Assembly (NCBI GenBank): GCA_947258435.1
Contig: CAMYID010000015.1
Coordinates: 1-64,000, forward strand
Source of the DNA: an uncultured Alphaproteobacteria bacterium
GTDB taxonomy: Bacteria > Pseudomonadota > Alphaproteobacteria > UBA11222
DNA length: 64,000 nucleotides
Direction: 5' to 3'
Position 1 is the first letter of the stretch, and every line of letters starts with the position of its first letter. A model generated the notes under the pieces. That model worked only from the letters and a program-made list of their open reading frames with translations, was not told the DNA's origin and searched no databases. Below are positions 1 to 64,000 of this stretch, one piece after another. The translations under genes and the position numbers were made by a program.

Positions 1-1
1 G

Positions 2-256
2 ATGCGCGCGGCGCGCGCATTGCTTGGGATCGACCAGATGGCGCTTGCGAAACTGGCAGGGCTTTCCTTGCCGACGATTCAGCGGATGGAGGCAAGTCGC
101 GGTCATGTACGCGGCACCGTGGAAAGTCTGACGAAGGTGGTTGCGGGGCTGGAACGTGCGGGGATTGAACTTATCAGTGAAAATACGACAAGCCATTCAG
201 GTGGGCGCGGTGTCCGGCTTCGCGCCGATACGGCCGACGGTGAGAAGATCAATTGA
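2..256 (+). CDS. XRE-like helix-turn-helix regulator, 5' end missing
   Basis: Small DNA-binding protein, 84 residues visible. An HTH of the Cro/C1 type spans about residues 4-35, with the pattern LLGIDQMALAKLAGLSLPT followed by QRMEAS. Alphaproteobacterial members of this small family normally have a few residues before the RAARALLG segment, so the true start probably lies left of the window and the gene is treated as partial. The conserved GGRGVR segment near the C-terminus is typical of the family. It ends 45 bases before the SulP gene, so co-transcription with, or local control of, the transporter is a reasonable inference. The target is unknown. Confidence 0.75.
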   Translation: MRAARALLGIDQMALAKLAGLSLPTIQRMEASRGHVRGTVESLTKVVAGLERAGIELISENTTSHSGGRGVRLRADTADGEKIN

Positions 257-301
257 TGCGTAGACCGGGCTGTCGCGAAATAACAGGGTAGTCATGCAGC
301 G

Positions 302-2095
302 ATGACAATGCGGCGGATGCGCCCCGCGCGCAGTGAGCGAAGTAGACCGGCGGCGGCAAAGCCCGGCTTTGCAGCGCTTTTTACCCCCAAGCTTGTCACT
401 GTGTTGCGTGAAGGTTATGGCTTGCGCCAATTCAGATCGGATGCCGTGGCCGGCCTGACGGTTGCGGTTGTGGCCCTGCCCCTGTCCATGGCGATAGCGA
501 TCGCCTCGGGGGTGACGCCGGCACAGGGGCTTTATACAGCGATTGTCGGCGGTTTTATTGTCTCCCTGCTGGGTGGCAGCCGGTTTCAGATCGGCGGTCC
601 TGCGGGCGCATTCATCGTGCTTGTCGCGGCGACTGTACAGATGCACGGGGTCGACGGGCTGGTCCTCGCGACAATCATTTCGGGGGGGTTGCTGCTCGCT
701 ATCGGTTTCCTGCAGCTCGGCACCTTTATAAAATTCATCCCTTATCCGGTAACGGTGGGTTTTACTGCCGGGATCGCGGTAATCATTTTCGCCAGCCAGT
801 TGAAGCCGCTTCTCGGGCTGACACTGGATGGCCCCGAGCCCGGACCGCTTGTCGAGAAGATTCCCATGCTCTGGCACGGCTTGCCGGGGTGGAGCGCCGC
901 ATCGTTCGGCCTTGCGCTGCTTACCATCAGCTGCATTCTGTTTCTCAAGGCGCGCTGGCCGCGTTGGCCGGCTATGCTGATCGCCATCGCACTTTCTTCC
1001 ATCGTGGCAGCGCCGCTTGATTTTCAGGTCCCAACGATCGGGTCGGAATTTGGCGGTATACCGCCGTCACTGCCGCCTTTTGCTCTACCTGAATTCGGTT
1101 TGGAAAAAATTATTGCCGTGCTGCCGAACGCCATAGGTTTCGCGTTGCTTGGTGCGATCGAGTCTTTGCTGTCGGCTGTGGTCGCCGATGGCATGACAGG
1201 GCGGCGGCACCGTTCCAACTGCGAACTCGTTGGACAGGGGGTCGCCAATATCGCTTCCGGATTTGCCGGCGGCTTTTGTGTGACCGGCACGATCGCGCGC
1301 ACGGCAACCAATGTACGTGCCGGTGCGCATGGGCCGGTGGCCGGCATGCTGCATGCGCTGTCGCTGCTTTTTTTCATGCTGATTGCAGCACCGCTTGCCG
1401 CCTTCATACCGCTGGCGAGCCTGGCGGGGGTGCTTGCGGTGGTTGCCTGGGATATGGTTGAAAAACATGCATTCGTCATGCTTCTGCGTGCGTCACGCGG
1501 CGACGCGCTTGTTCTGGTTTCGACATTCTTGCTGACAGTGTTCCGGGATCTGACCGAGGCGATCATTGTTGGATTTGCCTTGGGTTCAGTGCTGTTTATC
1601 TACCGCATGTCGAAGGAGATCGGGATCGAGACACATGCGCCCCTGGTTCTGTCTGATCGCGCCGATAATTCTGGCGACAAGCGGCCATCTTATGACGCTG
1701 GCGTGGTTGCGGATCCGGAAATCCTCGTTTACCGGATCTCGGGAGCGCTTTTCTTTGGCGCTTCGGCGGCGATCGGTGCGGTGCTTGATCGGATCGCTGA
1801 TACCCATCGATTGCTTGTTATCGACCTTGATGCGGTGTCATTGATCGATTCGACTGCGGCTAATGTTATCTGCAATCTTGCCCAAAAGGCCGCCAATAGC
1901 AGTGTGGGTTGCGTATTGACAAGTGCCTCGCCGGCAGTGCGGCAGGCATTATCGGCCTATGGCGTGGCGCCGCCGCTTGTCAGCTATGCGGCCAGTGTTT
2001 CCGACGCCGTCCGCGATTATCGCGCGGACCGCTCTTCCACCTTGTCGCAAGAAGTTCTCTCTTCCGAAGGCGTTTCCGGAGTGTGCCAGAAATAG
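302..2095 (+). CDS. SulP-family inorganic anion transporter with STAS domain
   Basis: Inner-membrane anion transporter of the SulP/SLC26 family, 597 residues, the usual length. A multi-helix Sulfate_transp domain runs about residues 45-430 (opening GLRQFRSDAVAGLTVAVVALPL), followed by a cytoplasmic STAS domain about residues 460-570 (LLVIDLDAVSLIDST). Substrate cannot be read from the sequence; bicarbonate, sulfate and other anions are all known in the family. No carbonic anhydrase gene is adjacent. The start ATG at 302 is followed by an Arg-rich cytoplasmic leader; a second ATG two codons on is equally possible. The 3' end overlaps a minus-strand small ORF by 79 bases. Confidence 0.9.
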   Translation: MTMRRMRPARSERSRPAAAKPGFAALFTPKLVTVLREGYGLRQFRSDAVAGLTVAVVALPLSMAIAIASGVTPAQGLYTAIVGGFIVSLLGGSRFQIGGPAGAFIVLVAATVQMHGVDGLVLATIISGGLLLAIGFLQLGTFIKFIPYPVTVGFTAGIAVIIFASQLKPLLGLTLDGPEPGPLVEKIPMLWHGLPGWSAASFGLALLTISCILFLKARWPRWPAMLIAIALSSIVAAPLDFQVPTIGSEFGGIPPSLPPFALPEFGLEKIIAVLPNAIGFALLGAIESLLSAVVADGMTGRRHRSNCELVGQGVANIASGFAGGFCVTGTIARTATNVRAGAHGPVAGMLHALSLLFFMLIAAPLAAFIPLASLAGVLAVVAWDMVEKHAFVMLLRASRGDALVLVSTFLLTVFRDLTEAIIVGFALGSVLFIYRMSKEIGIETHAPLVLSDRADNSGDKRPSYDAGVVADPEILVYRISGALFFGASAAIGAVLDRIADTHRLLVIDLDAVSLIDSTAANVICNLAQKAANSSVGCVLTSASPAVRQALSAYGVAPPLVSYAASVSDAVRDYRADRSSTLSQEVLSSEGVSGVCQK

Positions 2096-2193
2096 GCGGG
2101 GTCGACTTCGCGCATCAGGCATGGCGGCGCGGCGCATTCGATCACCTGTTCGGCTTGGGCGGTGCCGGGTAACGCCTCGTCGTTATGTTTCAT
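2017..2193 (-). CDS. Small 58-residue protein, antisense to the end of the SulP gene
   Basis: Short ORF read from the sequence: an ATG at 2193 preceded at 6-bp spacing by an excellent Shine-Dalgarno (CAGGGAGGATGTC then ATG), then 58 codons to TAA at 2017. The product begins MKHNDEALPG and contains the segment PPCLMREVDPAYFWHT. The PPC-x-x-x-E-x-DPAY pattern resembles the N-terminal motif of several small alphaproteobacterial proteins of unknown function; this is from memory and not tested. It is acidic, has three Cys and no signal or membrane segment. It overlaps the SulP 3' end by 79 bases in antisense, which weakens the case for it. Function unknown. Confidence 0.5.
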   Translation of the reverse strand: MKHNDEALPGTAQAEQVIECAAPPCLMREVDPAYFWHTPETPSEERTSCDKVEERSAR

Positions 2194-2361
2194 GACATCC
2201 TCCCTGATTTTGCAACGAGCCCCGCATGAACCGCATAAACTCTAGAACGCGCGGCGATCTGACGCAAATCCGCAGCAGCCTGCGGATTGACCCTCATGCG
2301 TTGCGTTCGGATAATAGTCGTATCAAGGCGTGAAGCCATTTGCCAGGAAGGGGAGGCGCGT

Positions 2362-3528
2362 GTGAGGACATCACTGTTTTACTTGCCATCTGTCGGTAGC
2401 AAGAAGGAAATGGAAGAGGGGATGGTCGGCCTGCGGCCCGAGCTTTATCAGCAGATGCTGAAGGAGCTGAGCGAGCAGGCAAAACTCGCCGATGAGGCAG
2501 GTTACGATTCCATCAGCTTTACCGAACATCACTTCCATGTCGAAGGGTTCGAGATGTCGAACAATCCGATCCTTCTTGATTTGTTTGTTGGTATGCAGAC
2601 GAAGAATATCCGGGTCGGTCAGCTCGGGATCGTGCTGCCTGCCAATAACCCGATCCGGGTGGCCGAGGATATTGCCATGCTTGATCATATGACGGGCGGG
2701 CGGGCCTGCGCTGGCTTTGCGCGCGGCTATCAGCGTCGCTGGGTCGATATCATGGCGCAGCAGACGCACGGGATTCACGGCGCGAGCCCGCATCAGCATG
2801 ATGAGATCGATGCGGCCAATCGCGCCGCGTTCGAAGAATGCTTCACCATCATCAAGAAATGCTGGACCGAGGATCTGCTGAGCTATCAGGGCAAATACTG
2901 GAATGTCCCGCCCGGCGAAACGCCGTGGGATGTCGACTTCACCAACAAATATGGCGCTGGTATTGAAAATGGTGTCGTGAAGCAGGTCGGCGTCGTGCCC
3001 AAGCCGCTGCAAAAACCGCATCCGGAAATCTTTCAGCCCTTCGCCTCGTCTGAACGCAGCGTGCGCTGGTGTGCGGCGGAAGGGGCGACGGCGGTGTTGC
3101 CGCCATTGCACCCCAAGCTTGAGGAACGGCTGATCGATGCCTATCAGGAAGTGTCGGGCAAGCCGCGCGGGCAAGGGATCGGGATCCTGCGCGATATCGT
3201 GATTGCAGACAGCGACGAGGAGGCATTGCAGCTCTGGACCGATTCGGGCCGCTATTGCGGCGAACAATGGTTCGCGCCGTTCCATTTCGGGGAAGGTATG
3301 CTTGACCCTGATACAGGTGAGGATAATTTTGCGCATGAGAATTATCTCGATATGGGCTATGCGCTTGTCGGCACCGTGGATACCGTTTGCCGCCAGATGG
3401 AGGCACTGACCAAGCGGCTGCCGGTTAACTGGATTTTTGGCTGGGCTTATAACGGGCTGTTGCCGCATGACAAATTGATGCAGACGCTCGAGCTTTATGC
3501 AACCAAGGTGATGCCGAAATTCGGTTAG
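2362..3528 (+). CDS. LLM-class flavin-dependent oxidoreductase
   Basis: Bacterial luciferase-like (LLM) flavin monooxygenase, a TIM-barrel cytoplasmic enzyme using reduced flavin; 388 residues from the chosen GTG. The N-terminus RTSLFYLPSVGSKKEMEEGM, the active-site-like segment SFTEHHFHVEGF and the LLD-x-FVGMQT-x-x-IRVGQLG strand are typical. The GTG at 2362 sits 5 bases after AGGAAGGGGAGG and matches the family start, whereas the longer frame adds 25 non-family residues. Substrate is not predictable. It stands alone between the SulP and MFS genes. Confidence 0.85.
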   Translation: MRTSLFYLPSVGSKKEMEEGMVGLRPELYQQMLKELSEQAKLADEAGYDSISFTEHHFHVEGFEMSNNPILLDLFVGMQTKNIRVGQLGIVLPANNPIRVAEDIAMLDHMTGGRACAGFARGYQRRWVDIMAQQTHGIHGASPHQHDEIDAANRAAFEECFTIIKKCWTEDLLSYQGKYWNVPPGETPWDVDFTNKYGAGIENGVVKQVGVVPKPLQKPHPEIFQPFASSERSVRWCAAEGATAVLPPLHPKLEERLIDAYQEVSGKPRGQGIGILRDIVIADSDEEALQLWTDSGRYCGEQWFAPFHFGEGMLDPDTGEDNFAHENYLDMGYALVGTVDTVCRQMEALTKRLPVNWIFGWAYNGLLPHDKLMQTLELYATKVMPKFG

Positions 3529-3602
3529 GCATGCGCTGAAACAGTCCGTGCCCACTGGAAGGGACCCGGTCAGGGGCATTTACTTTGTCCCCTGTTTGCG
3601 GC

Positions 3603-4889
3603 ATGGCTCCTGCCATGAGCGGTGCCCCACATAACAGAGCGAACGGGACGGGCGCGCGGTTTCCTGCCGCCCGGATCAGCCTGTTTTATATCTGTATCTT
3701 CCTTGTGATGGGGGTGCATCTGCCTTACTGGCCGGTCTGGTTCGCCGCGCGCGGGTTGAGTGCGGATGATATCGGGCTGATCCTGGCGCTGTCGCTCGGC
3801 CTGCGGGTGGTTGCGGGACCGGTGATCGCGGTTTCGGCGGATCGCCTGGGGCGTCGGCGCGGGCCGCTTGTCGCGCTTGCATCGGGGTGTTTGGCGGGGT
3901 TCGCGCTCTATGGCCTGACCGATAGCTTCTGGTCGATCCTGTTTGTGACCCTGATCGCGAACGCGCTGTTATCGGCGATGATGCCGCTTATCGATACGCT
4001 GGCATTGCAGCGCGCGCCGCTCGACGGGTTCGATTATGGCCGGGTGCGTTTGTGGGGGAGTATCAGCTTTATTGCCGCCAGTATGGGGGGCGGCTGGTTT
4101 CTGGCGCAGGTGACAGGCGCGGGTGCCGAGCAAATCTGGGGCATGGTGCTTGTGGCTGCGGCGCTAACGGTGGGGGCGGCCTGTCTGCTGCCAGGGGAGC
4201 GGCGCAGCCCGGGGATTGATGGGCAAACGGACGTTAGTCGCCGTTTCCCGTCCTCCCGTCATGTCTGGTCGGCGGCGCTCGGGCTCTGCGGGCACCGCCA
4301 GTTCTTGCTGTTCGTGCTGGCGGCCGCTGCTATTCAAGGCGGGCATGCGGTCTATTACGCTTTCGGTACGCTTCATTGGCGGCAGGCGGGGCTTGACGAC
4401 AGCTTGATCGGAATCCTGTGGGCGATCGGGGTTGTCGCTGAAATCCTGTTATTTCTGGTTGCGGCCCCCTTTGTCGCGCGGCTCGGTCCGGCCTGGTGCA
4501 TCGCAGTTGGCGGCGTTGCGGGCATTCTGCGCTGGAGCGTGACGGCCTTCACGCCCGCATTGCCTGTTCTTATGCTGATGCAGTGTCTGCATGCCTTTAC
4601 CTTCGGGGCGACGCATCTGGGGGCGATGCATTTTCTCAGCCGTGCCGCGCCGCCCGGTCTCGCGGCAACCGCGCAAAGCATTTATGCGGCGTTGTCGGCG
4701 GGGTTGGTGATCGGTGCGGTCACCTATCTGTCGGGCGTTGCCTATCAGGCGTGGGGCGGTTTTGCCTATCTGGGGATGGCGCTGTTATGTGCGGCCGGCG
4801 CGCTTGCGGCCATTCGGCTGGCGCGGGTGTGGGACGGCGATGTTCTGGCCGCTCAGCCCCAAAGCGCCGAAGCGGCGGGGAACAGCTGA
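3603..4889 (+). CDS. MFS transporter, phenylpropionate-permease (HcaT) type
   Basis: Twelve-helix major facilitator protein of the MFS_1_like group. The first helix pair reads LFYICIFLVMGVHLPYWPVWFAARGLS, and the loop 2-3 motif DRLGRRRGPL follows; both resemble 3-phenylpropionate/HcaT-type and sugar proton symporters. ATG codons at 3603 and 3615 are both possible; neither has a convincing ribosome-binding site, and an upstream TTG at 3585 is less likely. It converges on dgcA and overlaps its end by 37 bases (4853-4889), so no terminator space exists between them. Substrate unknown; proximity to the D-glutamate genes is suggestive only. Confidence 0.8.
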   Translation: MAPAMSGAPHNRANGTGARFPAARISLFYICIFLVMGVHLPYWPVWFAARGLSADDIGLILALSLGLRVVAGPVIAVSADRLGRRRGPLVALASGCLAGFALYGLTDSFWSILFVTLIANALLSAMMPLIDTLALQRAPLDGFDYGRVRLWGSISFIAASMGGGWFLAQVTGAGAEQIWGMVLVAAALTVGAACLLPGERRSPGIDGQTDVSRRFPSSRHVWSAALGLCGHRQFLLFVLAAAAIQGGHAVYYAFGTLHWRQAGLDDSLIGILWAIGVVAEILLFLVAAPFVARLGPAWCIAVGGVAGILRWSVTAFTPALPVLMLMQCLHAFTFGATHLGAMHFLSRAAPPGLAATAQSIYAALSAGLVIGAVTYLSGVAYQAWGGFAYLGMALLCAAGALAAIRLARVWDGDVLAAQPQSAEAAGNS

Positions 4890-5824
4890 CCGTGGGCCGC
4901 ATAATGCAGGCCCGGCTCCCGGTCGCGGGCGAGCAATAGCGGCCCGTCAAGATCAACATAATCGGCAAATTGCGCCAGCAGCAGGGCGGGCGCCATGGCA
5001 AGCGAAGTGCCCACCATGCAGCCAACCATAATGCCAAGCCCCGCCTCGCGCGCCGCCCGGGCAAGCGCCAGTGCGGCGGTCAGTCCGCCGCTCTTGTCGA
5101 GCTTGATGTTGATCGCGTCATAGCGCGCGGCAATGTCGGCAAGATTGTCTGTGCCGTGGCTTGATTCATCGGCGCACAGGGTCAGCTTGCGGGGAAAGCC
5201 CGCAAGCGCCGCATCATTGCCTGCGGGGAGCGGTTGTTCGATCAGGCAGACATTCAGCGCGCATAATGCAGGTTCGACCTGGGCGAGCAGATCGATATCC
5301 CATGCCTCATTCGCATCGACGATCAGCTTGGCATCGGGTGCAGCGTGATGGATCGCCGTCACCGTTTCAACAATCCGGTCGGGCCCGAGTTTGAGCTTCA
5401 GAATCGGAAACTCTTTCGCATCAGCCGCTGCCGTCGCCATGGCGCGGGGCTCATCAAGGCTGAGGGTAAAGGCGGTCGTGACCGGGGTAGGCGCGCGCAA
5501 CCCCGCCAGTTGCCAAACCGGCTTGCCGGCTTTTTTTGCCGCAAGATCCCACAACGCGCAATCAAGCGCATTGCGCGCCGCGCCGGGCGGCAGGGCATCG
5601 GCAAGCGCCTCACGCGTGATTGCGACCGGCACGGATGCGATGGCGGCGGTGACGCTGTCGCGCGTTTCGCCATAGCGGCCATAGGGCACGCATTCGCCGC
5701 GTCCGGTGAACCCGTCTTCCTCAATTGTCACGCAGACGACATCGGCACTGCGCTTGCTGCCCCGCGAAATCGTGAAACTGCCTCGGATCGGCCAGCTTTC
5801 GGTGGTGATATGTCTTTGCCGCAC
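4853..5824 (-). CDS. dgcA: N-acetyl-D-glutamate racemase (DgcA), enolase superfamily
   Basis: Enolase-superfamily epimerase of the dipeptide-epimerase/MR-MLE subgroup, 323 residues. Visible catalytic features: KLK at 143-145, metal ligands Asp170 (VDAN), Glu196 (IEQP) and Asp219 (ADES), and a second lysine pair in KLDKSGG at 241-247. Next to a DUF1611 protein it matches the DgcN-DgcA pair, in which D-Glu is N-acetylated and then racemised to N-acetyl-L-Glu; that assignment is established in marine bacteria and transferred here by context. Alternatively it could be an L-Ala-D/L-Glu epimerase. Start GTG at 5824 lies 4 bases after the dgcN stop; a longer reading frame runs back into dgcN. Confidence 0.8.
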   Translation of the reverse strand: MRQRHITTESWPIRGSFTISRGSKRSADVVCVTIEEDGFTGRGECVPYGRYGETRDSVTAAIASVPVAITREALADALPPGAARNALDCALWDLAAKKAGKPVWQLAGLRAPTPVTTAFTLSLDEPRAMATAAADAKEFPILKLKLGPDRIVETVTAIHHAAPDAKLIVDANEAWDIDLLAQVEPALCALNVCLIEQPLPAGNDAALAGFPRKLTLCADESSHGTDNLADIAARYDAINIKLDKSGGLTAALALARAAREAGLGIMVGCMVGTSLAMAPALLLAQFADYVDLDGPLLLARDREPGLHYAAHGQLFPAASALWG

Positions 5825-5828
5825 CCGT

Positions 5829-6845
5829 TCACACCTCTTGCAACAGCCGGTCGATGATGGGGCCGGTACCATCACGCACCGGGTCGATGCAGGGCAGCTG
5901 ATACGCATTTTCCATCTCGCGCAGCAGGGAGTGCGCTGCATCGTCGGGCAAGGCGACCGTGTTCACCGCGATCCCGACGCAGCGAATGGCCGGGTTCGTC
6001 ATCTGGCCAAGTCGCAAGATAAGATCGATGCAATCCGCGATATCGGGTATGGGGGCCGCGACATTGCGCAGGGTCTTGCGGGTGGGTTCATGGCACAGCA
6101 CGAAGGCGTCAGGCTGCGCCCCGTGCAGCAATCCCAACGTTACCCCGGCAAATGACGGGTGAAACAGTGATCCCTGTCCCTCGATAATATCCCAGTGATT
6201 GTCCGGGGCGGGCGGGCTCAGCCATTCCGCGGCGCCCGAGATGAAATCCGCGATCACCGCATCGATCGCGACCCCGGCACCCGCAATCAGAATACCCGTC
6301 TGGCCTGTCGCACGGAAATCCGCATCGATCCCGCGTCCGCGCATGTCGCGTTCGAGCGCAAGTGCTGTGTACTTCTTGCCGACTGAGCAATCGGTACCCA
6401 TGGTCAGCAGTCTTTTGCCGGTACGGGGCAGTCCGCTGCCCGTCGAAAAGCTGTGGGCGGGATGGCGCACATTGTGAAGCCGGCGGCCATTTCGCGCGGC
6501 GGCTGCGGCGATTTGCGGGATTTCCTCAAGCCGGGCATGCATGCCGCTGGCAAGATCAAGCCCGTTATCGAGCGCTTCAGTCAGTGCATAAATCCAGCTA
6601 TCGGGAATCTGGCCGCCGGGATTGACCGCGCCGATAACCATGGTGCGTGCGCCCGCCGCCACCGCCGCGCCGGGGCTTAATTCGGGCAAGTCAAGCGTTG
6701 CGCGGCACCCGGGCAGCCGGTATTGCCCGACGCAGTGTTCACGCCGCCAGTCGGCAATGCCATGGGCTGTCTTGGCGGCAAGATCGTCATGCGCATCGCC
6801 AAGAAACAGCAGATAGGGGCGCTGAATGTCCGTCTCGTCGGGCAT
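5829..6845 (-). CDS. dgcN: DUF1611 protein, D-glutamate N-acetyltransferase DgcN
   Basis: DUF1611-family protein of 338 residues with a Rossmann-like N-terminal half and a P-loop-like segment MGTDCSVGKKYTALAL in the middle, followed by the IEGQGSLFHPSFAGVTLGLL stretch typical of the family. DgcN acetylates D-glutamate as the first step of D-Glu catabolism. The ATG at 6845 is preceded by GGAG at 6-base spacing; 14 extra codons upstream look unconserved. It is translationally linked to dgcA (4-base gap). No DgcR-type regulator is visible nearby. Confidence 0.8.
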   Translation of the reverse strand: MPDETDIQRPYLLFLGDAHDDLAAKTAHGIADWRREHCVGQYRLPGCRATLDLPELSPGAAVAAGARTMVIGAVNPGGQIPDSWIYALTEALDNGLDLASGMHARLEEIPQIAAAAARNGRRLHNVRHPAHSFSTGSGLPRTGKRLLTMGTDCSVGKKYTALALERDMRGRGIDADFRATGQTGILIAGAGVAIDAVIADFISGAAEWLSPPAPDNHWDIIEGQGSLFHPSFAGVTLGLLHGAQPDAFVLCHEPTRKTLRNVAAPIPDIADCIDLILRLGQMTNPAIRCVGIAVNTVALPDDAAHSLLREMENAYQLPCIDPVRDGTGPIIDRLLQEV

Positions 6846-6941
6846 GCTCGTCTCCGCAACAACCGGATGGCGCGGTTTTGCCAACACATTACCGGATTTC
6901 CGTCTGCAACCCTTTTCAGCCAGCAGTGAACCGGCATCAAG

Positions 6942-8228
6942 CTATTCGAATGAATCGAACAGGTCGTTGTCCGTTGCGCTTGGTATTGTGTTGCCCTTGC
7001 GCAAGGCGACGTCCCGGTTCTGATAATAGGTTGCCCGGAAAGTCGCATACCAGTCGAGGGAATCTTCGCGCAATTCATCAAGCGGTTCGACCAGTGTTTC
7101 GCGCAAGGTAATGGCATCGCCGACCGTCAGACCGATCTTCACCGGCTCGTCGACCGCATCGATCCAGGTGAGCGGATTGCTTGCCACATCGACGATCCGG
7201 CCGAAATGGTGGCGGATGCTGCCCGGACCGATAACGGGCACCACAAGATACGGTCCCGCGGGCAGACCATAATGATCAAGCGTCTGTGCGAAATCGGCCG
7301 GATGGCCCGGATGCCCGATACGTTCGGCAACATCGAAAAAGCCAAGCCCGCCAACCGTGCTGTTCATCAGGAACCGGCCCAGCGTGGTTCCGGCTCCCGA
7401 CATGTCGAACTGCAAGACGTCATTGAAGAGAATGACGGGGGAGCGCAGATTATCAAATGCATTTCGGACCCCTTCCTTGATGGGCGCAGGGGTGATCCAG
7501 CCATAAGAGGCGGCAACCGGTCGGATCAGAAAATCATCGAGAAACTGGTGCACCGCAAAAAGCGGCCGGTTGACCGGCTCCCACGGATCCCAGAAGGCCG
7601 GGCTGGGATCGCGGCTGGGCGGTGGCGGTGAATAATCGCGTGCGGCTTGCGCAGGCGCTTCGGTCATCAGCCGGGGCGGATTGGCTGCTGGCCGGGAAAA
7701 CTGTGCGGCAGGTTGGAGAGGGGCCTGCGGCGCAGCAATCGGGGCGGGTGTATATGCGGGAGCCTGCGCATATGCCGGGGCCGCGGCCATGGGGTTTGCC
7801 GACAGGATCTGATTACTGAAGCCGGGGAAGGATGCCACCGCGCTCCCGATGATTTCATTGCGTAAATCCGGTGCGTGCGCGACTGCCGCCGAAACGATAC
7901 CGGGCGCGGCTTGCGGATATTGTGCGATGGCGGCATTGACGATGTAGTTGAAGGTGGCCGCCGACTGGCGTCTTTGTTCAGCCTGCATTTGCTGCGTGAG
8001 TACAGGATCGCGGACTGTTGCTGACATATAGGCCAGACGCGCGGCATCCTGTTGCGCAAGTTGCGCCGCATTCTGAAAATCGACCCTCAGGCTGGGCGGG
8101 AACTGGGCCTGGGCGGCAGCCGTCGCCATCATGATCCGCGGCAAGAATGTCAGCGCGACAAGGCATGTCACCGCCCACAATGTCGCTTTCCGGCGCGCGG
8201 AGCAGCCACTCATTGCCTGATCGTTCAT
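6942..8228 (-). CDS. MlaA (VacJ) family phospholipid-transport protein with long N-terminal extension
   Basis: The C-terminal 215 residues are an MlaA domain (from about residue 212, FWDPWEPVNRPLFAVHQFLDDF), the outer-membrane component that extracts phospholipids from the outer leaflet. Residues 1-42 form a hydrophobic signal ending ATAAAQAQF, a signal peptidase I-type site with no lipobox Cys, unlike canonical lipidated MlaA. Residues 45-210 are a family-atypical extension: a helical part with APGIVSAAVAHAPDLRNEIIGSAV-like repetition, then a Pro/Ala-rich linker. It is the last gene of the minus-strand run that includes mlaC, 82 bases after the Sel1 gene. Start at 8228 is the ORF's own; later Met codons at residues 6 or 33-34 are possible. 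Confidence 0.85.
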   Translation of the reverse strand: MNDQAMSGCSARRKATLWAVTCLVALTFLPRIMMATAAAQAQFPPSLRVDFQNAAQLAQQDAARLAYMSATVRDPVLTQQMQAEQRRQSAATFNYIVNAAIAQYPQAAPGIVSAAVAHAPDLRNEIIGSAVASFPGFSNQILSANPMAAAPAYAQAPAYTPAPIAAPQAPLQPAAQFSRPAANPPRLMTEAPAQAARDYSPPPPSRDPSPAFWDPWEPVNRPLFAVHQFLDDFLIRPVAASYGWITPAPIKEGVRNAFDNLRSPVILFNDVLQFDMSGAGTTLGRFLMNSTVGGLGFFDVAERIGHPGHPADFAQTLDHYGLPAGPYLVVPVIGPGSIRHHFGRIVDVASNPLTWIDAVDEPVKIGLTVGDAITLRETLVEPLDELREDSLDWYATFRATYYQNRDVALRKGNTIPSATDNDLFDSFE

Positions 8229-8310
8229 AACCCCCTCACCCTGTCTTGCCGGTGCTGTCGGATTGCGGGAAAATATCCCTCGACAGCCGACCGAACCAGT
8301 CCGTGTCGCC

Positions 8311-9114
8311 TTACCGGCTGCGGAAGGATGCCGCGCGTGCTTCCGCCTCTGCTATCTGGGCTGGCCCCATCTTCGCGCGCAGCTTTTCCGCAAGTGACGC
8401 GGATTCAGCAATCCCTTGCTTAGCGGCGATCAGCGCCCAGGTCAACGCGGCCACCTGGTCGCGGGGAACCCCTTCCCCTTCGGCCAGACGGCGTGCAATA
8501 TGGCGTTGCGCCCGCGCATGCCCGCGCAATGCCGCCTGCTCGAACCAGAATGCCGCTTTCCCGGGGTCGGCTGCGGTGCCGAATCCGTCGCGATAATATT
8601 TGGCAAGCCCGTATTGGGCCTTCGCAAATCCCTGCTTTGCAGACAGGGCGAGATAGTTGAAGGCTTGCGCGGGATCGGCGGGTCCTGTCAGCCCCTCGGC
8701 CAGTAATTTCCCTAGCGTATATTGCGAATTCGCAAATCCCGATGCCGCGGCCAGCCGCAGATAGCGCTCGGCGCGCTCGGCATCGGCGCGAACGCCGTCA
8801 CCCGCCAGATAGGTAAGCGCCAGATTATGCTGCGCACTGTGATGGCCGTTATCGGCTGCTTTCTGCCACCAGTCGAGCGCTTCGCTCATATTGCGCGCAA
8901 CCCCCCGGCCATCGGCATAGATCACACCGAGATTGAACTGCGCTGCAGGGTGACCGGTATCGGCAAGTGTTTGCCAGATTGCCCGGGCGGTCGTGAAATC
9001 GCCGCGCTGATAAGCCTGGTCGCCGCGTGCGAATGCGTCTTCCTCGCCCTCCCGGCAGCCGCTGATCGTCAGGGTGGATATTATGGCAGCGATAAGTATG
9101 AAGCGATATTTCAT
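8311..9114 (-). CDS. Sel1-repeat lipoprotein
   Basis: Predicted lipoprotein of 267 residues. The N-terminus MKYRFILIAAIISTLTISGC carries a lipobox with Cys20. It is followed by about five to six Sel1-like (TPR-related) repeats, each with the AQFNLGVIYADGRGV or AQYGLAKYYRDGFGT pattern, over residues 30-245. Such solenoids scaffold protein contacts; the partner here is unknown. Its ATG overlaps the mlaC stop by 4 bases (ATGA), so the two are translationally coupled, suggesting that it acts with the phospholipid-transport components. Confidence 0.85.
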   Translation of the reverse strand: MKYRFILIAAIISTLTISGCREGEEDAFARGDQAYQRGDFTTARAIWQTLADTGHPAAQFNLGVIYADGRGVARNMSEALDWWQKAADNGHHSAQHNLALTYLAGDGVRADAERAERYLRLAAASGFANSQYTLGKLLAEGLTGPADPAQAFNYLALSAKQGFAKAQYGLAKYYRDGFGTAADPGKAAFWFEQAALRGHARAQRHIARRLAEGEGVPRDQVAALTWALIAAKQGIAESASLAEKLRAKMGPAQIAEAEARAASFRSR

Positions 9115-9794
9115 CCGATCCCCTCCGCGGGCAGCCGTTCGACCTTTGCGCGCAACTGTCGCAGCAGCCCGGGCATTCCCAGACGCGCAATGACGGCGGC
9201 AAATTCCTGCCGCTGGGTGATCGACATGCTGATCCCTTCAACCGAAACGTCGATAATCTTCAATGTGCCGTCAATATGCCGTACCCGCCAATCGGCGGTC
9301 AGCGGCTGGCCCGACCCGCCGCTGATAACCGAACGGACGACCATATCCTGCTTGCCGCCGGAATAGACATTGGCTACATGAAACTGTTGCCCCGCATAGC
9401 CGCCAAGCCGGGCGGCGTAGGTCTTAAGCACGAACTGGCCAAACAGTTCGCGATATTCTTCCTGCTGCTCGGGGGTTATCTGCCGCCAGTATTTTCCAAG
9501 GACGAACCGGCTGATAAAATCAAGATCGAACTTTGAGCGAAGAAGCCGGTGGAACTGGGCCTCGCGCTGGTTCAGGGTCAGATCGGGTTGCCGCAGAACC
9601 GAGATGGCCGTTGCCCCAAGATCGGCGATGAAGCGTTCGGCCTCCTGCGTTTCGGCAGACGCAAATCTGCGCTGCATTTGCGCGGCGGCCAGTGTCGTGG
9701 CCAGCAGCAAAAACAGCACGATATATGTGGCAAACCGGGCCAGATGGCCGCATTTGCCCGGGTTCGACGCAGTTACAATCATGACAGTCCGCAT
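9111..9794 (-). CDS. mlaC: MlaC-family periplasmic phospholipid carrier
   Basis: Periplasmic lipid shuttle (MlaC/Ttg2D, Tol_Tol_Ttg2 domain), 227 residues. A signal-anchor or signal peptide lies at about 20-38 (ATYIVLFLLLATTLAAAQ), then the family core with FVLGKYWRQITPEQQEEY-x-x-LF and the C-terminal VEGISMSITQRQEF segment. MlaC ferries phospholipid between the outer-membrane MlaA and the inner-membrane MlaFED. It lies 2 bases downstream of the cyclase gene and overlaps the Sel1 gene by 4 bases. The matching mlaEFD genes are about 10 kb away on the other strand. Confidence 0.9.
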   Translation of the reverse strand: MRTVMIVTASNPGKCGHLARFATYIVLFLLLATTLAAAQMQRRFASAETQEAERFIADLGATAISVLRQPDLTLNQREAQFHRLLRSKFDLDFISRFVLGKYWRQITPEQQEEYRELFGQFVLKTYAARLGGYAGQQFHVANVYSGGKQDMVVRSVISGGSGQPLTADWRVRHIDGTLKIIDVSVEGISMSITQRQEFAAVIARLGMPGLLRQLRAKVERLPAEGIG

Positions 9795-9796
9795 GG

Positions 9797-12049
9797 TTAT
9801 TTCGATGTGGCGACAAAAACGCCGTCCCAGTCGGGGCCGGGCGGGTTTGCCCGATATTCGGCAATCCGTTCCGCATAAAGATCGTACAGAACGTGATTGG
9901 CGTCTTCACGGGCGCGTAGCGTGTCGAGCAGATTTTGCGCCTCATCCCACTTCTGCGCGCGGTAGGCCGTGATCATATCGGCATGCAGCGCGGACCAGTT
10001 TTTGAAGTCGCTGTCATTTTTCATTTCCGCGTCGCCAAGCAGGGCATAGATCTGTACCGCCTCGCTTTTGCCTTTTACAGCGATCAGGTCAAGTTCGATC
10101 AGCGCGAAATCATCCTTGACCGATTCATAGGTCTCCGCCCCGACGACGATCGTCGCGCCATAGTTCTTGGATTGCGATTCAAGGCGTGCGCCCAGATTGA
10201 CGGCATCGCCCAGCACCGAATAGTCAAAGCGCTGCTTGGAACCCATATTGCCGACAACGCATTCACCGGTATTAAGGCCGATACCGATATTGATCGGCAG
10301 GAAGGGGCGGTTTTCACGCTCGGCTTCTTCTTTCAGCTCAGCATTGAGTATCTTGAGATCGCGGATCATCTCAAGCGAGGTCGTGCAGGACTGCATTGGG
10401 TGATTGGGCACATCAAGCGGTGCATTCCAGAATGCCATGATGCAGTCGCCCATATATTTGTCGATCGTCCCCTCGCGCGACAGGATGAGGTCTGTCATGG
10501 GCGTCAGAAAGCGGTTGATCAATTGCGTCAGACCCTGCGGATTGCCCTTGAACTGTTCCGAGATCGGCGTGAAACCACGAATATCGCAAAACAGGAAGGT
10601 CATGGTGCGGGTTTCGCCGCCCAGTTGCAGGCGGTCGGGTTCTTCGGCAAGCTGCTCGACCAGCGCGGGGGACAGATATTGGCTGAAAGCACCGCGGACC
10701 TGTGCCTTTTCCGCTTCGGTGCGCAGGAAATTGACCAGTGTGCCCGTGACGAACATGAGCCCCACCGTGACGCTCGGGCCGACCGGGTCAAGCAGCCACA
10801 GTTCTTCGGAATACAGATACCAGGAAGCGCCAAAGGCGAACAGAATACCGCCACCCGCCACAATGGCGCAGGTAATTGCCGATACCCGCCGCAGCAGCAC
10901 AAGCAGAACGATTCCAAGCACAATCAGAAAAACAAGTTCCGCCCCCTGCGCCCAGTCGGGCCGGGTCAGAAAATGTTCAAGCAGGATTTGCTCCAGCAAC
11001 TGAATATGCACCTCCACCCCTGCAGTGGCGGAATTAAGCGGCGTTGCCCGCAAGTCCTTCAGACCCGCGGCGCTCGGCCCCACAAACAGCACATTGCCGG
11101 CAATACGCTGCGGGTCGAAATCTTCGCTGAAAAGCTCCCAGACCGGCACCCGTCTTTCGGGTCTGTCTTCTGTGTAATGTAGCCAGACGCGGCCTGTTTT
11201 TGTTGTCGGTATCTCGATCCGGCCCACGCGAATGGCGTTGATGCCGGTCTGTTCGCCAAAGGACTCGGTCATATTTGCGCCCGACGATTTGATGATATAG
11301 GTCGAGGCGCCCTGCAGGACCCGCAGGGTTTCCATTGCAAGCGTTGGATAAAGCTTTTCGCCTTTGGTCACGACAAGCGGGACCCGGCGAATGATATTGT
11401 CCCGTTCCGCGATGAAGTTAAAGCTGCCATTGCCGGCCGCCGCCTGTTCGAGTTTCGGCAGATTCGGCACCGCGCCATAGAATTTCGGCAGGAAAATTTT
11501 GGGGTCGTCCCCGGCAAAGGAATAGCCGGCTTTGACAACCGGTTCCTGGCTGTTTTCCATATCGGTCAGGGTGAACCCGGTCACCACATTGGCCTGCGCC
11601 AGGATATCGGCAAGAATATCGTCATGATTGGGTAATTCGCCGATTTGCGCACGGACATTCTGCAACTGCGGAATCTGGGCCAACTGTTCAAGAAACTGGT
11701 CCGGCGATGTCCGGTCGGGTTCGGCAAAAACAATATCGAAGACCACCGCATAGGCGCCCGCATTCGCCGCGCGTGCCACAAGTTCAGCAATATAGGTGCG
11801 CGGCCAGGGCCATTGGCCGAGCCGCGCCAGGCTTTCATCGTCGATATCAAGATGTTTGACGCCGACCCCCGCAACCGGTTGCGGGTCGATATATTCGCGC
11901 GGTTCAATCCGCTGATAGAGGTCAAAAATGCCGTTGCGCGCATTGGTGATGATGAAGAACGGGTCGGCCAGGATCAGAAAAAGCGCAAATATCAGGACAA
12001 AGCCGGGAATAAAGTCCTGCAAGCGTTTGATCAGGGTCGATAATGACAT
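9797..12049 (-). CDS. CHASE2-domain class III adenylate/guanylate cyclase
   Basis: Membrane receptor cyclase of 750 residues. Order: N-terminal membrane helix (17-34), extracytoplasmic CHASE2 sensor (about 40-360), three membrane helices (about 370-440), then a class III nucleotide cyclase domain (480-672). Metal ligands Asp489 (FCDIRGFT) and Asp535 (KYMGD), transition-state Asn618 and Arg622, and Lys531 with Ser611 at the base-specifying positions all look intact; Lys plus Ser/Thr suggests the class IIIb adenylate type. A short helical tail follows. It is 2 bases upstream of mlaC, so the same mRNA probably encodes lipid-transport parts. Confidence 0.9.
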   Translation of the reverse strand: MSLSTLIKRLQDFIPGFVLIFALFLILADPFFIITNARNGIFDLYQRIEPREYIDPQPVAGVGVKHLDIDDESLARLGQWPWPRTYIAELVARAANAGAYAVVFDIVFAEPDRTSPDQFLEQLAQIPQLQNVRAQIGELPNHDDILADILAQANVVTGFTLTDMENSQEPVVKAGYSFAGDDPKIFLPKFYGAVPNLPKLEQAAAGNGSFNFIAERDNIIRRVPLVVTKGEKLYPTLAMETLRVLQGASTYIIKSSGANMTESFGEQTGINAIRVGRIEIPTTKTGRVWLHYTEDRPERRVPVWELFSEDFDPQRIAGNVLFVGPSAAGLKDLRATPLNSATAGVEVHIQLLEQILLEHFLTRPDWAQGAELVFLIVLGIVLLVLLRRVSAITCAIVAGGGILFAFGASWYLYSEELWLLDPVGPSVTVGLMFVTGTLVNFLRTEAEKAQVRGAFSQYLSPALVEQLAEEPDRLQLGGETRTMTFLFCDIRGFTPISEQFKGNPQGLTQLINRFLTPMTDLILSREGTIDKYMGDCIMAFWNAPLDVPNHPMQSCTTSLEMIRDLKILNAELKEEAERENRPFLPINIGIGLNTGECVVGNMGSKQRFDYSVLGDAVNLGARLESQSKNYGATIVVGAETYESVKDDFALIELDLIAVKGKSEAVQIYALLGDAEMKNDSDFKNWSALHADMITAYRAQKWDEAQNLLDTLRAREDANHVLYDLYAERIAEYRANPPGPDWDGVFVATSK

Positions 12050-12163
12050 AGGCGGAACCCGATAAATCGATGGTGCGCGAGGCGCATGTCAGGAATTCAA
12101 TGCTGGGGACTATATTAACCGCGCGCGGAAGATGCCAGTGACTTGGGCAACAGTTTGCCGATT

Positions 12164-13402
12164 TCAGTCTTTCAGGTCATCCCAGATATCGGAAAAACCC
12201 TGATGGGTACTGGCGAACAGCTCGATCAATGTCGGGTCGAAATGCTCGCGCGGGTTCAGCCGGTCATCGCCGTTCAGGATAATGTCCAAGGTCTTTTCGT
12301 GGCTGAAGCCCGGTTTATAGGGGCGTTCGGCACGCAAAGCGTCATAAACATCGGCGATCTGCACGATGCGGGCTGACAGCGGAATCGCATCACCTTTCAG
12401 ACCGTTCGGATATCCGGTGCCGGCCCAGGCCTCATGATGGTTGAGCGCAATCTCGGCGGCCATTTCAAGGCGCGGCGAGTCCTTCAGGATCTGATGGCCA
12501 TAGATTGTATGCTGGTCCATTTCCTTACGTTCGCGGTCATCAAGCCGGCCCTTCTTTTTCAGAACCGCCTGATCGACGCTCATCTTGCCGACATCGTGCA
12601 GTTGCGCGCTGTAGCGGATTTCGTCGCAGAAATCGGCGGGCGCGCCGAATTGCTGCGCAATGAAATAGCTATATTCATTGGTCCTGACGATATGGTTGCC
12701 AGTGCCCTCATCATGGATTTCCGCCGCCCGTGCAAGCATGCCAATCGACAGCATGAAGGCTTCCTCGGTTTCGGACTGCAAGGTGGCGATATGACTGCGT
12801 TGTTCGCCAAGCTGCCGGTTGCGCTCACGCAGGATGCGGTTTTTCGCCTTGATCTGCTCAAGCATATCGGCACGCTCGATACTGGTCGCGACGATGCGGG
12901 CGACCGGTGCCACGATGCTGCCCATATAGGGGTCGAACGGAATGATCTCACCGCTTTCAGCGGAGATGCGGTTGATCAGCTGTACCACGCCGATCACCTT
13001 GCCGGTGTAGTTCTTCAGCGGGAAGCACAACATCGAGCGGGTGGGGTAATTGGCGGGCGCATTTGCCGGATCGAAATGGTAAGGCGCTTCGGGCGGGATC
13101 TTCAGCACATCGTCGATCGCGATTGTTTCCCCGGCCATCGCGACATGACCTGAAATCGTGTCATGGCTTAACGGAATTTCGAAATCCGAACGTTTGACCG
13201 GAATCCTGTCATTCTGCACGTTCAAGGCCTGCAGAAAGGCTTTGCTTCGCTTGCGGCGGACAATGAAAATCGTGCCTGCTTCCGCACCGGTCAGCAGCCG
13301 TGACTTCTGCAACACCCGGGACAGCAACTGCTTGAGCGATTGCTGCGGCTGCGATTCCACAAATTCGAGGAATTCCTGTGAAAGGTCTTGACGATAGTCC
13401 AT
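12164..13402 (-). CDS. GAF and HD-GYP domain protein, putative cyclic-di-GMP phosphodiesterase
   Basis: Cytoplasmic signalling protein of 412 residues. GAF domain at about 20-175 (LTGAEAGTIFIV ... MLCFPLKNYTGKVIGVVQLIN), a coiled linker 178-212, then an HD-GYP domain 213-400. The HD pair is at 269-270 (LHDVGK), and the second metal cluster HHE is at 322-324 followed by GTGYP at 328-332. The usual Asp of HHE-x-x-DG is Ala327 here, a small departure from consensus. Members hydrolyse c-di-GMP to pGpG/GMP. It lies 114 bases upstream of the cyclase gene on the same strand. Confidence 0.88.
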   Translation of the reverse strand: MDYRQDLSQEFLEFVESQPQQSLKQLLSRVLQKSRLLTGAEAGTIFIVRRKRSKAFLQALNVQNDRIPVKRSDFEIPLSHDTISGHVAMAGETIAIDDVLKIPPEAPYHFDPANAPANYPTRSMLCFPLKNYTGKVIGVVQLINRISAESGEIIPFDPYMGSIVAPVARIVATSIERADMLEQIKAKNRILRERNRQLGEQRSHIATLQSETEEAFMLSIGMLARAAEIHDEGTGNHIVRTNEYSYFIAQQFGAPADFCDEIRYSAQLHDVGKMSVDQAVLKKKGRLDDRERKEMDQHTIYGHQILKDSPRLEMAAEIALNHHEAWAGTGYPNGLKGDAIPLSARIVQIADVYDALRAERPYKPGFSHEKTLDIILNGDDRLNPREHFDPTLIELFASTHQGFSDIWDDLKD

Positions 13403-13719
13403 TATGCTTACAAAAAAGTTGGCAAATATAAGATGCTAAGCAGCATGACGTAATTTCTGTCATGCCTTGAGTATCAGCATGCATCCCCTGACAGTATAAT
13501 ACGACCGCTCGATAAAGTCACATATTGTACTTTATCAACTTTGGTACAATTCAAGTTCCTTGTCCGCCTTGCGGGCATTGACAGAGCGTGCAACCGGTTT
13601 TCGCCTATGTCGGCGCGCTGCCTGCCGGCATCACCTGCACCGGACATCGGCTTTAAACAGTAGCATTTCTATACTAATTTAGGCTTCATTACTGAAACTT
13701 AAACAGCCAGGGTTTGGAA
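13403..13719. other. 317-base divergent intergenic region with an inverted repeat
   Basis: Region between the HD-GYP gene (minus) and the TAXI gene (plus), which must hold promoters for both directions. It is more AT-rich than its surroundings. A TATAAT hexamer lies at 13495-13500 on the plus strand without a -35 box at normal spacing. A 7-bp perfect inverted repeat is at 13524-13550. No credible ORF or RNA gene was seen. Confidence 0.5.
13524..13550. promoter_or_regulatory. Inverted repeat ATTGTAC-N13-GTACAAT, possible operator
   Basis: Perfect 7-bp arms at 13524-13530 and 13544-13550 separated by 13 bases, about 170 bases before the TAXI gene and 120 bases before the HD-GYP gene. The spacing would place the arms about two helical turns apart, as for a dimeric regulator. 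There is no T-tract, so a terminator is unlikely. The cognate regulator is unknown. Confidence 0.35.
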
Positions 13720-14715
13720 ATGAAGCAGCAAGGGTGGAGTTGGGGCGTGGGGCCGGGGCGTGCGGGTCTGGCCGTGGGGCTTTGCCTCATGCTGTTGGCA
13801 GGGCATGCGGTCCATGCCCAGGAGCGGCTGCTGCTTGGCAGCGGTCCGGTGCAGGGCGGCTATTTTCGGACCGGCGGTGCCGTGTGCGCGCAGGTGAACA
13901 AGCAAACCGCGCAACACAAAATATTTTGCGCCGTCGCGCCGAGCGAGGGGTCTGTCGAAAATCTGGACCTGTTGCGTGCCGCCCGGGTCGATCTCGCGCT
14001 TGTTCAGTCCAATTGGCAGTATTTTGCGTTTGAGGGGACGGCAAAGCGATTTGCGGGCGCAGACAAGGTTGCCAATATGCGTGCGCTGGCTGCGTTAAGC
14101 GGCAGGCCGCTTGTTTTGCTCGCCCGACAGGATGCGGGGATCGCCGCGCTGTCGGATATACGCGGCAAGCGAATTGATATCGGCAAGACCGGTACTGAAC
14201 GCAGAGTGGTGATGGATGATTTGCTCGCCGCGCTTGACTGGGATCTGGGTGCGTTTGAGCTGGCATCCGAGTTTCCCGAGAAAGAGGCGCTTGACGCGCT
14301 ATGTGCGGGACAGTTGGCGGCAGTCCCGCTTGTCGGGATTAGCCCCTCTCGGCGGGTGCAGGCGGCACTGCGGCGCTGCAAGCTGCATATCGTGCCGATC
14401 GATGCGGCGCTTGTCGCACAGATGACCGCCGCAAAACCCTATTATGCGCCCATCAAAATTCCGCAGGGCACCTATCCCGGCATCAAGGGGGATATTACAA
14501 GCTTTGGTCAGCGTCTCGTGCTGGTCGGACGCTTCAGGGTCGCCGATACCGATGCGTATAATCTTGTGAAGGCATTGGCGGAAAATCTGCCCGCGCTTGC
14601 AAAGCTACATCCCTCCTTGGGGGGGCTGACGCCGGAAACGCTGGCCAGGGGCGGTATCGCCATTCCACTCCATGACGGCGCGGCCCGCTACTTCCGCGAA
14701 GCAGGCCTGCTTTAG
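13720..14715 (+). CDS. TAXI-family TRAP transporter solute-binding protein
   Basis: Periplasmic binding protein of the TAXI type (TRAP-associated extracytoplasmic immunogenic), 331 residues from ATG 13720. A signal peptide covers about residues 1-34 (AVGLCLMLLAGHAVHA). The mature start LLLGSGPVQGGYFRTGGAVC and the later segment KRIDIGKTGTERRVV are the family hallmarks. TAXI proteins normally feed a fused DctQM membrane protein; none is adjacent, making this an orphan, and the TRAP operon 1.5 kb away carries its own DctP. A TTG two codons earlier is a less likely start; AGGG lies upstream of the ATG. Ligand unknown. Confidence 0.88.
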   Translation: MKQQGWSWGVGPGRAGLAVGLCLMLLAGHAVHAQERLLLGSGPVQGGYFRTGGAVCAQVNKQTAQHKIFCAVAPSEGSVENLDLLRAARVDLALVQSNWQYFAFEGTAKRFAGADKVANMRALAALSGRPLVLLARQDAGIAALSDIRGKRIDIGKTGTERRVVMDDLLAALDWDLGAFELASEFPEKEALDALCAGQLAAVPLVGISPSRRVQAALRRCKLHIVPIDAALVAQMTAAKPYYAPIKIPQGTYPGIKGDITSFGQRLVLVGRFRVADTDAYNLVKALAENLPALAKLHPSLGGLTPETLARGGIAIPLHDGAARYFREAGLL

Positions 14716-14761
14716 GTGCGCTGGCCCGTGACAGCCCGGTTCTGCTTGTTGCACTTAGCAA

Positions 14762-14797
14762 AAAAGCCTTGAGGTGCGCCAGTTCCTCAAGGCTTTT
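14762..14797. terminator. Bidirectional rho-independent terminator
   Basis: A 13-bp perfect stem (AAAAGCCTTGAGG pairing with CCTCAAGGCTTTT) with a 10-base loop. It has a T-run after the stem on the plus strand and, on the minus strand, six or more T. It therefore ends transcripts both from the TAXI gene (plus) and from the cytochrome c gene (minus), which converge here. Confidence 0.9.
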
Positions 14798-14816
14798 CGG
14801 CATTCTTCGAGCAGTT

Positions 14817-15227
14817 CTACTCTGCCGTCGCTTCTTTCAGATAGGCGAGCACATTGGCGATCTGCTTGTCTTTCCGCAAACCTGCAAACGCCATTTTGTT
14901 TTTCGGAATGAAGTCCTTGGGCTTGCGCAGATATTGTTCCAGCGTCTCGTCATTCCAGCTCAGCCCGTTCGCGCCGGCTTCGACCATCGCGTCAGAAAAG
15001 TTGAAACCTTCCGCTGTGCCCGCCGCGCGGCCGAAGATGCCCGAAAGGTTGGGGCCAACCTTGTGCTTGCCGCCAGCTTCAACCGTATGGCAGGCCTTGC
15101 ATTTCTTGAATACTCTCTCGCCCTTGGCTGCGTTGCCAGCCTCAAGTGCGAAAGCGCCGCCTGCGGTAGTTGAAGAAACCAGGAATGCCAGCGCAACCAT
15201 GCGCAGGCTGCTTCCGAAACGATACAT
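14817..15227 (-). CDS. Class I cytochrome c (c2/mitochondrial type)
   Basis: Periplasmic monohaem cytochrome c, 136 residues. Signal peptide about 1-28 ending AGGAFA-L. Haem-binding motif CKACH at 43-47 and axial Met112 in the KNKMAFAG segment; the [13 protein letters not shown] and [13 protein letters not shown] stretches match cytochrome c2 and mitochondrial c. It probably shuttles electrons between the bc1 complex and an oxidase. The ATG at 15227 is preceded by AAGGAG at 6-base spacing, so the 12-codon upstream extension is rejected. Monocistronic. Confidence 0.93.
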
Positions 15228-15461
15228 AAACTGCTCCTTATGTGCCTGAAAACCGTATGTCAAATGGCCGATGGCGCCCCTGGGCCAGGCTGTGGCCCTA
15301 AACGCGTCCGATGGCAGGTCGCTGCCGACCGAACGCCTGCTTATACAAAAACAGGTTCGAAGAGAACAGGCACAGTTTGTCGCACTGGCATAGGGATAAG
15401 AGGGGATAGCAGGCTTTTGATTGTTCGCACGGTTATTATGTAGATTGTCTGCAGGCGTGCC

Positions 15462-16217
15462 GTGTCACATCAGAAGTTTGGGTTTTTACCGATGGTAAGC
15501 GTTGAGAAACAGGATCCGGCTATTTTTTCCCCCTATTCGCGGGAACAGCTTGCCGCCATGGCGGCGGCGGGTGCGCAGGTGCGCGAATGCTACCGTCTGC
15601 TTGAGAAGACCGGCGCCAATGTGGTGGGGCAAATTCTTGCCGCGTCGGAAACATTCTATGAATGGAACCACTATCCCGAAGGGGATGTATTCGATCGCGA
15701 AAGCGCCAGCCAGTATTATTATCATGCGCATCGCGGGGCAGAGCTTGAGCATGGGCATTTTCATACCTTTCTGCGCGCCGCGGCCATAAAAAAGGGGGTG
15801 CGTCCGGCCCCTTATGAGGGAGAGGCGGAACGTCCCCTCGGGTCAGACGCGATTGCCCATCTGATTTCTATTTCAATGAATGACGAGGGCTATCCGATCG
15901 GGCTTTTTGCGGTAAATCGCTGGGTGACGGGGGAGACTTTCTATGCCGCCGAGGATGTCATTGCGATGCTGCCCGATTTTCGCATCGAGCATACGTTCCC
16001 CTGTCTTGCGACCAATATGTGGATCACCGCGATGGTGCGCCTGTTCACACCGCAGATCGCCAATTTGCTGCGCGAGCGGGACCGTTCGATCGCTGCCTGG
16101 TGTGAACGCTATCCCGACCGCGATGTCTATGAGGATCGTGAGCTCGAGATGACATCCTATCTGCCGATCTCCGTATCGCGGCAGATTGCGCTCATCGACA
16201 AGCTGCTGCGGCGTTAG
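15462..16217 (+). CDS. Conserved hypothetical protein, DUF6969-like
   Basis: Cytoplasmic protein of up to 251 residues. Its core, with [22 protein letters not shown] and [10 protein letters not shown], resembles a conserved alphaproteobacterial family I recall as DUF6969; that name is from memory. The closely spaced His residues (HAH, EHGHFH) could bind a metal, but no enzyme class is known. There is no signal peptide. The start is uncertain: GTG at 15462 or ATG at 15492, neither with a strong ribosome-binding site. It converges with dctM, 6 bases away, with no visible terminator. Confidence 0.7.
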
Positions 16218-16223
16218 GCGGAA

Positions 16224-17606
16224 CTATTGCAGCGCCTGCGCAGGCAGCCACAGGGCGATTTCGGGAAAGCCGATGACAAGCCCAAGCCCCAAAAGCTGCA
16301 GCATCACAAAAGGTATGATGCCGCGATAAATCTCCCCGATCCTGATATGGGGCGGCGCCACCCCTTTCATGTAAAACAGGGCAAAACCAAATGGAGGTGT
16401 CAGGAAGGAGGTTTGCAGATTGACGGCAATCAATATCGCAAACCAGGGCACGATCAGCGCTTGCGCGCCCACATGGGCGCTGAAATCCAACTCGGCGATA
16501 ATCGGCGCAAAAACCGGTAATATGATCAGCGTGATCTCGATCCAGTCAAAGAAAAAGCCAAGCAGGAATACGATCACCATCACCACGATAAGAATGCCCC
16601 ATGGCCCCGCACCCGTCGCCGCGATCGCATCGAGGATCAGCTCTTCCCCGCCAAGCGCGCGGAACACATAGGAAAAACAGGTCGCGCCGACAAAGATGCC
16701 GAACAGCATGGCGCCGGTCAGCGCGGAGTCTTCGGCCACGTCCCGCAGCATGGACCAGTTGAGCCGGCGGTTCAGAAGCGCCAGCAGTACCGCGCCGACC
16801 GCGCCGACACCCGAGGCTTCGGTCGGGGTGGCAAAACCGGCAAAGATCGAGCCCAGCACCAATGTGATCAGCAGTACCGGCGGAACCAGGCTGCGCAGCA
16901 GCAAAGTCGCGGTTTCCCCAAAAGATAACGGATCCTCGCCGGCATCCGCACGGGGCAGGGGCGGGGCATGCTGCGGGCGCAACAGCGCGGTCGCGACGAT
17001 ATAAAGCGCATATAGTCCCGCAAGCAGCAGCCCCGGCCCGATTGCCGCCAGAAAGGTCGTGCCGACAGGGATCGACAGCAGTTCCGCCATGATGACGAGC
17101 ATGATGCTGGGCGGGATCAGAATGCCCAATGTTCCGGCAGCCGAAATCGTCCCGGTGGCAAGCGGGATGTGATAGCGCCGCTCAAGCATCACCGGCAACG
17201 CCATCAGCGTGATCATCACGACGCTTGCGCCGATAATGCCGGTGGTCGCCGCCAGAATCACCCCCATCAGCGTGACTGACAGGGCAAGCCCGCCGGGCAG
17301 GCGGCGGGTCAGGGTTTGCAGGCCGTTCAGCAGATCGCGGGCCACGCCCGTGCGCTCCATCATCGTGCCCATAAAGATGAACATCGGAATGGCGACCAGC
17401 ACGATGTTCTCCATGGAGCCGCCGAAAATCCGTAAGCTGATCAGGTAAAACTGCCGATAGTTGAAAATATCGAAACCAATACCGATCAGCCCGAACGCCA
17501 AACCGATCCCGCCCAGAATGAAGGCTACCGGATAGCCGCTGAACAGCAGGACCGCCAGCGCAACAAACATCAGAATGGGCAGGCTGTCGGCAAATTCCGT
17601 AATCAC
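16224..17606 (-). CDS. TRAP transporter large permease (DctM)
   Basis: Large membrane subunit of a tripartite ATP-independent periplasmic transporter, about 460 residues. It shows repeated hydrophobic helices and the DctM signatures FIFMGTMMERTGVARDLL, LIPPSIMLVIM and FATPTEASGVGAVGA. It drives Na+-coupled uptake with the DctQ and DctP encoded upstream. The GTG at 17606 overlaps the dctQ stop by 4 bases; an alternative GTG is at 17612. The much longer open frame (to 17828) merely runs back through dctQ. Confidence 0.92.
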   Translation of the reverse strand: MITEFADSLPILMFVALAVLLFSGYPVAFILGGIGLAFGLIGIGFDIFNYRQFYLISLRIFGGSMENIVLVAIPMFIFMGTMMERTGVARDLLNGLQTLTRRLPGGLALSVTLMGVILAATTGIIGASVVMITLMALPVMLERRYHIPLATGTISAAGTLGILIPPSIMLVIMAELLSIPVGTTFLAAIGPGLLLAGLYALYIVATALLRPQHAPPLPRADAGEDPLSFGETATLLLRSLVPPVLLITLVLGSIFAGFATPTEASGVGAVGAVLLALLNRRLNWSMLRDVAEDSALTGAMLFGIFVGATCFSYVFRALGGEELILDAIAATGAGPWGILIVVMVIVFLLGFFFDWIEITLIILPVFAPIIAELDFSAHVGAQALIVPWFAILIAVNLQTSFLTPPFGFALFYMKGVAPPHIRIGEIYRGIIPFVMLQLLGLGLVIGFPEIALWLPAQALQ

Positions 17607-18175
17607 GGGCACGTCTCCGCCTGCTTGCGCAGATGCGCGGGCCCGAACAGCATGACGATGTTCCGGCACATCGTCGCAATGGCGGCAAGCGCCAGAATGG
17701 AAAACCCGAGCGGCAGCATCGCCTTGATCAGCCAGCGATGGGAAAGTCCGGTCAGCGCGGCGGACACCTCGCCCGAGTGAAAGGCGCGCGCGGCGAAGTC
17801 GATACCGAAGCTGACAACCAGATAACAATAGGGCAGCAGGAACAGCAGACAGCCCGCAAGTTCGATTGCCGCACGCAGAGACGGGCTAAAACGCTCACGT
17901 ACCAGTTCGATCCGCACATGACGATCCCGCAGATAGGCAAAACCGAGGCACAGCAGAAAAAGCACCGCGTGCAGATGCCATTCCATCTCCTGCAATTTGG
18001 TGGAGCTGACATGCCAGATGCTGTCCGACAGCGCCGGATAGATGCTCAGCAATTTGCGGCTGACGATGTCATAGACAATCACAAACATCAGTGGCAGCGC
18101 CAGCAATGCCGCCATCCTGCCGATCCATTCGATCAGCCGGGTAATGCCGTTGCTGAGGGCAAGCAGTTGTTGCAT
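17603..18175 (-). CDS. TRAP transporter small permease (DctQ)
   Basis: Four-helix small membrane subunit, 190 residues from ATG 18175. Family features: the first helix LLALPLMFVIVYDIVSRKLL, the Trp-rich LQEMEWHLHAVLFLLCLGFAYLRDRHVRIELV motif region (given here as three parts: EMEWHLH, LLCLGFAYL, RDRHVRIEL) and the terminal helix. An upstream in-frame TTG at 18202 would overlap the end of dctP and cannot be excluded. Middle gene of the dctP-dctQ-dctM operon. Confidence 0.88.
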   Translation of the reverse strand: MQQLLALSNGITRLIEWIGRMAALLALPLMFVIVYDIVSRKLLSIYPALSDSIWHVSSTKLQEMEWHLHAVLFLLCLGFAYLRDRHVRIELVRERFSPSLRAAIELAGCLLFLLPYCYLVVSFGIDFAARAFHSGEVSAALTGLSHRWLIKAMLPLGFSILALAAIATMCRNIVMLFGPAHLRKQAETCP

Positions 18176-18198
18176 GGGACGGTACAGCGCGGTGCGGA

Positions 18199-19245
18199 TC
18201 AATCAAGATAGCCCAGCGCGCGCCATTCCTTATAGTTGGCGCGGAAGGCTTGCAGTGATTCCCAGACCCGCTTGAAATCGGGATCGGCGGCGCTTTGCTC
18301 GGCGGCGACTTCATCCCAGGCGTCAGACAGAGCGGTCAGGATTTCCGGCGGCCAGCGGTGGATCTGCACGCCTTTCTCGCGCAGGCTTTGCAGCGCGGCG
18401 AACTGGATATATTCACCCTCTGCCAGCCCCTCGCGCACCGAATCGCCGCAGACGGTTTCGATTTGCGCGCGCTGGGTATCGCTCAGCGCTTCCCAGGCCT
18501 GCTTGTTGATCATCAGTTCAAAGAAGGTGGATTGCTGATGCCAGCCGGGGAAATAATAATGTTTTGCTGCCTGGTAAAACCCAAGGTCAAGATCGATGGC
18601 AGGCATGGAAAATTCGGTGGCATCGATTGTACCAAGTTCGAGGGCGGGAAAAATATCGCCACCCGCAAGCAACTGGGTCGATACGCCGAGTTTTTCCAGC
18701 ACCTGTGCCCCCAGCCCGAAGAACCGCATTTTTTTGCCGCGCAAATCCTCAATGCCGTTGATTTCCTCGCGGAACCAGCCTGACGCTTCCGGTGCGATCA
18801 GGCCGCAGACAAGACCGTGTATGTTGTGACGGGCATAAATCTCTTCAAACATCTGCCGTCCGCCGCCGAAATAATACCAGGCGAGATACTCGCCCGCGCC
18901 GGGTCCGAAGGGGACGGAAGCGAAGAGCTGCAGCGCCGGTTCCTTGCCCGCCCAGTATCCCGGCGTCGACCAGCCCGCTTCCACGGCACCGGCCGCCACC
19001 GCATCGAATGTCTCAAGCGGCGGGACAAGTGCGCCCGGCTCATGAAACTTGATGCGGAATTTGCCGCCGCTGACCGCCTTGATCCGGTCTTCCAGGCGTT
19101 TCCCCAATGTGCCGAGTTGCACAAGCGAGGCTGAATAGGTGCTTTGCATGTTCCACCGCACACGTTCTGCTGCGAGCGCATGTGTGGTCAGCAACGCAGA
19201 CAGTATGATGGCAGGCAGGAAACGGCGCCAGAAAGCCATAATCAT
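18199..19245 (-). CDS. TRAP transporter solute-binding protein (DctP/TakP-like)
   Basis: Periplasmic binding protein, 348 residues from ATG 19245 with a Sec signal peptide (about 1-25, SALLTTHALA). The mature part shows the binding-protein core with KFHEPGALVPPLETFDAVAAG, LRGKKMRFFGLGAQVLEKLG and IDATEFSMPAIDLDLGFYQ; the last resembles members binding alpha-keto or carboxylic acids (TakP-like). It is first in the dctPQM operon. A longer frame to 19458 adds an unconserved leader. Substrate inferred to be an organic acid. Confidence 0.9.
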   Translation of the reverse strand: MIMAFWRRFLPAIILSALLTTHALAAERVRWNMQSTYSASLVQLGTLGKRLEDRIKAVSGGKFRIKFHEPGALVPPLETFDAVAAGAVEAGWSTPGYWAGKEPALQLFASVPFGPGAGEYLAWYYFGGGRQMFEEIYARHNIHGLVCGLIAPEASGWFREEINGIEDLRGKKMRFFGLGAQVLEKLGVSTQLLAGGDIFPALELGTIDATEFSMPAIDLDLGFYQAAKHYYFPGWHQQSTFFELMINKQAWEALSDTQRAQIETVCGDSVREGLAEGEYIQFAALQSLREKGVQIHRWPPEILTALSDAWDEVAAEQSAADPDFKRVWESLQAFRANYKEWRALGYLD

Positions 19246-19405
19246 AACCGGACCCCATGGGTGAAATGTGTTTTTCTTGCCGGGCAATTTACACAGCCGC
19301 TCCGCGCGCGCCAATCTTTCCCCTGATTTTCCATCGCACTTACTTGCCCTTATGGATGGGCTTGGGCAAACTGCGGCATGGCCGTCAGGCGGGGTTAGGG
19401 GCTTT

Positions 19406-20527
19406 ATGGCGACACTGGAATGGTCCGAACAGGCAGATAGGGTGGAGGTCAGGGCCACCGGCGACTGGGTAATTGCCCGGCTGGCCCCGCTTGAAGCGCA
19501 ACTGCGCAGGCTGCTTGATGTCGGGGGCGGGGATCTGCATTTCGATCTGGGGGATCTGGGCCGGCTTGATACCGCCGGAGCATGGCTGATCCATCGTACG
19601 CTGAAGGCGCTTGAAAAATCGGGCAGGCAGGTCCGGCTGCAGAACGCAACTGAAGATCAGGCTGCGCTGATCGCGCGGGTCGCGGCCAATGATAAGCCGC
19701 ATCCGGCGGAGCCCGAAGGCGGTAATGCCTTTCTGCATGTGGTGGCGGAAATTGGCGAAACGGTCCTTGATGCCTGGCGTGAAACCCGCGACCTTCTGGG
19801 TTTTTTCGGACTGACAGTTGCAACGCTTGGGCGTGCGGTGCGGCAGCCTGCGCGGGTGCGGTTGACCTCGCTTGTGTATCACCTTGAACAGGTCGGTTTG
19901 AATGCGGTGCCGATTGTGGCGCTGATTTCCTTCCTGATCGGGATCGTGCTTGCCTATCAGGGGGCGACGCAGTTACGCCAGTTCGGAGCGGAAATCTTTA
20001 CGGTCGAGCTGGTTGCGATTTCGGTACTGCGCGAGATCGGCATTCTGTTGACCGCCATCATTGTGGCAGGGCGGTCGGGCAGCGCCTTTACCGCGCAGAT
20101 CGGCTCCATGAAACTGCACGAAGAAGTGGATGCAATGCGGGCGCTGGCGCTCGATCCGATGGAAATGCTGGTTTTGCCGCGGATCCTTGCGCTGATCATT
20201 GCGCTACCGATGCTTGGCTTTATCAGTGCGATGATGGGGCTGGCCGGCGGTGCGGTGATGTGCTGGGTATCGCTTGATATTTCGCCTGGCCTTTATATCG
20301 AGCGGCTTTATGAGGGGGTAACGCTGTCGCATTTTCTGGTCGGGATTGTGAAGGCCCCGTTTTTTGCGCTGATGATCGGACTGATTGGCTGTTTTGAGGG
20401 GCTGAAGGTGGAAAGCAGCGCGGAATCTGTCGGCCGGCTGACAACGAAATCAGTGGTTGAGTCGGTCTTTATGGTGATTGTGGTCGATGCCTTTTTCTCC
20501 ATCTATTTCGCGGTGCTCGGGCTATGA
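19406..20527 (+). CDS. mlaE: MlaE-family ABC permease with N-terminal STAS domain
   Basis: Inner-membrane permease of the intermembrane phospholipid transporter, 373 residues. Residues 1-110 form an STAS-like domain (LHFDLGDLGRLDTAGAWLIHR), which supplies the role of a separate MlaB. The MlaE permease follows (about 150-373), with ALISFLIGIVLAYQGATQLRQ and the EIGILLTAIIVAGRSGSAFTA cytoplasmic loop that meets the ATPase. ATG 19406 is preceded by TTAGGGG; the 46-codon extension upstream is rejected. It overlaps mlaF by 4 bases. The fused STAS is common in alphaproteobacteria. Confidence 0.93.
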   Translation: MATLEWSEQADRVEVRATGDWVIARLAPLEAQLRRLLDVGGGDLHFDLGDLGRLDTAGAWLIHRTLKALEKSGRQVRLQNATEDQAALIARVAANDKPHPAEPEGGNAFLHVVAEIGETVLDAWRETRDLLGFFGLTVATLGRAVRQPARVRLTSLVYHLEQVGLNAVPIVALISFLIGIVLAYQGATQLRQFGAEIFTVELVAISVLREIGILLTAIIVAGRSGSAFTAQIGSMKLHEEVDAMRALALDPMEMLVLPRILALIIALPMLGFISAMMGLAGGAVMCWVSLDISPGLYIERLYEGVTLSHFLVGIVKAPFFALMIGLIGCFEGLKVESSAESVGRLTTKSVVESVFMVIVVDAFFSIYFAVLGL

Positions 20528-21339
20528 GTGCGGGGGATGCGGGGCGGCCGGTCATATCGGTGCGCGGGTTGCGGACGCAATTTGGCGCAACCGTTATCCA
20601 TGACGGGCTCGATCTCGACATCTTCGCAGGTGAGGTGGTGGGGATTGTCGGTGGATCGGGAACCGGCAAATCGGTCCTGTTGCGTACCATCATCGGCCTT
20701 AACAGGCCGCGTGCGGGCACGATCGCGGTATTCGGGCAACAACTTGATGAATTGGCTGCCGCCGAACGGCAGATGGTCGAGCGGCGCTGGGGGGTCTTGT
20801 TCCAGGACGGGGCGCTGTTCTCATCGCTGACAGTGGCGCAGAATGTGATGCTGCCGATGCGCGAACATCTCGACCTCTCCGAAGGGCTGATGGATGAGCT
20901 CGCGGCGATGAAGATCAGCATGGTGGGCCTGCAGCCCGATGCGTGCAACAAATACCCTTCTGAATTGTCGGGCGGGATGCGGAAACGCGCAGGGCTTGCG
21001 CGCGCGCTGGCGCTTGATCCCGATATTGTTTTTCTGGATGAGCCGACAGCGGGGCTTGATCCGATCGGGGCTGCGGCGTTCGATAATCTGATCCTGGAGC
21101 TGCAGCGCAATCTGGGGCTGACAGTGTTCATGGTGACCCATGATCTGGACAGCCTCAATGCGATTTGCGACCGTATTGCGGTGCTGGCTGAAAAGCGGGT
21201 GATTGTGACAGGTGACATGGCCCAAATGCTGGAGCACTCCCATCCCTGGATCAGGGACTATTTTCATGGCCCGCGGGCGCGGGCGCGGGCGGCCGAACTT
21301 GAACCCAAACAACCTGATCCCAAACAAGAGGATAGCTAG
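20524..21339 (+). CDS. mlaF: MlaF-type ABC transporter ATPase
   Basis: Cytoplasmic ATPase of the MlaFEDB-type transporter, 271 residues. Walker A GGSGTGKS near residue 50, Q-loop region FQDGALFSSLTV, ABC signature LSGGMRKR, Walker B IVFLDEPTAGLD and the H-loop VTHD are all intact. The ATG overlaps the mlaE stop (ATGA). A C-terminal tail RARAAELEPKQPDPKQEDS is charged and presumably flexible. Confidence 0.95.
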   Translation: MSAGDAGRPVISVRGLRTQFGATVIHDGLDLDIFAGEVVGIVGGSGTGKSVLLRTIIGLNRPRAGTIAVFGQQLDELAAAERQMVERRWGVLFQDGALFSSLTVAQNVMLPMREHLDLSEGLMDELAAMKISMVGLQPDACNKYPSELSGGMRKRAGLARALALDPDIVFLDEPTAGLDPIGAAAFDNLILELQRNLGLTVFMVTHDLDSLNAICDRIAVLAEKRVIVTGDMAQMLEHSHPWIRDYFHGPRARARAAELEPKQPDPKQEDS

Positions 21340-21342
21340 GCG

Positions 21343-22284
21343 ATGGAAACGCGGGCCAATCACGTATTGATCGGAAGTTTTACGCTGCTGATCATTGTCG
21401 GGGCGCTGGGCTTTGCCCTGTGGCTTGCCAAGATCGAAATCGACCGTCGTTTCAGCTATTACGATATCTTTTTCGAAGGGTCTGTCGCCGGGCTCAGCGA
21501 AGCGGGGGATGTCCGATATCAGGGGGTGCGTGTCGGGCAGGTGAAGCAGATACAGATCGATCCGGAAAATCCCGGGCAGGTGCGTGTCCGGATCGAGGTG
21601 GATGCGACTACGCCGGTCACCGAAGGGGCAAGTGCAAGCCTTGAGTTTTTTGGCGTGACCGGGGTGCTGTATGTGCAGATTTCAGCCGGCGATCCCGCCG
21701 CACCGCCGATTGCGCCCCGACCGGGGGAGCAGGTGGCGACCCTGCCGGCGCAGAAATCGAGTATTGAGGAACTCTTTGCCGGTGCACCGCAACTGCTCGA
21801 CAATGCGGTTATTCTGGTCGACCGGCTCACGAAGCTCGTTAATTCGGAAAACCGGCAGACAATTACTGATATCCTGACCAATGTGGCATCGGTAAGCGGC
21901 GCGATCGCAGGTCGCGGCGAGGATATCAATGCGCTTTTGGGCAATGCGCGGAAAATCAGCGATGATATGGCGGTGATTTCCACCAATCTGAACAGGATGT
22001 CGGGCCGGCTCGACAATCTGGATGGCGAACTGCAGACTTTCCTGGCCGAGGCCAACCGCTCGGCACAGGCAATTGGCAGCCTGGCCAGCGAACTGGACCT
22101 GATCCTCAAAGACAATAAGATGTCGATCAACAGTTTCACCGGCGGCGGGCTGCGCGAATTCACACTATTTGTGACCGAAGCGCGGCAGCTTGTCGTTACA
22201 CTGGAGCGGCTGGCGCAGCGGGTGGAAAGCGACCCTGCGCGGTTTCTCCTGGGCACATCAGCATCGGAGTATCGGCCGGAATGA
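21343..22284 (+). CDS. mlaD: MlaD-type MCE-domain protein
   Basis: Inner-membrane-anchored lipid-binding protein, 313 residues. One N-terminal membrane helix (about 8-28), the MCE domain about 38-118 (YDIFFEGSVAGLSEAGDVRY ... GVTGVLYVQI), then a long helical C-terminal region to about 300. Such proteins form hexameric rings whose pore conducts phospholipid. It lies 3 bases after mlaF and overlaps the next gene by 4 bases. Confidence 0.93.
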   Translation: METRANHVLIGSFTLLIIVGALGFALWLAKIEIDRRFSYYDIFFEGSVAGLSEAGDVRYQGVRVGQVKQIQIDPENPGQVRVRIEVDATTPVTEGASASLEFFGVTGVLYVQISAGDPAAPPIAPRPGEQVATLPAQKSSIEELFAGAPQLLDNAVILVDRLTKLVNSENRQTITDILTNVASVSGAIAGRGEDINALLGNARKISDDMAVISTNLNRMSGRLDNLDGELQTFLAEANRSAQAIGSLASELDLILKDNKMSINSFTGGGLREFTLFVTEARQLVVTLERLAQRVESDPARFLLGTSASEYRPE

Positions 22285-22946
22285 CTTCACAGCTTGTTTC
22301 CCGCGCAGCCTGGGTGCGCGCATTTCTGTTGCTGCTTCTGTTCGCCGTGCCGGGTTGCAGCGGGCTGGTCAATCTGCCCGGATCGGGGCCGGCGCCGGAC
22401 CTTTATGATCTCACACCGAAATCGAGCTTCGCGTCCGAAACGCCGGCGGTTGACGTTCAGCTTGTGATCGAGGTGCCGACCGCGCCGCGCGGGCTTGATA
22501 CAGACCGCATCGCGCTGCGCCCCGCCCCGACCCAGATCAAATATTTCGCGGGCAGCCGATGGAGCGACCGTGCCCCCAAAATGGTGCAGACCCTGCTCGT
22601 CGAATCATTCGAGAATTCAGGCAAGATCGTCGCGGTCGGCCCGCAGGCGGTGGGGCTGCGCTCCGACTATGTGCTGAAAACCGATCTGCGTGAATTTCAG
22701 GCTGAATATTTTGAAACGGAAACCCCGCCCGATATTCGGGTGCGGCTGAATCTGAAGCTGATTAAAATGCCCGATGCGCGGATTGTCGCCTCGCAGAATT
22801 TTGAACGGGTGATTACCGCTCCGGGCAATAATACGGCCAATATCGTCAGCAGTTTTGACGCGGCATTGGGCAAGGTGCTGCGGCGTTCGGTTGAGTGGAG
22901 CCTGCAGGAAATTGACCGCACCGCAACACCGGCGGGTATCCGATAG
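22281..22946 (+). CDS. ABC-type transport auxiliary lipoprotein (PqiC/DUF330-like)
   Basis: Predicted lipoprotein, 221 residues. The signal AFLLLLLFAVPGC places the lipobox Cys at residue 26. The rest matches the ABC_trans_aux/PqiC family: DLYDLTPKSSF, an IALRPAPTQIKYFAGSRWSD strand-turn segment and a C-terminal helical region. Such lipoproteins accompany MCE systems and link the complex to the outer membrane. Coupled to mlaD by an ATGA overlap, it completes the mlaE-F-D operon. Confidence 0.88.
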   Translation: MTSQLVSRAAWVRAFLLLLLFAVPGCSGLVNLPGSGPAPDLYDLTPKSSFASETPAVDVQLVIEVPTAPRGLDTDRIALRPAPTQIKYFAGSRWSDRAPKMVQTLLVESFENSGKIVAVGPQAVGLRSDYVLKTDLREFQAEYFETETPPDIRVRLNLKLIKMPDARIVASQNFERVITAPGNNTANIVSSFDAALGKVLRRSVEWSLQEIDRTATPAGIR

Positions 22947-23019
22947 GGACGCGGTCTCGGGTTGAATGGCGGCCAGCCCGATTCAGGCTTTGCAAAGTTT
23001 TTAGGCGGATAAGAGGCGG

Positions 23020-23349
23020 ATGACTTCCAAGCAGACGAAAAAGGCCCGGCCTCAAACTGCCCCCGCGAAAGGCCTGGTCAAAGACGCAACAACTGACAAT
23101 CGGGCAGCCGGTGGCGGCGGAAAACAGCGCCCGTCCCGCGCCCAACGTGCCTATCTGCGCCGTGGCCTTGATCAGCCGGGCGGCAAATTACCACTGTTCG
23201 ATCTGCAGGGGCAGGAAATTTCCCCGCAAACCGTCCGCGCCTGCATTGCGCGGGGCTGGGCGGAACCGTGGTTTTCCAACCCGCTCAAGCCGGACTGGCT
23301 GGTCTGCAAGCTGACCGATGCCGGGCGCGCCGCGCTGGCCGAGCAATAA
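23020..23349 (+). CDS. Conserved hypothetical protein, 109 residues
   Basis: Small basic protein; the first 40 residues are Lys/Ala-rich and low-complexity, and the rest (from AQRAYLRRGLDQPGGKLPLF to WLVCKLTDAGRAAL) is compact and looks well conserved in alphaproteobacteria. It could be a small winged-helix-like fold, but no function is known to me. ATG 23020 is preceded by AAGAGGCGG at short spacing. It lies 73 bases after the lipoprotein gene and may be read through from it. Confidence 0.7.
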   Translation: MTSKQTKKARPQTAPAKGLVKDATTDNRAAGGGGKQRPSRAQRAYLRRGLDQPGGKLPLFDLQGQEISPQTVRACIARGWAEPWFSNPLKPDWLVCKLTDAGRAALAEQ

Positions 23350-23634
23350 CCACCGCAATATCCGACGCTAACCGTACCCCTTTGCAAGGCGGAGGGCGCG
23401 CTGGCTGCGGGCTGGCTGTGTCATCCGTGTCAACTGACAGGAAGGGCACGGCACCATCCGGCAAACTGTGAAATATTGTTTATTACGCGGGATGCTTGAC
23501 TTATATATAATTCACCTCAAATATAGTGAAGAATAATTTATATTACACTACAATTATGTGTATTTAAGTGTCGCGGGTCGGATCGCCATATGCGGCGGTC
23601 GTGGCAAGACGCAGTGAGTTGAAAGGGCGTAAAG
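23350..23634. other. AT-rich intergenic region before cysH
   Basis: The stretch 23465-23570 is strikingly AT-rich for this genome (TTATATATAATTC, AATAATTTATATTACAC). It includes TTGACT at 23496-23501 with TATAGT at 23522-23527, but with a 20-base spacing, so only a weak promoter candidate. No hairpin with a T-run and no ORF supported. It probably holds the cysH promoter. Confidence 0.4.
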
Positions 23635-24360
23635 GTGGAAGCAGTGGTTCAATCAGCCCCCTCCCGGCTGGCGCGGTTGCAAACCGATTATGATGCGTTG
23701 ACAGCGCAGGAGTTGCTGCAGGTTATGACGCAGCAGGAATTTCCCGGGCGCATCGCCGTCGTTTCCTCCTTTGGTGCGGAATCCGCGATTTTGTTGCATC
23801 TGCTGGCGCAAGTGGATCCGACCGTGCCGGTCCTGTTTCTCAATACCGGCAAGCTGTTTGGCGAGACGATGCGCTACCGGGACCGGTTGCAGGAAAGCCT
23901 TGGCCTGACCGATATTCGCGCCATTGGCCCGCATCCCGCCGACCGCGACAGGCTCGATCCCGACGGGGTGTTATGGTCGCGGAATCCCGATTCCTGCTGC
24001 GATTTCCGCAAGACGGTACCGTTGTCGCGCGCACTTGAAGGGTTCGATGCGTGGATCACCGGGCGCAAGCGGTTTCAGACGCAGGAACGCGCCGATATGG
24101 CACCGATCGAGCAGGTGAAGGACAAGTTCCGCATTAATCCGCTATCGGGCTGGACGCAGCAGGATCTGGACGCCTATATGAAAGATCACCGTTTGCCTGC
24201 GCATCCGCTGGTGCGCGATGGCTATCTGTCGATTGGCTGCATGGCCTGCACTTCAAAGGTAGAGCCGGGCGAAGACCCGCGTGCGGGGCGCTGGCGCGGT
24301 CAGGAAAAAGACGAATGTGGCATCCATCTTGAAACCTTCAGCGATGGGGGCGGTATCTAG
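23635..24360 (+). CDS. cysH: Adenylyl-sulfate (APS) reductase, CysH family
   Basis: Assimilatory sulfate reduction: reduces APS to sulfite with thioredoxin. 241 residues. The PP-loop SSFGAESA is at 44-51; cysteines Cys121-Cys122 and Cys202/Cys205 form the CC...CxxC [4Fe-4S] site that separates APS reductases from PAPS reductases; catalytic Cys228 is in KDECGIHL. Start GTG 23635 follows AAAGGG. Other cys genes are not adjacent, so it stands alone, preceded by an AT-rich promoter region. Confidence 0.93.
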   Translation: MEAVVQSAPSRLARLQTDYDALTAQELLQVMTQQEFPGRIAVVSSFGAESAILLHLLAQVDPTVPVLFLNTGKLFGETMRYRDRLQESLGLTDIRAIGPHPADRDRLDPDGVLWSRNPDSCCDFRKTVPLSRALEGFDAWITGRKRFQTQERADMAPIEQVKDKFRINPLSGWTQQDLDAYMKDHRLPAHPLVRDGYLSIGCMACTSKVEPGEDPRAGRWRGQEKDECGIHLETFSDGGGI

Positions 24361-24398
24361 TTTTTTGCACTGAATGGGATGCGGGGGGCAGTTGTGGC

Positions 24399-24427
24399 TT
24401 GAGAAGTTGCCCATGATTTGCTACTCC
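24399..24427 (+). promoter_or_regulatory. Possible promoter of tRNA-Leu
   Basis: TTGAGA (24399-24404), 17 bases, then TACTCC (24422-24427), ending 12 bases before the mature tRNA 5' end. The -35 box and spacing fit but the -10 box is poor. Confidence 0.3.
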
Positions 24428-24439
24428 CCACGCTTCTGA

Positions 24440-24526
24440 GCGGTCGTGGCGGAATTGGTAGACGCGCAGCGTTGAGGTCGCTGTGGGGTAAAACCCGTGG
24501 AAGTTCGAGTCTTCTCGACCGCACCA
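24440..24526 (+). tRNA. tRNA-Leu (anticodon GAG)
   Basis: Cloverleaf visible: acceptor GCGGTCG pairing with CGACCGC, anticodon stem CAGCG/CGCTG around loop TTGAGGT giving anticodon GAG (reads CUC/CUU), a long variable arm with TGGG...CCCG, T-loop GTTCGAG and an encoded 3' CCA. The long variable arm confirms class II tRNA-Leu. Confidence 0.96.
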
Positions 24527-24543
24527 TTTGTACAAAATATCTC

Positions 24544-24578
24544 AAAAAAGCCCTGAAACGGTTGTTTCGGGGCTTTTT
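24544..24578 (+). terminator. Rho-independent terminator after tRNA-Leu
   Basis: A-run then stem GCCCTGAAAC pairing with GTTTCGGGGC (one T-G pair) and a TTTTT tract, 18 bases after the tRNA. It ends the tRNA transcript before maeB. Confidence 0.88.
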
Positions 24579-24649
24579 GCGTTAATTGCTCTGTCATTGT
24601 CGCGATATAGTAATACCGACTCACCAAACAGCCGAGGGGAAAAGGGGCT

Positions 24650-26938
24650 ATGTCGGACGATCTGAACAAGATGGCATTGGAATATCACCGGTGGCCGACG
24701 CCGGGGAAGCTGCGTATCGAGCCGACCAAGAAAATGGCCAATCAGCGGGATCTGGCGCTGGCCTATTCTCCCGGTGTTGCTGCCGCCTGTAACCTGATTG
24801 CCGAAGATCCGGTCGAAGCGGCCAATATGACCGCGCGGGGCAATCTGGTCGCGGTTGTCTCGAACGGCACGGCGGTGCTCGGGCTTGGGAATATCGGGCC
24901 GCTTGCCTCAAAACCCGTGATGGAAGGCAAAGCCGTCCTGTTCAAGAAATTTGCCGGCATCGATGTGTTCGATATCGAAGTCGATGCCAATGACCCCGAA
25001 CGGCTGATCGAGGTGGTGCGGGCATTGGAGCCAACCTTTGGCGGTATCAATCTGGAAGATATCAAGGCACCTGAATGTTTCATCGTGGAAGCAGCCTGCC
25101 GGGAAACGATGGGTATTCCGGTCTTTCATGACGATCAGCATGGTACCGCGATCTGCGTTGCGGCGGCGGCCTATAACGGGCTGCGGCTGGTCGGCAAAAA
25201 AGTCGAGGAGATCAAGATCGTCTGCTCCGGCGCGGGGGCGGCGGCGTTGGCGTGCCTTGATCAGCTTGTGGTGCTTGGTGCCAGCCTCGATAATATTCTG
25301 GTGTGTGACCGGAACGGTATCGTGACAAAGGACCGTGATAATCTTGATCAGTTCAAATCCCGCTTCGCGCGTGAGGTCGCGCCCGGCGGGCTTGAGCAGG
25401 CAATCGAGGAGGCGGATTTGTTCCTGGGTCTTTCCGGGCCAGGCACGCTCAAGCCTGATTGGGTGGCGAAGATGGCGAAGGATCCGCTGATCATGGCGCT
25501 GGCCAATCCGACGCCTGAAATCCTGCCGGAGGAAGCGCGTCGGATACGCCCCGATGCAATCATCGCGACCGGTCGGTCCGATTATCCCAATCAGGTCAAT
25601 AATGTGCTGTGTTTCCCCTTCATTTTCCGCGGTGCGCTGGATGTTGGCGCAACCACGATCAATGAGGAGATGAAGGTCGCCTGCGTGAAGGCGATCGCGG
25701 ATCTGGCGATGGCGGAAGCGCATGACATTGTGGCGCAGGCCTATGGCGGTGAGGCGTTGAGCTTCGGGCCCGATTATATTCTGCCCAAACCGTTCGATCC
25801 GCGGTTGATTACCACAGTTGCACCTGCCGTCGCGAAGGCGGCAATGGATAGTGGTGTGGCGACCCGCCCGATTGAGGATTTCAAGGCCTATGCGGCGCAA
25901 TTGACGGAATTCGTCTTCCGCTCAGGGCAGCTGATGCGACCGATTTTCGATGGCGCGCGTATGGATCCGATGCGCCTTGCCTATGCGGAGGGCGAGGATG
26001 AACGCGTGCTGCGCGCGGTTCAGATCGTTCTCGATGACGGGCTTGCCAAACCCGTACTGGTGGGCCGCCGCAAGGTGATTGAGACAAAGCTCAGGGAGCT
26101 TGGCCTGCGAATGGTGGCGGACAAGGATGTGCAGATCATCGATCCCGCGGATAATCCCAATTACGACAGATACTGGCAGACCTATCACGAGCGACAATGC
26201 CGCAATGGCGTGTCGGAGGATATGGCACGGCTGATCACGCGCACGCGCGCGACGGCGGTTGCCGCACTCGCTGTCGAGCTTGGCGATGCCGATGCCATGC
26301 TGTGCGGCAGCTTCGGGCCTTACGATCTGCATCTTGATATTGTGCGCCGGGTCGTCGGGTTGGCGCCGGGAATTCAGGACTGTTCGGCGCTCAGACTACT
26401 GATCGTGCCGCAGGGGCATGTCTTTATCGCCGATACCAATGTAACATATGATCCGTCAGCTGAGGAAATTGCCGAAATGGCGGTGCTGGCCGCAAAAGAG
26501 GTGCAGCGTTTCGGGATGGAGCCGAAAGTGGCGCTTGTCAGCCATTCCAATTTCGGCAGCTATGATACGCCCTCGGCCGACAAGATGCGTGCTGCGTTAC
26601 GGATTTTGAAGGAGACGGCCCCCGAACTTGAAGTCGATGGGGAGATGCATGCCGATGCTGCATTGTCGGAACCGGTACGTGAAAAAGTCTTTCCCGGTTC
26701 CACATTGCATGGACGTGCAAATCTTCTGATCATGCCAAATCTCGATTCGGCCAATATCGCCTTTAATCTGGCCAAGGTGATGACGGACGGGTTGAGTGTC
26801 GGGCCGATCCTGATCGGGTTGAACAATGCCGTGCATATCGTCACCGATACGGTAACGACGCGCGGGCTTGTCAATATGAGCGCGCTGGCGGTGGTTGACG
26901 CGCAAAGCCGGGCCAGCGCCAGCCAGCAGGCTATGTAA
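24650..26938 (+). CDS. maeB: NADP-dependent malic enzyme with phosphotransacetylase-like domain
   Basis: Cytoplasmic MaeB of 762 residues, the full family length: decarboxylates malate to pyruvate with NADP reduction. The malic domain (about 15-420) has catalytic Tyr39 (YSPGVA) and Lys94, metal-binding EDIKAPECF and FHDDQHGTA; the C-terminal phosphate acetyltransferase-like domain (about 430-755) is regulatory and binds acetyl-CoA in known members. The ATG follows GAGGGGAAAAGGGG. Its stop codon lies inside a 17-bp tandem repeat (26929-26962). Confidence 0.95.
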
Positions 26939-26962
26939 TCCAGTGGGCTATGTAATGGAGTG
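26929..26962 (+). repeat. Two tandem 17-bp repeats across the maeB stop
   Basis: GGCTATGTAATCCAGTG (26929-26945) is directly followed by GGCTATGTAATGGAGTG (26946-26962): 15 of 17 bases identical. The repeat copies the last maeB codons and stop into the spacer before mgtE, and looks like a local replication-slippage duplication. Confidence 0.8.
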
Positions 26963-26970
26963 AGTAAAAG

Positions 26971-28374
26971 GTGCAGGACACCGCCGCCCCCGAACCTGAA
27001 GAAGACATCGCAAACGGTACCGATGGCGATGCGGTCTATGCGCTGACGCCGGGGTTCGTGCATGCGGTGATCGATGCGCTCGATGTGGGCGATGAAGAAG
27101 CGATCACCGATCTTGTAACGCCGCTGCATGCTGCCGATATGGCGGATTTGCTGGGGCTGTTGCGCGGTCGCCAGCGTTATCAGCTTCTCGATATCCTTGG
27201 CGCTCGGCTTAATCCCGATGTTCTGCCCGAACTTGACGAGTCCTTGCGCGACAAGGTGGTTGCGGCCCTGCCGGCCCAGGTGCTGGCCGCGGCGATTGCG
27301 GCGCTGGAAACCGATGACTCGGTCTATCTTCTTGAAAACCTGTCGGAAGAGCACAAGGCGGAAATCCTTGACCTGCTGTCCAATGTCGATCGTGCGCCGG
27401 TTGAAAAAGGGCTGAGCTATCCCGAGGATACCGCAGGCCGGCTGATGCGCTCGGAGCTTGTCGCGGTGCCGCCTTTCTGGACGGTGGGGCAGACGATTGA
27501 CTATATGCGCACGGTCGAAGGACTGCCCGATCAGTTCTATGAAATCTTCATTGTCGACCCGACTTTCCATCCGATCGGTACGGTGCCGCTGAGCCGGGTG
27601 GCCTGCTCGCGCCGCCCGGTTCTGATGGGCGATCTCATGGATGAGGAGCAGACATTGATCCCGGTGCTGCTCGATCAGGAGGAGGTTGCGTTTCTGTTTG
27701 ACCGCTACAGCCTCGTTTCAGCGGCGGTGGTTGACGAGAATGAGCGGCTGGTGGGTGTGGTGACGGTCGATGATGTGGTCGAGGTTATCAGCGAGGAAGC
27801 GGAAGAAGATATTCTGAAACTGGGCGGTGTTCAGGAGGCGGAGCTGTCCGATACGGTACTGACTGCGACACGGCGCAGATTTCCCTGGCTGCTTGTCAAT
27901 CTGTTTACCGCGATCATTGCCTCGCTTGTTATTGCGCAGTTTGAGGCGACACTGGAGCAGATCGTTGCGTTGGCGATTCTCATGCCGATTGTTGCCAGTA
28001 TGGGTGGCAATGCGGGCACCCAGACGCTGACCGTAGCGGTGCGGGCGATTGCAACCAAGGAACTCAACCCCGCAAATGCCTTCCGCGTGGTCCTGCGCGA
28101 GATTTTCGTTGGTGGAAATAACGGGCTTCTGTTTGCCCTGCTGATGGGGGTGACCGGCTGGATCTGGTTTGGCGATCCCGCGCTTGGCGCGGTATTGGCG
28201 ATTGCGATGGTGATCAATATGCTGGCGGCGGGGCTTGCGGGTATTCTGGCGCCCTTGGCTCTGGATAAACTCAATCTCGATCCGGCAATGGCATCCGGGG
28301 TTGTTGTGACCACGGTGACGGATGTGGTGGGCTTTTTCGCATTTCTGGGGCTCGCCGCGCTGATTTTGCTATAG
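26971..28374 (+). CDS. mgtE: Magnesium transporter MgtE
   Basis: Mg2+ channel/transporter, 467 residues. Order: acidic N-terminal segment, MgtE N superhelical domain (about 50-150), CBS pair (about 155-275; [21 protein letters not shown]), plug helix and five membrane helices (about 305-467) with the conserved pore segment [14 protein letters not shown]. The CBS and N domains close the pore at high Mg2+. The start GTG 26971 follows a GAGTGAGTAAAAG stretch and is 32 bases after maeB; an in-frame ATG is not available nearby. Confidence 0.93.
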
Positions 28375-28427
28375 CAGGCAGGCCGCGTCGCCACACAAGA
28401 CAGAATTACAGGGAAGGAAGCGCCGAT

Positions 28428-29588
28428 ATGCTGACGCCGTTCAATTTCGGTTTGGGCGAAACGATTGAAATGCTGCGGGATTCTGTTGCGGCCTTTACGG
28501 CCGATGAGATTACGCCGCGTGCCGCGGAAATCGACCGCAGCAATGAATTTCCCCGCGATCTCTGGCCGAAGCTGGGGGCGCTTGGTCTGCTTGGTGTAAC
28601 GGTCGAGGAAGAGTTTGGCGGGGCGGGAATGGGCTATCTTGCCCATGTCGTCGCGATGGAGGAGATCAGCCGCGGGTCGGCCAGCGTCGGACTTTCCTAT
28701 GGCGCGCACTCCAATCTGTGCGTCAATCAGATCCGCCGGGTCGGCACAAGCGAGCAGAAGCATCGCTATCTGCCCAGGCTGATAAGCGGTGAACATGTCG
28801 GCTCACTGGCGATGAGTGAGACGGAGGCGGGGTCTGATGTCGTCTCGATGCGGTTGCGCGCCGACAAGAAGGGGGATCGCTATATTCTGAACGGGAACAA
28901 ATTCTGGATTACCAATGCGCCCGATGCGGATGTGTTTGTGATCTACGGCAAGACCGACCCTGAAGGCGGCCCGCGCGGTATCACCGCCTTTATCGTTGAG
29001 CGGGGGTTCAGCGGCTTTTCCACGGCCCCGAAACTCGACAAGCTGGGGATGCGCGGCTCGGGCACCTGCGAGTTGATTTTTCAGGATTGCGAGGTGCCGG
29101 AAGAAAATATCCTTGGTGGTATCGGCAAGGGTGTCAATGTTCTGATGAGCGGCCTTGATTATGAGCGCGCGGTGCTGGCAGCCGGGCCTGTGGGGATCAT
29201 GCAGGCATGCATGGATGCCGTGATGCCTTATATGCATGAACGCAAGCAGTTCGGGGCACCGATCGGCACGTTTCAGCTTATGCAGGGCAAGCTTGCGGAT
29301 ATGTATACGACCATGAATGCCTGCCGCGCCTATGTTTACGCGGTGGCACAAGCCTGCGACCGGGGTGAGACGACGCGAAAGGATGCCGCCGGCGCGATCT
29401 TGTATGCGGCGGAAAAGGCAACCTGGATGGCACTGGAGGCGGTGCAGGCTTTGGGGGGAAATGGCTATATCAATGACTATCCCACCGGCCGGTTGTTGCG
29501 CGATGCAAAGCTTTATGAGATCGGCGCGGGCACGAGCGAAATTCGCCGCTGGCTGATCGGGCGCGAATTGTTCGACGAAACCGCCTAG
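28428..29588 (+). CDS. ivd: Isovaleryl-CoA dehydrogenase
   Basis: FAD acyl-CoA dehydrogenase of leucine degradation (isovaleryl-CoA to 3-methylcrotonyl-CoA), 386 residues. The signature [15 protein letters not shown] (88-102) and catalytic Glu246 in [14 protein letters not shown] are specific for the isovaleryl branch; [11 protein letters not shown] and the C-terminal [22 protein letters not shown] motifs are standard. The methylcrotonyl-CoA carboxylase genes that usually follow are absent. ATG 28428 follows GGGAAGGAAGCG, 53 bases after mgtE. Confidence 0.93.
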
Positions 29589-29688
29589 AGCCGCCTGAAC
29601 CGGCCGAGCCGGGGAGGCTTTGCCCCGATAGTCAGGGGTAACGGTTCGTGCGGTGGCGACCAGGCGATAGCCCGTCGCCGCGATGTGG

Positions 29689-30411
29689 CTAGGGATTTGG
29701 CAGTGCGCTCAGTTTCACTTCCTGCGCGAACAGATAGCCCGTGCCGCGTACGGTCTTGATAATTGTGGGGCTTTTTGCGTCAGGTTCGATTTTGCGCCTG
29801 AGCCGGCCGATTTGGACATCGATGCTGCGATCGAACGGGTCGGCTGTCCGGTTGTGAAGAAAGTCCATGATCTGATCGCGGCTCAGTACCCGGCGCGGAT
29901 GGGTAACCAGAATATGCAGCAAGTTGAACTCCCCTGTCGTCAGCGGCATCGGTTCGCCATCAGGGGCGGTCAGTTCGCGTGATTCGAGGTTAAGCGTCCA
30001 GCCGCAGAATTCCGCCATGTTCGGATTGCCCGTCTCGCGGCTTTGACCACGTCGCAGAACGCTTCGGATGCGGGCGATCAGTTCATGGACATGGAAAGGT
30101 TTGGCAAGATAGTCATCGGCGCCGGATTCAAGCCCCAGGATACGCTCGATCGGTTCCCCCTTGCCCGACAGGATGATGACGCAGATATCGCTCTGAGCCG
30201 AAAGGCGGCGCATTTCATCAAGCCCGTTCCCATCGGGCAGCATGATATCCAGTACGACAAGATTAACCGGTGTTCGGGTCATGACTTGCCGCATCTCGGA
30301 TGTGTTATTTGCCGTCGTTACCTTATAGCCTTCACGCGTCAGCGCGGCTTCAACCAACTCGCAAATATCTTCATCATCATCGACAACAAGTATGTGGGCG
30401 TTGTCAGTCAC
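29689..30411 (-). CDS. OmpR-family response regulator
   Basis: Two-component transcription factor of 240 residues from GTG 30411. Receiver domain 6-118 with Asp11/Asp12, phosphoacceptor Asp55 (VVLDIMLPDG), switch Ser82 and Lys104 (DYLAKPF); winged-helix DNA-binding domain about 140-235 with the recognition-helix region SRDQIMDFL and the wing RGTGYLF. No histidine kinase is adjacent, so it is an orphan. An ATG at 30426 is the alternative start; GTG is favoured by the AGGGGG just upstream and by the family N-terminus. Targets unknown. Confidence 0.9.
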   Translation of the reverse strand: MTDNAHILVVDDDEDICELVEAALTREGYKVTTANNTSEMRQVMTRTPVNLVVLDIMLPDGNGLDEMRRLSAQSDICVIILSGKGEPIERILGLESGADDYLAKPFHVHELIARIRSVLRRGQSRETGNPNMAEFCGWTLNLESRELTAPDGEPMPLTTGEFNLLHILVTHPRRVLSRDQIMDFLHNRTADPFDRSIDVQIGRLRRKIEPDAKSPTIIKTVRGTGYLFAQEVKLSALPNP

Positions 30412-30803
30412 ACTCCCCCTACCCATACAAGGCAATTATTTCTACCGTACCCAACCCGGACCCAGTGTAACAAAAAAAAAGATAATCGAACGCCTAAAAT
30501 AGCCGCGGTCCCATTTTTCACCACGCACGTTGTGGTAATGCAATATGTCGAATTTGTTACAATTTGATACATCCGCGACATCGTCCGGTTGCATTGACCT
30601 GCCATATTAAGGATCAACGGCGCGCGGTTTTTAACACCCTAGGTACCCCCCAACCGCACGCTGGCTGGCGAAAGTCCCCCCCGTTTCGCCATGCATAAAA
30701 GGCCCGGTTCAGACGTCCTCCCCCAGAGTTGTCCTGAACCGGGCCGTTTTATGTTCCCGCCGGTATTCCATGTTCCCGCAAATATGGGACGCAGATCTGC
30801 CGC
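30412..30803. other. Intergenic region between the response regulator and gmhB
   Basis: 392 bases. Contents seen: a run of nine A (30472-30480), two TGTAACA elements in opposite orientation (30466-30472 and 30555-30561), and the terminator at 30697-30750. It must hold the promoter of the minus-strand response regulator. No ORF with a ribosome-binding site and no recognisable RNA family. Confidence 0.5.
30697..30750. terminator. Terminator for gmhB, usable in both directions
   Basis: Perfect 12-bp stem GGCCCGGTTCAG / CTGAACCGGGCC (30701-30712 and 30734-30745) with a 21-base loop. On the minus strand it is followed by TTTTAT, 54 bases after the gmhB stop. A TTTT on the plus side would also allow function in the other direction, though no plus-strand gene ends nearby. 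Confidence 0.85.
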
Positions 30804-31385
30804 TCACGGGCCACCCACTTCTTTCTGCCGATTCGTAAAACAGGTCAGGAACCGGGCGACTTCGGCATGATCGGAAAAAATCCTGTCCGCCTTGCTGCGA
30901 ATATCGCGCTTGTTCGAAAACCGGATGGCGAGCGGCAAACAGGCATTATGCGCCGCTTCAATATCGCTTTCCTTGTCTCCGATCAGCACACTCCTGCCTA
31001 GATCGACAGCAAGCTCCTCACGCGCTTGCAGCAGCATGCCTGGCGCGGGTTTGCGCAGGGGGGATTTTTTCCGGTAGGGGCCGATGCCATCGGGATGGAA
31101 GGGACAGTAATATACCGCATCAAGCGGGACGCCGGCCGTGATAAACGCTTCGCGCATCCAGGCGGTGAGCTGGTGGAAATCTTCCTCGGTATAAAAGCCG
31201 CGGCCGATACCGCTTTGATTTGTGACGACAATCAGTTTGTAATCCAGATCCCGCGCGGTCGCGCATAAATCGAAAATGCCATCGATAAAACGGAAATCCG
31301 CAATCTTGTGGATATATCCCGCATCGTGATTGATGACGCCGTCACGATCGAGAAACAGGGCGGCTTTGCATTCTGTTTCGTTCAT
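30804..31385 (-). CDS. gmhB: D-glycero-manno-heptose 1,7-bisphosphate phosphatase-like (GmhB, HAD family)
   Basis: HAD-superfamily phosphatase of the GmhB/HisB-N type, 193 residues; removes a phosphate in ADP-heptose synthesis for lipopolysaccharide. Nucleophile/acid pair Asp13-x-Asp15 (FLDRDGVIN), the TNQSGIGRG motif II region and IGDKESDI motif IV are present. The zinc loop is degenerate: Cys94 and His97 (CPFHP) remain, but the usual C-x-C before RKP is SPL (108-110). Other heptose genes are not adjacent, so related sugar phosphates are possible substrates. Confidence 0.85.
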   Translation of the reverse strand: MNETECKAALFLDRDGVINHDAGYIHKIADFRFIDGIFDLCATARDLDYKLIVVTNQSGIGRGFYTEEDFHQLTAWMREAFITAGVPLDAVYYCPFHPDGIGPYRKKSPLRKPAPGMLLQAREELAVDLGRSVLIGDKESDIEAAHNACLPLAIRFSNKRDIRSKADRIFSDHAEVARFLTCFTNRQKEVGGP

Positions 31386-31548
31386 GATCTGATTGCTGTG
31401 CCGGGTCCGATTAAAGCTGTGCTGGCGGTCATAAGGCGGTGACTGTTATGTCTGGCCTTTTGCCGCCCCGATTGTGCTGATCGGCGGATATCATAACCTT
31501 CCAGGGCTGATAGGGTCTGCGATGATATCGGTCGATGTGCCCCATTCC

Positions 31549-32214
31549 TCAGTCGCAGGCAAATAAACAGGCGCGTTTGCCGCCCGATGTCGGTTCACCA
31601 TTTTCGATTGCTTCCTGAATGCGCTCCTCTGTCCAGAATTCGGTTCTGGCGGCCTGATCGGGGCGGTCCTGCTGACTGACAATGGACGAGAACATATCCT
31701 CCGTCTGGGGTGTTTGCTGCGTGCCGCCGGTCTGGGTGCTGCCGGTCTGCGGGGCGACTGTCCGGGGTGCGGACATCCGAGCGTCAGGGGCCGCTTGGGC
31801 AGGGACGTGCTGCGGCGGAGATGCCGCAACAGCGGATGTGCTTGCGACAGACGGTTCAGCTTTTACGATGTCGGGTGCCCCGGGGGATGCATCAGTTCGG
31901 GTTGGGGGCGGGGCCGGCATTGTTTTTGCGCCGCCGCCGATCTGGATTTCGCCAGACTGGATTTTGTCAATTGTCGCCATTTCCTCATCGATCCGGGCAT
32001 CAACATAGGCACCCAGCTCCCGCACCCGGTCCATGAAAAGCCCTGCAATGCTGCCATCTGCCGCCCCTTCGCCCAGTCCCGAAAGCCCGTCTTCGGTCCA
32101 ACGGTTCTGCACTTCATGAAACAATACATCGGCCTTTTCACCTGGCGCGGCAATGAACGCCCCGATCAGTGCGACAAAGATAAATGCCAGAAACCACAAG
32201 AAACGCCGCATCAC
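31549..32214 (-). CDS. Membrane-anchored hypothetical protein, Pro/Ala/Gln-rich
   Basis: Unrecognised, 221 residues. An N-terminal helix (3-24, RRFLWFLAFIFVALIGAFIAA) should be a signal-anchor or signal peptide. A folded-looking segment follows to about residue 90 (DGLSGLGEGAADGSIAGLFM ... GAYVDARIDEEMATI), then a low-complexity Pro/Ala/Thr/Gln stretch (about 95-175) and a short charged C-terminal part ending with the paired Cys of RACLFACD. Monocistronic, 92 bases upstream of which lies the YcgN gene end. Function unknown. Confidence 0.6.
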   Translation of the reverse strand: MMRRFLWFLAFIFVALIGAFIAAPGEKADVLFHEVQNRWTEDGLSGLGEGAADGSIAGLFMDRVRELGAYVDARIDEEMATIDKIQSGEIQIGGGAKTMPAPPPTRTDASPGAPDIVKAEPSVASTSAVAASPPQHVPAQAAPDARMSAPRTVAPQTGSTQTGGTQQTPQTEDMFSSIVSQQDRPDQAARTEFWTEERIQEAIENGEPTSGGKRACLFACD

Positions 32215-32306
32215 GATGGTCCTTTCCAGAGAAACGGTGTCATGACAGCATATAGGCAGCGGCAGACAGGGGACAAGCGGGCAGCATTGCGCACCGGCTG
32301 CGGATT

Positions 32307-32777
32307 TCAGGGGTCAATGGTGATGATATGGTCGGGCAGCGTGGCCTCGGGCACCTCGGATTCTGTGCTGGCAATTCCCGTCACAGACTTGCCAAGCCGG
32401 TGAACCATCTGCCGGTCGCCACAAATCAGGTGATGCCAGTCCGGCAGCGATTGTCCCTCCGCACGCAGCCGGTAAGCACAACTTTGCGGTAACCACCCCT
32501 TGACCTGGGCGATATTGTCAGGGGTCAGGACGACGCAGTCGGGCATGCGCCGGGCGCGGTTCGCATAGTCTCCGCAGCGGCAAGCGCCGATATCGAGCAG
32601 CGCACAACCCACATCGGTATAGTGGATTGTACCGTCATCTTCGTCTTCAAGCTTGACCAGACAGCATTTTCCACAGCCATCGCACAGCGCCTCCCACTGG
32701 TCGCGTGTGAGGGCATCAAGCGGCTGGCTTTCCCAAAAGGGGGTGTCGCCCCCGGGCGGGTCTGATATCCTGGACAT
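32307..32777 (-). CDS. YcgN-family cysteine-cluster protein (UPF0260)
   Basis: Small cytoplasmic protein of 156 residues with a cysteine cluster CDGCGKCC at 32-39 and further Cys in GCALLDIGACRCGDY and PQSCAYRL, fitting the zinc- or iron-binding YcgN/YkgJ-like family. No enzymatic role is established. Its start is only 37 bases from that of the divergently transcribed alpha/beta hydrolase, so the two promoters overlap. Confidence 0.88.
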   Translation of the reverse strand: MSRISDPPGGDTPFWESQPLDALTRDQWEALCDGCGKCCLVKLEDEDDGTIHYTDVGCALLDIGACRCGDYANRARRMPDCVVLTPDNIAQVKGWLPQSCAYRLRAEGQSLPDWHHLICGDRQMVHRLGKSVTGIASTESEVPEATLPDHIITIDP

Positions 32778-32814
32778 ATATGGATGCCTAGCATGTCAGG
32801 ACGGATCCTGCATT

Positions 32815-33648
32815 ATGCCTTTTGTTTCGCTAAAGGATATCACGCTTTATTACGAATTGGCGGGTAGCGGTCCAAAGCTGTTGTTTATCAATGGCACAGG
32901 TGGGGATCTGCGCGCCAAACCGAATATATTCCATTCCCCGTTGGCGCGCGAATTCACCCTGCTTGCCCATGATCAGCGGGGTCTGGGCCAGTCGGACAAG
33001 CCTGGCCAGGACTACCGGATGGAAGATTACGCAGACGATGCGGCAGCCCTGATGAGCGCGGTCGGTTGGGAGCGCGCCCATGTGCTGGGCGTATCCTTTG
33101 GCGGTATGGTCGCGCAGCATCTGGCGCTTCGCCACCCCGAGAAGGTCGGGCGACTGGTTCTGGCCTGCACATCGGCAGGGGGAGCGGGCGGAGCTTCCTA
33201 TCCCCTGCACACGCTTCAGCATATGACGGCTGAGCAGCGGGCCCGGTTTCTCGTGCCGATCAACGATACCCGCCACGACGCGGCCTGGCAGGCGGCCCAT
33301 CCCGATACGCTGCGGCAGATGATCGGTTTCCGGCTCGCCATGGGTGAGCTGTCGCGTGACGATCCGTTGGCGGCTGGTGGCGCGGCGCGGCAGCTGGCCG
33401 CGCGGGCGGATCACGATACCTTTGAGCGGCTGCAGCGGATCAGTTGCCCTGTGTTTTTGTGCGGCGGCCGGTATGACGGGCTGGCGCGGCCTGAAAATAT
33501 GACCGCAATGGCAGCCCGTCTTCCCGATGCGCAGTTGCGTTTCTTTGAAGGGGGACATCTGTTCCTGCTGCAGGATGCTACCGCCTATCCCGCGATTGCC
33601 GAATTCCTGCGCGAAGACGCGCGCCCGCAGACAAGCGCGGCCACGTGA
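32815..33648 (+). CDS. Alpha/beta-fold hydrolase
   Basis: Cytoplasmic hydrolase of 277 residues with a complete triad: Ser94 in GVSFGGM, Asp221 in GGRYDGL and His248 in EGGHLFL; oxyanion segment FINGTGGDLR. It resembles 3-oxoadipate enol-lactonase and related carboxylic-ester hydrolases, but the substrate cannot be fixed. The start ATG 32815 gives the family N-terminus MPFVSLKDITLYYE; the longer frame would overlap the divergent YcgN gene. The stop overlaps the next ATG (TGATG), so it is coupled to the VOC gene. Confidence 0.88.
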   Translation: MPFVSLKDITLYYELAGSGPKLLFINGTGGDLRAKPNIFHSPLAREFTLLAHDQRGLGQSDKPGQDYRMEDYADDAAALMSAVGWERAHVLGVSFGGMVAQHLALRHPEKVGRLVLACTSAGGAGGASYPLHTLQHMTAEQRARFLVPINDTRHDAAWQAAHPDTLRQMIGFRLAMGELSRDDPLAAGGAARQLAARADHDTFERLQRISCPVFLCGGRYDGLARPENMTAMAARLPDAQLRFFEGGHLFLLQDATAYPAIAEFLREDARPQTSAAT

Positions 33649-34085
33649 TGGAGGACAGGGGCGATAATCGGGCCGGGCCGTTCCGCCCGCTTGGCATCGA
33701 CCATGTGGTGGTCCGGGTCCGGGATATGGAACGCTCCATCGACTTTTACGGCAATGTGCTTGGCTGTGTGCCCGAAAGGCGGGTAGATGATCTTGGACTT
33801 GTGCAATTGCGCGCTGGCGCTGCGCTTGTCGATCTGGTGGATATCGCAAAGCCGCTTGGCCAGGCGGGCGGCGCCCCGCCGGGGAAGGAGGCGCGCAATA
33901 TGGATCATTTTGCCCTGCGCATCGAGCCGTTCGATGTGGCGGCGATTACCGCTCACCTGCGCGCGCAGGGGGTAGCGCCGGCTGTGCCCGCGCGCCGCTA
34001 TGGGGCGGAAGGGATGGGGCTGTCCATTTATATCCACGATCCGGACGGCAATGTGGTGGAGCTTAAAGGCCCGCCTGAGGCGTGA
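33648..34085 (+). CDS. VOC-family (glyoxalase-like) protein
   Basis: Vicinal-oxygen-chelate protein of 145 residues with the two beta-alpha-beta-beta-beta modules: GIDHVVVRVRDMERSIDFYGNVLG at the N-terminus (metal His in IDHV) and HFALRIEPFDV / IYIHDPDGNVVELKG at the C-terminus (His in MDHFA, Glu in NVVELKG). This is a plain metal-site layout of glyoxalase or dioxygenase type. Coupled to the hydrolase through TGATG, suggesting a shared small catabolic or detoxification step. Confidence 0.85.
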   Translation: MEDRGDNRAGPFRPLGIDHVVVRVRDMERSIDFYGNVLGCVPERRVDDLGLVQLRAGAALVDLVDIAKPLGQAGGAPPGKEARNMDHFALRIEPFDVAAITAHLRAQGVAPAVPARRYGAEGMGLSIYIHDPDGNVVELKGPPEA

Positions 34086-34094
34086 GGTGGCTGA

Positions 34095-34580
34095 TCAGCC
34101 GCTTATCAACTGTTGCTGCCAGAGTCTTTCCGCCGCCTTGCGGGCAAACCGCAAGGTCACAGCCTTGCGCCGGGCTGCGCTGATCCGCGCTTCGGGTGCA
34201 GCACGCAATTCGGCCCCGCCAAACTGATCCGCGATAATAAGGCCCTGATCTGTCGGCAGAATATCGCGCGGAAATTGTTCGGGTACGGCAAAAAAGAACC
34301 GGTCGCAGAAATCGAGATAGTCAGGCCATTTGCCATCGGCACGGAAATCAGCGACCGAGACCTTGATTTCCACCAGGACGACTTCGCCTTTGCGCGACAG
34401 CCCGGCAATATCTGCGCGTCGTCCATTGGCCAGGGTGAATTCACGTAGTGTGGAAAGCCCCATCTGCCGCAATAGCCGCTCCACTCCCTGCGCGACCGCG
34501 CTGGTCAGTTCCGCAGCGGCAGGATCTGCCATGCCGTCGCCTGCGGCGGGGGATGAGGGATAATTCTGATTTTCTGTCAT
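34095..34580 (-). CDS. mmcB: MmcB-family DNA repair protein (DUF1052)
   Basis: Putative endonuclease-like protein of 161 residues from ATG 34580. Core features of MmcB: REFTLANGRRADIAGL, then the VVLVEIKVSVADFRADGKW strand-motif with the (E-x-K) of a PD-(D/E)xK-like nuclease fold, and YLDFCDRFFFAV. In Caulobacter MmcB is a mitomycin-C-related, SOS-linked repair factor; that is the source of the name. The longer frame upstream (to 34862) overlaps the divergent gene and is not family-like. Confidence 0.85.
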   Translation of the reverse strand: MTENQNYPSSPAAGDGMADPAAAELTSAVAQGVERLLRQMGLSTLREFTLANGRRADIAGLSRKGEVVLVEIKVSVADFRADGKWPDYLDFCDRFFFAVPEQFPRDILPTDQGLIIADQFGGAELRAAPEARISAARRKAVTLRFARKAAERLWQQQLISG

Positions 34581-34663
34581 AATTTTCTTGCTGCGGCGAT
34601 CGGCACCATGTTTCAATTTGTTCGCCAAAACTATAAGCGAAGCATCGAATGGGGGGAAATGCG

Positions 34664-35323
34664 ATGGTTTGCGGTAACCGGATGGGGTCATTGCTGCACG
34701 CAATGACAAGAATAGCTTTTGTCTTTTTGTTGGGCTGTTTTCCGGCCTCTCACCCTCTATCGGCGGATCCGTTCCTGGCGGAGCCCCTGATTGTCGGGCT
34801 CGATGTGGGGGAGGGCATTTTCCGGCTTCATCTGCTGGCGCAGAATGTCGGCGACATTGCACCGCATGCCGATGCCGTTGAACGGTATCGCGATGGCGTC
34901 GGGGCGGCGGGCAGACAGGCGACCGCGCCCGCGATCAAGGCGGAAACCGGTTTCGACCCGAGATCGGGGCATTCGGAAAAACTGGTCATTTTGTTTACGG
35001 TGGCTGCGGCACGGGCGGTGCTCGATCTGAGCTATTTCTATGCGGCTGAAGCGGAAAAGGAGGGGCGGCGCTTCCATGAACGCGGCGTGTGGCAGGCCTA
35101 TCGCAACGGGCGGCAGGTTGACCGGGGCAGCTTCATTTCAGACTCAGACGATGGGTATTTTCGGCTGTTGATCTCGCCCCGTGCGCCGTTTGATCGGCTG
35201 GAGCTGAGCGCCACTCCCTATATTTCCGAGGATGGTGTGGACATAGCGCCGGGACTGATCCTTACCGATTCGAGTGATTTTCTGTTGCGCCGTATCGCTT
35301 ATATCTCGGCCCCGCCGCAGTGA
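34664..35323 (+). CDS. Secreted hypothetical protein
   Basis: Unrecognised, 219 residues from ATG 34664, which lies after GGGGGGAAATGCG. An N-terminal signal (MTRIAFVFLLGCFPASHPLSA) with a possible lipobox-like LLGC is present if the later Met (residue 14) starts translation. The mature part looks like an all-beta, non-enzymatic domain, with a RRFHERGVWQAYRNGRQVDR segment. Divergent from mmcB by about 80 bases. No domain identified. Confidence 0.55.
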   Translation: MVCGNRMGSLLHAMTRIAFVFLLGCFPASHPLSADPFLAEPLIVGLDVGEGIFRLHLLAQNVGDIAPHADAVERYRDGVGAAGRQATAPAIKAETGFDPRSGHSEKLVILFTVAAARAVLDLSYFYAAEAEKEGRRFHERGVWQAYRNGRQVDRGSFISDSDDGYFRLLISPRAPFDRLELSATPYISEDGVDIAPGLILTDSSDFLLRRIAYISAPPQ

Positions 35324-35425
35324 TCTGCCTGTATTATTTTTTCCGTTTGATGTTAGCTTGGAGCAATCTGACGGCATCTGGTGAAACAGGTGCCGCCCAC
35401 AAGCTGACGTCAAATGGAAATTCAC

Positions 35426-36199
35426 ATGACAGGACGGGTTGAAGGTAAAGTTGCATTTGTCACCGGCGCTGCCCAGGGGCTTGGACAGGCCATGGCGATG
35501 ATGTTTGCGCGCCATGGGGCGAAGGTTGCCCTGACCGATATTAACGGGCCCGGACTTGAGGCCGCGGTTGCTGCAATCAATGCGGAACTGCCCGGCGCGG
35601 CAATCGGCTTTGAACATGACGTGACCGATGAAGCGCGCTGGCAGGAAGTTTTGGCCGACACCGCCAACCGCTTTGGCGGGCTGCATATTCTGGTCAATAA
35701 TGCCGGTGTGGCGAGTACGCAGTCCGTTGAGGATGAGACCTACGAAAACTGGCGGAAAGTGCATGCGATCGATCTCGACAGCGTGTTCTTCGGCTGCAAA
35801 TACGCAATTCCTCACATCCGGTCCGCCGGTGGCGGCTCGATCATCAATATTTCCTCTATTTCAGGGATCATCGCGGGTCACAACCTCGCCGCCTATAACT
35901 CCGCGAAGGCGGCGGTGCGGCATTTCACGAAATCCGTGGCGCTGCATTGCGCCAGGCGGCGATATAATATCCGCTGCAATTCGATCCATCCCGTTTTCGT
36001 GGCAACCCCGATACTTGACGGGCTGACCGGCAGTATGAACCGGGAAGAGGCACATGAAAAACTGGGGCGCCAGGTGCCGCTCGGGCGGATAGGGGAGCCT
36101 GACGATATCGCTTATGGTGCATTGTATCTTGCCAGTGACGAATCGAAATTCATGACCGGCGCGGAACTCAAGATCGATGGCGGCATCAGTGCCATGTAA
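35426..36199 (+). CDS. SDR-family oxidoreductase
   Basis: Classical short-chain dehydrogenase, 257 residues. Cofactor motif TGAAQGLGQA at 13-22, NNAG, Ser in NISSISG and the catalytic Tyr-x-x-x-Lys in AYNSAKAA; Asp in LTDINGPG after beta-2 suggests NAD(H) preference. The C-terminus GAELKIDGGISAM is typical. Substrate not predictable (glucose/3-oxoacyl/steroid-type relatives). ATG 35426 follows GGAAATTC; an upstream ATG at 35414 has no ribosome-binding site. Confidence 0.9.
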   Translation: MTGRVEGKVAFVTGAAQGLGQAMAMMFARHGAKVALTDINGPGLEAAVAAINAELPGAAIGFEHDVTDEARWQEVLADTANRFGGLHILVNNAGVASTQSVEDETYENWRKVHAIDLDSVFFGCKYAIPHIRSAGGGSIINISSISGIIAGHNLAAYNSAKAAVRHFTKSVALHCARRRYNIRCNSIHPVFVATPILDGLTGSMNREEAHEKLGRQVPLGRIGEPDDIAYGALYLASDESKFMTGAELKIDGGISAM

Positions 36200-36235
36200 G
36201 CCCGCGCGCATGGCGCGCTGTCAGGGATATCGGCA

Positions 36236-37564
36236 ATGGATTCCATAACGTCGGAAAAGATCGTTGAATGGTGGGCGCTGACCCTGCAATGGGTGAATGA
36301 CAGTCTGTTCAGCGTGGCGGCCGGATGGCAACTGCTCGTCCTGCTTGCGGGGCTTGGGCTTGCGTCCCTGCTTGTCAGGCCGGTGCGAAATTTGCTGGCG
36401 GCGCAGCAACCGGGTTTCCTGCACCGTCATGCCCTGTTTTCCCGGGGGGTTGAAAAATTTCTTGCGCAGTTCCGGTTTATTGTCTGGCTTTTGCTGAGTT
36501 TCAGTGCGGTCGAGATAGCCGGGGCCATGGGGTGGCCGCACCGGATTCTGACGATTGCGACAAGCCTGCTCGCGGCCTGGGTCGTGATTCAGATAGCCTC
36601 GGCTTTTATTGGCAACCGTGCGCTGGCACAGATATTCGCGGCATTTGCCTGGACAATTGCCGCGCTCAATATTCTGGGCTGGTTACAGCCGGTGGCGCAC
36701 ACCCTTGACGGGATCGCGTTTCAGGCCGGGGAGTTCCGCTTTTCGCTGCTGATGCTTGGCAAGGCCTTGCTGGTGATCGGGCTGCTTTTATGGCTTGCGG
36801 TGGTCTTTTCGGCATTCGTCGAACGGCGGCTGAAGGGCAGCAAGGATCTCAGCCCGGCAATGCAGGTGCTGCTTGGCAAGCTGGTGAAGCTGGCATTGAT
36901 CGTGATCGCCATCCTTGCCGGGCTTGGCGCGGTGGGAATCGATATCACCACGCTTGCCATCTTCACCGGGGCGCTGGGATTCGGGATCGGCTTTGGCATG
37001 CAGAAGGTCGTTTCCAATCTGGTCAGCGGACTTATTCTGCTGCTCGACAAATCGATCAAACCGGGCGACGTCATCACGATCGGCGATACCTATGGCTGGG
37101 TTAATTCGATGGGCGCGCGTTATGTGTCGCTTGTGACCCGCAATGGTATCGAATATCTGGTGCCCAATGAGGACCTTATCACGCAGCAGGTGGAAAACTG
37201 GTCCTATAGTAACAAGCTTGTGCGGCAGGAAGTGATATTCGGCGTGTCCTATCATGCCGATATCCGGCTGGCCATGCGCCTGGCGATGGAGGCGGCGGGC
37301 GAAACGGACCGCATTCTGCGCGAGCCAAAGCCGAACTGCTTCATCCGGGGATTCGGGGACAGCTCGGTCGATCTGATCCTGCGTTTCTGGCTGCATGACC
37401 CCAAAGATGGCGTCGCCAATCTGAAAGGGGCCGTGCTGCTGGCGTTGTGGGACAAGTTGCACGAGAACGATATCGAAATCCCGTTCCCGCAGCGCGACCT
37501 GCATTTGCGCAGTGCCGAACCGTTGCCGGTGCGGCTTGACGAAAGGGAAAACGGCGGCGTTTGA
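36236..37564 (+). CDS. MscS-family mechanosensitive channel
   Basis: Membrane channel of 442 residues: about five to six hydrophobic helices in the first 250 residues, then the MscS pore and beta domain with GALGFGIGFGMQKVVSNLVS and the LLLDKSIKPGDVITIGDTYG linker. Releases solutes on hypo-osmotic shock. Length exceeds E. coli MscS by about 150 residues because of extra N-terminal helices. It starts 37 bases after the SDR gene. Confidence 0.92.
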   Translation: MDSITSEKIVEWWALTLQWVNDSLFSVAAGWQLLVLLAGLGLASLLVRPVRNLLAAQQPGFLHRHALFSRGVEKFLAQFRFIVWLLLSFSAVEIAGAMGWPHRILTIATSLLAAWVVIQIASAFIGNRALAQIFAAFAWTIAALNILGWLQPVAHTLDGIAFQAGEFRFSLLMLGKALLVIGLLLWLAVVFSAFVERRLKGSKDLSPAMQVLLGKLVKLALIVIAILAGLGAVGIDITTLAIFTGALGFGIGFGMQKVVSNLVSGLILLLDKSIKPGDVITIGDTYGWVNSMGARYVSLVTRNGIEYLVPNEDLITQQVENWSYSNKLVRQEVIFGVSYHADIRLAMRLAMEAAGETDRILREPKPNCFIRGFGDSSVDLILRFWLHDPKDGVANLKGAVLLALWDKLHENDIEIPFPQRDLHLRSAEPLPVRLDERENGGV

Positions 37565-37616
37565 GCGAATGCACCGCCCAAAAGGGCGCAGGCTGTGCTG
37601 AACTGACGGTTGCGGG

Positions 37617-37644
37617 TTGCGTCTGTCTCGCAGAACGCTATATT
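37617..37644 (+). promoter_or_regulatory. Promoter of tRNA-Ser
   Basis: TTGCGT (37617-37622), 16 bases, TATATT (37639-37644), ending 11 bases before the tRNA 5' end: close to the sigma-70 consensus at a proper distance. Confidence 0.6.
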
Positions 37645-37655
37645 CCCGCACGCAA

Positions 37656-37748
37656 GGATGGGTGGCCGAGTGGTCGAAGGCGCACGCCTGGAAAGTGTGT
37701 AGGCGGTGACGAGCCGTCTCGTGGGTTCGAATCCCACCCCATCCGCCA
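37656..37748 (+). tRNA. tRNA-Ser (anticodon GGA)
   Basis: Acceptor GGATGGG pairs with CCCATCC, discriminator G then encoded CCA. Anticodon stem CACGC/GTGTG around loop CTGGAAA gives anticodon GGA (reads UCC/UCU). A long variable arm, with GGTGACGAGCCGTCTCG, and T-loop GTTCGAA are clear. Confidence 0.96.
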
Positions 37749-37856
37749 CGCCCGGTTCAGACTCGCGGAGCCGGAATATGCGGTGCGTTTGACGACATTG
37801 GGGTGCCGCGCGAAATCCCAGATGACAAACAGACATTCCGTTTGTAGCCTGGTTGC

Positions 37857-38693
37857 ATGTCGAGCCTGCCTTGGAGTGATCAAGAGAATGACCTGATCGT
37901 CGCAGATTACTTTGCGATGCGGGCAGATGATATTTCGGGGCGGCACTACAGCAAAGCAGAGCATCGGCGCAGGCTGCTGCCGCTGCTGAATGATCGCTCT
38001 GAAGGATCGGTTGAATTTAAGTACCAGAATATCAGTGCAGTTCTGAAGGGGCTCGGCGAAGACTGGATCCCCGGTTACAAGCCTGCTTTCAATTTCCAGA
38101 TGGCTCTTGTCGATGCGGTAGCGCGCTGGTTGGCCTCAAACCCGGTCGGGCTTATCGATCAACCCGGGCTGAGTTCCCGAGATAGTCTGCGAGAGGTGGG
38201 GCAACTTTGGATCGGGCCGGCGCCGACATTGTCGAATAAACCTCCGCCCCAGGAGCTTGAGCAGACTCTGCATATTGCTCAGAAGTTTGACGTTGCCGGC
38301 AGGGATGCGCGTAACCGCGCGCTGGGGCGGGCCGGGGAAGAGCAGGTGTTGCTGTATGAGCAGGCTGCATTACGTTTTGAGGGGCGCGATGATCTGGCGC
38401 GCAACGTGCGATGGGTGTCCGAAGAAGAGGGAGATGGTGCGGGTTATGATATTGCCAGCTTTGCGCCGGATGGCCGTTCGCGTCTCATCGAGGTGAAGAC
38501 AACAAATGGTTGGGAACGCACACCTTTTTACATCAGCCGCAACGAACTGGCAGTTGCAGAAGAGCGGCGCGTGGACTGGTGCTTGTTCCGGCTGTGGAAC
38601 TTTTCGCGTGAACCGAAAGCATTTGTGCTGCATCCGCCGCTGGATGCACATGTTTCGCTGATCGCAACGTCTTTTCAGGCGAACTTTGATTGA
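37857..38693 (+). CDS. DUF3883 (NO VEIN-type) nuclease-like protein
   Basis: 278 residues. An N-terminal module (1-95, WSDQENDLIVADYFAMRADD ... NISAVLKGLGEDWIPGYKP) and a C-terminal DUF3883 domain (about 150-265) with the PD-(D/E)xK-like residues GEE at 160-162, Asp198 (GYDI) and Glu212/Lys214 (IEVKTT). Such modules are found in restriction-like and defence-linked proteins, but no such role is shown here. It lies 108 bases beyond tRNA-Ser, a common integration point, although no repeat of the tRNA end, integrase or other mobile gene was found. Start ATG 37857 has only a weak ribosome-binding site. Confidence 0.8.
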   Translation: MSSLPWSDQENDLIVADYFAMRADDISGRHYSKAEHRRRLLPLLNDRSEGSVEFKYQNISAVLKGLGEDWIPGYKPAFNFQMALVDAVARWLASNPVGLIDQPGLSSRDSLREVGQLWIGPAPTLSNKPPPQELEQTLHIAQKFDVAGRDARNRALGRAGEEQVLLYEQAALRFEGRDDLARNVRWVSEEEGDGAGYDIASFAPDGRSRLIEVKTTNGWERTPFYISRNELAVAEERRVDWCLFRLWNFSREPKAFVLHPPLDAHVSLIATSFQANFD

Positions 38694-38884
38694 GGGGCAG
38701 CCGGATGCGCCATGCCGGCGAAGGCTATCTGCTGTGCGGCATATCGTGGGGCTGTCAGTTCTTGTAGCGACCTTTCCATGCACCCGCTTCCCTCTGTTCC
38801 AGGTGTCGTTGCAATCGGTTTTTGGCGAAGTTCCCCTTTCTTTTCTGGTAACTTTTGCAATCTGTGCTGTTTTTGCGGCGCATT

Positions 38885-38905
38885 ATATGCTGCAATGCAG
38901 CATAT
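38885..38905. promoter_or_regulatory. Perfect 21-bp palindrome upstream of the ATP-grasp gene
   Basis: ATATGCTGCA - A - TGCAGCATAT: 10-bp arms with one central base, no mismatches, centred 44 bases before the chosen start of the ATP-grasp gene. No T-run follows, so it is more like an operator for a dimeric regulator than a terminator. The regulator is unknown. Confidence 0.6.
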
Positions 38906-38938
38906 CGTATTGTGTGTCTGTACAGGGAAGGACAAGGA

Positions 38939-40426
38939 TTGCGGGGCGAGGCTGAACGCTTTTTTGATGAGTTGGGGGCGGTGGAGAATCCGCGCGCGGC
39001 ATATCGCCTGCTGGCGGAGTGGTTGGCGAATACGCCGCCGGAAATTTTCGAAAAACGGCGCCAGAACGCTGAAATCCTGTTCCGCCGGATCGGCATTACC
39101 TTTGCCGTCTATGGCGATGGCGGCGACCCTGAGCGGATCATCCCTTTCGATGTGATTCCCCGTCTCCTCGACGCCGAGGAATGGCGTTTCCTGGTGCGCG
39201 GGCTTGAACAGCGGGTCAATGCGCTGAATGCTTTTTTGCATGATGTTTATCATGAACGGGAAATTCTGCGCGCCGGCGTGGTGCCCGAACAGCTTGTGTT
39301 TCAGAACGCGTCTTTCGCGCCTGAGATGTGCGGTGTGTCGGTGCCGCGCAATGTCTATACGCAGATTGCCGGTATCGACATGGTGCGAACCGGCGAGAAG
39401 GAGTTTTTCGTTCTCGAAGACAATGTGCGTACCCCGTCGGGTGTATCCTACATGCTTGAAAACCGGGAAATGATGATGCGCCTGTTTCCCGACCTGTTCG
39501 CGCAGCACAGGATCGCGCCTGTCGAACAATATCCCGAAGCGCTGCTCGAAACGCTGCAATCGGTGGCGGGGCCTTATTGCGATGGCGAGCCGGTGGTAGC
39601 CGTGCTGACGCCGGGTCATTTCAACAGCGCCTATTTTGAGCATTCTTTCCTTGCCGACCAGATGGGGGTCGAACTTGTCGAGGGGAGCGATCTGTTTGTG
39701 CGCGATAATTTCGTCTTCATGCGGACGACACAGGGGCCGCAGAAGGTCGATATTCTGTATCGCAGGATAGATGACGGTTTTCTCGACCCGTTATGTTTTC
39801 GCCCCGATTCTGCATTGGGTGTGCCCGGGCTGATGAATGCCTATCGCGCGGGCACTATCAATCTCGCCAATGCGGTGGGAACCGGAATTGCGGATGATAA
39901 AGAGATTTATATGTATGTGCCCAAGATGATCAGCTTCTATCTCGGTGAGGAACCGATCCTCAAGAATGTGGCGACATATGCCTGCGGTGACCCCGATACT
40001 TGCGCCTATGTGCTTGAGAATCTGTCCGAGCTTGTCGTCAAGGAAGTGCATGGATCGGGGGGGTACGGGATGCTGGTTGGCCCTGCATCGACCCGAGAGG
40101 AATGTGCCGACTATGCCGAGCGGATCAAAGCCAATCCGGGCGGTTTTATCGCGCAGCCGACCCTGTCGCTCAGTACCTGTCCGACTTTTGTCGGCAGCGG
40201 GGTCGCGCCGCGGCATGTGGATTTCAGGCCCTTTGTTCTGAGCGGCGACAGGGTGCGGATCGTGCCCGGCGGATTGACGCGCGTTGCATTGAAGGAAGGC
40301 TCGCTGGTGGTGAATTCAAGTCAGGGCGGGGGCACCAAGGATACCTGGGTGCTTGAGGCGTCAGAGGCGCCGGCCGGTCCCGCGGATGCAGCATCATCGC
40401 CTGTGGATACGAGCATGGAGCAATAA
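38939..40426 (+). CDS. Circularly permuted ATP-grasp type 2 protein
   Basis: Cytoplasmic ligase-like protein of 495 residues (CP_ATPgrasp_2, formerly DUF404/DUF407). N-terminal ELGAVENPRAAYRLLAEWLA, the TPPEIFEKRRQNAEILFRRIG helix, the GITFAVYGD strand and later FVLEDNVRTPSGVSYMLENR and SELVVKEVHGSGGYGMLVG match the family; the order of the ATP-grasp motifs is permuted. The predicted chemistry is peptide or amide-bond formation; the product is unknown. No ATG is available: TTG 38939 follows AGGGAAGGACAAGGA. First gene of the four-gene cluster with alpha-E, transglutaminase and Anbu. The stop overlaps the next ATG by one base (TAATG). Confidence 0.88.
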   Translation: MRGEAERFFDELGAVENPRAAYRLLAEWLANTPPEIFEKRRQNAEILFRRIGITFAVYGDGGDPERIIPFDVIPRLLDAEEWRFLVRGLEQRVNALNAFLHDVYHEREILRAGVVPEQLVFQNASFAPEMCGVSVPRNVYTQIAGIDMVRTGEKEFFVLEDNVRTPSGVSYMLENREMMMRLFPDLFAQHRIAPVEQYPEALLETLQSVAGPYCDGEPVVAVLTPGHFNSAYFEHSFLADQMGVELVEGSDLFVRDNFVFMRTTQGPQKVDILYRRIDDGFLDPLCFRPDSALGVPGLMNAYRAGTINLANAVGTGIADDKEIYMYVPKMISFYLGEEPILKNVATYACGDPDTCAYVLENLSELVVKEVHGSGGYGMLVGPASTREECADYAERIKANPGGFIAQPTLSLSTCPTFVGSGVAPRHVDFRPFVLSGDRVRIVPGGLTRVALKEGSLVVNSSQGGGTKDTWVLEASEAPAGPADAASSPVDTSMEQ

Positions 40427-41370
40427 TGTTAAGTCGTACGGCCGACAATCTGTACTGGTTGTCGCGTTATATGGAGCGAGCGGAAAATCTCGCCCGTATT
40501 CTCGATGTCGGGCTGCGTATGTCCATGTTGCCGCATCTTGAAGGCGGTGCGGTCAGCGAATGGCGTTCAACGCTTGCCGCGGCAGGCGGTCTTGCGGGAT
40601 TTGATGCGCATTTTGATGAAACCACCGCCCAGCATGTGGTGGAATATCTCGCCTTTGATCCGCAGAACCCCTCAAGCATCCGCAATTGTATCAAAGTGGC
40701 ACGTGAAAACGGTCGTGCGGTGCGCACCGCATTGACCGGCGAAATGTGGGAAAGCCTGAATGCTACCTGGCTCGAACTCGCTGATGTTCATCCGCAAAAT
40801 CTCGAGCGTGGGGAGATTGCGGCTTTCCTCGACTGGGTCAAGGAGCGCTCCTTACAGTTCCGGGGCAGCGCATATGGTTCGATGCTGCGCAATGACGGTT
40901 TCTTTTTCACCCGCCTTGGCACCTTCATCGAACGTGGCGATAACACGGCGCGCATTCTCGATGTGAAATATCACGTGCTGCTGCCGCAGACAGAGCGGGT
41001 TGGCGGCAGTCTGGATCATTATCAATGGGCGGCGATCCTGCGCTCTGTCTCCGCGCTTGGCAGCTATCATTGGGTCTATCGCGATAATCTCAAGCCGTGG
41101 CAGATTGCTGAACTGCTGATATTGCGGCCCGAAATGCCCCGTTCACTGAGCGCCTGTCTGGCGGAGGTGAATAATTATCTCGACCGGCTGGCATTGGCTT
41201 ACGGGGCGACCGGCGAAACCCAGCGGCTTGCCGGGCAGTTGCATGCCGAGCTTCGCTATGGCCGCATCGATCAGATTTTCCAGGCCGGGCTGCATGAGTT
41301 TCTGACCGATTTTATCGGCAAGAACAGGCATCTGAGCAGCGAAATTTCAACGCAATATCTGATTGGATAG
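40426..41370 (+). CDS. Alpha-E domain-containing protein (DUF403)
   Basis: 314 residues, all-alpha protein of the alpha-E family (DUF403) that always travels with circularly permuted ATP-grasp genes. Visible family segments: MLSRTADNLYWLSRYMERAEN at the start (20 residues quoted in two parts: MLSRTADNLYW, LSRYMERAEN), FFFTRLGTFIERGDNTARILD and HWVYRDNLKPWQIAELLILR. Proposed partner of the ATP-grasp ligase; no independent activity known. ATG overlaps the previous stop. Confidence 0.9.
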   Translation: MLSRTADNLYWLSRYMERAENLARILDVGLRMSMLPHLEGGAVSEWRSTLAAAGGLAGFDAHFDETTAQHVVEYLAFDPQNPSSIRNCIKVARENGRAVRTALTGEMWESLNATWLELADVHPQNLERGEIAAFLDWVKERSLQFRGSAYGSMLRNDGFFFTRLGTFIERGDNTARILDVKYHVLLPQTERVGGSLDHYQWAAILRSVSALGSYHWVYRDNLKPWQIAELLILRPEMPRSLSACLAEVNNYLDRLALAYGATGETQRLAGQLHAELRYGRIDQIFQAGLHEFLTDFIGKNRHLSSEISTQYLIG

Positions 41371-41376
41371 TCACCC

Positions 41377-42210
41377 ATGCTGCTGCAGATCGAACATGAT
41401 ACCTTTTATCGCTATGACGCGCCGCTGCGTTACACGATCCAGACATTGCGGCTCAGCCCGAAAAATGAGCCGATGCAACAGATTATGCGGTGGCGGATTG
41501 AGACAAACCAGAATGGGTTCATGCCGCAGTGTGAGGATTCTTTCGGCAATATCACCCATACCCTGGCGATAGACCGCCCGCACGACTATGTCAGCGTCAA
41601 AGTGAGCGGAGAGGTGCTGACCCGCGATACAGGCGGTGTATTCGGTTTCGGGACTGAAACTATGCCTGTTGCCGTATATCTGCGCGAAACAGACCTCACC
41701 GCGGCGGACGCAGCCATGACAGAGTTTGCCGAACAGCTGCGTAGTGGCAGTCGCGGGGCGGATTTGTCCGAGATCGAGCTGATGCACAGATTATGCGAGG
41801 CAATTGCCGATACGGTTGCTTACCGTATCGGCGAGACGCATTCGGAGACAAGCGCCGCCAGGGCCTTTGCCCAGCAGCAGGGGGTTTGCCAGGACCATGC
41901 GCATATTTTTGTCGCCTGCGCCCGGCGGCTCGGTGTGCCCGCCCGCTATGTCAGCGGCTATATGTTTCATGATCCCCACGGCGCGGAGGGTGAGGCGGCG
42001 CATGCCTGGGCGGAAGCCTATATTCCCGATCTGGGCTGGGTGGGGTTTGACCCATCGAACCGCCAGTCCCCGACCGAGGCCTATGTCCGGATGGCGGTCG
42101 GTCTGGACTATCGTGGCGCCGCGCCGATTCTGGGTTTGCGGCATGGCGGTGGCGAAGAAGACCTGGAAGTCAAAGTCCGGATTTCGCAGGCCCACTCGGT
42201 CAATCAATGA
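41377..42210 (+). CDS. Transglutaminase-like cysteine peptidase
   Basis: 277 residues with an N-terminal beta-rich domain (1-100, LLQIEHDTFYRYDAPLRYT) typical of the BTLCP/transglutaminase_N type and a papain-like core with a full triad: Cys171 (QGVCQDHAH), His209 (AAHAWAEAY) and Asp225 (GFDPSNR). Probably cleaves or rearranges peptide bonds made by the neighbouring ligase, or acts on the same substrates; this is inference from operon context. Six bases separate it from the alpha-E gene. Confidence 0.9.
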   Translation: MLLQIEHDTFYRYDAPLRYTIQTLRLSPKNEPMQQIMRWRIETNQNGFMPQCEDSFGNITHTLAIDRPHDYVSVKVSGEVLTRDTGGVFGFGTETMPVAVYLRETDLTAADAAMTEFAEQLRSGSRGADLSEIELMHRLCEAIADTVAYRIGETHSETSAARAFAQQQGVCQDHAHIFVACARRLGVPARYVSGYMFHDPHGAEGEAAHAWAEAYIPDLGWVGFDPSNRQSPTEAYVRMAVGLDYRGAAPILGLRHGGGEEDLEVKVRISQAHSVNQ

Positions 42211-42289
42211 TTAAACCGTCGCTTGTAAAGTAACCTGGTCCACCCCATCTCTGCGCTGCGTTGTGCGTACTTTTTTGGAGATTTGTTCG

Positions 42290-43045
42290 GTGACATATTG
42301 TGTTGGCCTGTTGACCCAAGACGGTCTGGTCATGTTGGCGGATACGCGAACAAATGCCGGGATCGATCACATATCCTGTTTTCGCAAGCTGTATGCGTGG
42401 GAAGCGCCCGGAGAGCGGGTAATCGCCGCGGCCGCCGCCGGCAACCTCGCGATCACCCAGGCGGTGATCAACCTTGTCGAGGAAGGGGTTGAGAACCCCG
42501 CAACCGGCGAAGCCGAGACCATTCACAGCGTGCAGAGCATGTTTGGCGCCGCGCAGCTGTTCGGTCGCGCATTGCGCAGCGTTTATGACAGCGACGCCCA
42601 GTCAATGCAGTCACGCGATGCGGAATTCAGCGCAACGTTCCTGCTGGGCGGTCAGGTGGCCGGCCGGAATGTGCGGCTGTTTCATATCTATTCAGCGGGC
42701 AACTTCATCGAAGCGACACCTGACACCTCGTTCTTCCAGATCGGTGAGCATAAATACGGCAAACCTATCCTTGATCGGGTATTCAGCTTCAATACGCCGC
42801 TCGTCGACAGTGTGAAGCTGGCGCTGATCTCGATGGACTCTACCCTGCGCAGTAATCTCAGCGTCGGCATGCCCTGTGATCTGCTGGTTTACAGGCGTGA
42901 TACGATGGCAATCGAGACCACCTACCGGATTGATGAAACTGACCCTTATTTTCTCGGCCTGCGGGATTTATGGTCGGATGCCTTGCGTACAGCCTATCTT
43001 GCAGTACCCAATCCGCCCTGGATGGGTGGCCAGGGTGAGGCATAG
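42290..43045 (+). CDS. Proteasome-type protease (Anbu, peptidase family T1-like)
   Basis: 251 residues; a proteasome beta-subunit-like Ntn hydrolase of the Anbu type. Removal of the initiator Met would expose Thr (MTYCVGLL), with Asp18 (LADTRTNAG) and Lys33 (FRKLY) forming the T1/D17/K32 site seen in mature proteasome subunits. GTG 42290 is chosen because it follows GGAG at 9 bases and gives this exact N-terminus; the 9-residue longer frame would bury the Thr. Known Anbu structures form open helical or dodecameric assemblies. Last gene of the four-gene cluster, 79 bases after the transglutaminase. Confidence 0.92.
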   Translation: MTYCVGLLTQDGLVMLADTRTNAGIDHISCFRKLYAWEAPGERVIAAAAAGNLAITQAVINLVEEGVENPATGEAETIHSVQSMFGAAQLFGRALRSVYDSDAQSMQSRDAEFSATFLLGGQVAGRNVRLFHIYSAGNFIEATPDTSFFQIGEHKYGKPILDRVFSFNTPLVDSVKLALISMDSTLRSNLSVGMPCDLLVYRRDTMAIETTYRIDETDPYFLGLRDLWSDALRTAYLAVPNPPWMGGQGEA

Positions 43046-43114
43046 CGATCCGTGGTCCGGCGCCGGATCGTTTCAGGCGCCGGTAATTTCTGGTAGCTGC
43101 GGCCCTCTATCGGT

Positions 43115-43666
43115 TTATGGGGCCGGGCGGCTTAGCTGAGCCGTATATTCGGTCAGATTGGGGATGTTGTAATCCTCGCGCTGCAGCGTGTCCGGGTTCC
43201 AGATGCTGCGGCCCGGGCGGTTCAATATGTTGCCGCCATAAACGTGAATGGCTTTCGTCACCTTTTCAGCCGGGTTGTTGATGGCATGGATCGCTTTGGG
43301 ATTGAGAACCGCGACATCGCCCGTCTCCAGGTTGCGTTCGCCGGTTTGTCTTAAATCGCCATCGGCATCCTGAAAGAACCTGTTATTTTCCTCCCCATCA
43401 TATACGCCGATCACGGCCCACATATTGTGATTATGGGCCGGTGATTGCAGCCCCGGCGGCGTATCGATCGAAATGATGGTCAGGTCATCGTCATTGAAGA
43501 CGATTGAATCGACCAGGGAGTTGCCCGTCTTCCGTTGTGCGAAAGCCTTTTCCAGTCCTTCAGGGTCGGCGATGACCTGCCTGACCAAATCCTCAACAAT
43601 CTTTGTCGTATTATCCGCTTTGAGTGCTGCTTTGCATTTTTCGGCAAATGCATCGAGATCAACCAC
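43115..43666 (-). CDS. Cupin-fold protein, cysteine-dioxygenase-like
   Basis: 183 residues from GTG 43666, which follows GGGAGGACGCC at 5 bases, so the 21 upstream codons are rejected. Single cupin barrel with metal ligands His78 and His80 (SPAHNHNMW) and His127 or His141 (KAIHAIN, KAIHVYGG). The region resembles the thiol-dioxygenase (CDO/MDO) class, but no cysteine-tyrosine crosslink can be judged. Converges on the Anbu gene from the other strand with 69 bases between. Confidence 0.75.
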   Translation of the reverse strand: MVDLDAFAEKCKAALKADNTTKIVEDLVRQVIADPEGLEKAFAQRKTGNSLVDSIVFNDDDLTIISIDTPPGLQSPAHNHNMWAVIGVYDGEENNRFFQDADGDLRQTGERNLETGDVAVLNPKAIHAINNPAEKVTKAIHVYGGNILNRPGRSIWNPDTLQREDYNIPNLTEYTAQLSRPAP

Positions 43667-43860
43667 GGCGTCCTCCCGTTTTATCATTTCGCTAATACTG
43701 AAATGCTTACTCATTTCTGGCGATTGCACAAGTGTCCTTTGGGCGCGCGCCGCCCTTGCGTCATTGCGTTGGCGCTTGTCCGACGGGGCGTACCGCAGGC
43801 ATGTGAGAGGCGGATTTCACGGCTTCGGCACATGGTGTCTCAGCACGTCTGCACAGTGTT

Positions 43861-45906
43861 TCAGGGCATCCGCACATAGTAGCCGGGCGCGGCGCCGAGC
43901 GGCGGCAGACCCTTCTGCGCAGCGCCCGGTTCGGCCGGCGGTGAAACCATTTCGCCCGAATGCGCCGCAAGCCATTCCTGCCAGGGCTTCCACCAGCTTC
44001 CGGCCTGTGGCCTGTTCGCGCTTAACCAGCTTTGCGGGTCAATATAGGGGTCATCGGGAAATTTCGTGCTCAGCCTGTAATGCCGGCCGCTATCTTCTGC
44101 GGCGACAATGCCGGTATTGTGCCCCCGACTGGTGAGCAGGAAAGTTACTTCCGTGTGTGCCAGCAGATTGATTTTGTAGACGGAATACCAGGGGGCAAGC
44201 TGATCTTTCTCCGTTCCCACGGCAAATATCGGGGCATCGATGTCGCGCAGGGCAACCGGTCGCCCCTCAACTGCAAACCGTCCGGCCGACAAGCGGTTTT
44301 CGAGAAACAGACTGCTGAGATAGTCCGCATGCATGCGATAGGGCATGCGGGTCCTGTCCTCCACCCAGGCGCGCAAGTCGCTCCAATGTTCCTGGGTCCC
44401 CATCCAGTAACGCTCAGCCAGCCGTGCGGCTTTCCCGTTCGCCGTATCCAGCGTATCGAGCGCGCCCGCCATCTGCCGGGTGTCGAGATAACCCTGATCC
44501 CACATCAGATCTTCCAGAAAGGCGAGCTGACTGTCATCGATAAACCGCATCAGCGCGCCTGCATCGGCAAAGTCGGTCTGCGCGGCAAGCAGATTGAGCG
44601 AGGCAAGGCGTCTGTCGTCATTACGCGCCATCGCCGCGGCTGCAATGGCAACTATTGTCCCACCAAGACAATAGCCCGTCATATGAATGCGCTGTCTGGG
44701 AACGATGCGCGAGACCGCATCGATTGCGGCCATCACCCCCAGCCGGCGATAATCGTCAAGCGACAGATTACGATCATCTGCAGTCGGATTCTTCCACGAC
44801 ACCATGAATACCGTATGGCCCCGCGACAAAAGAAACCGGACCAGCGAATTCTCGGGCGACAGATCGAGAATATAATATTTCATGATCCATGCGGGAACGA
44901 TGAGAACAGGTTCCGGATGCACCTTTGTCGTCGTCGGTGAATACTGTATCAGCTCGAACAGATCGTTGCGGAACACTACATGGCCCTGGCTTGTGGCCAC
45001 TTCCTCGCCGACCCTGAATGCTGCCAGCGCGGGGGAGGGGTCCTTGTTGATGTAGCGGCTGACATCCTCGGCAAGATTGCGCGCACCAAGCGCCAGCGAT
45101 TTGCCGCCGCTCTGGAATGCGGCGCGCCGAATGCGGGGATTGCTCCACGGAAAATTGCATGGCGCAACAAGATCGAGCATCTGTTGGGCGAGAAAACCCA
45201 CCTGATCGGAATGATGCGGTCGCAGCCCGCGAATATTTGTCGTCGCCGCCTGCCACCAGTTCTCTAAAGCGAAATGGGATTGCGCGATCACATCGAATGG
45301 TGGTTTTTGCCATGCGGGGTCGCTGAACCTGCGGTCGCCTTTGCGCGGTTCAAATGGTGCGGTGGCCGGTAATTGCAGCATGCGCCGTGAGCTGTAATTG
45401 AACAGCCGGAGCCCGCTTTCCCAGGCGTGGCGGGCAAGACCAAGCTGCCGGCCCGGCGCATTGCCGAGCTGCATTGTCCAGTTAAATGCGGCCGATGCGA
45501 TCGAAATCGGTGAAATACCGCCTGTGATACGCGCCTGGGCGGCGTGCAGGGCGCGGTCAGCAATATCGTGGCTGAACAGGCTGCCTGCCGGGGAAAATGG
45601 CGGTTTTTGCGTTGCCTTGCGGGCAGAGGGGTGCGGCATCTGCGCCATGGGCGTTGACGGCAGTCCGATAGAGCGGGGTGCACAGGGGCTGTCGTCGGGG
45701 GGAATCTCCGCTTCGGGCCCGCGGCCGGAATCGGCATCCTGTGATGCGATTGCAGTTTGTGCGGCATTGGGCCGAGGGAGGGCTGCCGGCGGGTTCTGCC
45801 TGCCGCTTGTGCGGCGTTGCGCCCTGTTTTCTGTTGCGGGTGTTTCTTGCGTAGCCGGATTTACGGTGTCGCCCTTGCCAGCGGTTGGTGTCAACTGCTT
45901 TGCCAT
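43861..45906 (-). CDS. phaC: Polyhydroxyalkanoate synthase (PhaC-like) with N-terminal extension
   Basis: Cytoplasmic PHA polymerase of 681 residues; polymerises hydroxyacyl-CoA. Catalytic triad: Cys413 in GYCLGG, Asp568 (TEKDQ) and His596 (SRGHNTG). N-terminal PhaC domain about 190-300 (SDPAWQKPPFDVIAQSHF), catalytic domain 330-620. Residues 1-120 are Pro/Ala/Gln-rich and unlike the canonical class I synthase (about 590 residues). ATG 45906 follows CTGGAGTACCGA. No phasin, depolymerase or phaAB is adjacent. Confidence 0.9.
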   Translation of the reverse strand: MAKQLTPTAGKGDTVNPATQETPATENRAQRRTSGRQNPPAALPRPNAAQTAIASQDADSGRGPEAEIPPDDSPCAPRSIGLPSTPMAQMPHPSARKATQKPPFSPAGSLFSHDIADRALHAAQARITGGISPISIASAAFNWTMQLGNAPGRQLGLARHAWESGLRLFNYSSRRMLQLPATAPFEPRKGDRRFSDPAWQKPPFDVIAQSHFALENWWQAATTNIRGLRPHHSDQVGFLAQQMLDLVAPCNFPWSNPRIRRAAFQSGGKSLALGARNLAEDVSRYINKDPSPALAAFRVGEEVATSQGHVVFRNDLFELIQYSPTTTKVHPEPVLIVPAWIMKYYILDLSPENSLVRFLLSRGHTVFMVSWKNPTADDRNLSLDDYRRLGVMAAIDAVSRIVPRQRIHMTGYCLGGTIVAIAAAAMARNDDRRLASLNLLAAQTDFADAGALMRFIDDSQLAFLEDLMWDQGYLDTRQMAGALDTLDTANGKAARLAERYWMGTQEHWSDLRAWVEDRTRMPYRMHADYLSSLFLENRLSAGRFAVEGRPVALRDIDAPIFAVGTEKDQLAPWYSVYKINLLAHTEVTFLLTSRGHNTGIVAAEDSGRHYRLSTKFPDDPYIDPQSWLSANRPQAGSWWKPWQEWLAAHSGEMVSPPAEPGAAQKGLPPLGAAPGYYVRMP

Positions 45907-46048
45907 TCGGTACTCCAGACTGTTGGCACGGTCAGGCGAACCTTCGGCTGATCCCTGCCGCGCCGGTTTCCGTAAATGATAATCGCGGGCGTGTGACAGT
46001 GTGATGTCAGCGGCTATTGCTCGGCCGGGGGTATATCCTGCGCCCGCA

Positions 46049-46720
46049 TCAGGCCTGATCGTTTTTCGCGTCAAGTAAGGCCTGAATCTGTGCAAAGACT
46101 TCCTGAAACATTTCAGTCGTCAAGCGGCCTGTGTTGGTATTATAGCGTGAGCAGTGATAGCTATCGACCAGGATATGCCCATCCGGCATCCGGTGCAATG
46201 CGCCATGGGCAAACTTTGCATCCGCAAGCTTCAGCCCAAAGCTGCGCAAGACGGAATCGTGGGCAATCCTGCCCAGCGCCAGAATGACCCTGAGCCGGGC
46301 CAGCCCCTGAATGCGGCCGCGCAGGAATGGCTGGCAGTTCTTGATTTCGCCACCATTGGGCCTGTTTTCAGGCGGCAGGCAGCGCACGGCATTGGTAATC
46401 ATGCAATTGACAAGGCGTAATCCATCTTTTGCGGATGCGCCGTACCGACCCTGTGAAAATCCGTAGTCAGATAATGTCTGGTACAGCAGGTCGCCCGCAT
46501 AATCGCCTGTGAAGGGTCTGCCGGTCCGGTTCGCGCCCTGCAGTCCGGGCGCAAGCCCGACGATCAGCAATTGCGCATCCTCGGGACCGAATGAGGGGAC
46601 TGCTGCATTGAACCAGTCCGGCTGCTTGTGCCGGTTTTCGGTCCGCAATGCCACAAGCCGGGGGCAGCGTTCGCAATTCAAGGGGGGCTCAGCGGCATAT
46701 TTCTGTCGGTCTGGGGACAT
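46049..46720 (-). CDS. Uracil-DNA glycosylase, family 5 type (UdgB-like)
   Basis: DNA-repair glycosylase of 223 residues. Active-site motif GLAPGLQGANRTGRPFTGD (55-73) is of the family-5 (UDGb) type; Cys16/Cys19 (CERC), Cys114 (RCLPP) and Cys129 would bind a [4Fe-4S] cluster. His in YHCSRYNTNTGRLT is the second motif. It removes uracil or deaminated bases from DNA. It sits 45 bases downstream of the HMCES gene, same strand. Confidence 0.88.
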   Translation of the reverse strand: MSPDRQKYAAEPPLNCERCPRLVALRTENRHKQPDWFNAAVPSFGPEDAQLLIVGLAPGLQGANRTGRPFTGDYAGDLLYQTLSDYGFSQGRYGASAKDGLRLVNCMITNAVRCLPPENRPNGGEIKNCQPFLRGRIQGLARLRVILALGRIAHDSVLRSFGLKLADAKFAHGALHRMPDGHILVDSYHCSRYNTNTGRLTTEMFQEVFAQIQALLDAKNDQA

Positions 46721-46764
46721 TATTCAAATGCGTCTGTGTGCGTGAAATATGGTGGCGTGAAAGT

Positions 46765-47451
46765 TCAAAGGAGTTGTAGTTGAGCTGGCATGCGATCGGT
46801 TGTGATGTCGGGGTCGTCCTGCTTTTCGCCCTGGCGCACGATCTTCATGGCTTGTGCGGGATAAGGGCGTGTCAGGGGCGCGGCGCTATCTGGTGTGCCC
46901 TGTAGCCAGTCATCATGGTTTTCGGGGGCGATGATGACGGGCATCCGTTGCGGATGAACGGGGGCGACGATCTCATTGGGCCGGGTTGTTACGATGGCGA
47001 AGCAGCGCCGTTGAACGGGCTCCCCTTCGATCTTTCCGCGCCAATATTGCCAGATACCGGCAAAGGCGAATAGCGGGCGTGGGGTATCGCCTTGCGACAG
47101 GGCGAACCAGTGCCAGACGGCGGGGTTACGCCCCTTGGGTTCGGCGAAGCTTGTGGCGGGTACAAGGCAGCGCCGTTGCACAAAGGATTCGTGCCAGAAA
47201 CGGCTTTGGGTAAGCTTGTCGTCGCGGGCATTGGTTACTTTTCTGGCTGTTCCGTCCGGCTGCGGCAACCGAAATCCCCAATTCGAAATCGCAAGCTGCT
47301 TTACGCCCGCCTCATCGCACAGCACAACCGGCGCGTCATGACCGGGAAAGATTGCGGGCATCGCCGGCAGATTACCGGAAAAGGGGTGCGGAATCCGGAA
47401 GAGTTCCCTGATCGCCTCCTGATCCGATGTCATGCTGTAAAGGTTACACAC
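46765..47451 (-). CDS. SOS response-associated peptidase (YedK/HMCES family)
   Basis: 228 residues. Starts Met-Cys2 (the thiazolidine-forming catalytic Cys once Met is removed), Asn74-Ala-Arg76 (NARDDK), Glu104 (SFAEPKG) and His166 (VHPQRMP), the SRAP active site that crosslinks to abasic sites in single-stranded DNA. The core RCLVPATSFAEPKGR and FAIVTTRPNEIV is typical. Length normal. Adjacent to a glycosylase that creates abasic sites, a sensible functional pair. Confidence 0.92.
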   Translation of the reverse strand: MCNLYSMTSDQEAIRELFRIPHPFSGNLPAMPAIFPGHDAPVVLCDEAGVKQLAISNWGFRLPQPDGTARKVTNARDDKLTQSRFWHESFVQRRCLVPATSFAEPKGRNPAVWHWFALSQGDTPRPLFAFAGIWQYWRGKIEGEPVQRRCFAIVTTRPNEIVAPVHPQRMPVIIAPENHDDWLQGTPDSAAPLTRPYPAQAMKIVRQGEKQDDPDITTDRMPAQLQLL

Positions 47452-47528
47452 AGGACCGAAGTCTATCCCGCGCGGCGGGTTACGGCAAAGCTGTTTTCGC
47501 GCAAACCAATCGGCCGCGCGCTGCCCGG

Positions 47529-48182
47529 TCAGTCGTCATACTCATCGTCATATTCAGACACATAGTCATCATCGATATCGGGCTGGGGCACGCTCGTATC
47601 GTCATCGATATCCGGTGGCCGGAAATCGTCATGCCGCCGCGCGGGACGTGCCGCGGCATCACGGGAAATCGATTGTGCCAGATCGCTCAGATCCAGAAAA
47701 CGGTCGCATTGCCGGCGCAGTTCATCAGCCACCATGGGCGGGTTCGACTTGACCGTTGAAACCACCGTTACCCGTAATCCCTTGCGCTGTATGGCTTCGA
47801 CCAGTCGCCGAAAGTCACCATCGCCCGAAAACAGAATAACATGATCGAGATGTTCGGCCATTTCCATGACATCGATGGCAAGTTCGATGTCCATATTGCC
47901 TTTTATCTTGCGGCGCCCCTGCGCGTCGGTGAACTCTTTGGTCGGCTTGGTGACCATCGTGTAACCGTTATAGTCCAGCCAGTCGACCAGCGGCCGGATC
48001 GGGGAATATTCCTGATCCTCGATCAAAGCCGTGTAATAAAAGGCGCGGACGAGAATGCCCTGCTCAGAAAAAACCTGTAATAAACGCTTGTAATCAATAT
48101 CAAAATTAAGCGCGCGCGCCGCCGCATAGAGATTTGACCCGTCAATGAACAGGGCTATTCTCTCTGTATCATAAAATTTCAT
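47529..48182 (-). CDS. NYN-domain (LabA/DUF88-like) nuclease
   Basis: Cytoplasmic PIN-like RNase of 217 residues. Acidic catalytic residues visible: Asp14 (FIDGSNLY), Asn17, Asp98 (KGNMDIELAIDVM) and Asp121/Asp123 (SGDGDF). The C-terminal 40 residues are Asp/Tyr-rich (DIDDD, SEYDDEYDD) and look disordered. Function in vivo unknown; such proteins process RNA. It is the first minus-strand gene before a 254-base gap to folK. Confidence 0.88.
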   Translation of the reverse strand: MKFYDTERIALFIDGSNLYAAARALNFDIDYKRLLQVFSEQGILVRAFYYTALIEDQEYSPIRPLVDWLDYNGYTMVTKPTKEFTDAQGRRKIKGNMDIELAIDVMEMAEHLDHVILFSGDGDFRRLVEAIQRKGLRVTVVSTVKSNPPMVADELRRQCDRFLDLSDLAQSISRDAAARPARRHDDFRPPDIDDDTSVPQPDIDDDYVSEYDDEYDD

Positions 48183-48436
48183 TCAAAAACCTCTCATTAG
48201 GCCTGTTCTTCACCAGATAACGGATCGCGGCTTTAGATTTGGTTACCTGTGCTGTCAATGCATTTGCCGGCTTGATATATCGCGCGCAACCGTCCTGCAC
48301 CAAAAACGGTTGTTACAAGAATTTATGAAATTCCAGAAGGTAAATATTTCATACGTGCGGTATATAGGTGATAATAACCGCCAATCGGATAAAAAATCCA
48401 ATCCTAATTCACATATTCTACAGTAATTTTTTTGAG

Positions 48437-48949
48437 ATGTGCAGTCGAACAATTTTAATCGGGCTGGGCGCCAACCTGAATTCATATATTGGAACGCCAA
48501 GACAAACATTAGAAGCGGTGTTGGAAAATTTCGCCGCAAATGAAATTGATCTGGTTGCTTGTTCCTCCTGGTTCGGATCGACCCCCGTACCGAAGTCCGG
48601 TCAGCCCGATTTCGTGAATGGTGCTGCGCAGGTCAGGACCGCTTTGACCCCGTATCAGCTATTGACGCGGTTACATGAGATTGAAGCCGCCTTCGGGCGT
48701 CAGCGCCAGGCTGTGAACGAAGCGCGATGTGTCGATCTGGATCTGCTGGCCTATGGCGAACTGGTATCGGATGCAGAGGAGGGCGGTCCTGTTCTGCCGC
48801 ATCCGCGTCTGCATCAGCGCCTGTTTGTTCTGCGGCCGCTGGCGCAGATCGCGCCCGGATGGGTGCATCCGCGGCTTGGCAGACCGGTTGAGGCCTTGCT
48901 GGCGGAGCTGGCGGCTCCGGCATCGGAAATCTGGCAACTGCCTGACTGA
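48437..48949 (+). CDS. folK: 2-amino-4-hydroxy-6-hydroxymethyldihydropteridine pyrophosphokinase
   Basis: Folate biosynthesis kinase, 170 residues, a typical length. Family motifs: GLGANLNSYIGTP, WFGSTPVP, DFVNGAAQVRT, GRQRQAVNEARCVDLDLL with Mg ligands Asp100 and Asp102. Standalone folK (folB and folP are not adjacent). The longer frame to 48368 is not family-like; ATG 48437 has a GAG just upstream, a weak ribosome-binding site. First gene of the plus-strand block leading to rpoZ. Confidence 0.92.
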   Translation: MCSRTILIGLGANLNSYIGTPRQTLEAVLENFAANEIDLVACSSWFGSTPVPKSGQPDFVNGAAQVRTALTPYQLLTRLHEIEAAFGRQRQAVNEARCVDLDLLAYGELVSDAEEGGPVLPHPRLHQRLFVLRPLAQIAPGWVHPRLGRPVEALLAELAAPASEIWQLPD

Positions 48950-49072
48950 CCACGGCTGGATTCGGTTGCGGCCTGACTTCCGGCCTGACGCTTTCGGGTT
49001 GCATTTCGGGGAATGAATGCGTAAATACCGCAAGTTAAAGCCACCTTTTCCTGAAAATCCGGAGGCTCGCCG

Positions 49073-49432
49073 ATGGCGCGCGTAACGATTGAAGATTGTA
49101 TTGATAAAGTAGCCAACCGGTTTGAGCTTGTATTGCTCTCGGCGCAGCGGTCCCGGGCCATTGCCTCGGGTGCGCCGATGACGGTGGATCGTGACGATGA
49201 CAAGAACCCGGTTGTGTCCTTGCGCGAAATTGCCGAAGAAACCGTCGAACCCGATCAGTTGCGTGAAGACGTGATTGCGGGCATGCAGCGGCAGAGCCGT
49301 GTCGATGAGTTCGAGGAAGCGGAGGGCGAGTTGGCGGCAGAGGCGGATACCACCGATGCGGTCGACGAGATGACCGAGGAAGATTTGCTGCGGGCGATGC
49401 GTGGCGAGCGGGAGGAAGGCGGCAGCCGCTAG
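49073..49432 (+). CDS. rpoZ: RNA polymerase omega subunit
   Basis: 119 residues; the first 60 are the omega core ([21 protein letters not shown] given in part: [25 protein letters not shown]) that assembles the beta' subunit; the rest is a long acidic tail ([20 protein letters not shown]). ATG follows CCGGAGGCTCGCCG. It lies before the (p)ppGpp synthetase gene, the conserved order in proteobacteria. Confidence 0.96.
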
Positions 49433-49549
49433 GCGGTCTGCGTCGAATTGTAATCGCTGCCCCGTTTGCGGTGATATCCGGATCGTCCGGCCGGATTATC
49501 AGGCAGCGCGCTTCCGGCGCGCCACTGCAGGGAACGATATGCAATCAAT

Positions 49550-51700
49550 ATGATCCGTCAGTTCGAACTTGTCGAAAAAGTCTGCGAGTACGACCCGGAC
49601 GCGGATGAAGCCGCTATCAACCGCGCCTATGTGTTTGCAACAAAGGCGCATGGCAATCAGAAACGCGCCTCGGGCGATCCTTATTACTCCCATCCGATCG
49701 AAGTTGCCGGCATTGCGGCGGGGCTGAAGCTTGATTCAGCCACCATCGTCACGGCCTTGCTGCACGATACGCTGGAAGACACGCTGACTACCCGCGATGT
49801 GCTGAATGAAAATTTCGGCAGCGAGGTTGCGACCCTGGTTGAAGGGGTCACAAAGCTCTCCAAAATCGAATACACCTCCGAGCAAAGCAAGCATGCGGAA
49901 AATTTCCGCAAACTCTTGCTTGCCATGTCGAACGATATTCGCGTGCTGCTTGTGAAGCTTGCGGACCGTTTGCACAATATGCGCACGCTGCATTTTATCG
50001 CCAATGGGGAACGCCGCCGCAGGATCGCGCAGGAAACCATGGATATCTATGCGCCGCTTGCGGGCCGTATCGGTATGCAGGAGTTCCGCGACGAATTGCA
50101 GGATCTCGCATTTCAGGAACTCAACCCCGAGGCGTGGGAATCCATTACGAGGATGCGCGATCTGCTGCATCAGCGTACCGGCGCAAGTATCGAGCGCATC
50201 GCCGCTGAAATCGCCCGGAAATTACGCGAAAACGGAATCGATGCCAGCGTGTCAGGCCGCGAAAAGCGCACCTATTCGATCTGGATGAAGATGCAGCGCA
50301 AGGCAGTGTCCTTTGAGCGGTTGTCCGATATTTTCGGATTCCGCGTGATCGTACCGGGCATAGAGGATTGCTACCGCGCCCTGGGCGTGATCCATCAGAC
50401 CTGGCCCTCCACCCATGAGAAATTCAAGGATTTTATATCGACCCCCAAGCGCAACGGGTATCAGTCGATCCACACAGCCGTGCTTGGCCCTGACAAGCAG
50501 CGGGTGGAGATTCAGATCCGTACGGCAAAGATGCATCAGGTTGCCGAATATGGTGTGGCGGCGCATTGGCGCTATAAGGAGGGGGGCCCCGATCTGACGG
50601 TGATCGGCAGGGATACCTATCAGTGGTTGCGCGAACTGGTCGAGATGCTGGAACAGGGGGAGACCCCGGAAGACTGGGTTGAATATACAAAACTCGATTT
50701 GTTTTTCGATCAGGTTTTCTGTTTCACCCCCGCGGGCGATCTGATTGCCCTGCCGCACGGGGCGACGCCTGTTGATTTTGCCTATGCGGTGCATACCGAT
50801 ATCGGTGATCGCTGTGTGGGCTGCCGCATCAATGGCCGGACCATGCCGCTTCACAACGAGCTGAAGAACGGCGATCAGGTGGAGATTCTGTGCTCGCAGG
50901 CGCAAAGCCCGTCGCCGACCTGGGCGGATTTTGCCGTCACGGCGAAGGCGCGGGCGGCGGTCCGCCGTTTCATCCGGCATCGCGAGCGCGATGAATATAT
51001 GACGCTTGGCCGGCAGATTGCCGAAAAGGCCTTCCGGAACGAGCAATATGCCTTCAGTGAGAAGGCGCTGGAGCAGGCGCTTGCCAGATTGCAGATCACA
51101 TCACTTGCCGAACTTTACGAGCAGGTGGGGCGCGGCAAGATCAGCGGTGTCGCGCTGATCCAGGCGGCGTTCCCGGGCACCAAACTGAAGGGGCCGCAGG
51201 TGCCCGCTGCGCATTGGGGCGGATTGGACGAACATGGCCGTCGTCAAAACGGCATCCCGATCCGGGGCATGACGGCAGGTCTTGCGGTGCATTACGGGGA
51301 ATGCTGCCATCCCTTGCCCGGCGACCGGATCGTCGGCATCCAGAAGCCCGGGGCGGGGGTGACGATCCACACGATCGATTGCGAAATTCTGGAGCAATTC
51401 GGCGATATGCCCGAACGGTGGCTGGATGTTTCCTGGGATGCATCGGGCAATTCGCCGGATTTCTTTGTCGGGCGGATTGCCGCGACCCTTGCCAATGAGC
51501 CGGGCTCCCTGTCGGTGCTGACTGCCCTGATTGCAAAGAATCTTGGCAATATCAGCAATCTCAAGATTACCGGCCGGGCCCCGGATTTCTTTGATATGCT
51601 GATCGACATCGAAGTGCGCGACGTCAAACATCTGACCAATGTGATTGCCGCGCTGCGCGGATCGCCGCATGTCACCAAAGTCGAAAGAACCCGCGGCTGA
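49550..51700 (+). CDS. Bifunctional (p)ppGpp synthetase/hydrolase (Rel/SpoT)
   Basis: Stringent-response enzyme of 716 residues. HD hydrolase domain with His72-Asp73 (HDTLED) and the second motif RLHNMRT; synthetase domain about 230-350 (RVIVPGIEDCYRALGVIHQ, DFISTPKRNGYQSIH); TGS about 385-445; C-terminal ACT about 640-716. Both half-sites look complete, so it should make and degrade ppGpp as the single Rel of many alphaproteobacteria. The ATG has no strong Shine-Dalgarno sequence. Confidence 0.96.
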   Translation: MIRQFELVEKVCEYDPDADEAAINRAYVFATKAHGNQKRASGDPYYSHPIEVAGIAAGLKLDSATIVTALLHDTLEDTLTTRDVLNENFGSEVATLVEGVTKLSKIEYTSEQSKHAENFRKLLLAMSNDIRVLLVKLADRLHNMRTLHFIANGERRRRIAQETMDIYAPLAGRIGMQEFRDELQDLAFQELNPEAWESITRMRDLLHQRTGASIERIAAEIARKLRENGIDASVSGREKRTYSIWMKMQRKAVSFERLSDIFGFRVIVPGIEDCYRALGVIHQTWPSTHEKFKDFISTPKRNGYQSIHTAVLGPDKQRVEIQIRTAKMHQVAEYGVAAHWRYKEGGPDLTVIGRDTYQWLRELVEMLEQGETPEDWVEYTKLDLFFDQVFCFTPAGDLIALPHGATPVDFAYAVHTDIGDRCVGCRINGRTMPLHNELKNGDQVEILCSQAQSPSPTWADFAVTAKARAAVRRFIRHRERDEYMTLGRQIAEKAFRNEQYAFSEKALEQALARLQITSLAELYEQVGRGKISGVALIQAAFPGTKLKGPQVPAAHWGGLDEHGRRQNGIPIRGMTAGLAVHYGECCHPLPGDRIVGIQKPGAGVTIHTIDCEILEQFGDMPERWLDVSWDASGNSPDFFVGRIAATLANEPGSLSVLTALIAKNLGNISNLKITGRAPDFFDMLIDIEVRDVKHLTNVIAALRGSPHVTKVERTRG

Positions 51701-51950
51701 TCCGACCGAAATGAAAGCCGCGACAATTTTCTACACATTCCCCTAACAGTTCTGTGTATATAAGCGCGGTAAACGGGAAGTCGTGATCGACATGCCGGTT
51801 GGCAGTTCAACTTGCGCTCTTGTCTTCAGGGACCAATATGAATTGTCAGTTCACACGGATTCGGTCGGCCTGCTCTCCTGTGTGGCTGTCGATATATCGC
51901 TGCCGGTTGTCGCCGATACGAAGTGGCGGGAACGGCGGAAAGTGTGATGG
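51701..51950. other. Intergenic region between rel and the DUF2062 gene
   Basis: 250 bases with no supported ORF, hairpin or RNA gene seen; it probably carries a promoter for the DUF2062-pdxJ-acpS operon. Confidence 0.4.
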
Positions 51951-52535
51951 ATGGTTTTCAAGCGCCGCAACAAGCTGTCAAGAACCCAACGGGTTAGAGA
52001 ATATTTCTGGCCGAAGTCAGGTTATCGCCGGACCGGTGTTTATCTGTGGCACCGGCTTTCGCGTATGCAGGCATCGCCGCATGCTATCGCTGTCGGTTTC
52101 GCCTGCGGGGCATTTGTTTCATTCACGCCGCTTATCGGGTTGCATTTGTTTCTGGCCGGGCTGATCGCCTGGGCCTTGCGCGGGCATATCCTGTCGGCCT
52201 TGTTCGGTACCGCAGTTGGAAATCCACTGACATTTCCCTTTATCTGGGCCTGGATCCATAAGGTCGGCAATATTCTGCTCGGACGTGGTCATGGCGCGGC
52301 TCCGATCGATACGTCCGAAGTCAGCGAGACATTGCTGTCGGGCTTTCAGCAGGCATGGGAAATCTTCTGGCCAATGCTGGTTGGCGGGATTCCGACAGGT
52401 GTGATTGCGGCGCTCTTGTGCTATTTTCCGCTGAAGTTCGGTGTCGAACGTTACCAGGAATTGCGGCGGGCGCGGTTTGCGGCGAAACTATCGCCAGACG
52501 AACCGCGTGGCCAGGATCATGAGGTCAGGAGTTGA
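51951..52535 (+). CDS. DUF2062 membrane protein
   Basis: 194 residues with two membrane spans (about 50-75 and 140-165). Core pattern YLWHRLSRMQASPHAIAVGFACGAFVSFTPLIGLH and GNPLTFPFIWAW (quoted as separate pieces: SPHAIAVGFACG, FTPLIGLHL, AVGNPLTFPFIW) marks DUF2062, a family often next to rel/pdxJ/acpS in alphaproteobacteria. Function unknown. The TGA overlaps the pdxJ ATG (TGATG). Confidence 0.88.
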   Translation: MVFKRRNKLSRTQRVREYFWPKSGYRRTGVYLWHRLSRMQASPHAIAVGFACGAFVSFTPLIGLHLFLAGLIAWALRGHILSALFGTAVGNPLTFPFIWAWIHKVGNILLGRGHGAAPIDTSEVSETLLSGFQQAWEIFWPMLVGGIPTGVIAALLCYFPLKFGVERYQELRRARFAAKLSPDEPRGQDHEVRS

Positions 52536-53302
52536 TGCCCGAATATTTGCGACTTGGGGTGAATATCGATCATGTCGCCACAATTCGTAATGCCCGTGGC
52601 GGGAGACATCCCGATCCCGTGCGAGCAGCGCGGCTTGCGGTCGCGGCGGGCGCGGATGGTATCACCGCGCATCTGCGCGAGGATCGGCGGCATATTTCCG
52701 ACGAGGATATTGTCCGGCTTACCCGTGACATTGATGTGCCCCTTAATCTGGAATGCGCGCCAACGCCCGAGATGCTGGATATCGCATTGCGTCACCGGCC
52801 GCATGCGGTTTGCCTTGTGCCCGAAAAACGTGAGGAGAAAACCACGGAAGGCGGGCTTGATGTCGCCGCGCAGGGCAATCAGCTTAGCCCGTTCGTACGA
52901 CAACTGAACGAGGCGGGGATCAGGGTGTCGCTGTTCATCAATCCGGATTTGCGGCAGGTGGAGGCGGCGAAACAGGTCGGTGCAGCGGTTATAGAGTTGC
53001 ATGCGGGCAGCTATTGCGAGGCAGTGATTGCGGGCGATCATGCCGCTGCTGCGGCCGAACTTGCCCTGCATTATGACGCAGCGCTCGCTGCGGCGGGGTG
53101 CGGGCTTGAAGTGCATGCGGGACATGGGATCAGTTTCGATACGGTCGCGGAATTTGCCGCAGTTCCGCAGGTGGTGGAACTCAATATCGGTCATTTTCTC
53201 ATCGGTGAGGCGATATTCAGCGGGCTTGATTCCGCAATTCGCCGGATGCGCGGCCTGATGGATCAGGCGCGTGCCGAGCGGCTGGGCGCACGTGGCGCCT
53301 AG
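52535..53302 (+). CDS. pdxJ: Pyridoxine 5'-phosphate synthase
   Basis: TIM-barrel enzyme of vitamin B6 synthesis (deoxyxylulose-dependent route), 255 residues. Motifs RLGVNIDHVATIRNARGG, DGITAHLREDRRHI, LNLECAP, CLVPEKREEKTTEGGLD and ELHAGSYCE with HAGHGISFDTV. ATG 52535 follows CAGGAG at 4 bases and overlaps the DUF2062 stop; the TTG just before is rejected. Followed 27 bases later by acpS. Confidence 0.96.
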   Translation: MPEYLRLGVNIDHVATIRNARGGRHPDPVRAARLAVAAGADGITAHLREDRRHISDEDIVRLTRDIDVPLNLECAPTPEMLDIALRHRPHAVCLVPEKREEKTTEGGLDVAAQGNQLSPFVRQLNEAGIRVSLFINPDLRQVEAAKQVGAAVIELHAGSYCEAVIAGDHAAAAAELALHYDAALAAAGCGLEVHAGHGISFDTVAEFAAVPQVVELNIGHFLIGEAIFSGLDSAIRRMRGLMDQARAERLGARGA

Positions 53303-53329
53303 TTGCGGCACCGGTCTGCGGCACCCGGC

Positions 53330-53743
53330 ATGATCGTCCTTGGGCTTGGCAATGATCTGATTGATATCAGACGAATCGAAAAAACGCTGGACCGTTTCGG
53401 CGAACGATTTACCCATCGTATTTATACTGAAACCGAGCGTCAGCGCTCTGACAGGCGGCACAATCGCGCGGCAAGCTACGCCAAGCGGTTTGCCGCAAAA
53501 GAGGCCTGCTCAAAAGCGTTGGGGACCGGGTTTCGCCGTGGTGTCTACTGGCGGGATCTGGGGGTTGCCAATCTGCGCTCAGGCAAACCGACGATGGTGT
53601 TGACGGGTGGCGCGCAGCTTCGTCTGGCCGAGCTTACGCCAGAGGGCTTTCGGGCGCAGATTGACCTGACGATTACCGATGACTTTCCGCTGGCGCAGGC
53701 AATTGTGCTGATCACGGCTGTGCCGCACGATTTGCAGATTTGA
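53330..53743 (+). CDS. acpS: Holo-acyl carrier protein synthase
   Basis: 4'-phosphopantetheinyl transferase of fatty-acid synthesis, 137 residues. Mg ligands Asp9 (GLGNDLIDI) and Glu58 ([12 protein letters not shown]); the RFAAKEA motif and the GGVYWRDL-like segment are standard. ATG 53330 is the start of the family sequence [20 protein letters not shown]; the 9-residue longer frame is rejected. Follows pdxJ in the usual alphaproteobacterial order. Confidence 0.96.
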
Positions 53744-53859
53744 CGCAGGGTGCGGCCGGGCTGCTGTTCCCGGTTTGCTTGACAGTCATAATGGGAGATG
53801 ATTGAAGCACGCAGCAGGATCTCCCTGCCCTTCTTGCGCGCATTCGGATCAGTGAGTTT

Positions 53860-54618
53860 ATGACAGCGAAAAAAAACTCCGGTGAATTTCTGGAAAACGT
53901 CAAAACAATTCTTTATGCGCTTGTGATTGCGCTGCTGATCCGGACGTTTTTGTTCCAGCCGTTCAATATTCCCTCAGGCTCGATGATCCCCACATTACTT
54001 GTCGGGGATTATCTTTTTGTCTCGAAATTCGCCTATGGCTACAGCCGCCATTCCTTTCCCTTCAGTTTTGTTCCGATGGAGGGGCGTATCTGGGGCAGCA
54101 TGCCGGAGCGGGGCGATGTCGCTGTTTTCAAGCTGCCGTCCGATAACAGCACGGACTATATCAAACGGGTCGTCGGCCTGCCGGGCGACAGGATCCAGAT
54201 GCGTGAGGGGAAGCTGTTTGTCAATGGCAAGCCGGCGGAACAGAAGACAGCGCCTGATTATGTGCAAAAGGGGCCGCGCGGTGGCGTTCGACGGGTCCGT
54301 CAGTTTACGGAAACACTGCCCAACGGAGCAAGCTACAATACTCTTGATCTGGTGCGAAACGGGCCGGTCGACAATACAGGTGTATTTGTCGTGCCGGCGG
54401 GGCATCTATTTGCGATCGGTGATAACCGGGACAATTCGAGCGACAGCCGGGTGACGGTTGGCGGTGTTGGCTTTATCCCCATTGAAAATCTTGTCGGGCG
54501 CGCGGAGATTATCTTCTTCTCGACCGACGGCTCGGCGCGGTTGTGGCAGTTCTGGCGCTGGTTCCAGGCGACGCGCTTTGAGCGGATTTTTCAGTCGGTC
54601 GGGACGGGGCAGGACTAG
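53860..54618 (+). CDS. lepB: Signal peptidase I
   Basis: Membrane serine protease that removes signal peptides, 252 residues. Short cytoplasmic N-terminus, one membrane helix (15-34), then catalytic Ser41 (SGSMIPTL) and Lys102 (DYIKRVVGLPGD), and the box E GDNRDNSSDSR. It is the only signal peptidase in the window. Followed by rnc, with rnc's likely start lying 5 bases past the stop. Confidence 0.96.
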   Translation: MTAKKNSGEFLENVKTILYALVIALLIRTFLFQPFNIPSGSMIPTLLVGDYLFVSKFAYGYSRHSFPFSFVPMEGRIWGSMPERGDVAVFKLPSDNSTDYIKRVVGLPGDRIQMREGKLFVNGKPAEQKTAPDYVQKGPRGGVRRVRQFTETLPNGASYNTLDLVRNGPVDNTGVFVVPAGHLFAIGDNRDNSSDSRVTVGGVGFIPIENLVGRAEIIFFSTDGSARLWQFWRWFQATRFERIFQSVGTGQD

Positions 54619-54622
54619 TTTC

Positions 54623-55321
54623 TTGGCCAGGTCTGTACAGAACAAAGACATCAGCGCACTGGAACGGCAGCTTCAGTACAATTTCACCGATCAACGGCTG
54701 TTGACGACCGCGCTGACCCATTCAAGTGTCGCGCCTGATTTCGCGCGCAACTATCAGCGGCTAGAGTTTCTTGGAGACCGGGTGCTCGCACTGATCGTTG
54801 CGGATCTGCTGATGCGACATTACCCGCACGCCGCGGAAGGGGAGCTTGCGCCGCGGCTGAATGCGCTGGTGCAGAAGCAGACATGTGCCGATATCGCCCG
54901 GCAGATTGCACTTGGCCCCTGGCTGCGGATGAGCGAGGGGGAGGCCGCGAATGGCGGTCGTGAAAAAGATGCAATTCTGGGCGATGTCTGCGAGGCGCTG
55001 ATCGGCGCGCTTTATCTCGACGGGGGGGAGGTGGCGGCAAGGCAGTTCGTCAGCCGTCTGTGGCAGCCGCGTGTCAGTCTGCTGGTGGATGCGCCGGTCG
55101 ATCCGAAATCTGCGTTGCAGGAATGGAGCCAGGCACGCCGGCTCGGCACGCCCGACTATATGCTGGTCGGCCGGGAAGGCCCCGATCATGCGCCTGAATT
55201 CCTGGTTGAGGTTCAATTGCCCGGTCTGAAGGCGGCACGGGGTCGCGGCAGTTCAAAACGTGAAGCCGAACGTGATGCGGCGGCGGCACTGCTGGCCAGC
55301 GTCGCGGACGCGAAAGGATAG
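54623..55321 (+). CDS. rnc: Ribonuclease III
   Basis: Double-strand-specific RNase, 232 residues. Signature RLEFLGDRVL (46-55), with Glu48 and Asp52, and GDVCEALIGALYLDGG; C-terminal dsRNA-binding domain about 155-230 with SKREAERDAAAALL. Start TTG 54623: no ATG or GTG gives the family N-terminus, and AGGACTAGTTTC precedes it. Longer frames run back through lepB. rnc and era are the usual pair. Confidence 0.93.
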   Translation: MARSVQNKDISALERQLQYNFTDQRLLTTALTHSSVAPDFARNYQRLEFLGDRVLALIVADLLMRHYPHAAEGELAPRLNALVQKQTCADIARQIALGPWLRMSEGEAANGGREKDAILGDVCEALIGALYLDGGEVAARQFVSRLWQPRVSLLVDAPVDPKSALQEWSQARRLGTPDYMLVGREGPDHAPEFLVEVQLPGLKAARGRGSSKREAERDAAAALLASVADAKG

Positions 55322-55327
55322 ATCATC

Positions 55328-56245
55328 ATGGATGACGCGCAGCAAAAAGCGCCGCCGCATTGTGGATTTGTTGCCCTGATCGGCCCGACCAATGCCGGCA
55401 AGTCGACACTGCTTAATCAGGCGGTCGGCGCCAAGCTGTCCATCGTGACCCATAAGGTGCAGACGACCCGCTTCCGGGTTCGCGGTATCGCGGTCCGCGA
55501 CGCGGCGCAGATCATATTTGTCGACACGCCGGGAATATTCAAACCCCGCCGCCGGCTGGACCGTGCCATGGTCGATGCGGCCTGGGGCGGCGCGCGGGAG
55601 GCCGATCTTATCGTATTGGTGAACGATGCGGAACGGGGCCTGACCGATGATGCGGCAGCGATTGCGCGGGGGCTGGCCGATGCCGGCAGACGCGCAATCC
55701 TTGCCCTGAACAAGGTCGATCTGGTCAGGCGGGAGAATTTGCTGGCGCTGACAGATGCATTCCGCGCATTCGATATCTTCGATGCGGTATTCATGATCTC
55801 CGCCGAAAGCGGCGATGGCGTTGCGCAACTGCTCGATGATATCGCCGGCCGATTGCCGGCGGGGCCGTGGCTTTATCCCGAAGATCAGCTGTCTGACATC
55901 ACCGAACGGCTGATGGCGGCCGAGATTACCCGGGAGAAGCTCTATTTACGGCTGCATCAGGAATTACCCTATGATTCGACGGTGGAGACCGAAGCCTGGG
56001 AGCGGCAGAAAAATGGCAGTGTCCGTGTCTCGCAGGTTATCTATGTGCGCCGCGACAGCCAGAAACCCATCGTGCTGGGCAAGCGCGGCCAGACCATCAA
56101 GCAGATCGGGGCCGTCGCGCGCGCGGAAATGGCGGAGACTTTCGGCTGCCCCATCCACCTGTTTCTGTTTGTGAAGGTCAGCGGGCGGTGGGTGGACGAT
56201 CCGGAGCGTTACCGGGAAATCGGGCTTGATTTCGGCACGAAATAG
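55328..56245 (+). CDS. era: Era GTPase
   Basis: GTPase for 30S ribosome maturation, 305 residues. G1 GPTNAGKST (19-27), switch region with VTHKVQTTRFRVRGI, G3 DTPG, G4 NKVD, then a C-terminal KH domain (GKRGQTIKQIG). ATG 55328 lies 6 bases after the rnc stop. Conserved rnc-era-recO order. Confidence 0.97.
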   Translation: MDDAQQKAPPHCGFVALIGPTNAGKSTLLNQAVGAKLSIVTHKVQTTRFRVRGIAVRDAAQIIFVDTPGIFKPRRRLDRAMVDAAWGGAREADLIVLVNDAERGLTDDAAAIARGLADAGRRAILALNKVDLVRRENLLALTDAFRAFDIFDAVFMISAESGDGVAQLLDDIAGRLPAGPWLYPEDQLSDITERLMAAEITREKLYLRLHQELPYDSTVETEAWERQKNGSVRVSQVIYVRRDSQKPIVLGKRGQTIKQIGAVARAEMAETFGCPIHLFLFVKVSGRWVDDPERYREIGLDFGTK

Positions 56246-56312
56246 CCTTGCGATAGCCCGCTTCGGACCGTTCTGCTAGAATATCGCTCACTGGATTTAC
56301 GGAGTTTGAAAT

Positions 56313-56501
56313 ATGCGTTTGCTTATTGCGATTTTTGTCCCTTTTCTGCTGTTTTTCACGATCGGCCGCCCAGTGGCCGGGATTATCTGTCTGATTCTGC
56401 AACTGACAGTGATCGGCTGGATTCCGGCGGCTCTTTGGGCGGTCTATGCGCTCAGCCAGTATAATACGGATCAGAAAATCAGCGACCTGCAGGATAATTG
56501 A
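56313..56501 (+). CDS. YqaE/Pmp3-family small membrane protein
   Basis: 62 residues with two hydrophobic helices (about 3-19 and 21-47) and the PIGRPVAGIICLILQLTVIGW-like core of Pmp3/YqaE proteins in two pieces (FFTIGRPVAG, GIICLILQLTVIGWIPAAL), ending with a polar tail. The ATG follows CGGAGTTTGAAAT. Its position between era and recO recurs in alphaproteobacteria. Role unknown; related proteins are stress-linked. Confidence 0.8.
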   Translation: MRLLIAIFVPFLLFFTIGRPVAGIICLILQLTVIGWIPAALWAVYALSQYNTDQKISDLQDN

Positions 56502-56523
56502 ATGACAGATCCCCACCGCGCCG

Positions 56524-57273
56524 ATGGAATGGTCTGAGGAAGGGATTATTCTGGCGACCCGGCCGCATGGTGAGGCGGCTGCGATTATCGACGTGCTGAC
56601 CCGCGGGCATGGGCGTCATGCGGGGCTGGTACGTGGGGGCAATGCTCGCCGTTTGCGATCGGTTATCGAGCCTGGCAATCAGGTACATGTGCGTTGGCGC
56701 GCGCGGCTGGCCGACCATCTGGGCACTTTCACCGTGGAGCCGGTATTCAATCGCGCCGCGGCGCTGATCGGCGATCCGTTAAAGCTTGCGGGATTGACGA
56801 GCGCCTGCGCGCTGGCGCAATTAAGCCTTCCCGAACGCGCGCCGCATCCGGCTGTCTATGATAGCCTTGGCTTGTTGCTCGACATGATGGCCGGGCTTGA
56901 CGAGTGGGGGGCGCTGCTTGTGCGGTGGGAGCTTGGCCTGCTCGAAACGCTGGGGTTCGGCCTTGATTTAAGCAAATGCGCGGCCACCGGCAGTCCGGAG
57001 GCGCTTGTCTATGTTTCGCCGCGGACCGGGCGGGCGGTCAGTCGCACCGCCGGTGAACCCTATCAGGACAGATTGTTGCCATTGCCGCCCTTTCTGCTGG
57101 GCGCGCAGATGGCGGCAGAACCACCCACCAGGCGCGAAGTTGACGATGGGCTTGCCTTGACCGGCTTTTTCCTGTCGCGATACCTGCTTGAGCCGCAGGG
57201 CAAGAAAATGCCGCCGGCGCGCTACCGGCTGCGCGAGCGGCTTGGTAAATCGCCGAAAAATCTTCCCCGCTGA
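56524..57273 (+). CDS. recO: DNA repair protein RecO
   Basis: Recombination mediator that loads RecA, 249 residues. OB-fold N-terminus [20 protein letters not shown] (residues 1-20) with [18 protein letters not shown], then a helical domain. No zinc motif of the longer RecO types is seen. Begins 22 bases after the YqaE-like gene. Confidence 0.94.
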
Positions 57274-57320
57274 CGGCTTGGTGGGTGCGGTTTTCAATCG
57301 CGGGTGTTATAAGCGCTGCC

Positions 57321-59549
57321 ATGAGTGACGCTCCCGCACAGACTGCAGAAATCATCGATACACCGTTACGCGACGCATTGTCCGAGCGCTATCTGTCCTA
57401 TGCGTTGTCGACGATCATGCACCGCGCTTTGCCCGATGTACGCGACGGGCTGAAGCCGGTTCACCGGCGGCTGCTGTTTGCGATGCGGCAGCTCAAGCTT
57501 GATCCTGATTCAGGTTTCAAGAAATCGGCGCGGGTGGTCGGCGATGTTATCGGCAAGTTTCATCCGCATGGGGATCAGGCGGTCTATGATGCGCTTGTCC
57601 GGCTGGCGCAGGAATTTTCCGTTCGCTATCCCCTGATCGACGGGCAGGGGAATTTCGGTAATATCGACGGCGATAATGCGGCGGCCATGCGATACACCGA
57701 ATCGCGCCTGACCGAGGTCGCGCAGGCGCTGCTTGACGGCATTGATGAGGATGCGGTCGATTTTCGCGAAACCTATGACGGGGAGGAGGAGGAGCCGGTC
57801 GTCCTGCCTGGTGCCTTCCCCAATCTGCTTGCAAACGGGGCAAATGGTATTGCGGTGGGCATGGCGACAAGCATCCCGCCGCATAATGCCGCCGAATTAT
57901 GCGGCGCGGCGCTGCATCTGATCCGGCATCCCAATGCGGGCACCGAAAAGCTGATGAGTTTCGTGCAGGGGCCCGATTTTCCAACCGGCGGGGTGATTGT
58001 TGAAACCGCGCAATCGATGGCGGAAGCCTATGCCACGGGCCGGGGCGGTTTCCGGGTGCGGGCCAGATGGGAAACAGAAAATACCGGTCGTGGCGGCTAT
58101 CGGATCATTATCACCGAAATTCCCTATCAGGTGCAGAAAGCGAAGCTGATTGAGCGGGTTGCTGACCTGATTGCGGCCAGGAAACTGCCACTGCTTGGCG
58201 ATATTCGCGACGAATCGGCGGAGGATGTGCGGATTGTTCTGGAACCGCGCAGCCGTTCGGTCGAGGCGGAACTGCTGATGGAGCAGATGTTCCGTGCGAC
58301 CGATCTGGAAAGCCGTATCGCGCTGAATCTGAATGTACTGGATGCGGATAATACGCCACGTGTGATGTCGCTGCGTGACGCGTTGCTGGCATTCCTTGAG
58401 CACCGCAAGCAGGTGCTGCTGCGCAGATCCCGGTTCCGGCTGAACAGGATCGAGAACCGGCTGGAGGTTCTTGCCGGCTACATTGTGACGTTCCTCAATC
58501 TCGATGAGGTCATCCGCATTATCCGCGAGGAAGACGAGCCAAAGCGCGAACTGATGCAGACCTTTGATCTGAGCGCGGTGCAGGCGGATGCCATTCTCGA
58601 TATGCGGCTGCGCTCGCTGCGCAAGCTTGAGGAGATGGAGCTGCGGCGCGAACATGCACGGCTGTCTGAGGAGCGCGATACTCTGATCGAACTGCTGCGG
58701 TCCGAAGAGCTGCAATGGAGTGCCATCAGCGAACAGCTGCGCCATACGCGCGACCAGTTTGGCCCCAAGACCCCGCTTGGGCGGCGGCGCACGGACTTTG
58801 CGCAGGCGCCTGCGGTGAGTGAGGTGCCGATCGAGGCGATGGTCGAGAAAGAGCCGATTACCGTCATCTGTTCCGAGAAGGGTTGGGTCCGGGCGATGAA
58901 GGGGCATATCTCCCCCGATACCGATATCAAATATAAGGATGGGGATCGCGGGGCTTATTGGCTGCATGCGGAAACTACCGACAAACTGCTTGTTTTTGGC
59001 ACCAACGGCCGCTTTTACACGCTCGGCTGCGATAAGTTGCCCGGCGGACGCGGGCATGGGGAGCCAATCCGCCTGATGGTCGATCTGGGCAATGATTCGG
59101 ATATTGCGGCCCTGTTTGTGCACCGCCCGGACGGCGTTCTGCTCATTGCCGCAAGTGATGGCCGGGGTTTTCTTGTCAGGCAGGCGGATGTGATCGCTGC
59201 GACCCGCACGGGCAAGCAGGTGCTCAATCTTGCGGGTGGGGCCGAGGCGGTGCTGTGCCGTGAGGCGGAAGGCGACAGGGTCGCTGTGATTGGCGAGAAC
59301 AGAAAGTTGCTTATATTCGCGCGCGACGAGTTGCCGGAGATGACGCGCGGGCGCGGGGTGATTCTGCAACGCTATAAAGATGGCGGTTTGAGCGATGCGA
59401 GGCTGTTCCACGCGGATCAGGGATTAAGCTGGCAGGACCGGGCAGGGCGGGTGCATCAGCAGGAAGATTACGCGGAATGGCAGGGTAAACGGGCCCAGGC
59501 CGGCCGCGCCGCGCCACGGGGTTTTCCGCGCAGTAACAGGTTTTCCTGA
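57321..59549 (+). CDS. parC: DNA topoisomerase IV subunit A
   Basis: Decatenating topoisomerase subunit, 742 residues. Catalytic Tyr125 ([10 protein letters not shown]), [10 protein letters not shown] at 81-90 and [13 protein letters not shown] at 40-52 are present, as is the C-terminal beta-pinwheel (from about 500). ATG 57321 is the family start ([20 protein letters not shown]); the 12 upstream codons are rejected. Distinguished from GyrA by the absence of the GyrA box, though by reading only. The end of the core block. Confidence 0.95.
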
Positions 59550-59600
59550 TGATTTCCGGCCGGCTTCGCCCGTGCGTGGCCGGCGGTTGGCGGCGCGTTT

Positions 59601-60104
59601 CTATTTGGTTTCCGTTCGGAAGCTCACCCGGTCCTCATAACCCCAGTAACGGTAAATGAGGATATAGCGGCTGTCTGTATCGAATCTTGCCGCCTCCAGC
59701 GCGATGTCGATCTGTTCCTTTGCGATATCGCCGGGATTGAGATAGGCGTTCATGATCATTTGCGCGCAAGGCTCTTTCTCCTTCGACTGGACGAAATCAC
59801 CATCCGTCGTTGTCACGAACCAGCGAAACACCTCGCACGGGTTGGGCGCTTCCAGCCCGACAGGTTCGTCCGTATTGTTCTTGATTTTCGCGACGATGGG
59901 CAAGAATGCGATGGGATCGGCAGGGTCGATCATCACCGAGCGCGGTGTTTCAACCTCTACCGCGATCGGAGCGGTATTGAAGATGAACTCACTGCGTCCC
60001 ACCGCGTAGCCGACCGCGACAATCAGCGCAAGCCAGAGCAGCGTGCGGCCCATCCATTGTCTGATCAGGCTGCGTTGGGGCTGATTGGGGTTAAACAGGG
60101 CCAC
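59601..60104 (-). CDS. Membrane-anchored hypothetical protein
   Basis: 167 residues, unrecognised. One N-terminal helix (about 18-38, TLLWLALIVAVGYAVGRSEF), then a beta-sandwich-looking periplasmic part with ITVKVKNNTDEP-like content (IVAKIKNNTDEPVGLEAPNP) and two Cys in NPCEVFRW and KEPCAQM that could pair in the periplasm. The second half is a QIDIALEAARFDTDSRYILI strand pair. It is converging with parC and lies 39 bases downstream of the TRAP operon; no known domain. Confidence 0.6.
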   Translation of the reverse strand: MALFNPNQPQRSLIRQWMGRTLLWLALIVAVGYAVGRSEFIFNTAPIAVEVETPRSVMIDPADPIAFLPIVAKIKNNTDEPVGLEAPNPCEVFRWFVTTTDGDFVQSKEKEPCAQMIMNAYLNPGDIAKEQIDIALEAARFDTDSRYILIYRYWGYEDRVSFRTETK

Positions 60105-60143
60105 ATAAACTCCTTACCGGGCCGGACAAGGGATGTTGCCCGG

Positions 60144-61721
60144 CTAGCCGAAAATGATCGATGGCAGCCATAATGCGATTTGCGGGAAGAATGCAAGCAG
60201 GATAAGCGCCAGAAGCTGTATGGCAATAAATGGAATGACGCCGCGATAGATTTGCGAGGTGGCAACCTCCGGCGGTGCGACGCCGCGCAGATAAAACAGC
60301 GCGAAACCGAAAGGTGGCGTCAGAAAAGATGTCTGCAGATTGATCGCCATCATTACCCCAAGCCAGACAGGGTCAAGCCCCATGGCGAGCAGTACCGGCG
60401 CCACAAGCGGTACGACGATGAAGGTGATCTCGATGAAATCGAGGAAAAAGCCAAGCAGGAACATCACCGCCATCACCATCAGCATCGCGCCGATTGTACC
60501 GCCCGGTACAGCGGACAGAACAGCCTGTACCGCCTCATCGCCGCCAAGCCCGCGGAAAACCAGACTGAACAGCGCCGCCCCGATCAGGATGATGAAAACC
60601 ATGCTGGTGATTTCCATGGTATTGCGCGAAACCTCGCCAAGAATGTCGCGCTTGTGGGTGCGAATGAAGCAAACCGCCAGCCCCCATACAATGGCCAGGC
60701 ATGCAAGCCCGGCAAGTGCAATCCCAAACCAGCTCTCAGCCGGGATCTCGGGCCGGCTGAGCCGCAGATCGAATAACTGGGTCAGAAATGGCAGGGTCAG
60801 CAAGGCAATCAGTGCGATGTAAATCGGCGTGGCGCGGCGGGGATCAAGCCGCCATCCCGCAAGCAAGGTCGCCCCGATCGCGCCCACCGCGGCGGCCTCG
60901 GTCGGTGTGGCGATGCCGGTCAGGATCGACCCCAGCACGGTCAGGATCAGAATGACCGGCGGCATAAGCGAGCGGAAAATAATCGGATAAAGGCGCAGAC
61001 GCTGCTGGAACGGATTATCCTGCATGGGGATGGGTGGGGAGGTATGGGGGCGGAAAATCGCCATGCCGACCTGATAGGTCATATACAACCCGACAAGCAT
61101 CAGCCCCGGTATCAGCGCGCCGGCAAACAGATCCCCGACCGATACGGTTTCAGGGGAAAATATGCCCATATCGAGCTGTGCCTGCTGATAGGATGTGGAA
61201 ATCACATCGCCCAACAGCACAAGCACGATGGAGGGCGGAATGATCTGTCCCAATGTTCCCGCGGCGCAGATAGTGCCGCAGGCCAGTGCCGGATCATAAC
61301 CGCGCTTGAGCATTGTCGGCAGCGACAAAAGCCCCATTGTCACGACCGTTGCCCCGACTATGCCGGTGGAGGCGGCAAGCAACGCCCCGACAAATGAGAC
61401 GGATATGCCCAGCCCGCCATGCAGCGTGCCAAATAACTTGCTGACTGATTCCAGCAGATCCTCGGCGACTTTGGATCGCTCCAGCATGACCCCCATATAG
61501 ACAAATAGCGGCACCGCGAGCAGCACCTCATTTGTCATGACGCCAAAGATCCGGTGCGGCAGGAACTCGACAAATGAAAAGTCGAATACCCCAAGCAATG
61601 TACCGATACCCGCAAACAGCAAGGCGGAACCAGCCAGGGTAAAGGCCACCGGAAAACCGGCCATCAGAAAGCCGCAGGTGACCAGAAACATCAGCAGGTC
61701 AAGAATTTCGCGCAGTTCCAC
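60144..61721 (-). CDS. TRAP transporter large permease (DctM)
   Basis: 525-residue DctM, longer than the one at 16.2 kb by about 65 residues. Repeated helices, LFVYMGVMLERSKVAEDLL, IIPPSIVLVLLGD, IATPTEAAAVGAIGA and the C-terminal TSFLTPPFGFALFYLRGVA motif are all present. It has an insert of about 60 residues in the middle (about 300-360) not seen in the other copy. Start GTG 61721, 5 bases after the dctQ stop. It imports with the DctP below. Confidence 0.92.
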   Translation of the reverse strand: MELREILDLLMFLVTCGFLMAGFPVAFTLAGSALLFAGIGTLLGVFDFSFVEFLPHRIFGVMTNEVLLAVPLFVYMGVMLERSKVAEDLLESVSKLFGTLHGGLGISVSFVGALLAASTGIVGATVVTMGLLSLPTMLKRGYDPALACGTICAAGTLGQIIPPSIVLVLLGDVISTSYQQAQLDMGIFSPETVSVGDLFAGALIPGLMLVGLYMTYQVGMAIFRPHTSPPIPMQDNPFQQRLRLYPIIFRSLMPPVILILTVLGSILTGIATPTEAAAVGAIGATLLAGWRLDPRRATPIYIALIALLTLPFLTQLFDLRLSRPEIPAESWFGIALAGLACLAIVWGLAVCFIRTHKRDILGEVSRNTMEITSMVFIILIGAALFSLVFRGLGGDEAVQAVLSAVPGGTIGAMLMVMAVMFLLGFFLDFIEITFIVVPLVAPVLLAMGLDPVWLGVMMAINLQTSFLTPPFGFALFYLRGVAPPEVATSQIYRGVIPFIAIQLLALILLAFFPQIALWLPSIIFG

Positions 61722-61726
61722 AGCGA

Positions 61727-62242
61727 TCAGTCCGTCTTGCTGTAAAGTGCGACGAAGGCCCGCAAACCTTCTGCTATCGCCTGCAGCATCAGCAGCGTCG
61801 CAAATACAAGGATCATCGATTTCAACAGAAAGATCCCGGGAAGACCGCTTGTCTCACGCGATCCCTCCAGCACAGCCCAGCTGGCGGCGACATAGGGCCA
61901 GCCCATGACCCAGATGATAATACAGACAGGCAACAGAAAGCAGAGATTGCCAATCAGATTGATCAGCGCCTGATAGGTCTTCGACGCGCCGCGATAGAAA
62001 ATGTCGACACGCACATGACCGTCATAAAGCAGGGTATAGCCCGCACCCGCCATGAACAGAATTCCGAACATATACAATACGGATTCCTGTAACATCAGCG
62101 ATCCGACGCCAAATATATAGCGCAACCCGACCACAATGAACTGCGCCACGACAAGTAGCGTGGCAAGCCACGCCACAGTACGGCCGACACGGCGGTTAAC
62201 ACCGTCGACAAAACGCAAAACTCGGGTTACTGCCGGCAACAA
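61727..62242 (-). CDS. TRAP transporter small permease (DctQ)
   Basis: 171 residues, four helices; VRVDIFYRGASKTYQALINL follows the second helix as in DctQ family members. No ATG in frame; TTG 62242 follows CAGGGATGTCAAA at proper spacing. Middle gene of dctPQM (63392-60144). Confidence 0.87.
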   Translation of the reverse strand: MLPAVTRVLRFVDGVNRRVGRTVAWLATLLVVAQFIVVGLRYIFGVGSLMLQESVLYMFGILFMAGAGYTLLYDGHVRVDIFYRGASKTYQALINLIGNLCFLLPVCIIIWVMGWPYVAASWAVLEGSRETSGLPGIFLLKSMILVFATLLMLQAIAEGLRAFVALYSKTD

Positions 62243-62300
62243 TTTGACATCCCTGGATAAGTTGCGATGTTCCGCCTGACCGTCCGCCTATCGCGGTGTG

Positions 62301-63392
62301 TCAGCCATATTCAAAAGGAAGCCGCCGCGCTTCCCAATATGCTTCATCGGAAATGCGCGACCAGCGTATCGAATCCTTCCGGCTGGAGATGAAGCTTTCA
62401 TAAATCTTGCGCGAGATCCCGTCGGACTCGCCGGCTTCACGGACGACCTCACCAGACAGATTGCCGATCCTGGACAGCGCCTCATTCGTGAAGCGGCGCA
62501 ACTGGACATCATGCCTGTTCACAAGCGTAGCCAGCGCCGAGCCGTTATTGGCATTGAATTCCGAAAGCGTCAGATCGTTCTGCGCGGCGGTTGCCATCTG
62601 GATAATCGTTTGCTGGCTTTTTGTCAGGCTGTTCCATACATCGAGATTGATCCCGAGCGACAGCGCGGTACCCGGTTCATGAAAACCGGGCCAGTAGTAA
62701 TATTTCGCGATCTTGTAAAAGCCGAACACCAGATCGTTCCACGGGCCCACCCATTCGGTCGCATCGATTACACCCTGTTGCAGGCTTGTATAGATTTCGC
62801 CGCCAGGCAGCGCGACGACGGATGCACCCATTCGCCGCATGACTTCCCCGCCAAGTCCCGGCATGCGGATTTTCAGACCGCTGAAATCCTCGATATCGGT
62901 CACTTTCTTGTTGAACCAGCCTCCCATCTGTACGCCCGAATTGCCGCACATAAAGGCCTTGATATTGAACTGTGCGCTAAGCTCGTCCCACAGCTCCTGC
63001 CCGCCGCCCCAGTAAACCCAGGAATTCATCTCACTCGCGGTCAGCCCGAACGGCACCGCCGCAAAGAAGTTGAATGCCTGAGACTTGCCTTGCCAGTAAT
63101 ATTCCGCGCCGTGATACATATCGGCTGCGCCGCCCGATACCGCATCGAATGCATCGAAGGCGCCCACCAGCTCGCCTGCCGCATAGACTTTGATGTCCAG
63201 ATCGCCCTCGCTGGCGAGCTTGATCCGCTTTGCGACATTTTCCGCGGCGGTGCCAAGGCCGGGCAGGTTCTTGGGCCAGGTGGTGACAAGTTTCAGACGG
63301 CGTCGGCCCTGCGCGATCGCGGGGGCCGGCAAGGCAGATGCCGCAGCACCGGTTGCCGCGGCCCCCAATAATACCGAGCGTCTGTTCTTCAT
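62301..63392 (-). CDS. TRAP transporter solute-binding protein with Tat-type signal (TakP-like)
   Basis: 363 residues. Twin-Arg signal MKNRRSVLLGAAATGAAASA (first 20) ends PAPAIA, so export via Tat is likely. Binding-protein core: KLVTTWPKNLPGLGTAAENVAKRI, FSGLKIRMPGLGGEVMRRMG, GVIDATEWVGPWNDLVFGFY; the last is the signature of alpha-keto acid or lactate binders (TakP type). Ligand not proved. First gene of the second TRAP operon. Confidence 0.9.
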   Translation of the reverse strand: MKNRRSVLLGAAATGAAASALPAPAIAQGRRRLKLVTTWPKNLPGLGTAAENVAKRIKLASEGDLDIKVYAAGELVGAFDAFDAVSGGAADMYHGAEYYWQGKSQAFNFFAAVPFGLTASEMNSWVYWGGGQELWDELSAQFNIKAFMCGNSGVQMGGWFNKKVTDIEDFSGLKIRMPGLGGEVMRRMGASVVALPGGEIYTSLQQGVIDATEWVGPWNDLVFGFYKIAKYYYWPGFHEPGTALSLGINLDVWNSLTKSQQTIIQMATAAQNDLTLSEFNANNGSALATLVNRHDVQLRRFTNEALSRIGNLSGEVVREAGESDGISRKIYESFISSRKDSIRWSRISDEAYWEARRLPFEYG

Positions 63393-63532
63393 CTATTCGT
63401 CTCCCGCCGCAGTCAGCCGGTGCGTTATCATTTACGTAACGCTAATTGTCTGACGGATTTGTTTTATCTTATTTGCCCGGGGATTATAGGGACCAGCCTC
63501 ACTAACGCAATGGAGCAGGAAGCTATTTATCG

Positions 63533-64000
63533 TTACGCCTGCGGATCGGACGCTGGCGGTGTCTGACATCCCGGTTGCATTGGCTGCCACCCGGCCTCTG
63601 TCAGTTGCTCGAGGGGTTGAAAGCGCGCCTTGTATTGCATTTTCTGGCAATTATCGACCCAGTAGCCCAGATACACATAGGGCAGCCCGAACTGCTGCGC
63701 AGTTTTGATATGATGCAGGATCATATAGCTGCCAAGACTGCGTTGTGTGTGTTCGGGATCGAAAAAGCTGTAGACCATCGACAACCCGTCACTCACAACA
63801 TCGGTCAGGCAGGCAGCGGCCAGCGGAATACTTGCATCTGTGTCTTGCTCACTACTGTCCTGCGCGCGATATTCGAAGATGAATGTATCGATGGGGCTGT
63901 CCTCGACCATGCTGCGATAGTCGAACGCATCCATATCCGCCATGCCACCATCATGGTGTCGGCCGTTGAGATAGCGTCTTAGCAGATGATATTGCTCAAG
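63533..64000 (-). CDS. bpt: Bacterial arginyl/leucyl-tRNA-protein transferase (Bpt), 5' end outside window
   Basis: N-degron pathway enzyme transferring Leu or similar to proteins with N-terminal acidic residues. The C-terminal 155 residues are visible (RYLNGRHHDGGMADMDAF ... FIFEYRAQ ... SMVYSFFDPEHTQRSLGSYMIL ... YVYLGYWVDNCQKMQYKARFQPLE), all characteristic of the bacterial Ate1-like fold. The reading frame is open to the window edge. Gap to dctP is 140 bases. Confidence 0.92.
   Translation of the reverse strand, partial: LEQYHLLRRYLNGRHHDGGMADMDAFDYRSMVEDSPIDTFIFEYRAQDSSEQDTDASIPLAAACLTDVVSDGLSMVYSFFDPEHTQRSLGSYMILHHIKTAQQFGLPYVYLGYWVDNCQKMQYKARFQPLEQLTEAGWQPMQPGCQTPPASDPQA

Follow-up and report, generated by a model that had tools for sequence, protein, structure and literature searches.

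A CHASE2 Class III Cyclase as an Old Resident of the Alphaproteobacterial Mla Locus

Described Mla Pathways and CHASE2 Cyclases

The Mla pathway of E. coli is made up of MlaA-OmpC, MlaC and MlaFEDB. The DNA considered here (the window: the first 64,000 nucleotides of contig CAMYID010000015.1, from an uncultured alphaproteobacterium) resembles it in encoding MlaA, MlaC, MlaD and MlaE domains together with an MlaF-type ATPase. It departs from the E. coli arrangement in its two divergent transcripts, in the fusion of a STAS domain to MlaE and in the presence of an ABC-auxiliary lipoprotein. A Sel1 lipoprotein gene lies between mlaC and mlaA, MlaA itself is N-extended and has no obvious lipobox, and the neighbours include a cyclase and an HD-GYP gene. 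The Mpc system of Brucella is a four-gene operon of mlaE/F/D-like genes and a PqiC-like auxiliary lipoprotein gene (PMC12436622), a set that the window shares. However, Brucella has no detectable MlaC and its MpcA is not MlaA-like, whereas the window has both MlaC and MlaA.

Three Sinorhizobium meliloti cyclases, CyaD1, CyaD2 and CyaK, combine CHASE2 with a class III cyclase domain, as in the window. They are activated through an outer-membrane barrel and are reported to act with NsrA and Clr (PMC13001267). A genomic link between them and Mla genes was not found in the literature searched, and a search for papers that connect CHASE2 to Mla or to phospholipid transport returned nothing relevant. 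In Xanthomonas, the XC_0250/XC_0249 pair links a class III cyclase gene to a c-di-GMP enzyme with a cyclic-mononucleotide sensor (PMC3770947), the same kind of linkage as in the window. The Xanthomonas sensor is a cNMP-binding domain joined to GGDEF and the nucleotide is cGMP, whereas in the window a GAF domain is joined to HD-GYP and the nucleotide is probably cAMP. By analogy, the Xanthomonas pair and the barrel-activated S. meliloti cyclases may be taken as precedents that support the model proposed below.

The Gene Run and the Mla Parts around It

The five minus-strand genes and the spacings given in the initial annotation are borne out by the open reading frame list and by Pfam. The run begins with a predicted GAF-HD-GYP phosphodiesterase of the c-di-GMP type (12164-13402; Pfam GAF and HD). 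The gene of a CHASE2 class III nucleotidyl cyclase follows after 114 bases (9797-12049; Pfam CHASE2, 2.5e-53, and Guanylate_cyc, 3e-20) and is separated by 2 bases from mlaC, which encodes a predicted MlaC/HpnM-like periplasmic phospholipid-binding protein (9111-9794; 2.7e-40). mlaC overlaps by 4 bases the gene of a lipoprotein with four Sel1 repeats and a lipobox, ISGC, read by eye (8311-9114), and a gap of 82 bases leads to mlaA (6942-8228; MlaA domain, 1.1e-60). The run continues 54 bases past mlaA with two positional neighbours, dgcN (5829-6887) and then dgcA, an N-acetyl-D-Glu racemase gene conserved in many loci (4853-5941). Also on the minus strand, a class I cytochrome c gene (14817-15263) is, from Pfam and the neighbourhoods, a conserved member of the ancestral block (see below).

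A plus-strand operon at 19268-22946, absent from the initial annotation, supplies the other Mla half. It consists of mlaE (19268-20527), a permease gene with an N-terminal STAS domain whose true start may lie further in, the ATPase gene mlaF (20524-21339), mlaD with its MCE domain (21343-22284) and the gene of an ABC-transport auxiliary lipoprotein of PqiC/MpcA type (22281-22946). The window therefore holds a complete set of Mla parts, and MlaE, MlaF, MlaD, MlaC and MlaA homologues are all present in one genome, with mlaC-Sel1-mlaA on one strand and the mlaE operon on the other. Elsewhere in the genome there is a second, hopanoid-type mlaA-mlaC pair, whose neighbour of about 880 residues is taken as HpnN-like from its context, and contig 13 carries a second MlaE.

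The MlaA N-terminus, read by eye in the window, has a signal sequence and no obvious lipobox, the feature looked for as the mark of an outer-membrane lipoprotein. The domain is preceded by an extension of about 200 residues that is conserved, helical and proline-rich, with comparable extensions at loci L066, L098 and L069. Together, the extension and the N-terminus indicate that this is not a typical MlaA lipoprotein. Many alphaproteobacterial loci, relocated units included, have kept a Sel1-repeat lipoprotein gene between mlaC and mlaA, the product of which is possibly an Mla accessory protein. Between the window and L063, of the same genus, DNA identity is 97-100% over positions 1-8000 and 76-90% over 8000-13535. 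The drop is sharp and falls at about 8.0 kb, within the 5' part of mlaA; it resembles a breakpoint left by recent recombination, unless the sister assembly, with its 6% contamination, has a mosaic contig there.

Cyclase, mlaC and the Sel1 gene are likely co-expressed, given the 2-base gap and the 4-base overlap. The 114-base gap was suggested to be able to hold a promoter, and this suggestion gains ground: the gap is 76% identical to that of the sister genome, and the core of a promoter-like minus-strand site within it (12109-12138) is conserved there, so that the cyclase gene may be transcribed from a start of its own. However, it must be noted that promoter and terminator scans, taken alone, were not above chance. 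With such a core in the gap, that the five genes share one transcript is unproven. The 82-base gap before mlaA is poorly conserved (58% identity). Upstream of the HD-GYP gene, another minus-strand promoter-like site, GTGACT-17-TATACT (13493-13536, core conserved in the sister genome), overlaps a perfect 8-base inverted repeat, GATAAAGT-N10-ACTTTATC (13511-13536). With up to 2 mismatches allowed, the genome has no second copy of this palindrome, and the sister genome retains it only in part, so that it was ruled out as evidence of a regulon.

The cyclase carries its CHASE2 domain between hydrophobic helices at residues 16-34 and 368-386, in addition to the class III catalytic domain, and its closest solved relative is CyaB (3r5g). 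The metal-binding aspartates, the substrate lysine and the transition-state asparagine and arginine are all present (D489, K531, D535, N618 and R622), and K531/S611 are of the adenine type. The CHASE2 domain (window 10910-11977) was modelled with a pLDDT of 90. A fold search of the PDB with this model gave no E value below 0.047 (TM about 0.1), so that no ligand is indicated and the domain is apparently an unsolved fold.

Live and Dead Cyclases at Mla Loci

Recurrence of the cyclase-mlaC adjacency in other genomes had been set beforehand as the test of the initial annotation, and the adjacency does recur. The order cyclase, mlaC, Sel1, MlaA is found in 6/6 genomes of the window's own family (f1 under our anonymous labels, which includes MAG UBA11222). 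Cyclase and mlaC adjoin with no gene between them in three more families (f4, f117 and f124), while in f68 and f83 an HtrA-like or a GGDEF-EAL gene lies between the two. A MlaC profile built from the six f1 genomes and run against named genomes gave 80 loci, about 20 of which show, whole or in part, the order cytc-HD-GYP-cyclase-(HtrA-like protease)-mlaC-Sel1-mlaA-(hexapeptide protein)-dgcN-dgcA. An HtrA-like trypsin-PDZ protease gene (L098:8831-9868 and relatives) immediately precedes mlaC in many loci, and its tie to mlaC is closer than that of the cyclase.

Of 385 sampled alphaproteobacterial genomes, 22 have a CHASE2/cyclase gene and mlaE on one contig at a distance of at most 15 kb; random placement would yield about 1 by a rough estimate. 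Since the sampled genomes are related, families are the better count. When the neighbourhoods are read, 12 families prove to have a CHASE2/cyclase gene at an Mla locus (f1, f4, f10, f26, f30, f68, f83, f92, f117, f122, f124 and f137), usually with mlaE-F-D-auxiliary head-to-head with (cytc)-CHASE2 protein-(mlaC). Chance adjacency is rejected on this recurrence. The CHASE2-cyclase gene is an old resident of the alphaproteobacterial Mla locus. This arrangement is real and recurs, and no description of it turned up in the literature searched.

Seven of the 12 Mla-linked families encode a cyclase without catalytic residues. The CHASE2 protein tree unites the 20 sequences whose sites are broken, without exception, in one clade (support 0.999) that spans f4, f5, f10, f92, f117, f122, f124 and f137. 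Nearly all of its genes adjoin mlaE, those of f5 being unlinked; its branches are long, which makes its exact position in the tree less certain. The window cyclase belongs to an intact group (support 0.88) with Mla-linked members in f1, f26, f30, f68 and f83 and a few unlinked relatives. Wherever the sequences of these five families cover the site, all catalytic residues are retained, a pattern that implies that activity is selected for. The cytc and dgcA flanks are common to the live and the dead forms, so that both probably descend from one ancestral locus rather than two.

The dead domain is maintained by selection. Between two f4 members it is 71% identical with a pN/pS of 0.28, values that indicate purifying selection, against 39% identity and a pN/pS of 0.62 for CHASE2. 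In f117 CHASE2 is lost, and the membrane part with the dead domain persists between mlaE and mlaC. Catalytic loss in seven families and CHASE2 loss in f117 mean that no universal tie to cAMP or to CHASE2 sensing exists. The proposals that lipid asymmetry is tied to nucleotide signalling, and that CHASE2 does the sensing in the periplasm, thus fail as general statements. Both may hold in the window's lineage, where every part is intact.

In this lineage an intact cyclase has a GAF-HD-GYP phosphodiesterase as its partner. Both HD-GYP motifs (HDVGK and HHExxxGxGYP) are intact in the window. A same-strand HD-GYP gene is present at most 3 kb upstream of 13/17 intact Mla-linked cyclases with enough flank, of 0/15 dead linked ones and of 0/10 intact unlinked ones, counts that come from related sequences and are not independent. 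Among solved structures, the GAF domain is closest to the cNMP-binding GAFs of PDE5, PDE2 and cyanobacterial CyaB2 (about 1e-15 to 1e-16 for PDE5 and CyaB2). By eye, LINR and the phenylalanine of the NKFDE motif are present and Asp-Glu is absent, so that the motif is not complete. The genome has eight cNMP-binding-domain matches. A GGDEF-EAL gene is found upstream of mlaC in two other families, and L107:179-2422, 38 bases upstream of mlaC-Sel1-mlaA, encodes an ABC-ATPase with a C-terminal cyclic-nucleotide-binding domain. Together with the HD-GYP gene, these cases indicate that cyclic-nucleotide and c-di-GMP genes recur near mlaC.

Signalling, Scaffolding or Inherited Gene Order

The best model for the window's lineage, possible if short of probable on the sequence comparisons, assumes that the cyclase reports the state of the envelope through cAMP to the HD-GYP enzyme and that lipid transport is matched to it. 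The cyclase would turn a condition of the envelope or of the periplasm into cAMP, the HD-GYP enzyme would read the cyclic nucleotide via its GAF domain and lower c-di-GMP, and co-expression with mlaC-Sel1-mlaA would match lipid transport to that condition. The incomplete NKFDE motif of the GAF domain and the possible separate promoter of the cyclase weigh against this model. In the sister clade the locus protein would have become a pseudo-cyclase with a non-catalytic role. More tentatively, the whole (pseudo)cyclase family may be a dedicated Mla partner, acting through cAMP on GAF-HD-GYP in some families and as a dead-enzyme regulator at the mlaE/mlaC junction in others.

A serious rival, itself on the doubtful side of even, is inherited gene order: cyclase, cytochrome c, HD-GYP and dgc genes would be neighbours by descent in a slowly rearranging block, with no function in lipid transport. 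When distinct MlaC-Sel1 loci are sorted by neighbours, 15 have the cyclase as well as dgcA, 8 have the cyclase alone, 6 have dgcA alone and 20 have neither (8 of these 20 read for more than 5 kb on both sides). The cyclase was never found beside the 20 relocated MlaC-Sel1 units, the stable unit being MlaC-Sel1(-MlaA), often with HtrA. dgcA and cytc are retained in the block about as faithfully as the cyclase, and neither has a known Mla link. Conservation at the block is therefore not specific to the cyclase, and it is this equal faithfulness, with the bare relocated units, that gives the rival its weight. In f26 an inserted gene block parts the cyclase from HtrA-mlaC, and many intact cyclases of the same family sit away from Mla loci. 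Descent alone, however, accounts less readily for a protein that 12 families keep at the locus although identity falls to about 29%, dead enzymes included, for the few bases that separate the cyclase-family gene from mlaC in f1 and f124, and for purifying selection on a dead domain. Retention of the gene even as a dead enzyme suggests that regulation is slightly favoured over inherited order.

Alternatively, the role might be non-catalytic everywhere, the membrane-anchored (pseudo)cyclase domain acting from the cytoplasm as a binding partner or scaffold of the Mla transporter or of its regulation, with cAMP incidental. The loss of catalytic residues in seven Mla-linked families, the f117 protein pared down to its membrane part and dead domain, and the better conservation of the f4 dead domain than of CHASE2 agree with such a role. 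It is nevertheless unlikely, in view of the full catalytic residues kept by the five intact families and of an HD-GYP pairing confined to intact Mla-linked cyclases. That two unrelated units, HD-GYP plus cyclase and MlaC-Sel1-MlaA, merely share a transcript in the window's family is highly improbable: MlaC-Sel1-MlaA does occur alone, HtrA travels with mlaC and not with the cyclase, and f30 has the HD-GYP-cyclase pair without mlaC, yet even that pair lies 6-7 kb from mlaE.

The regulation of lipid transport between the membranes is largely open, and the literature searched gave no second-messenger input to Mla. In the cyclase, resident at the locus in 12 families, live enzymes, dead enzymes and a form that has lost the sensor domain make up a natural series, thanks to which the question of Mla regulation is directly testable.
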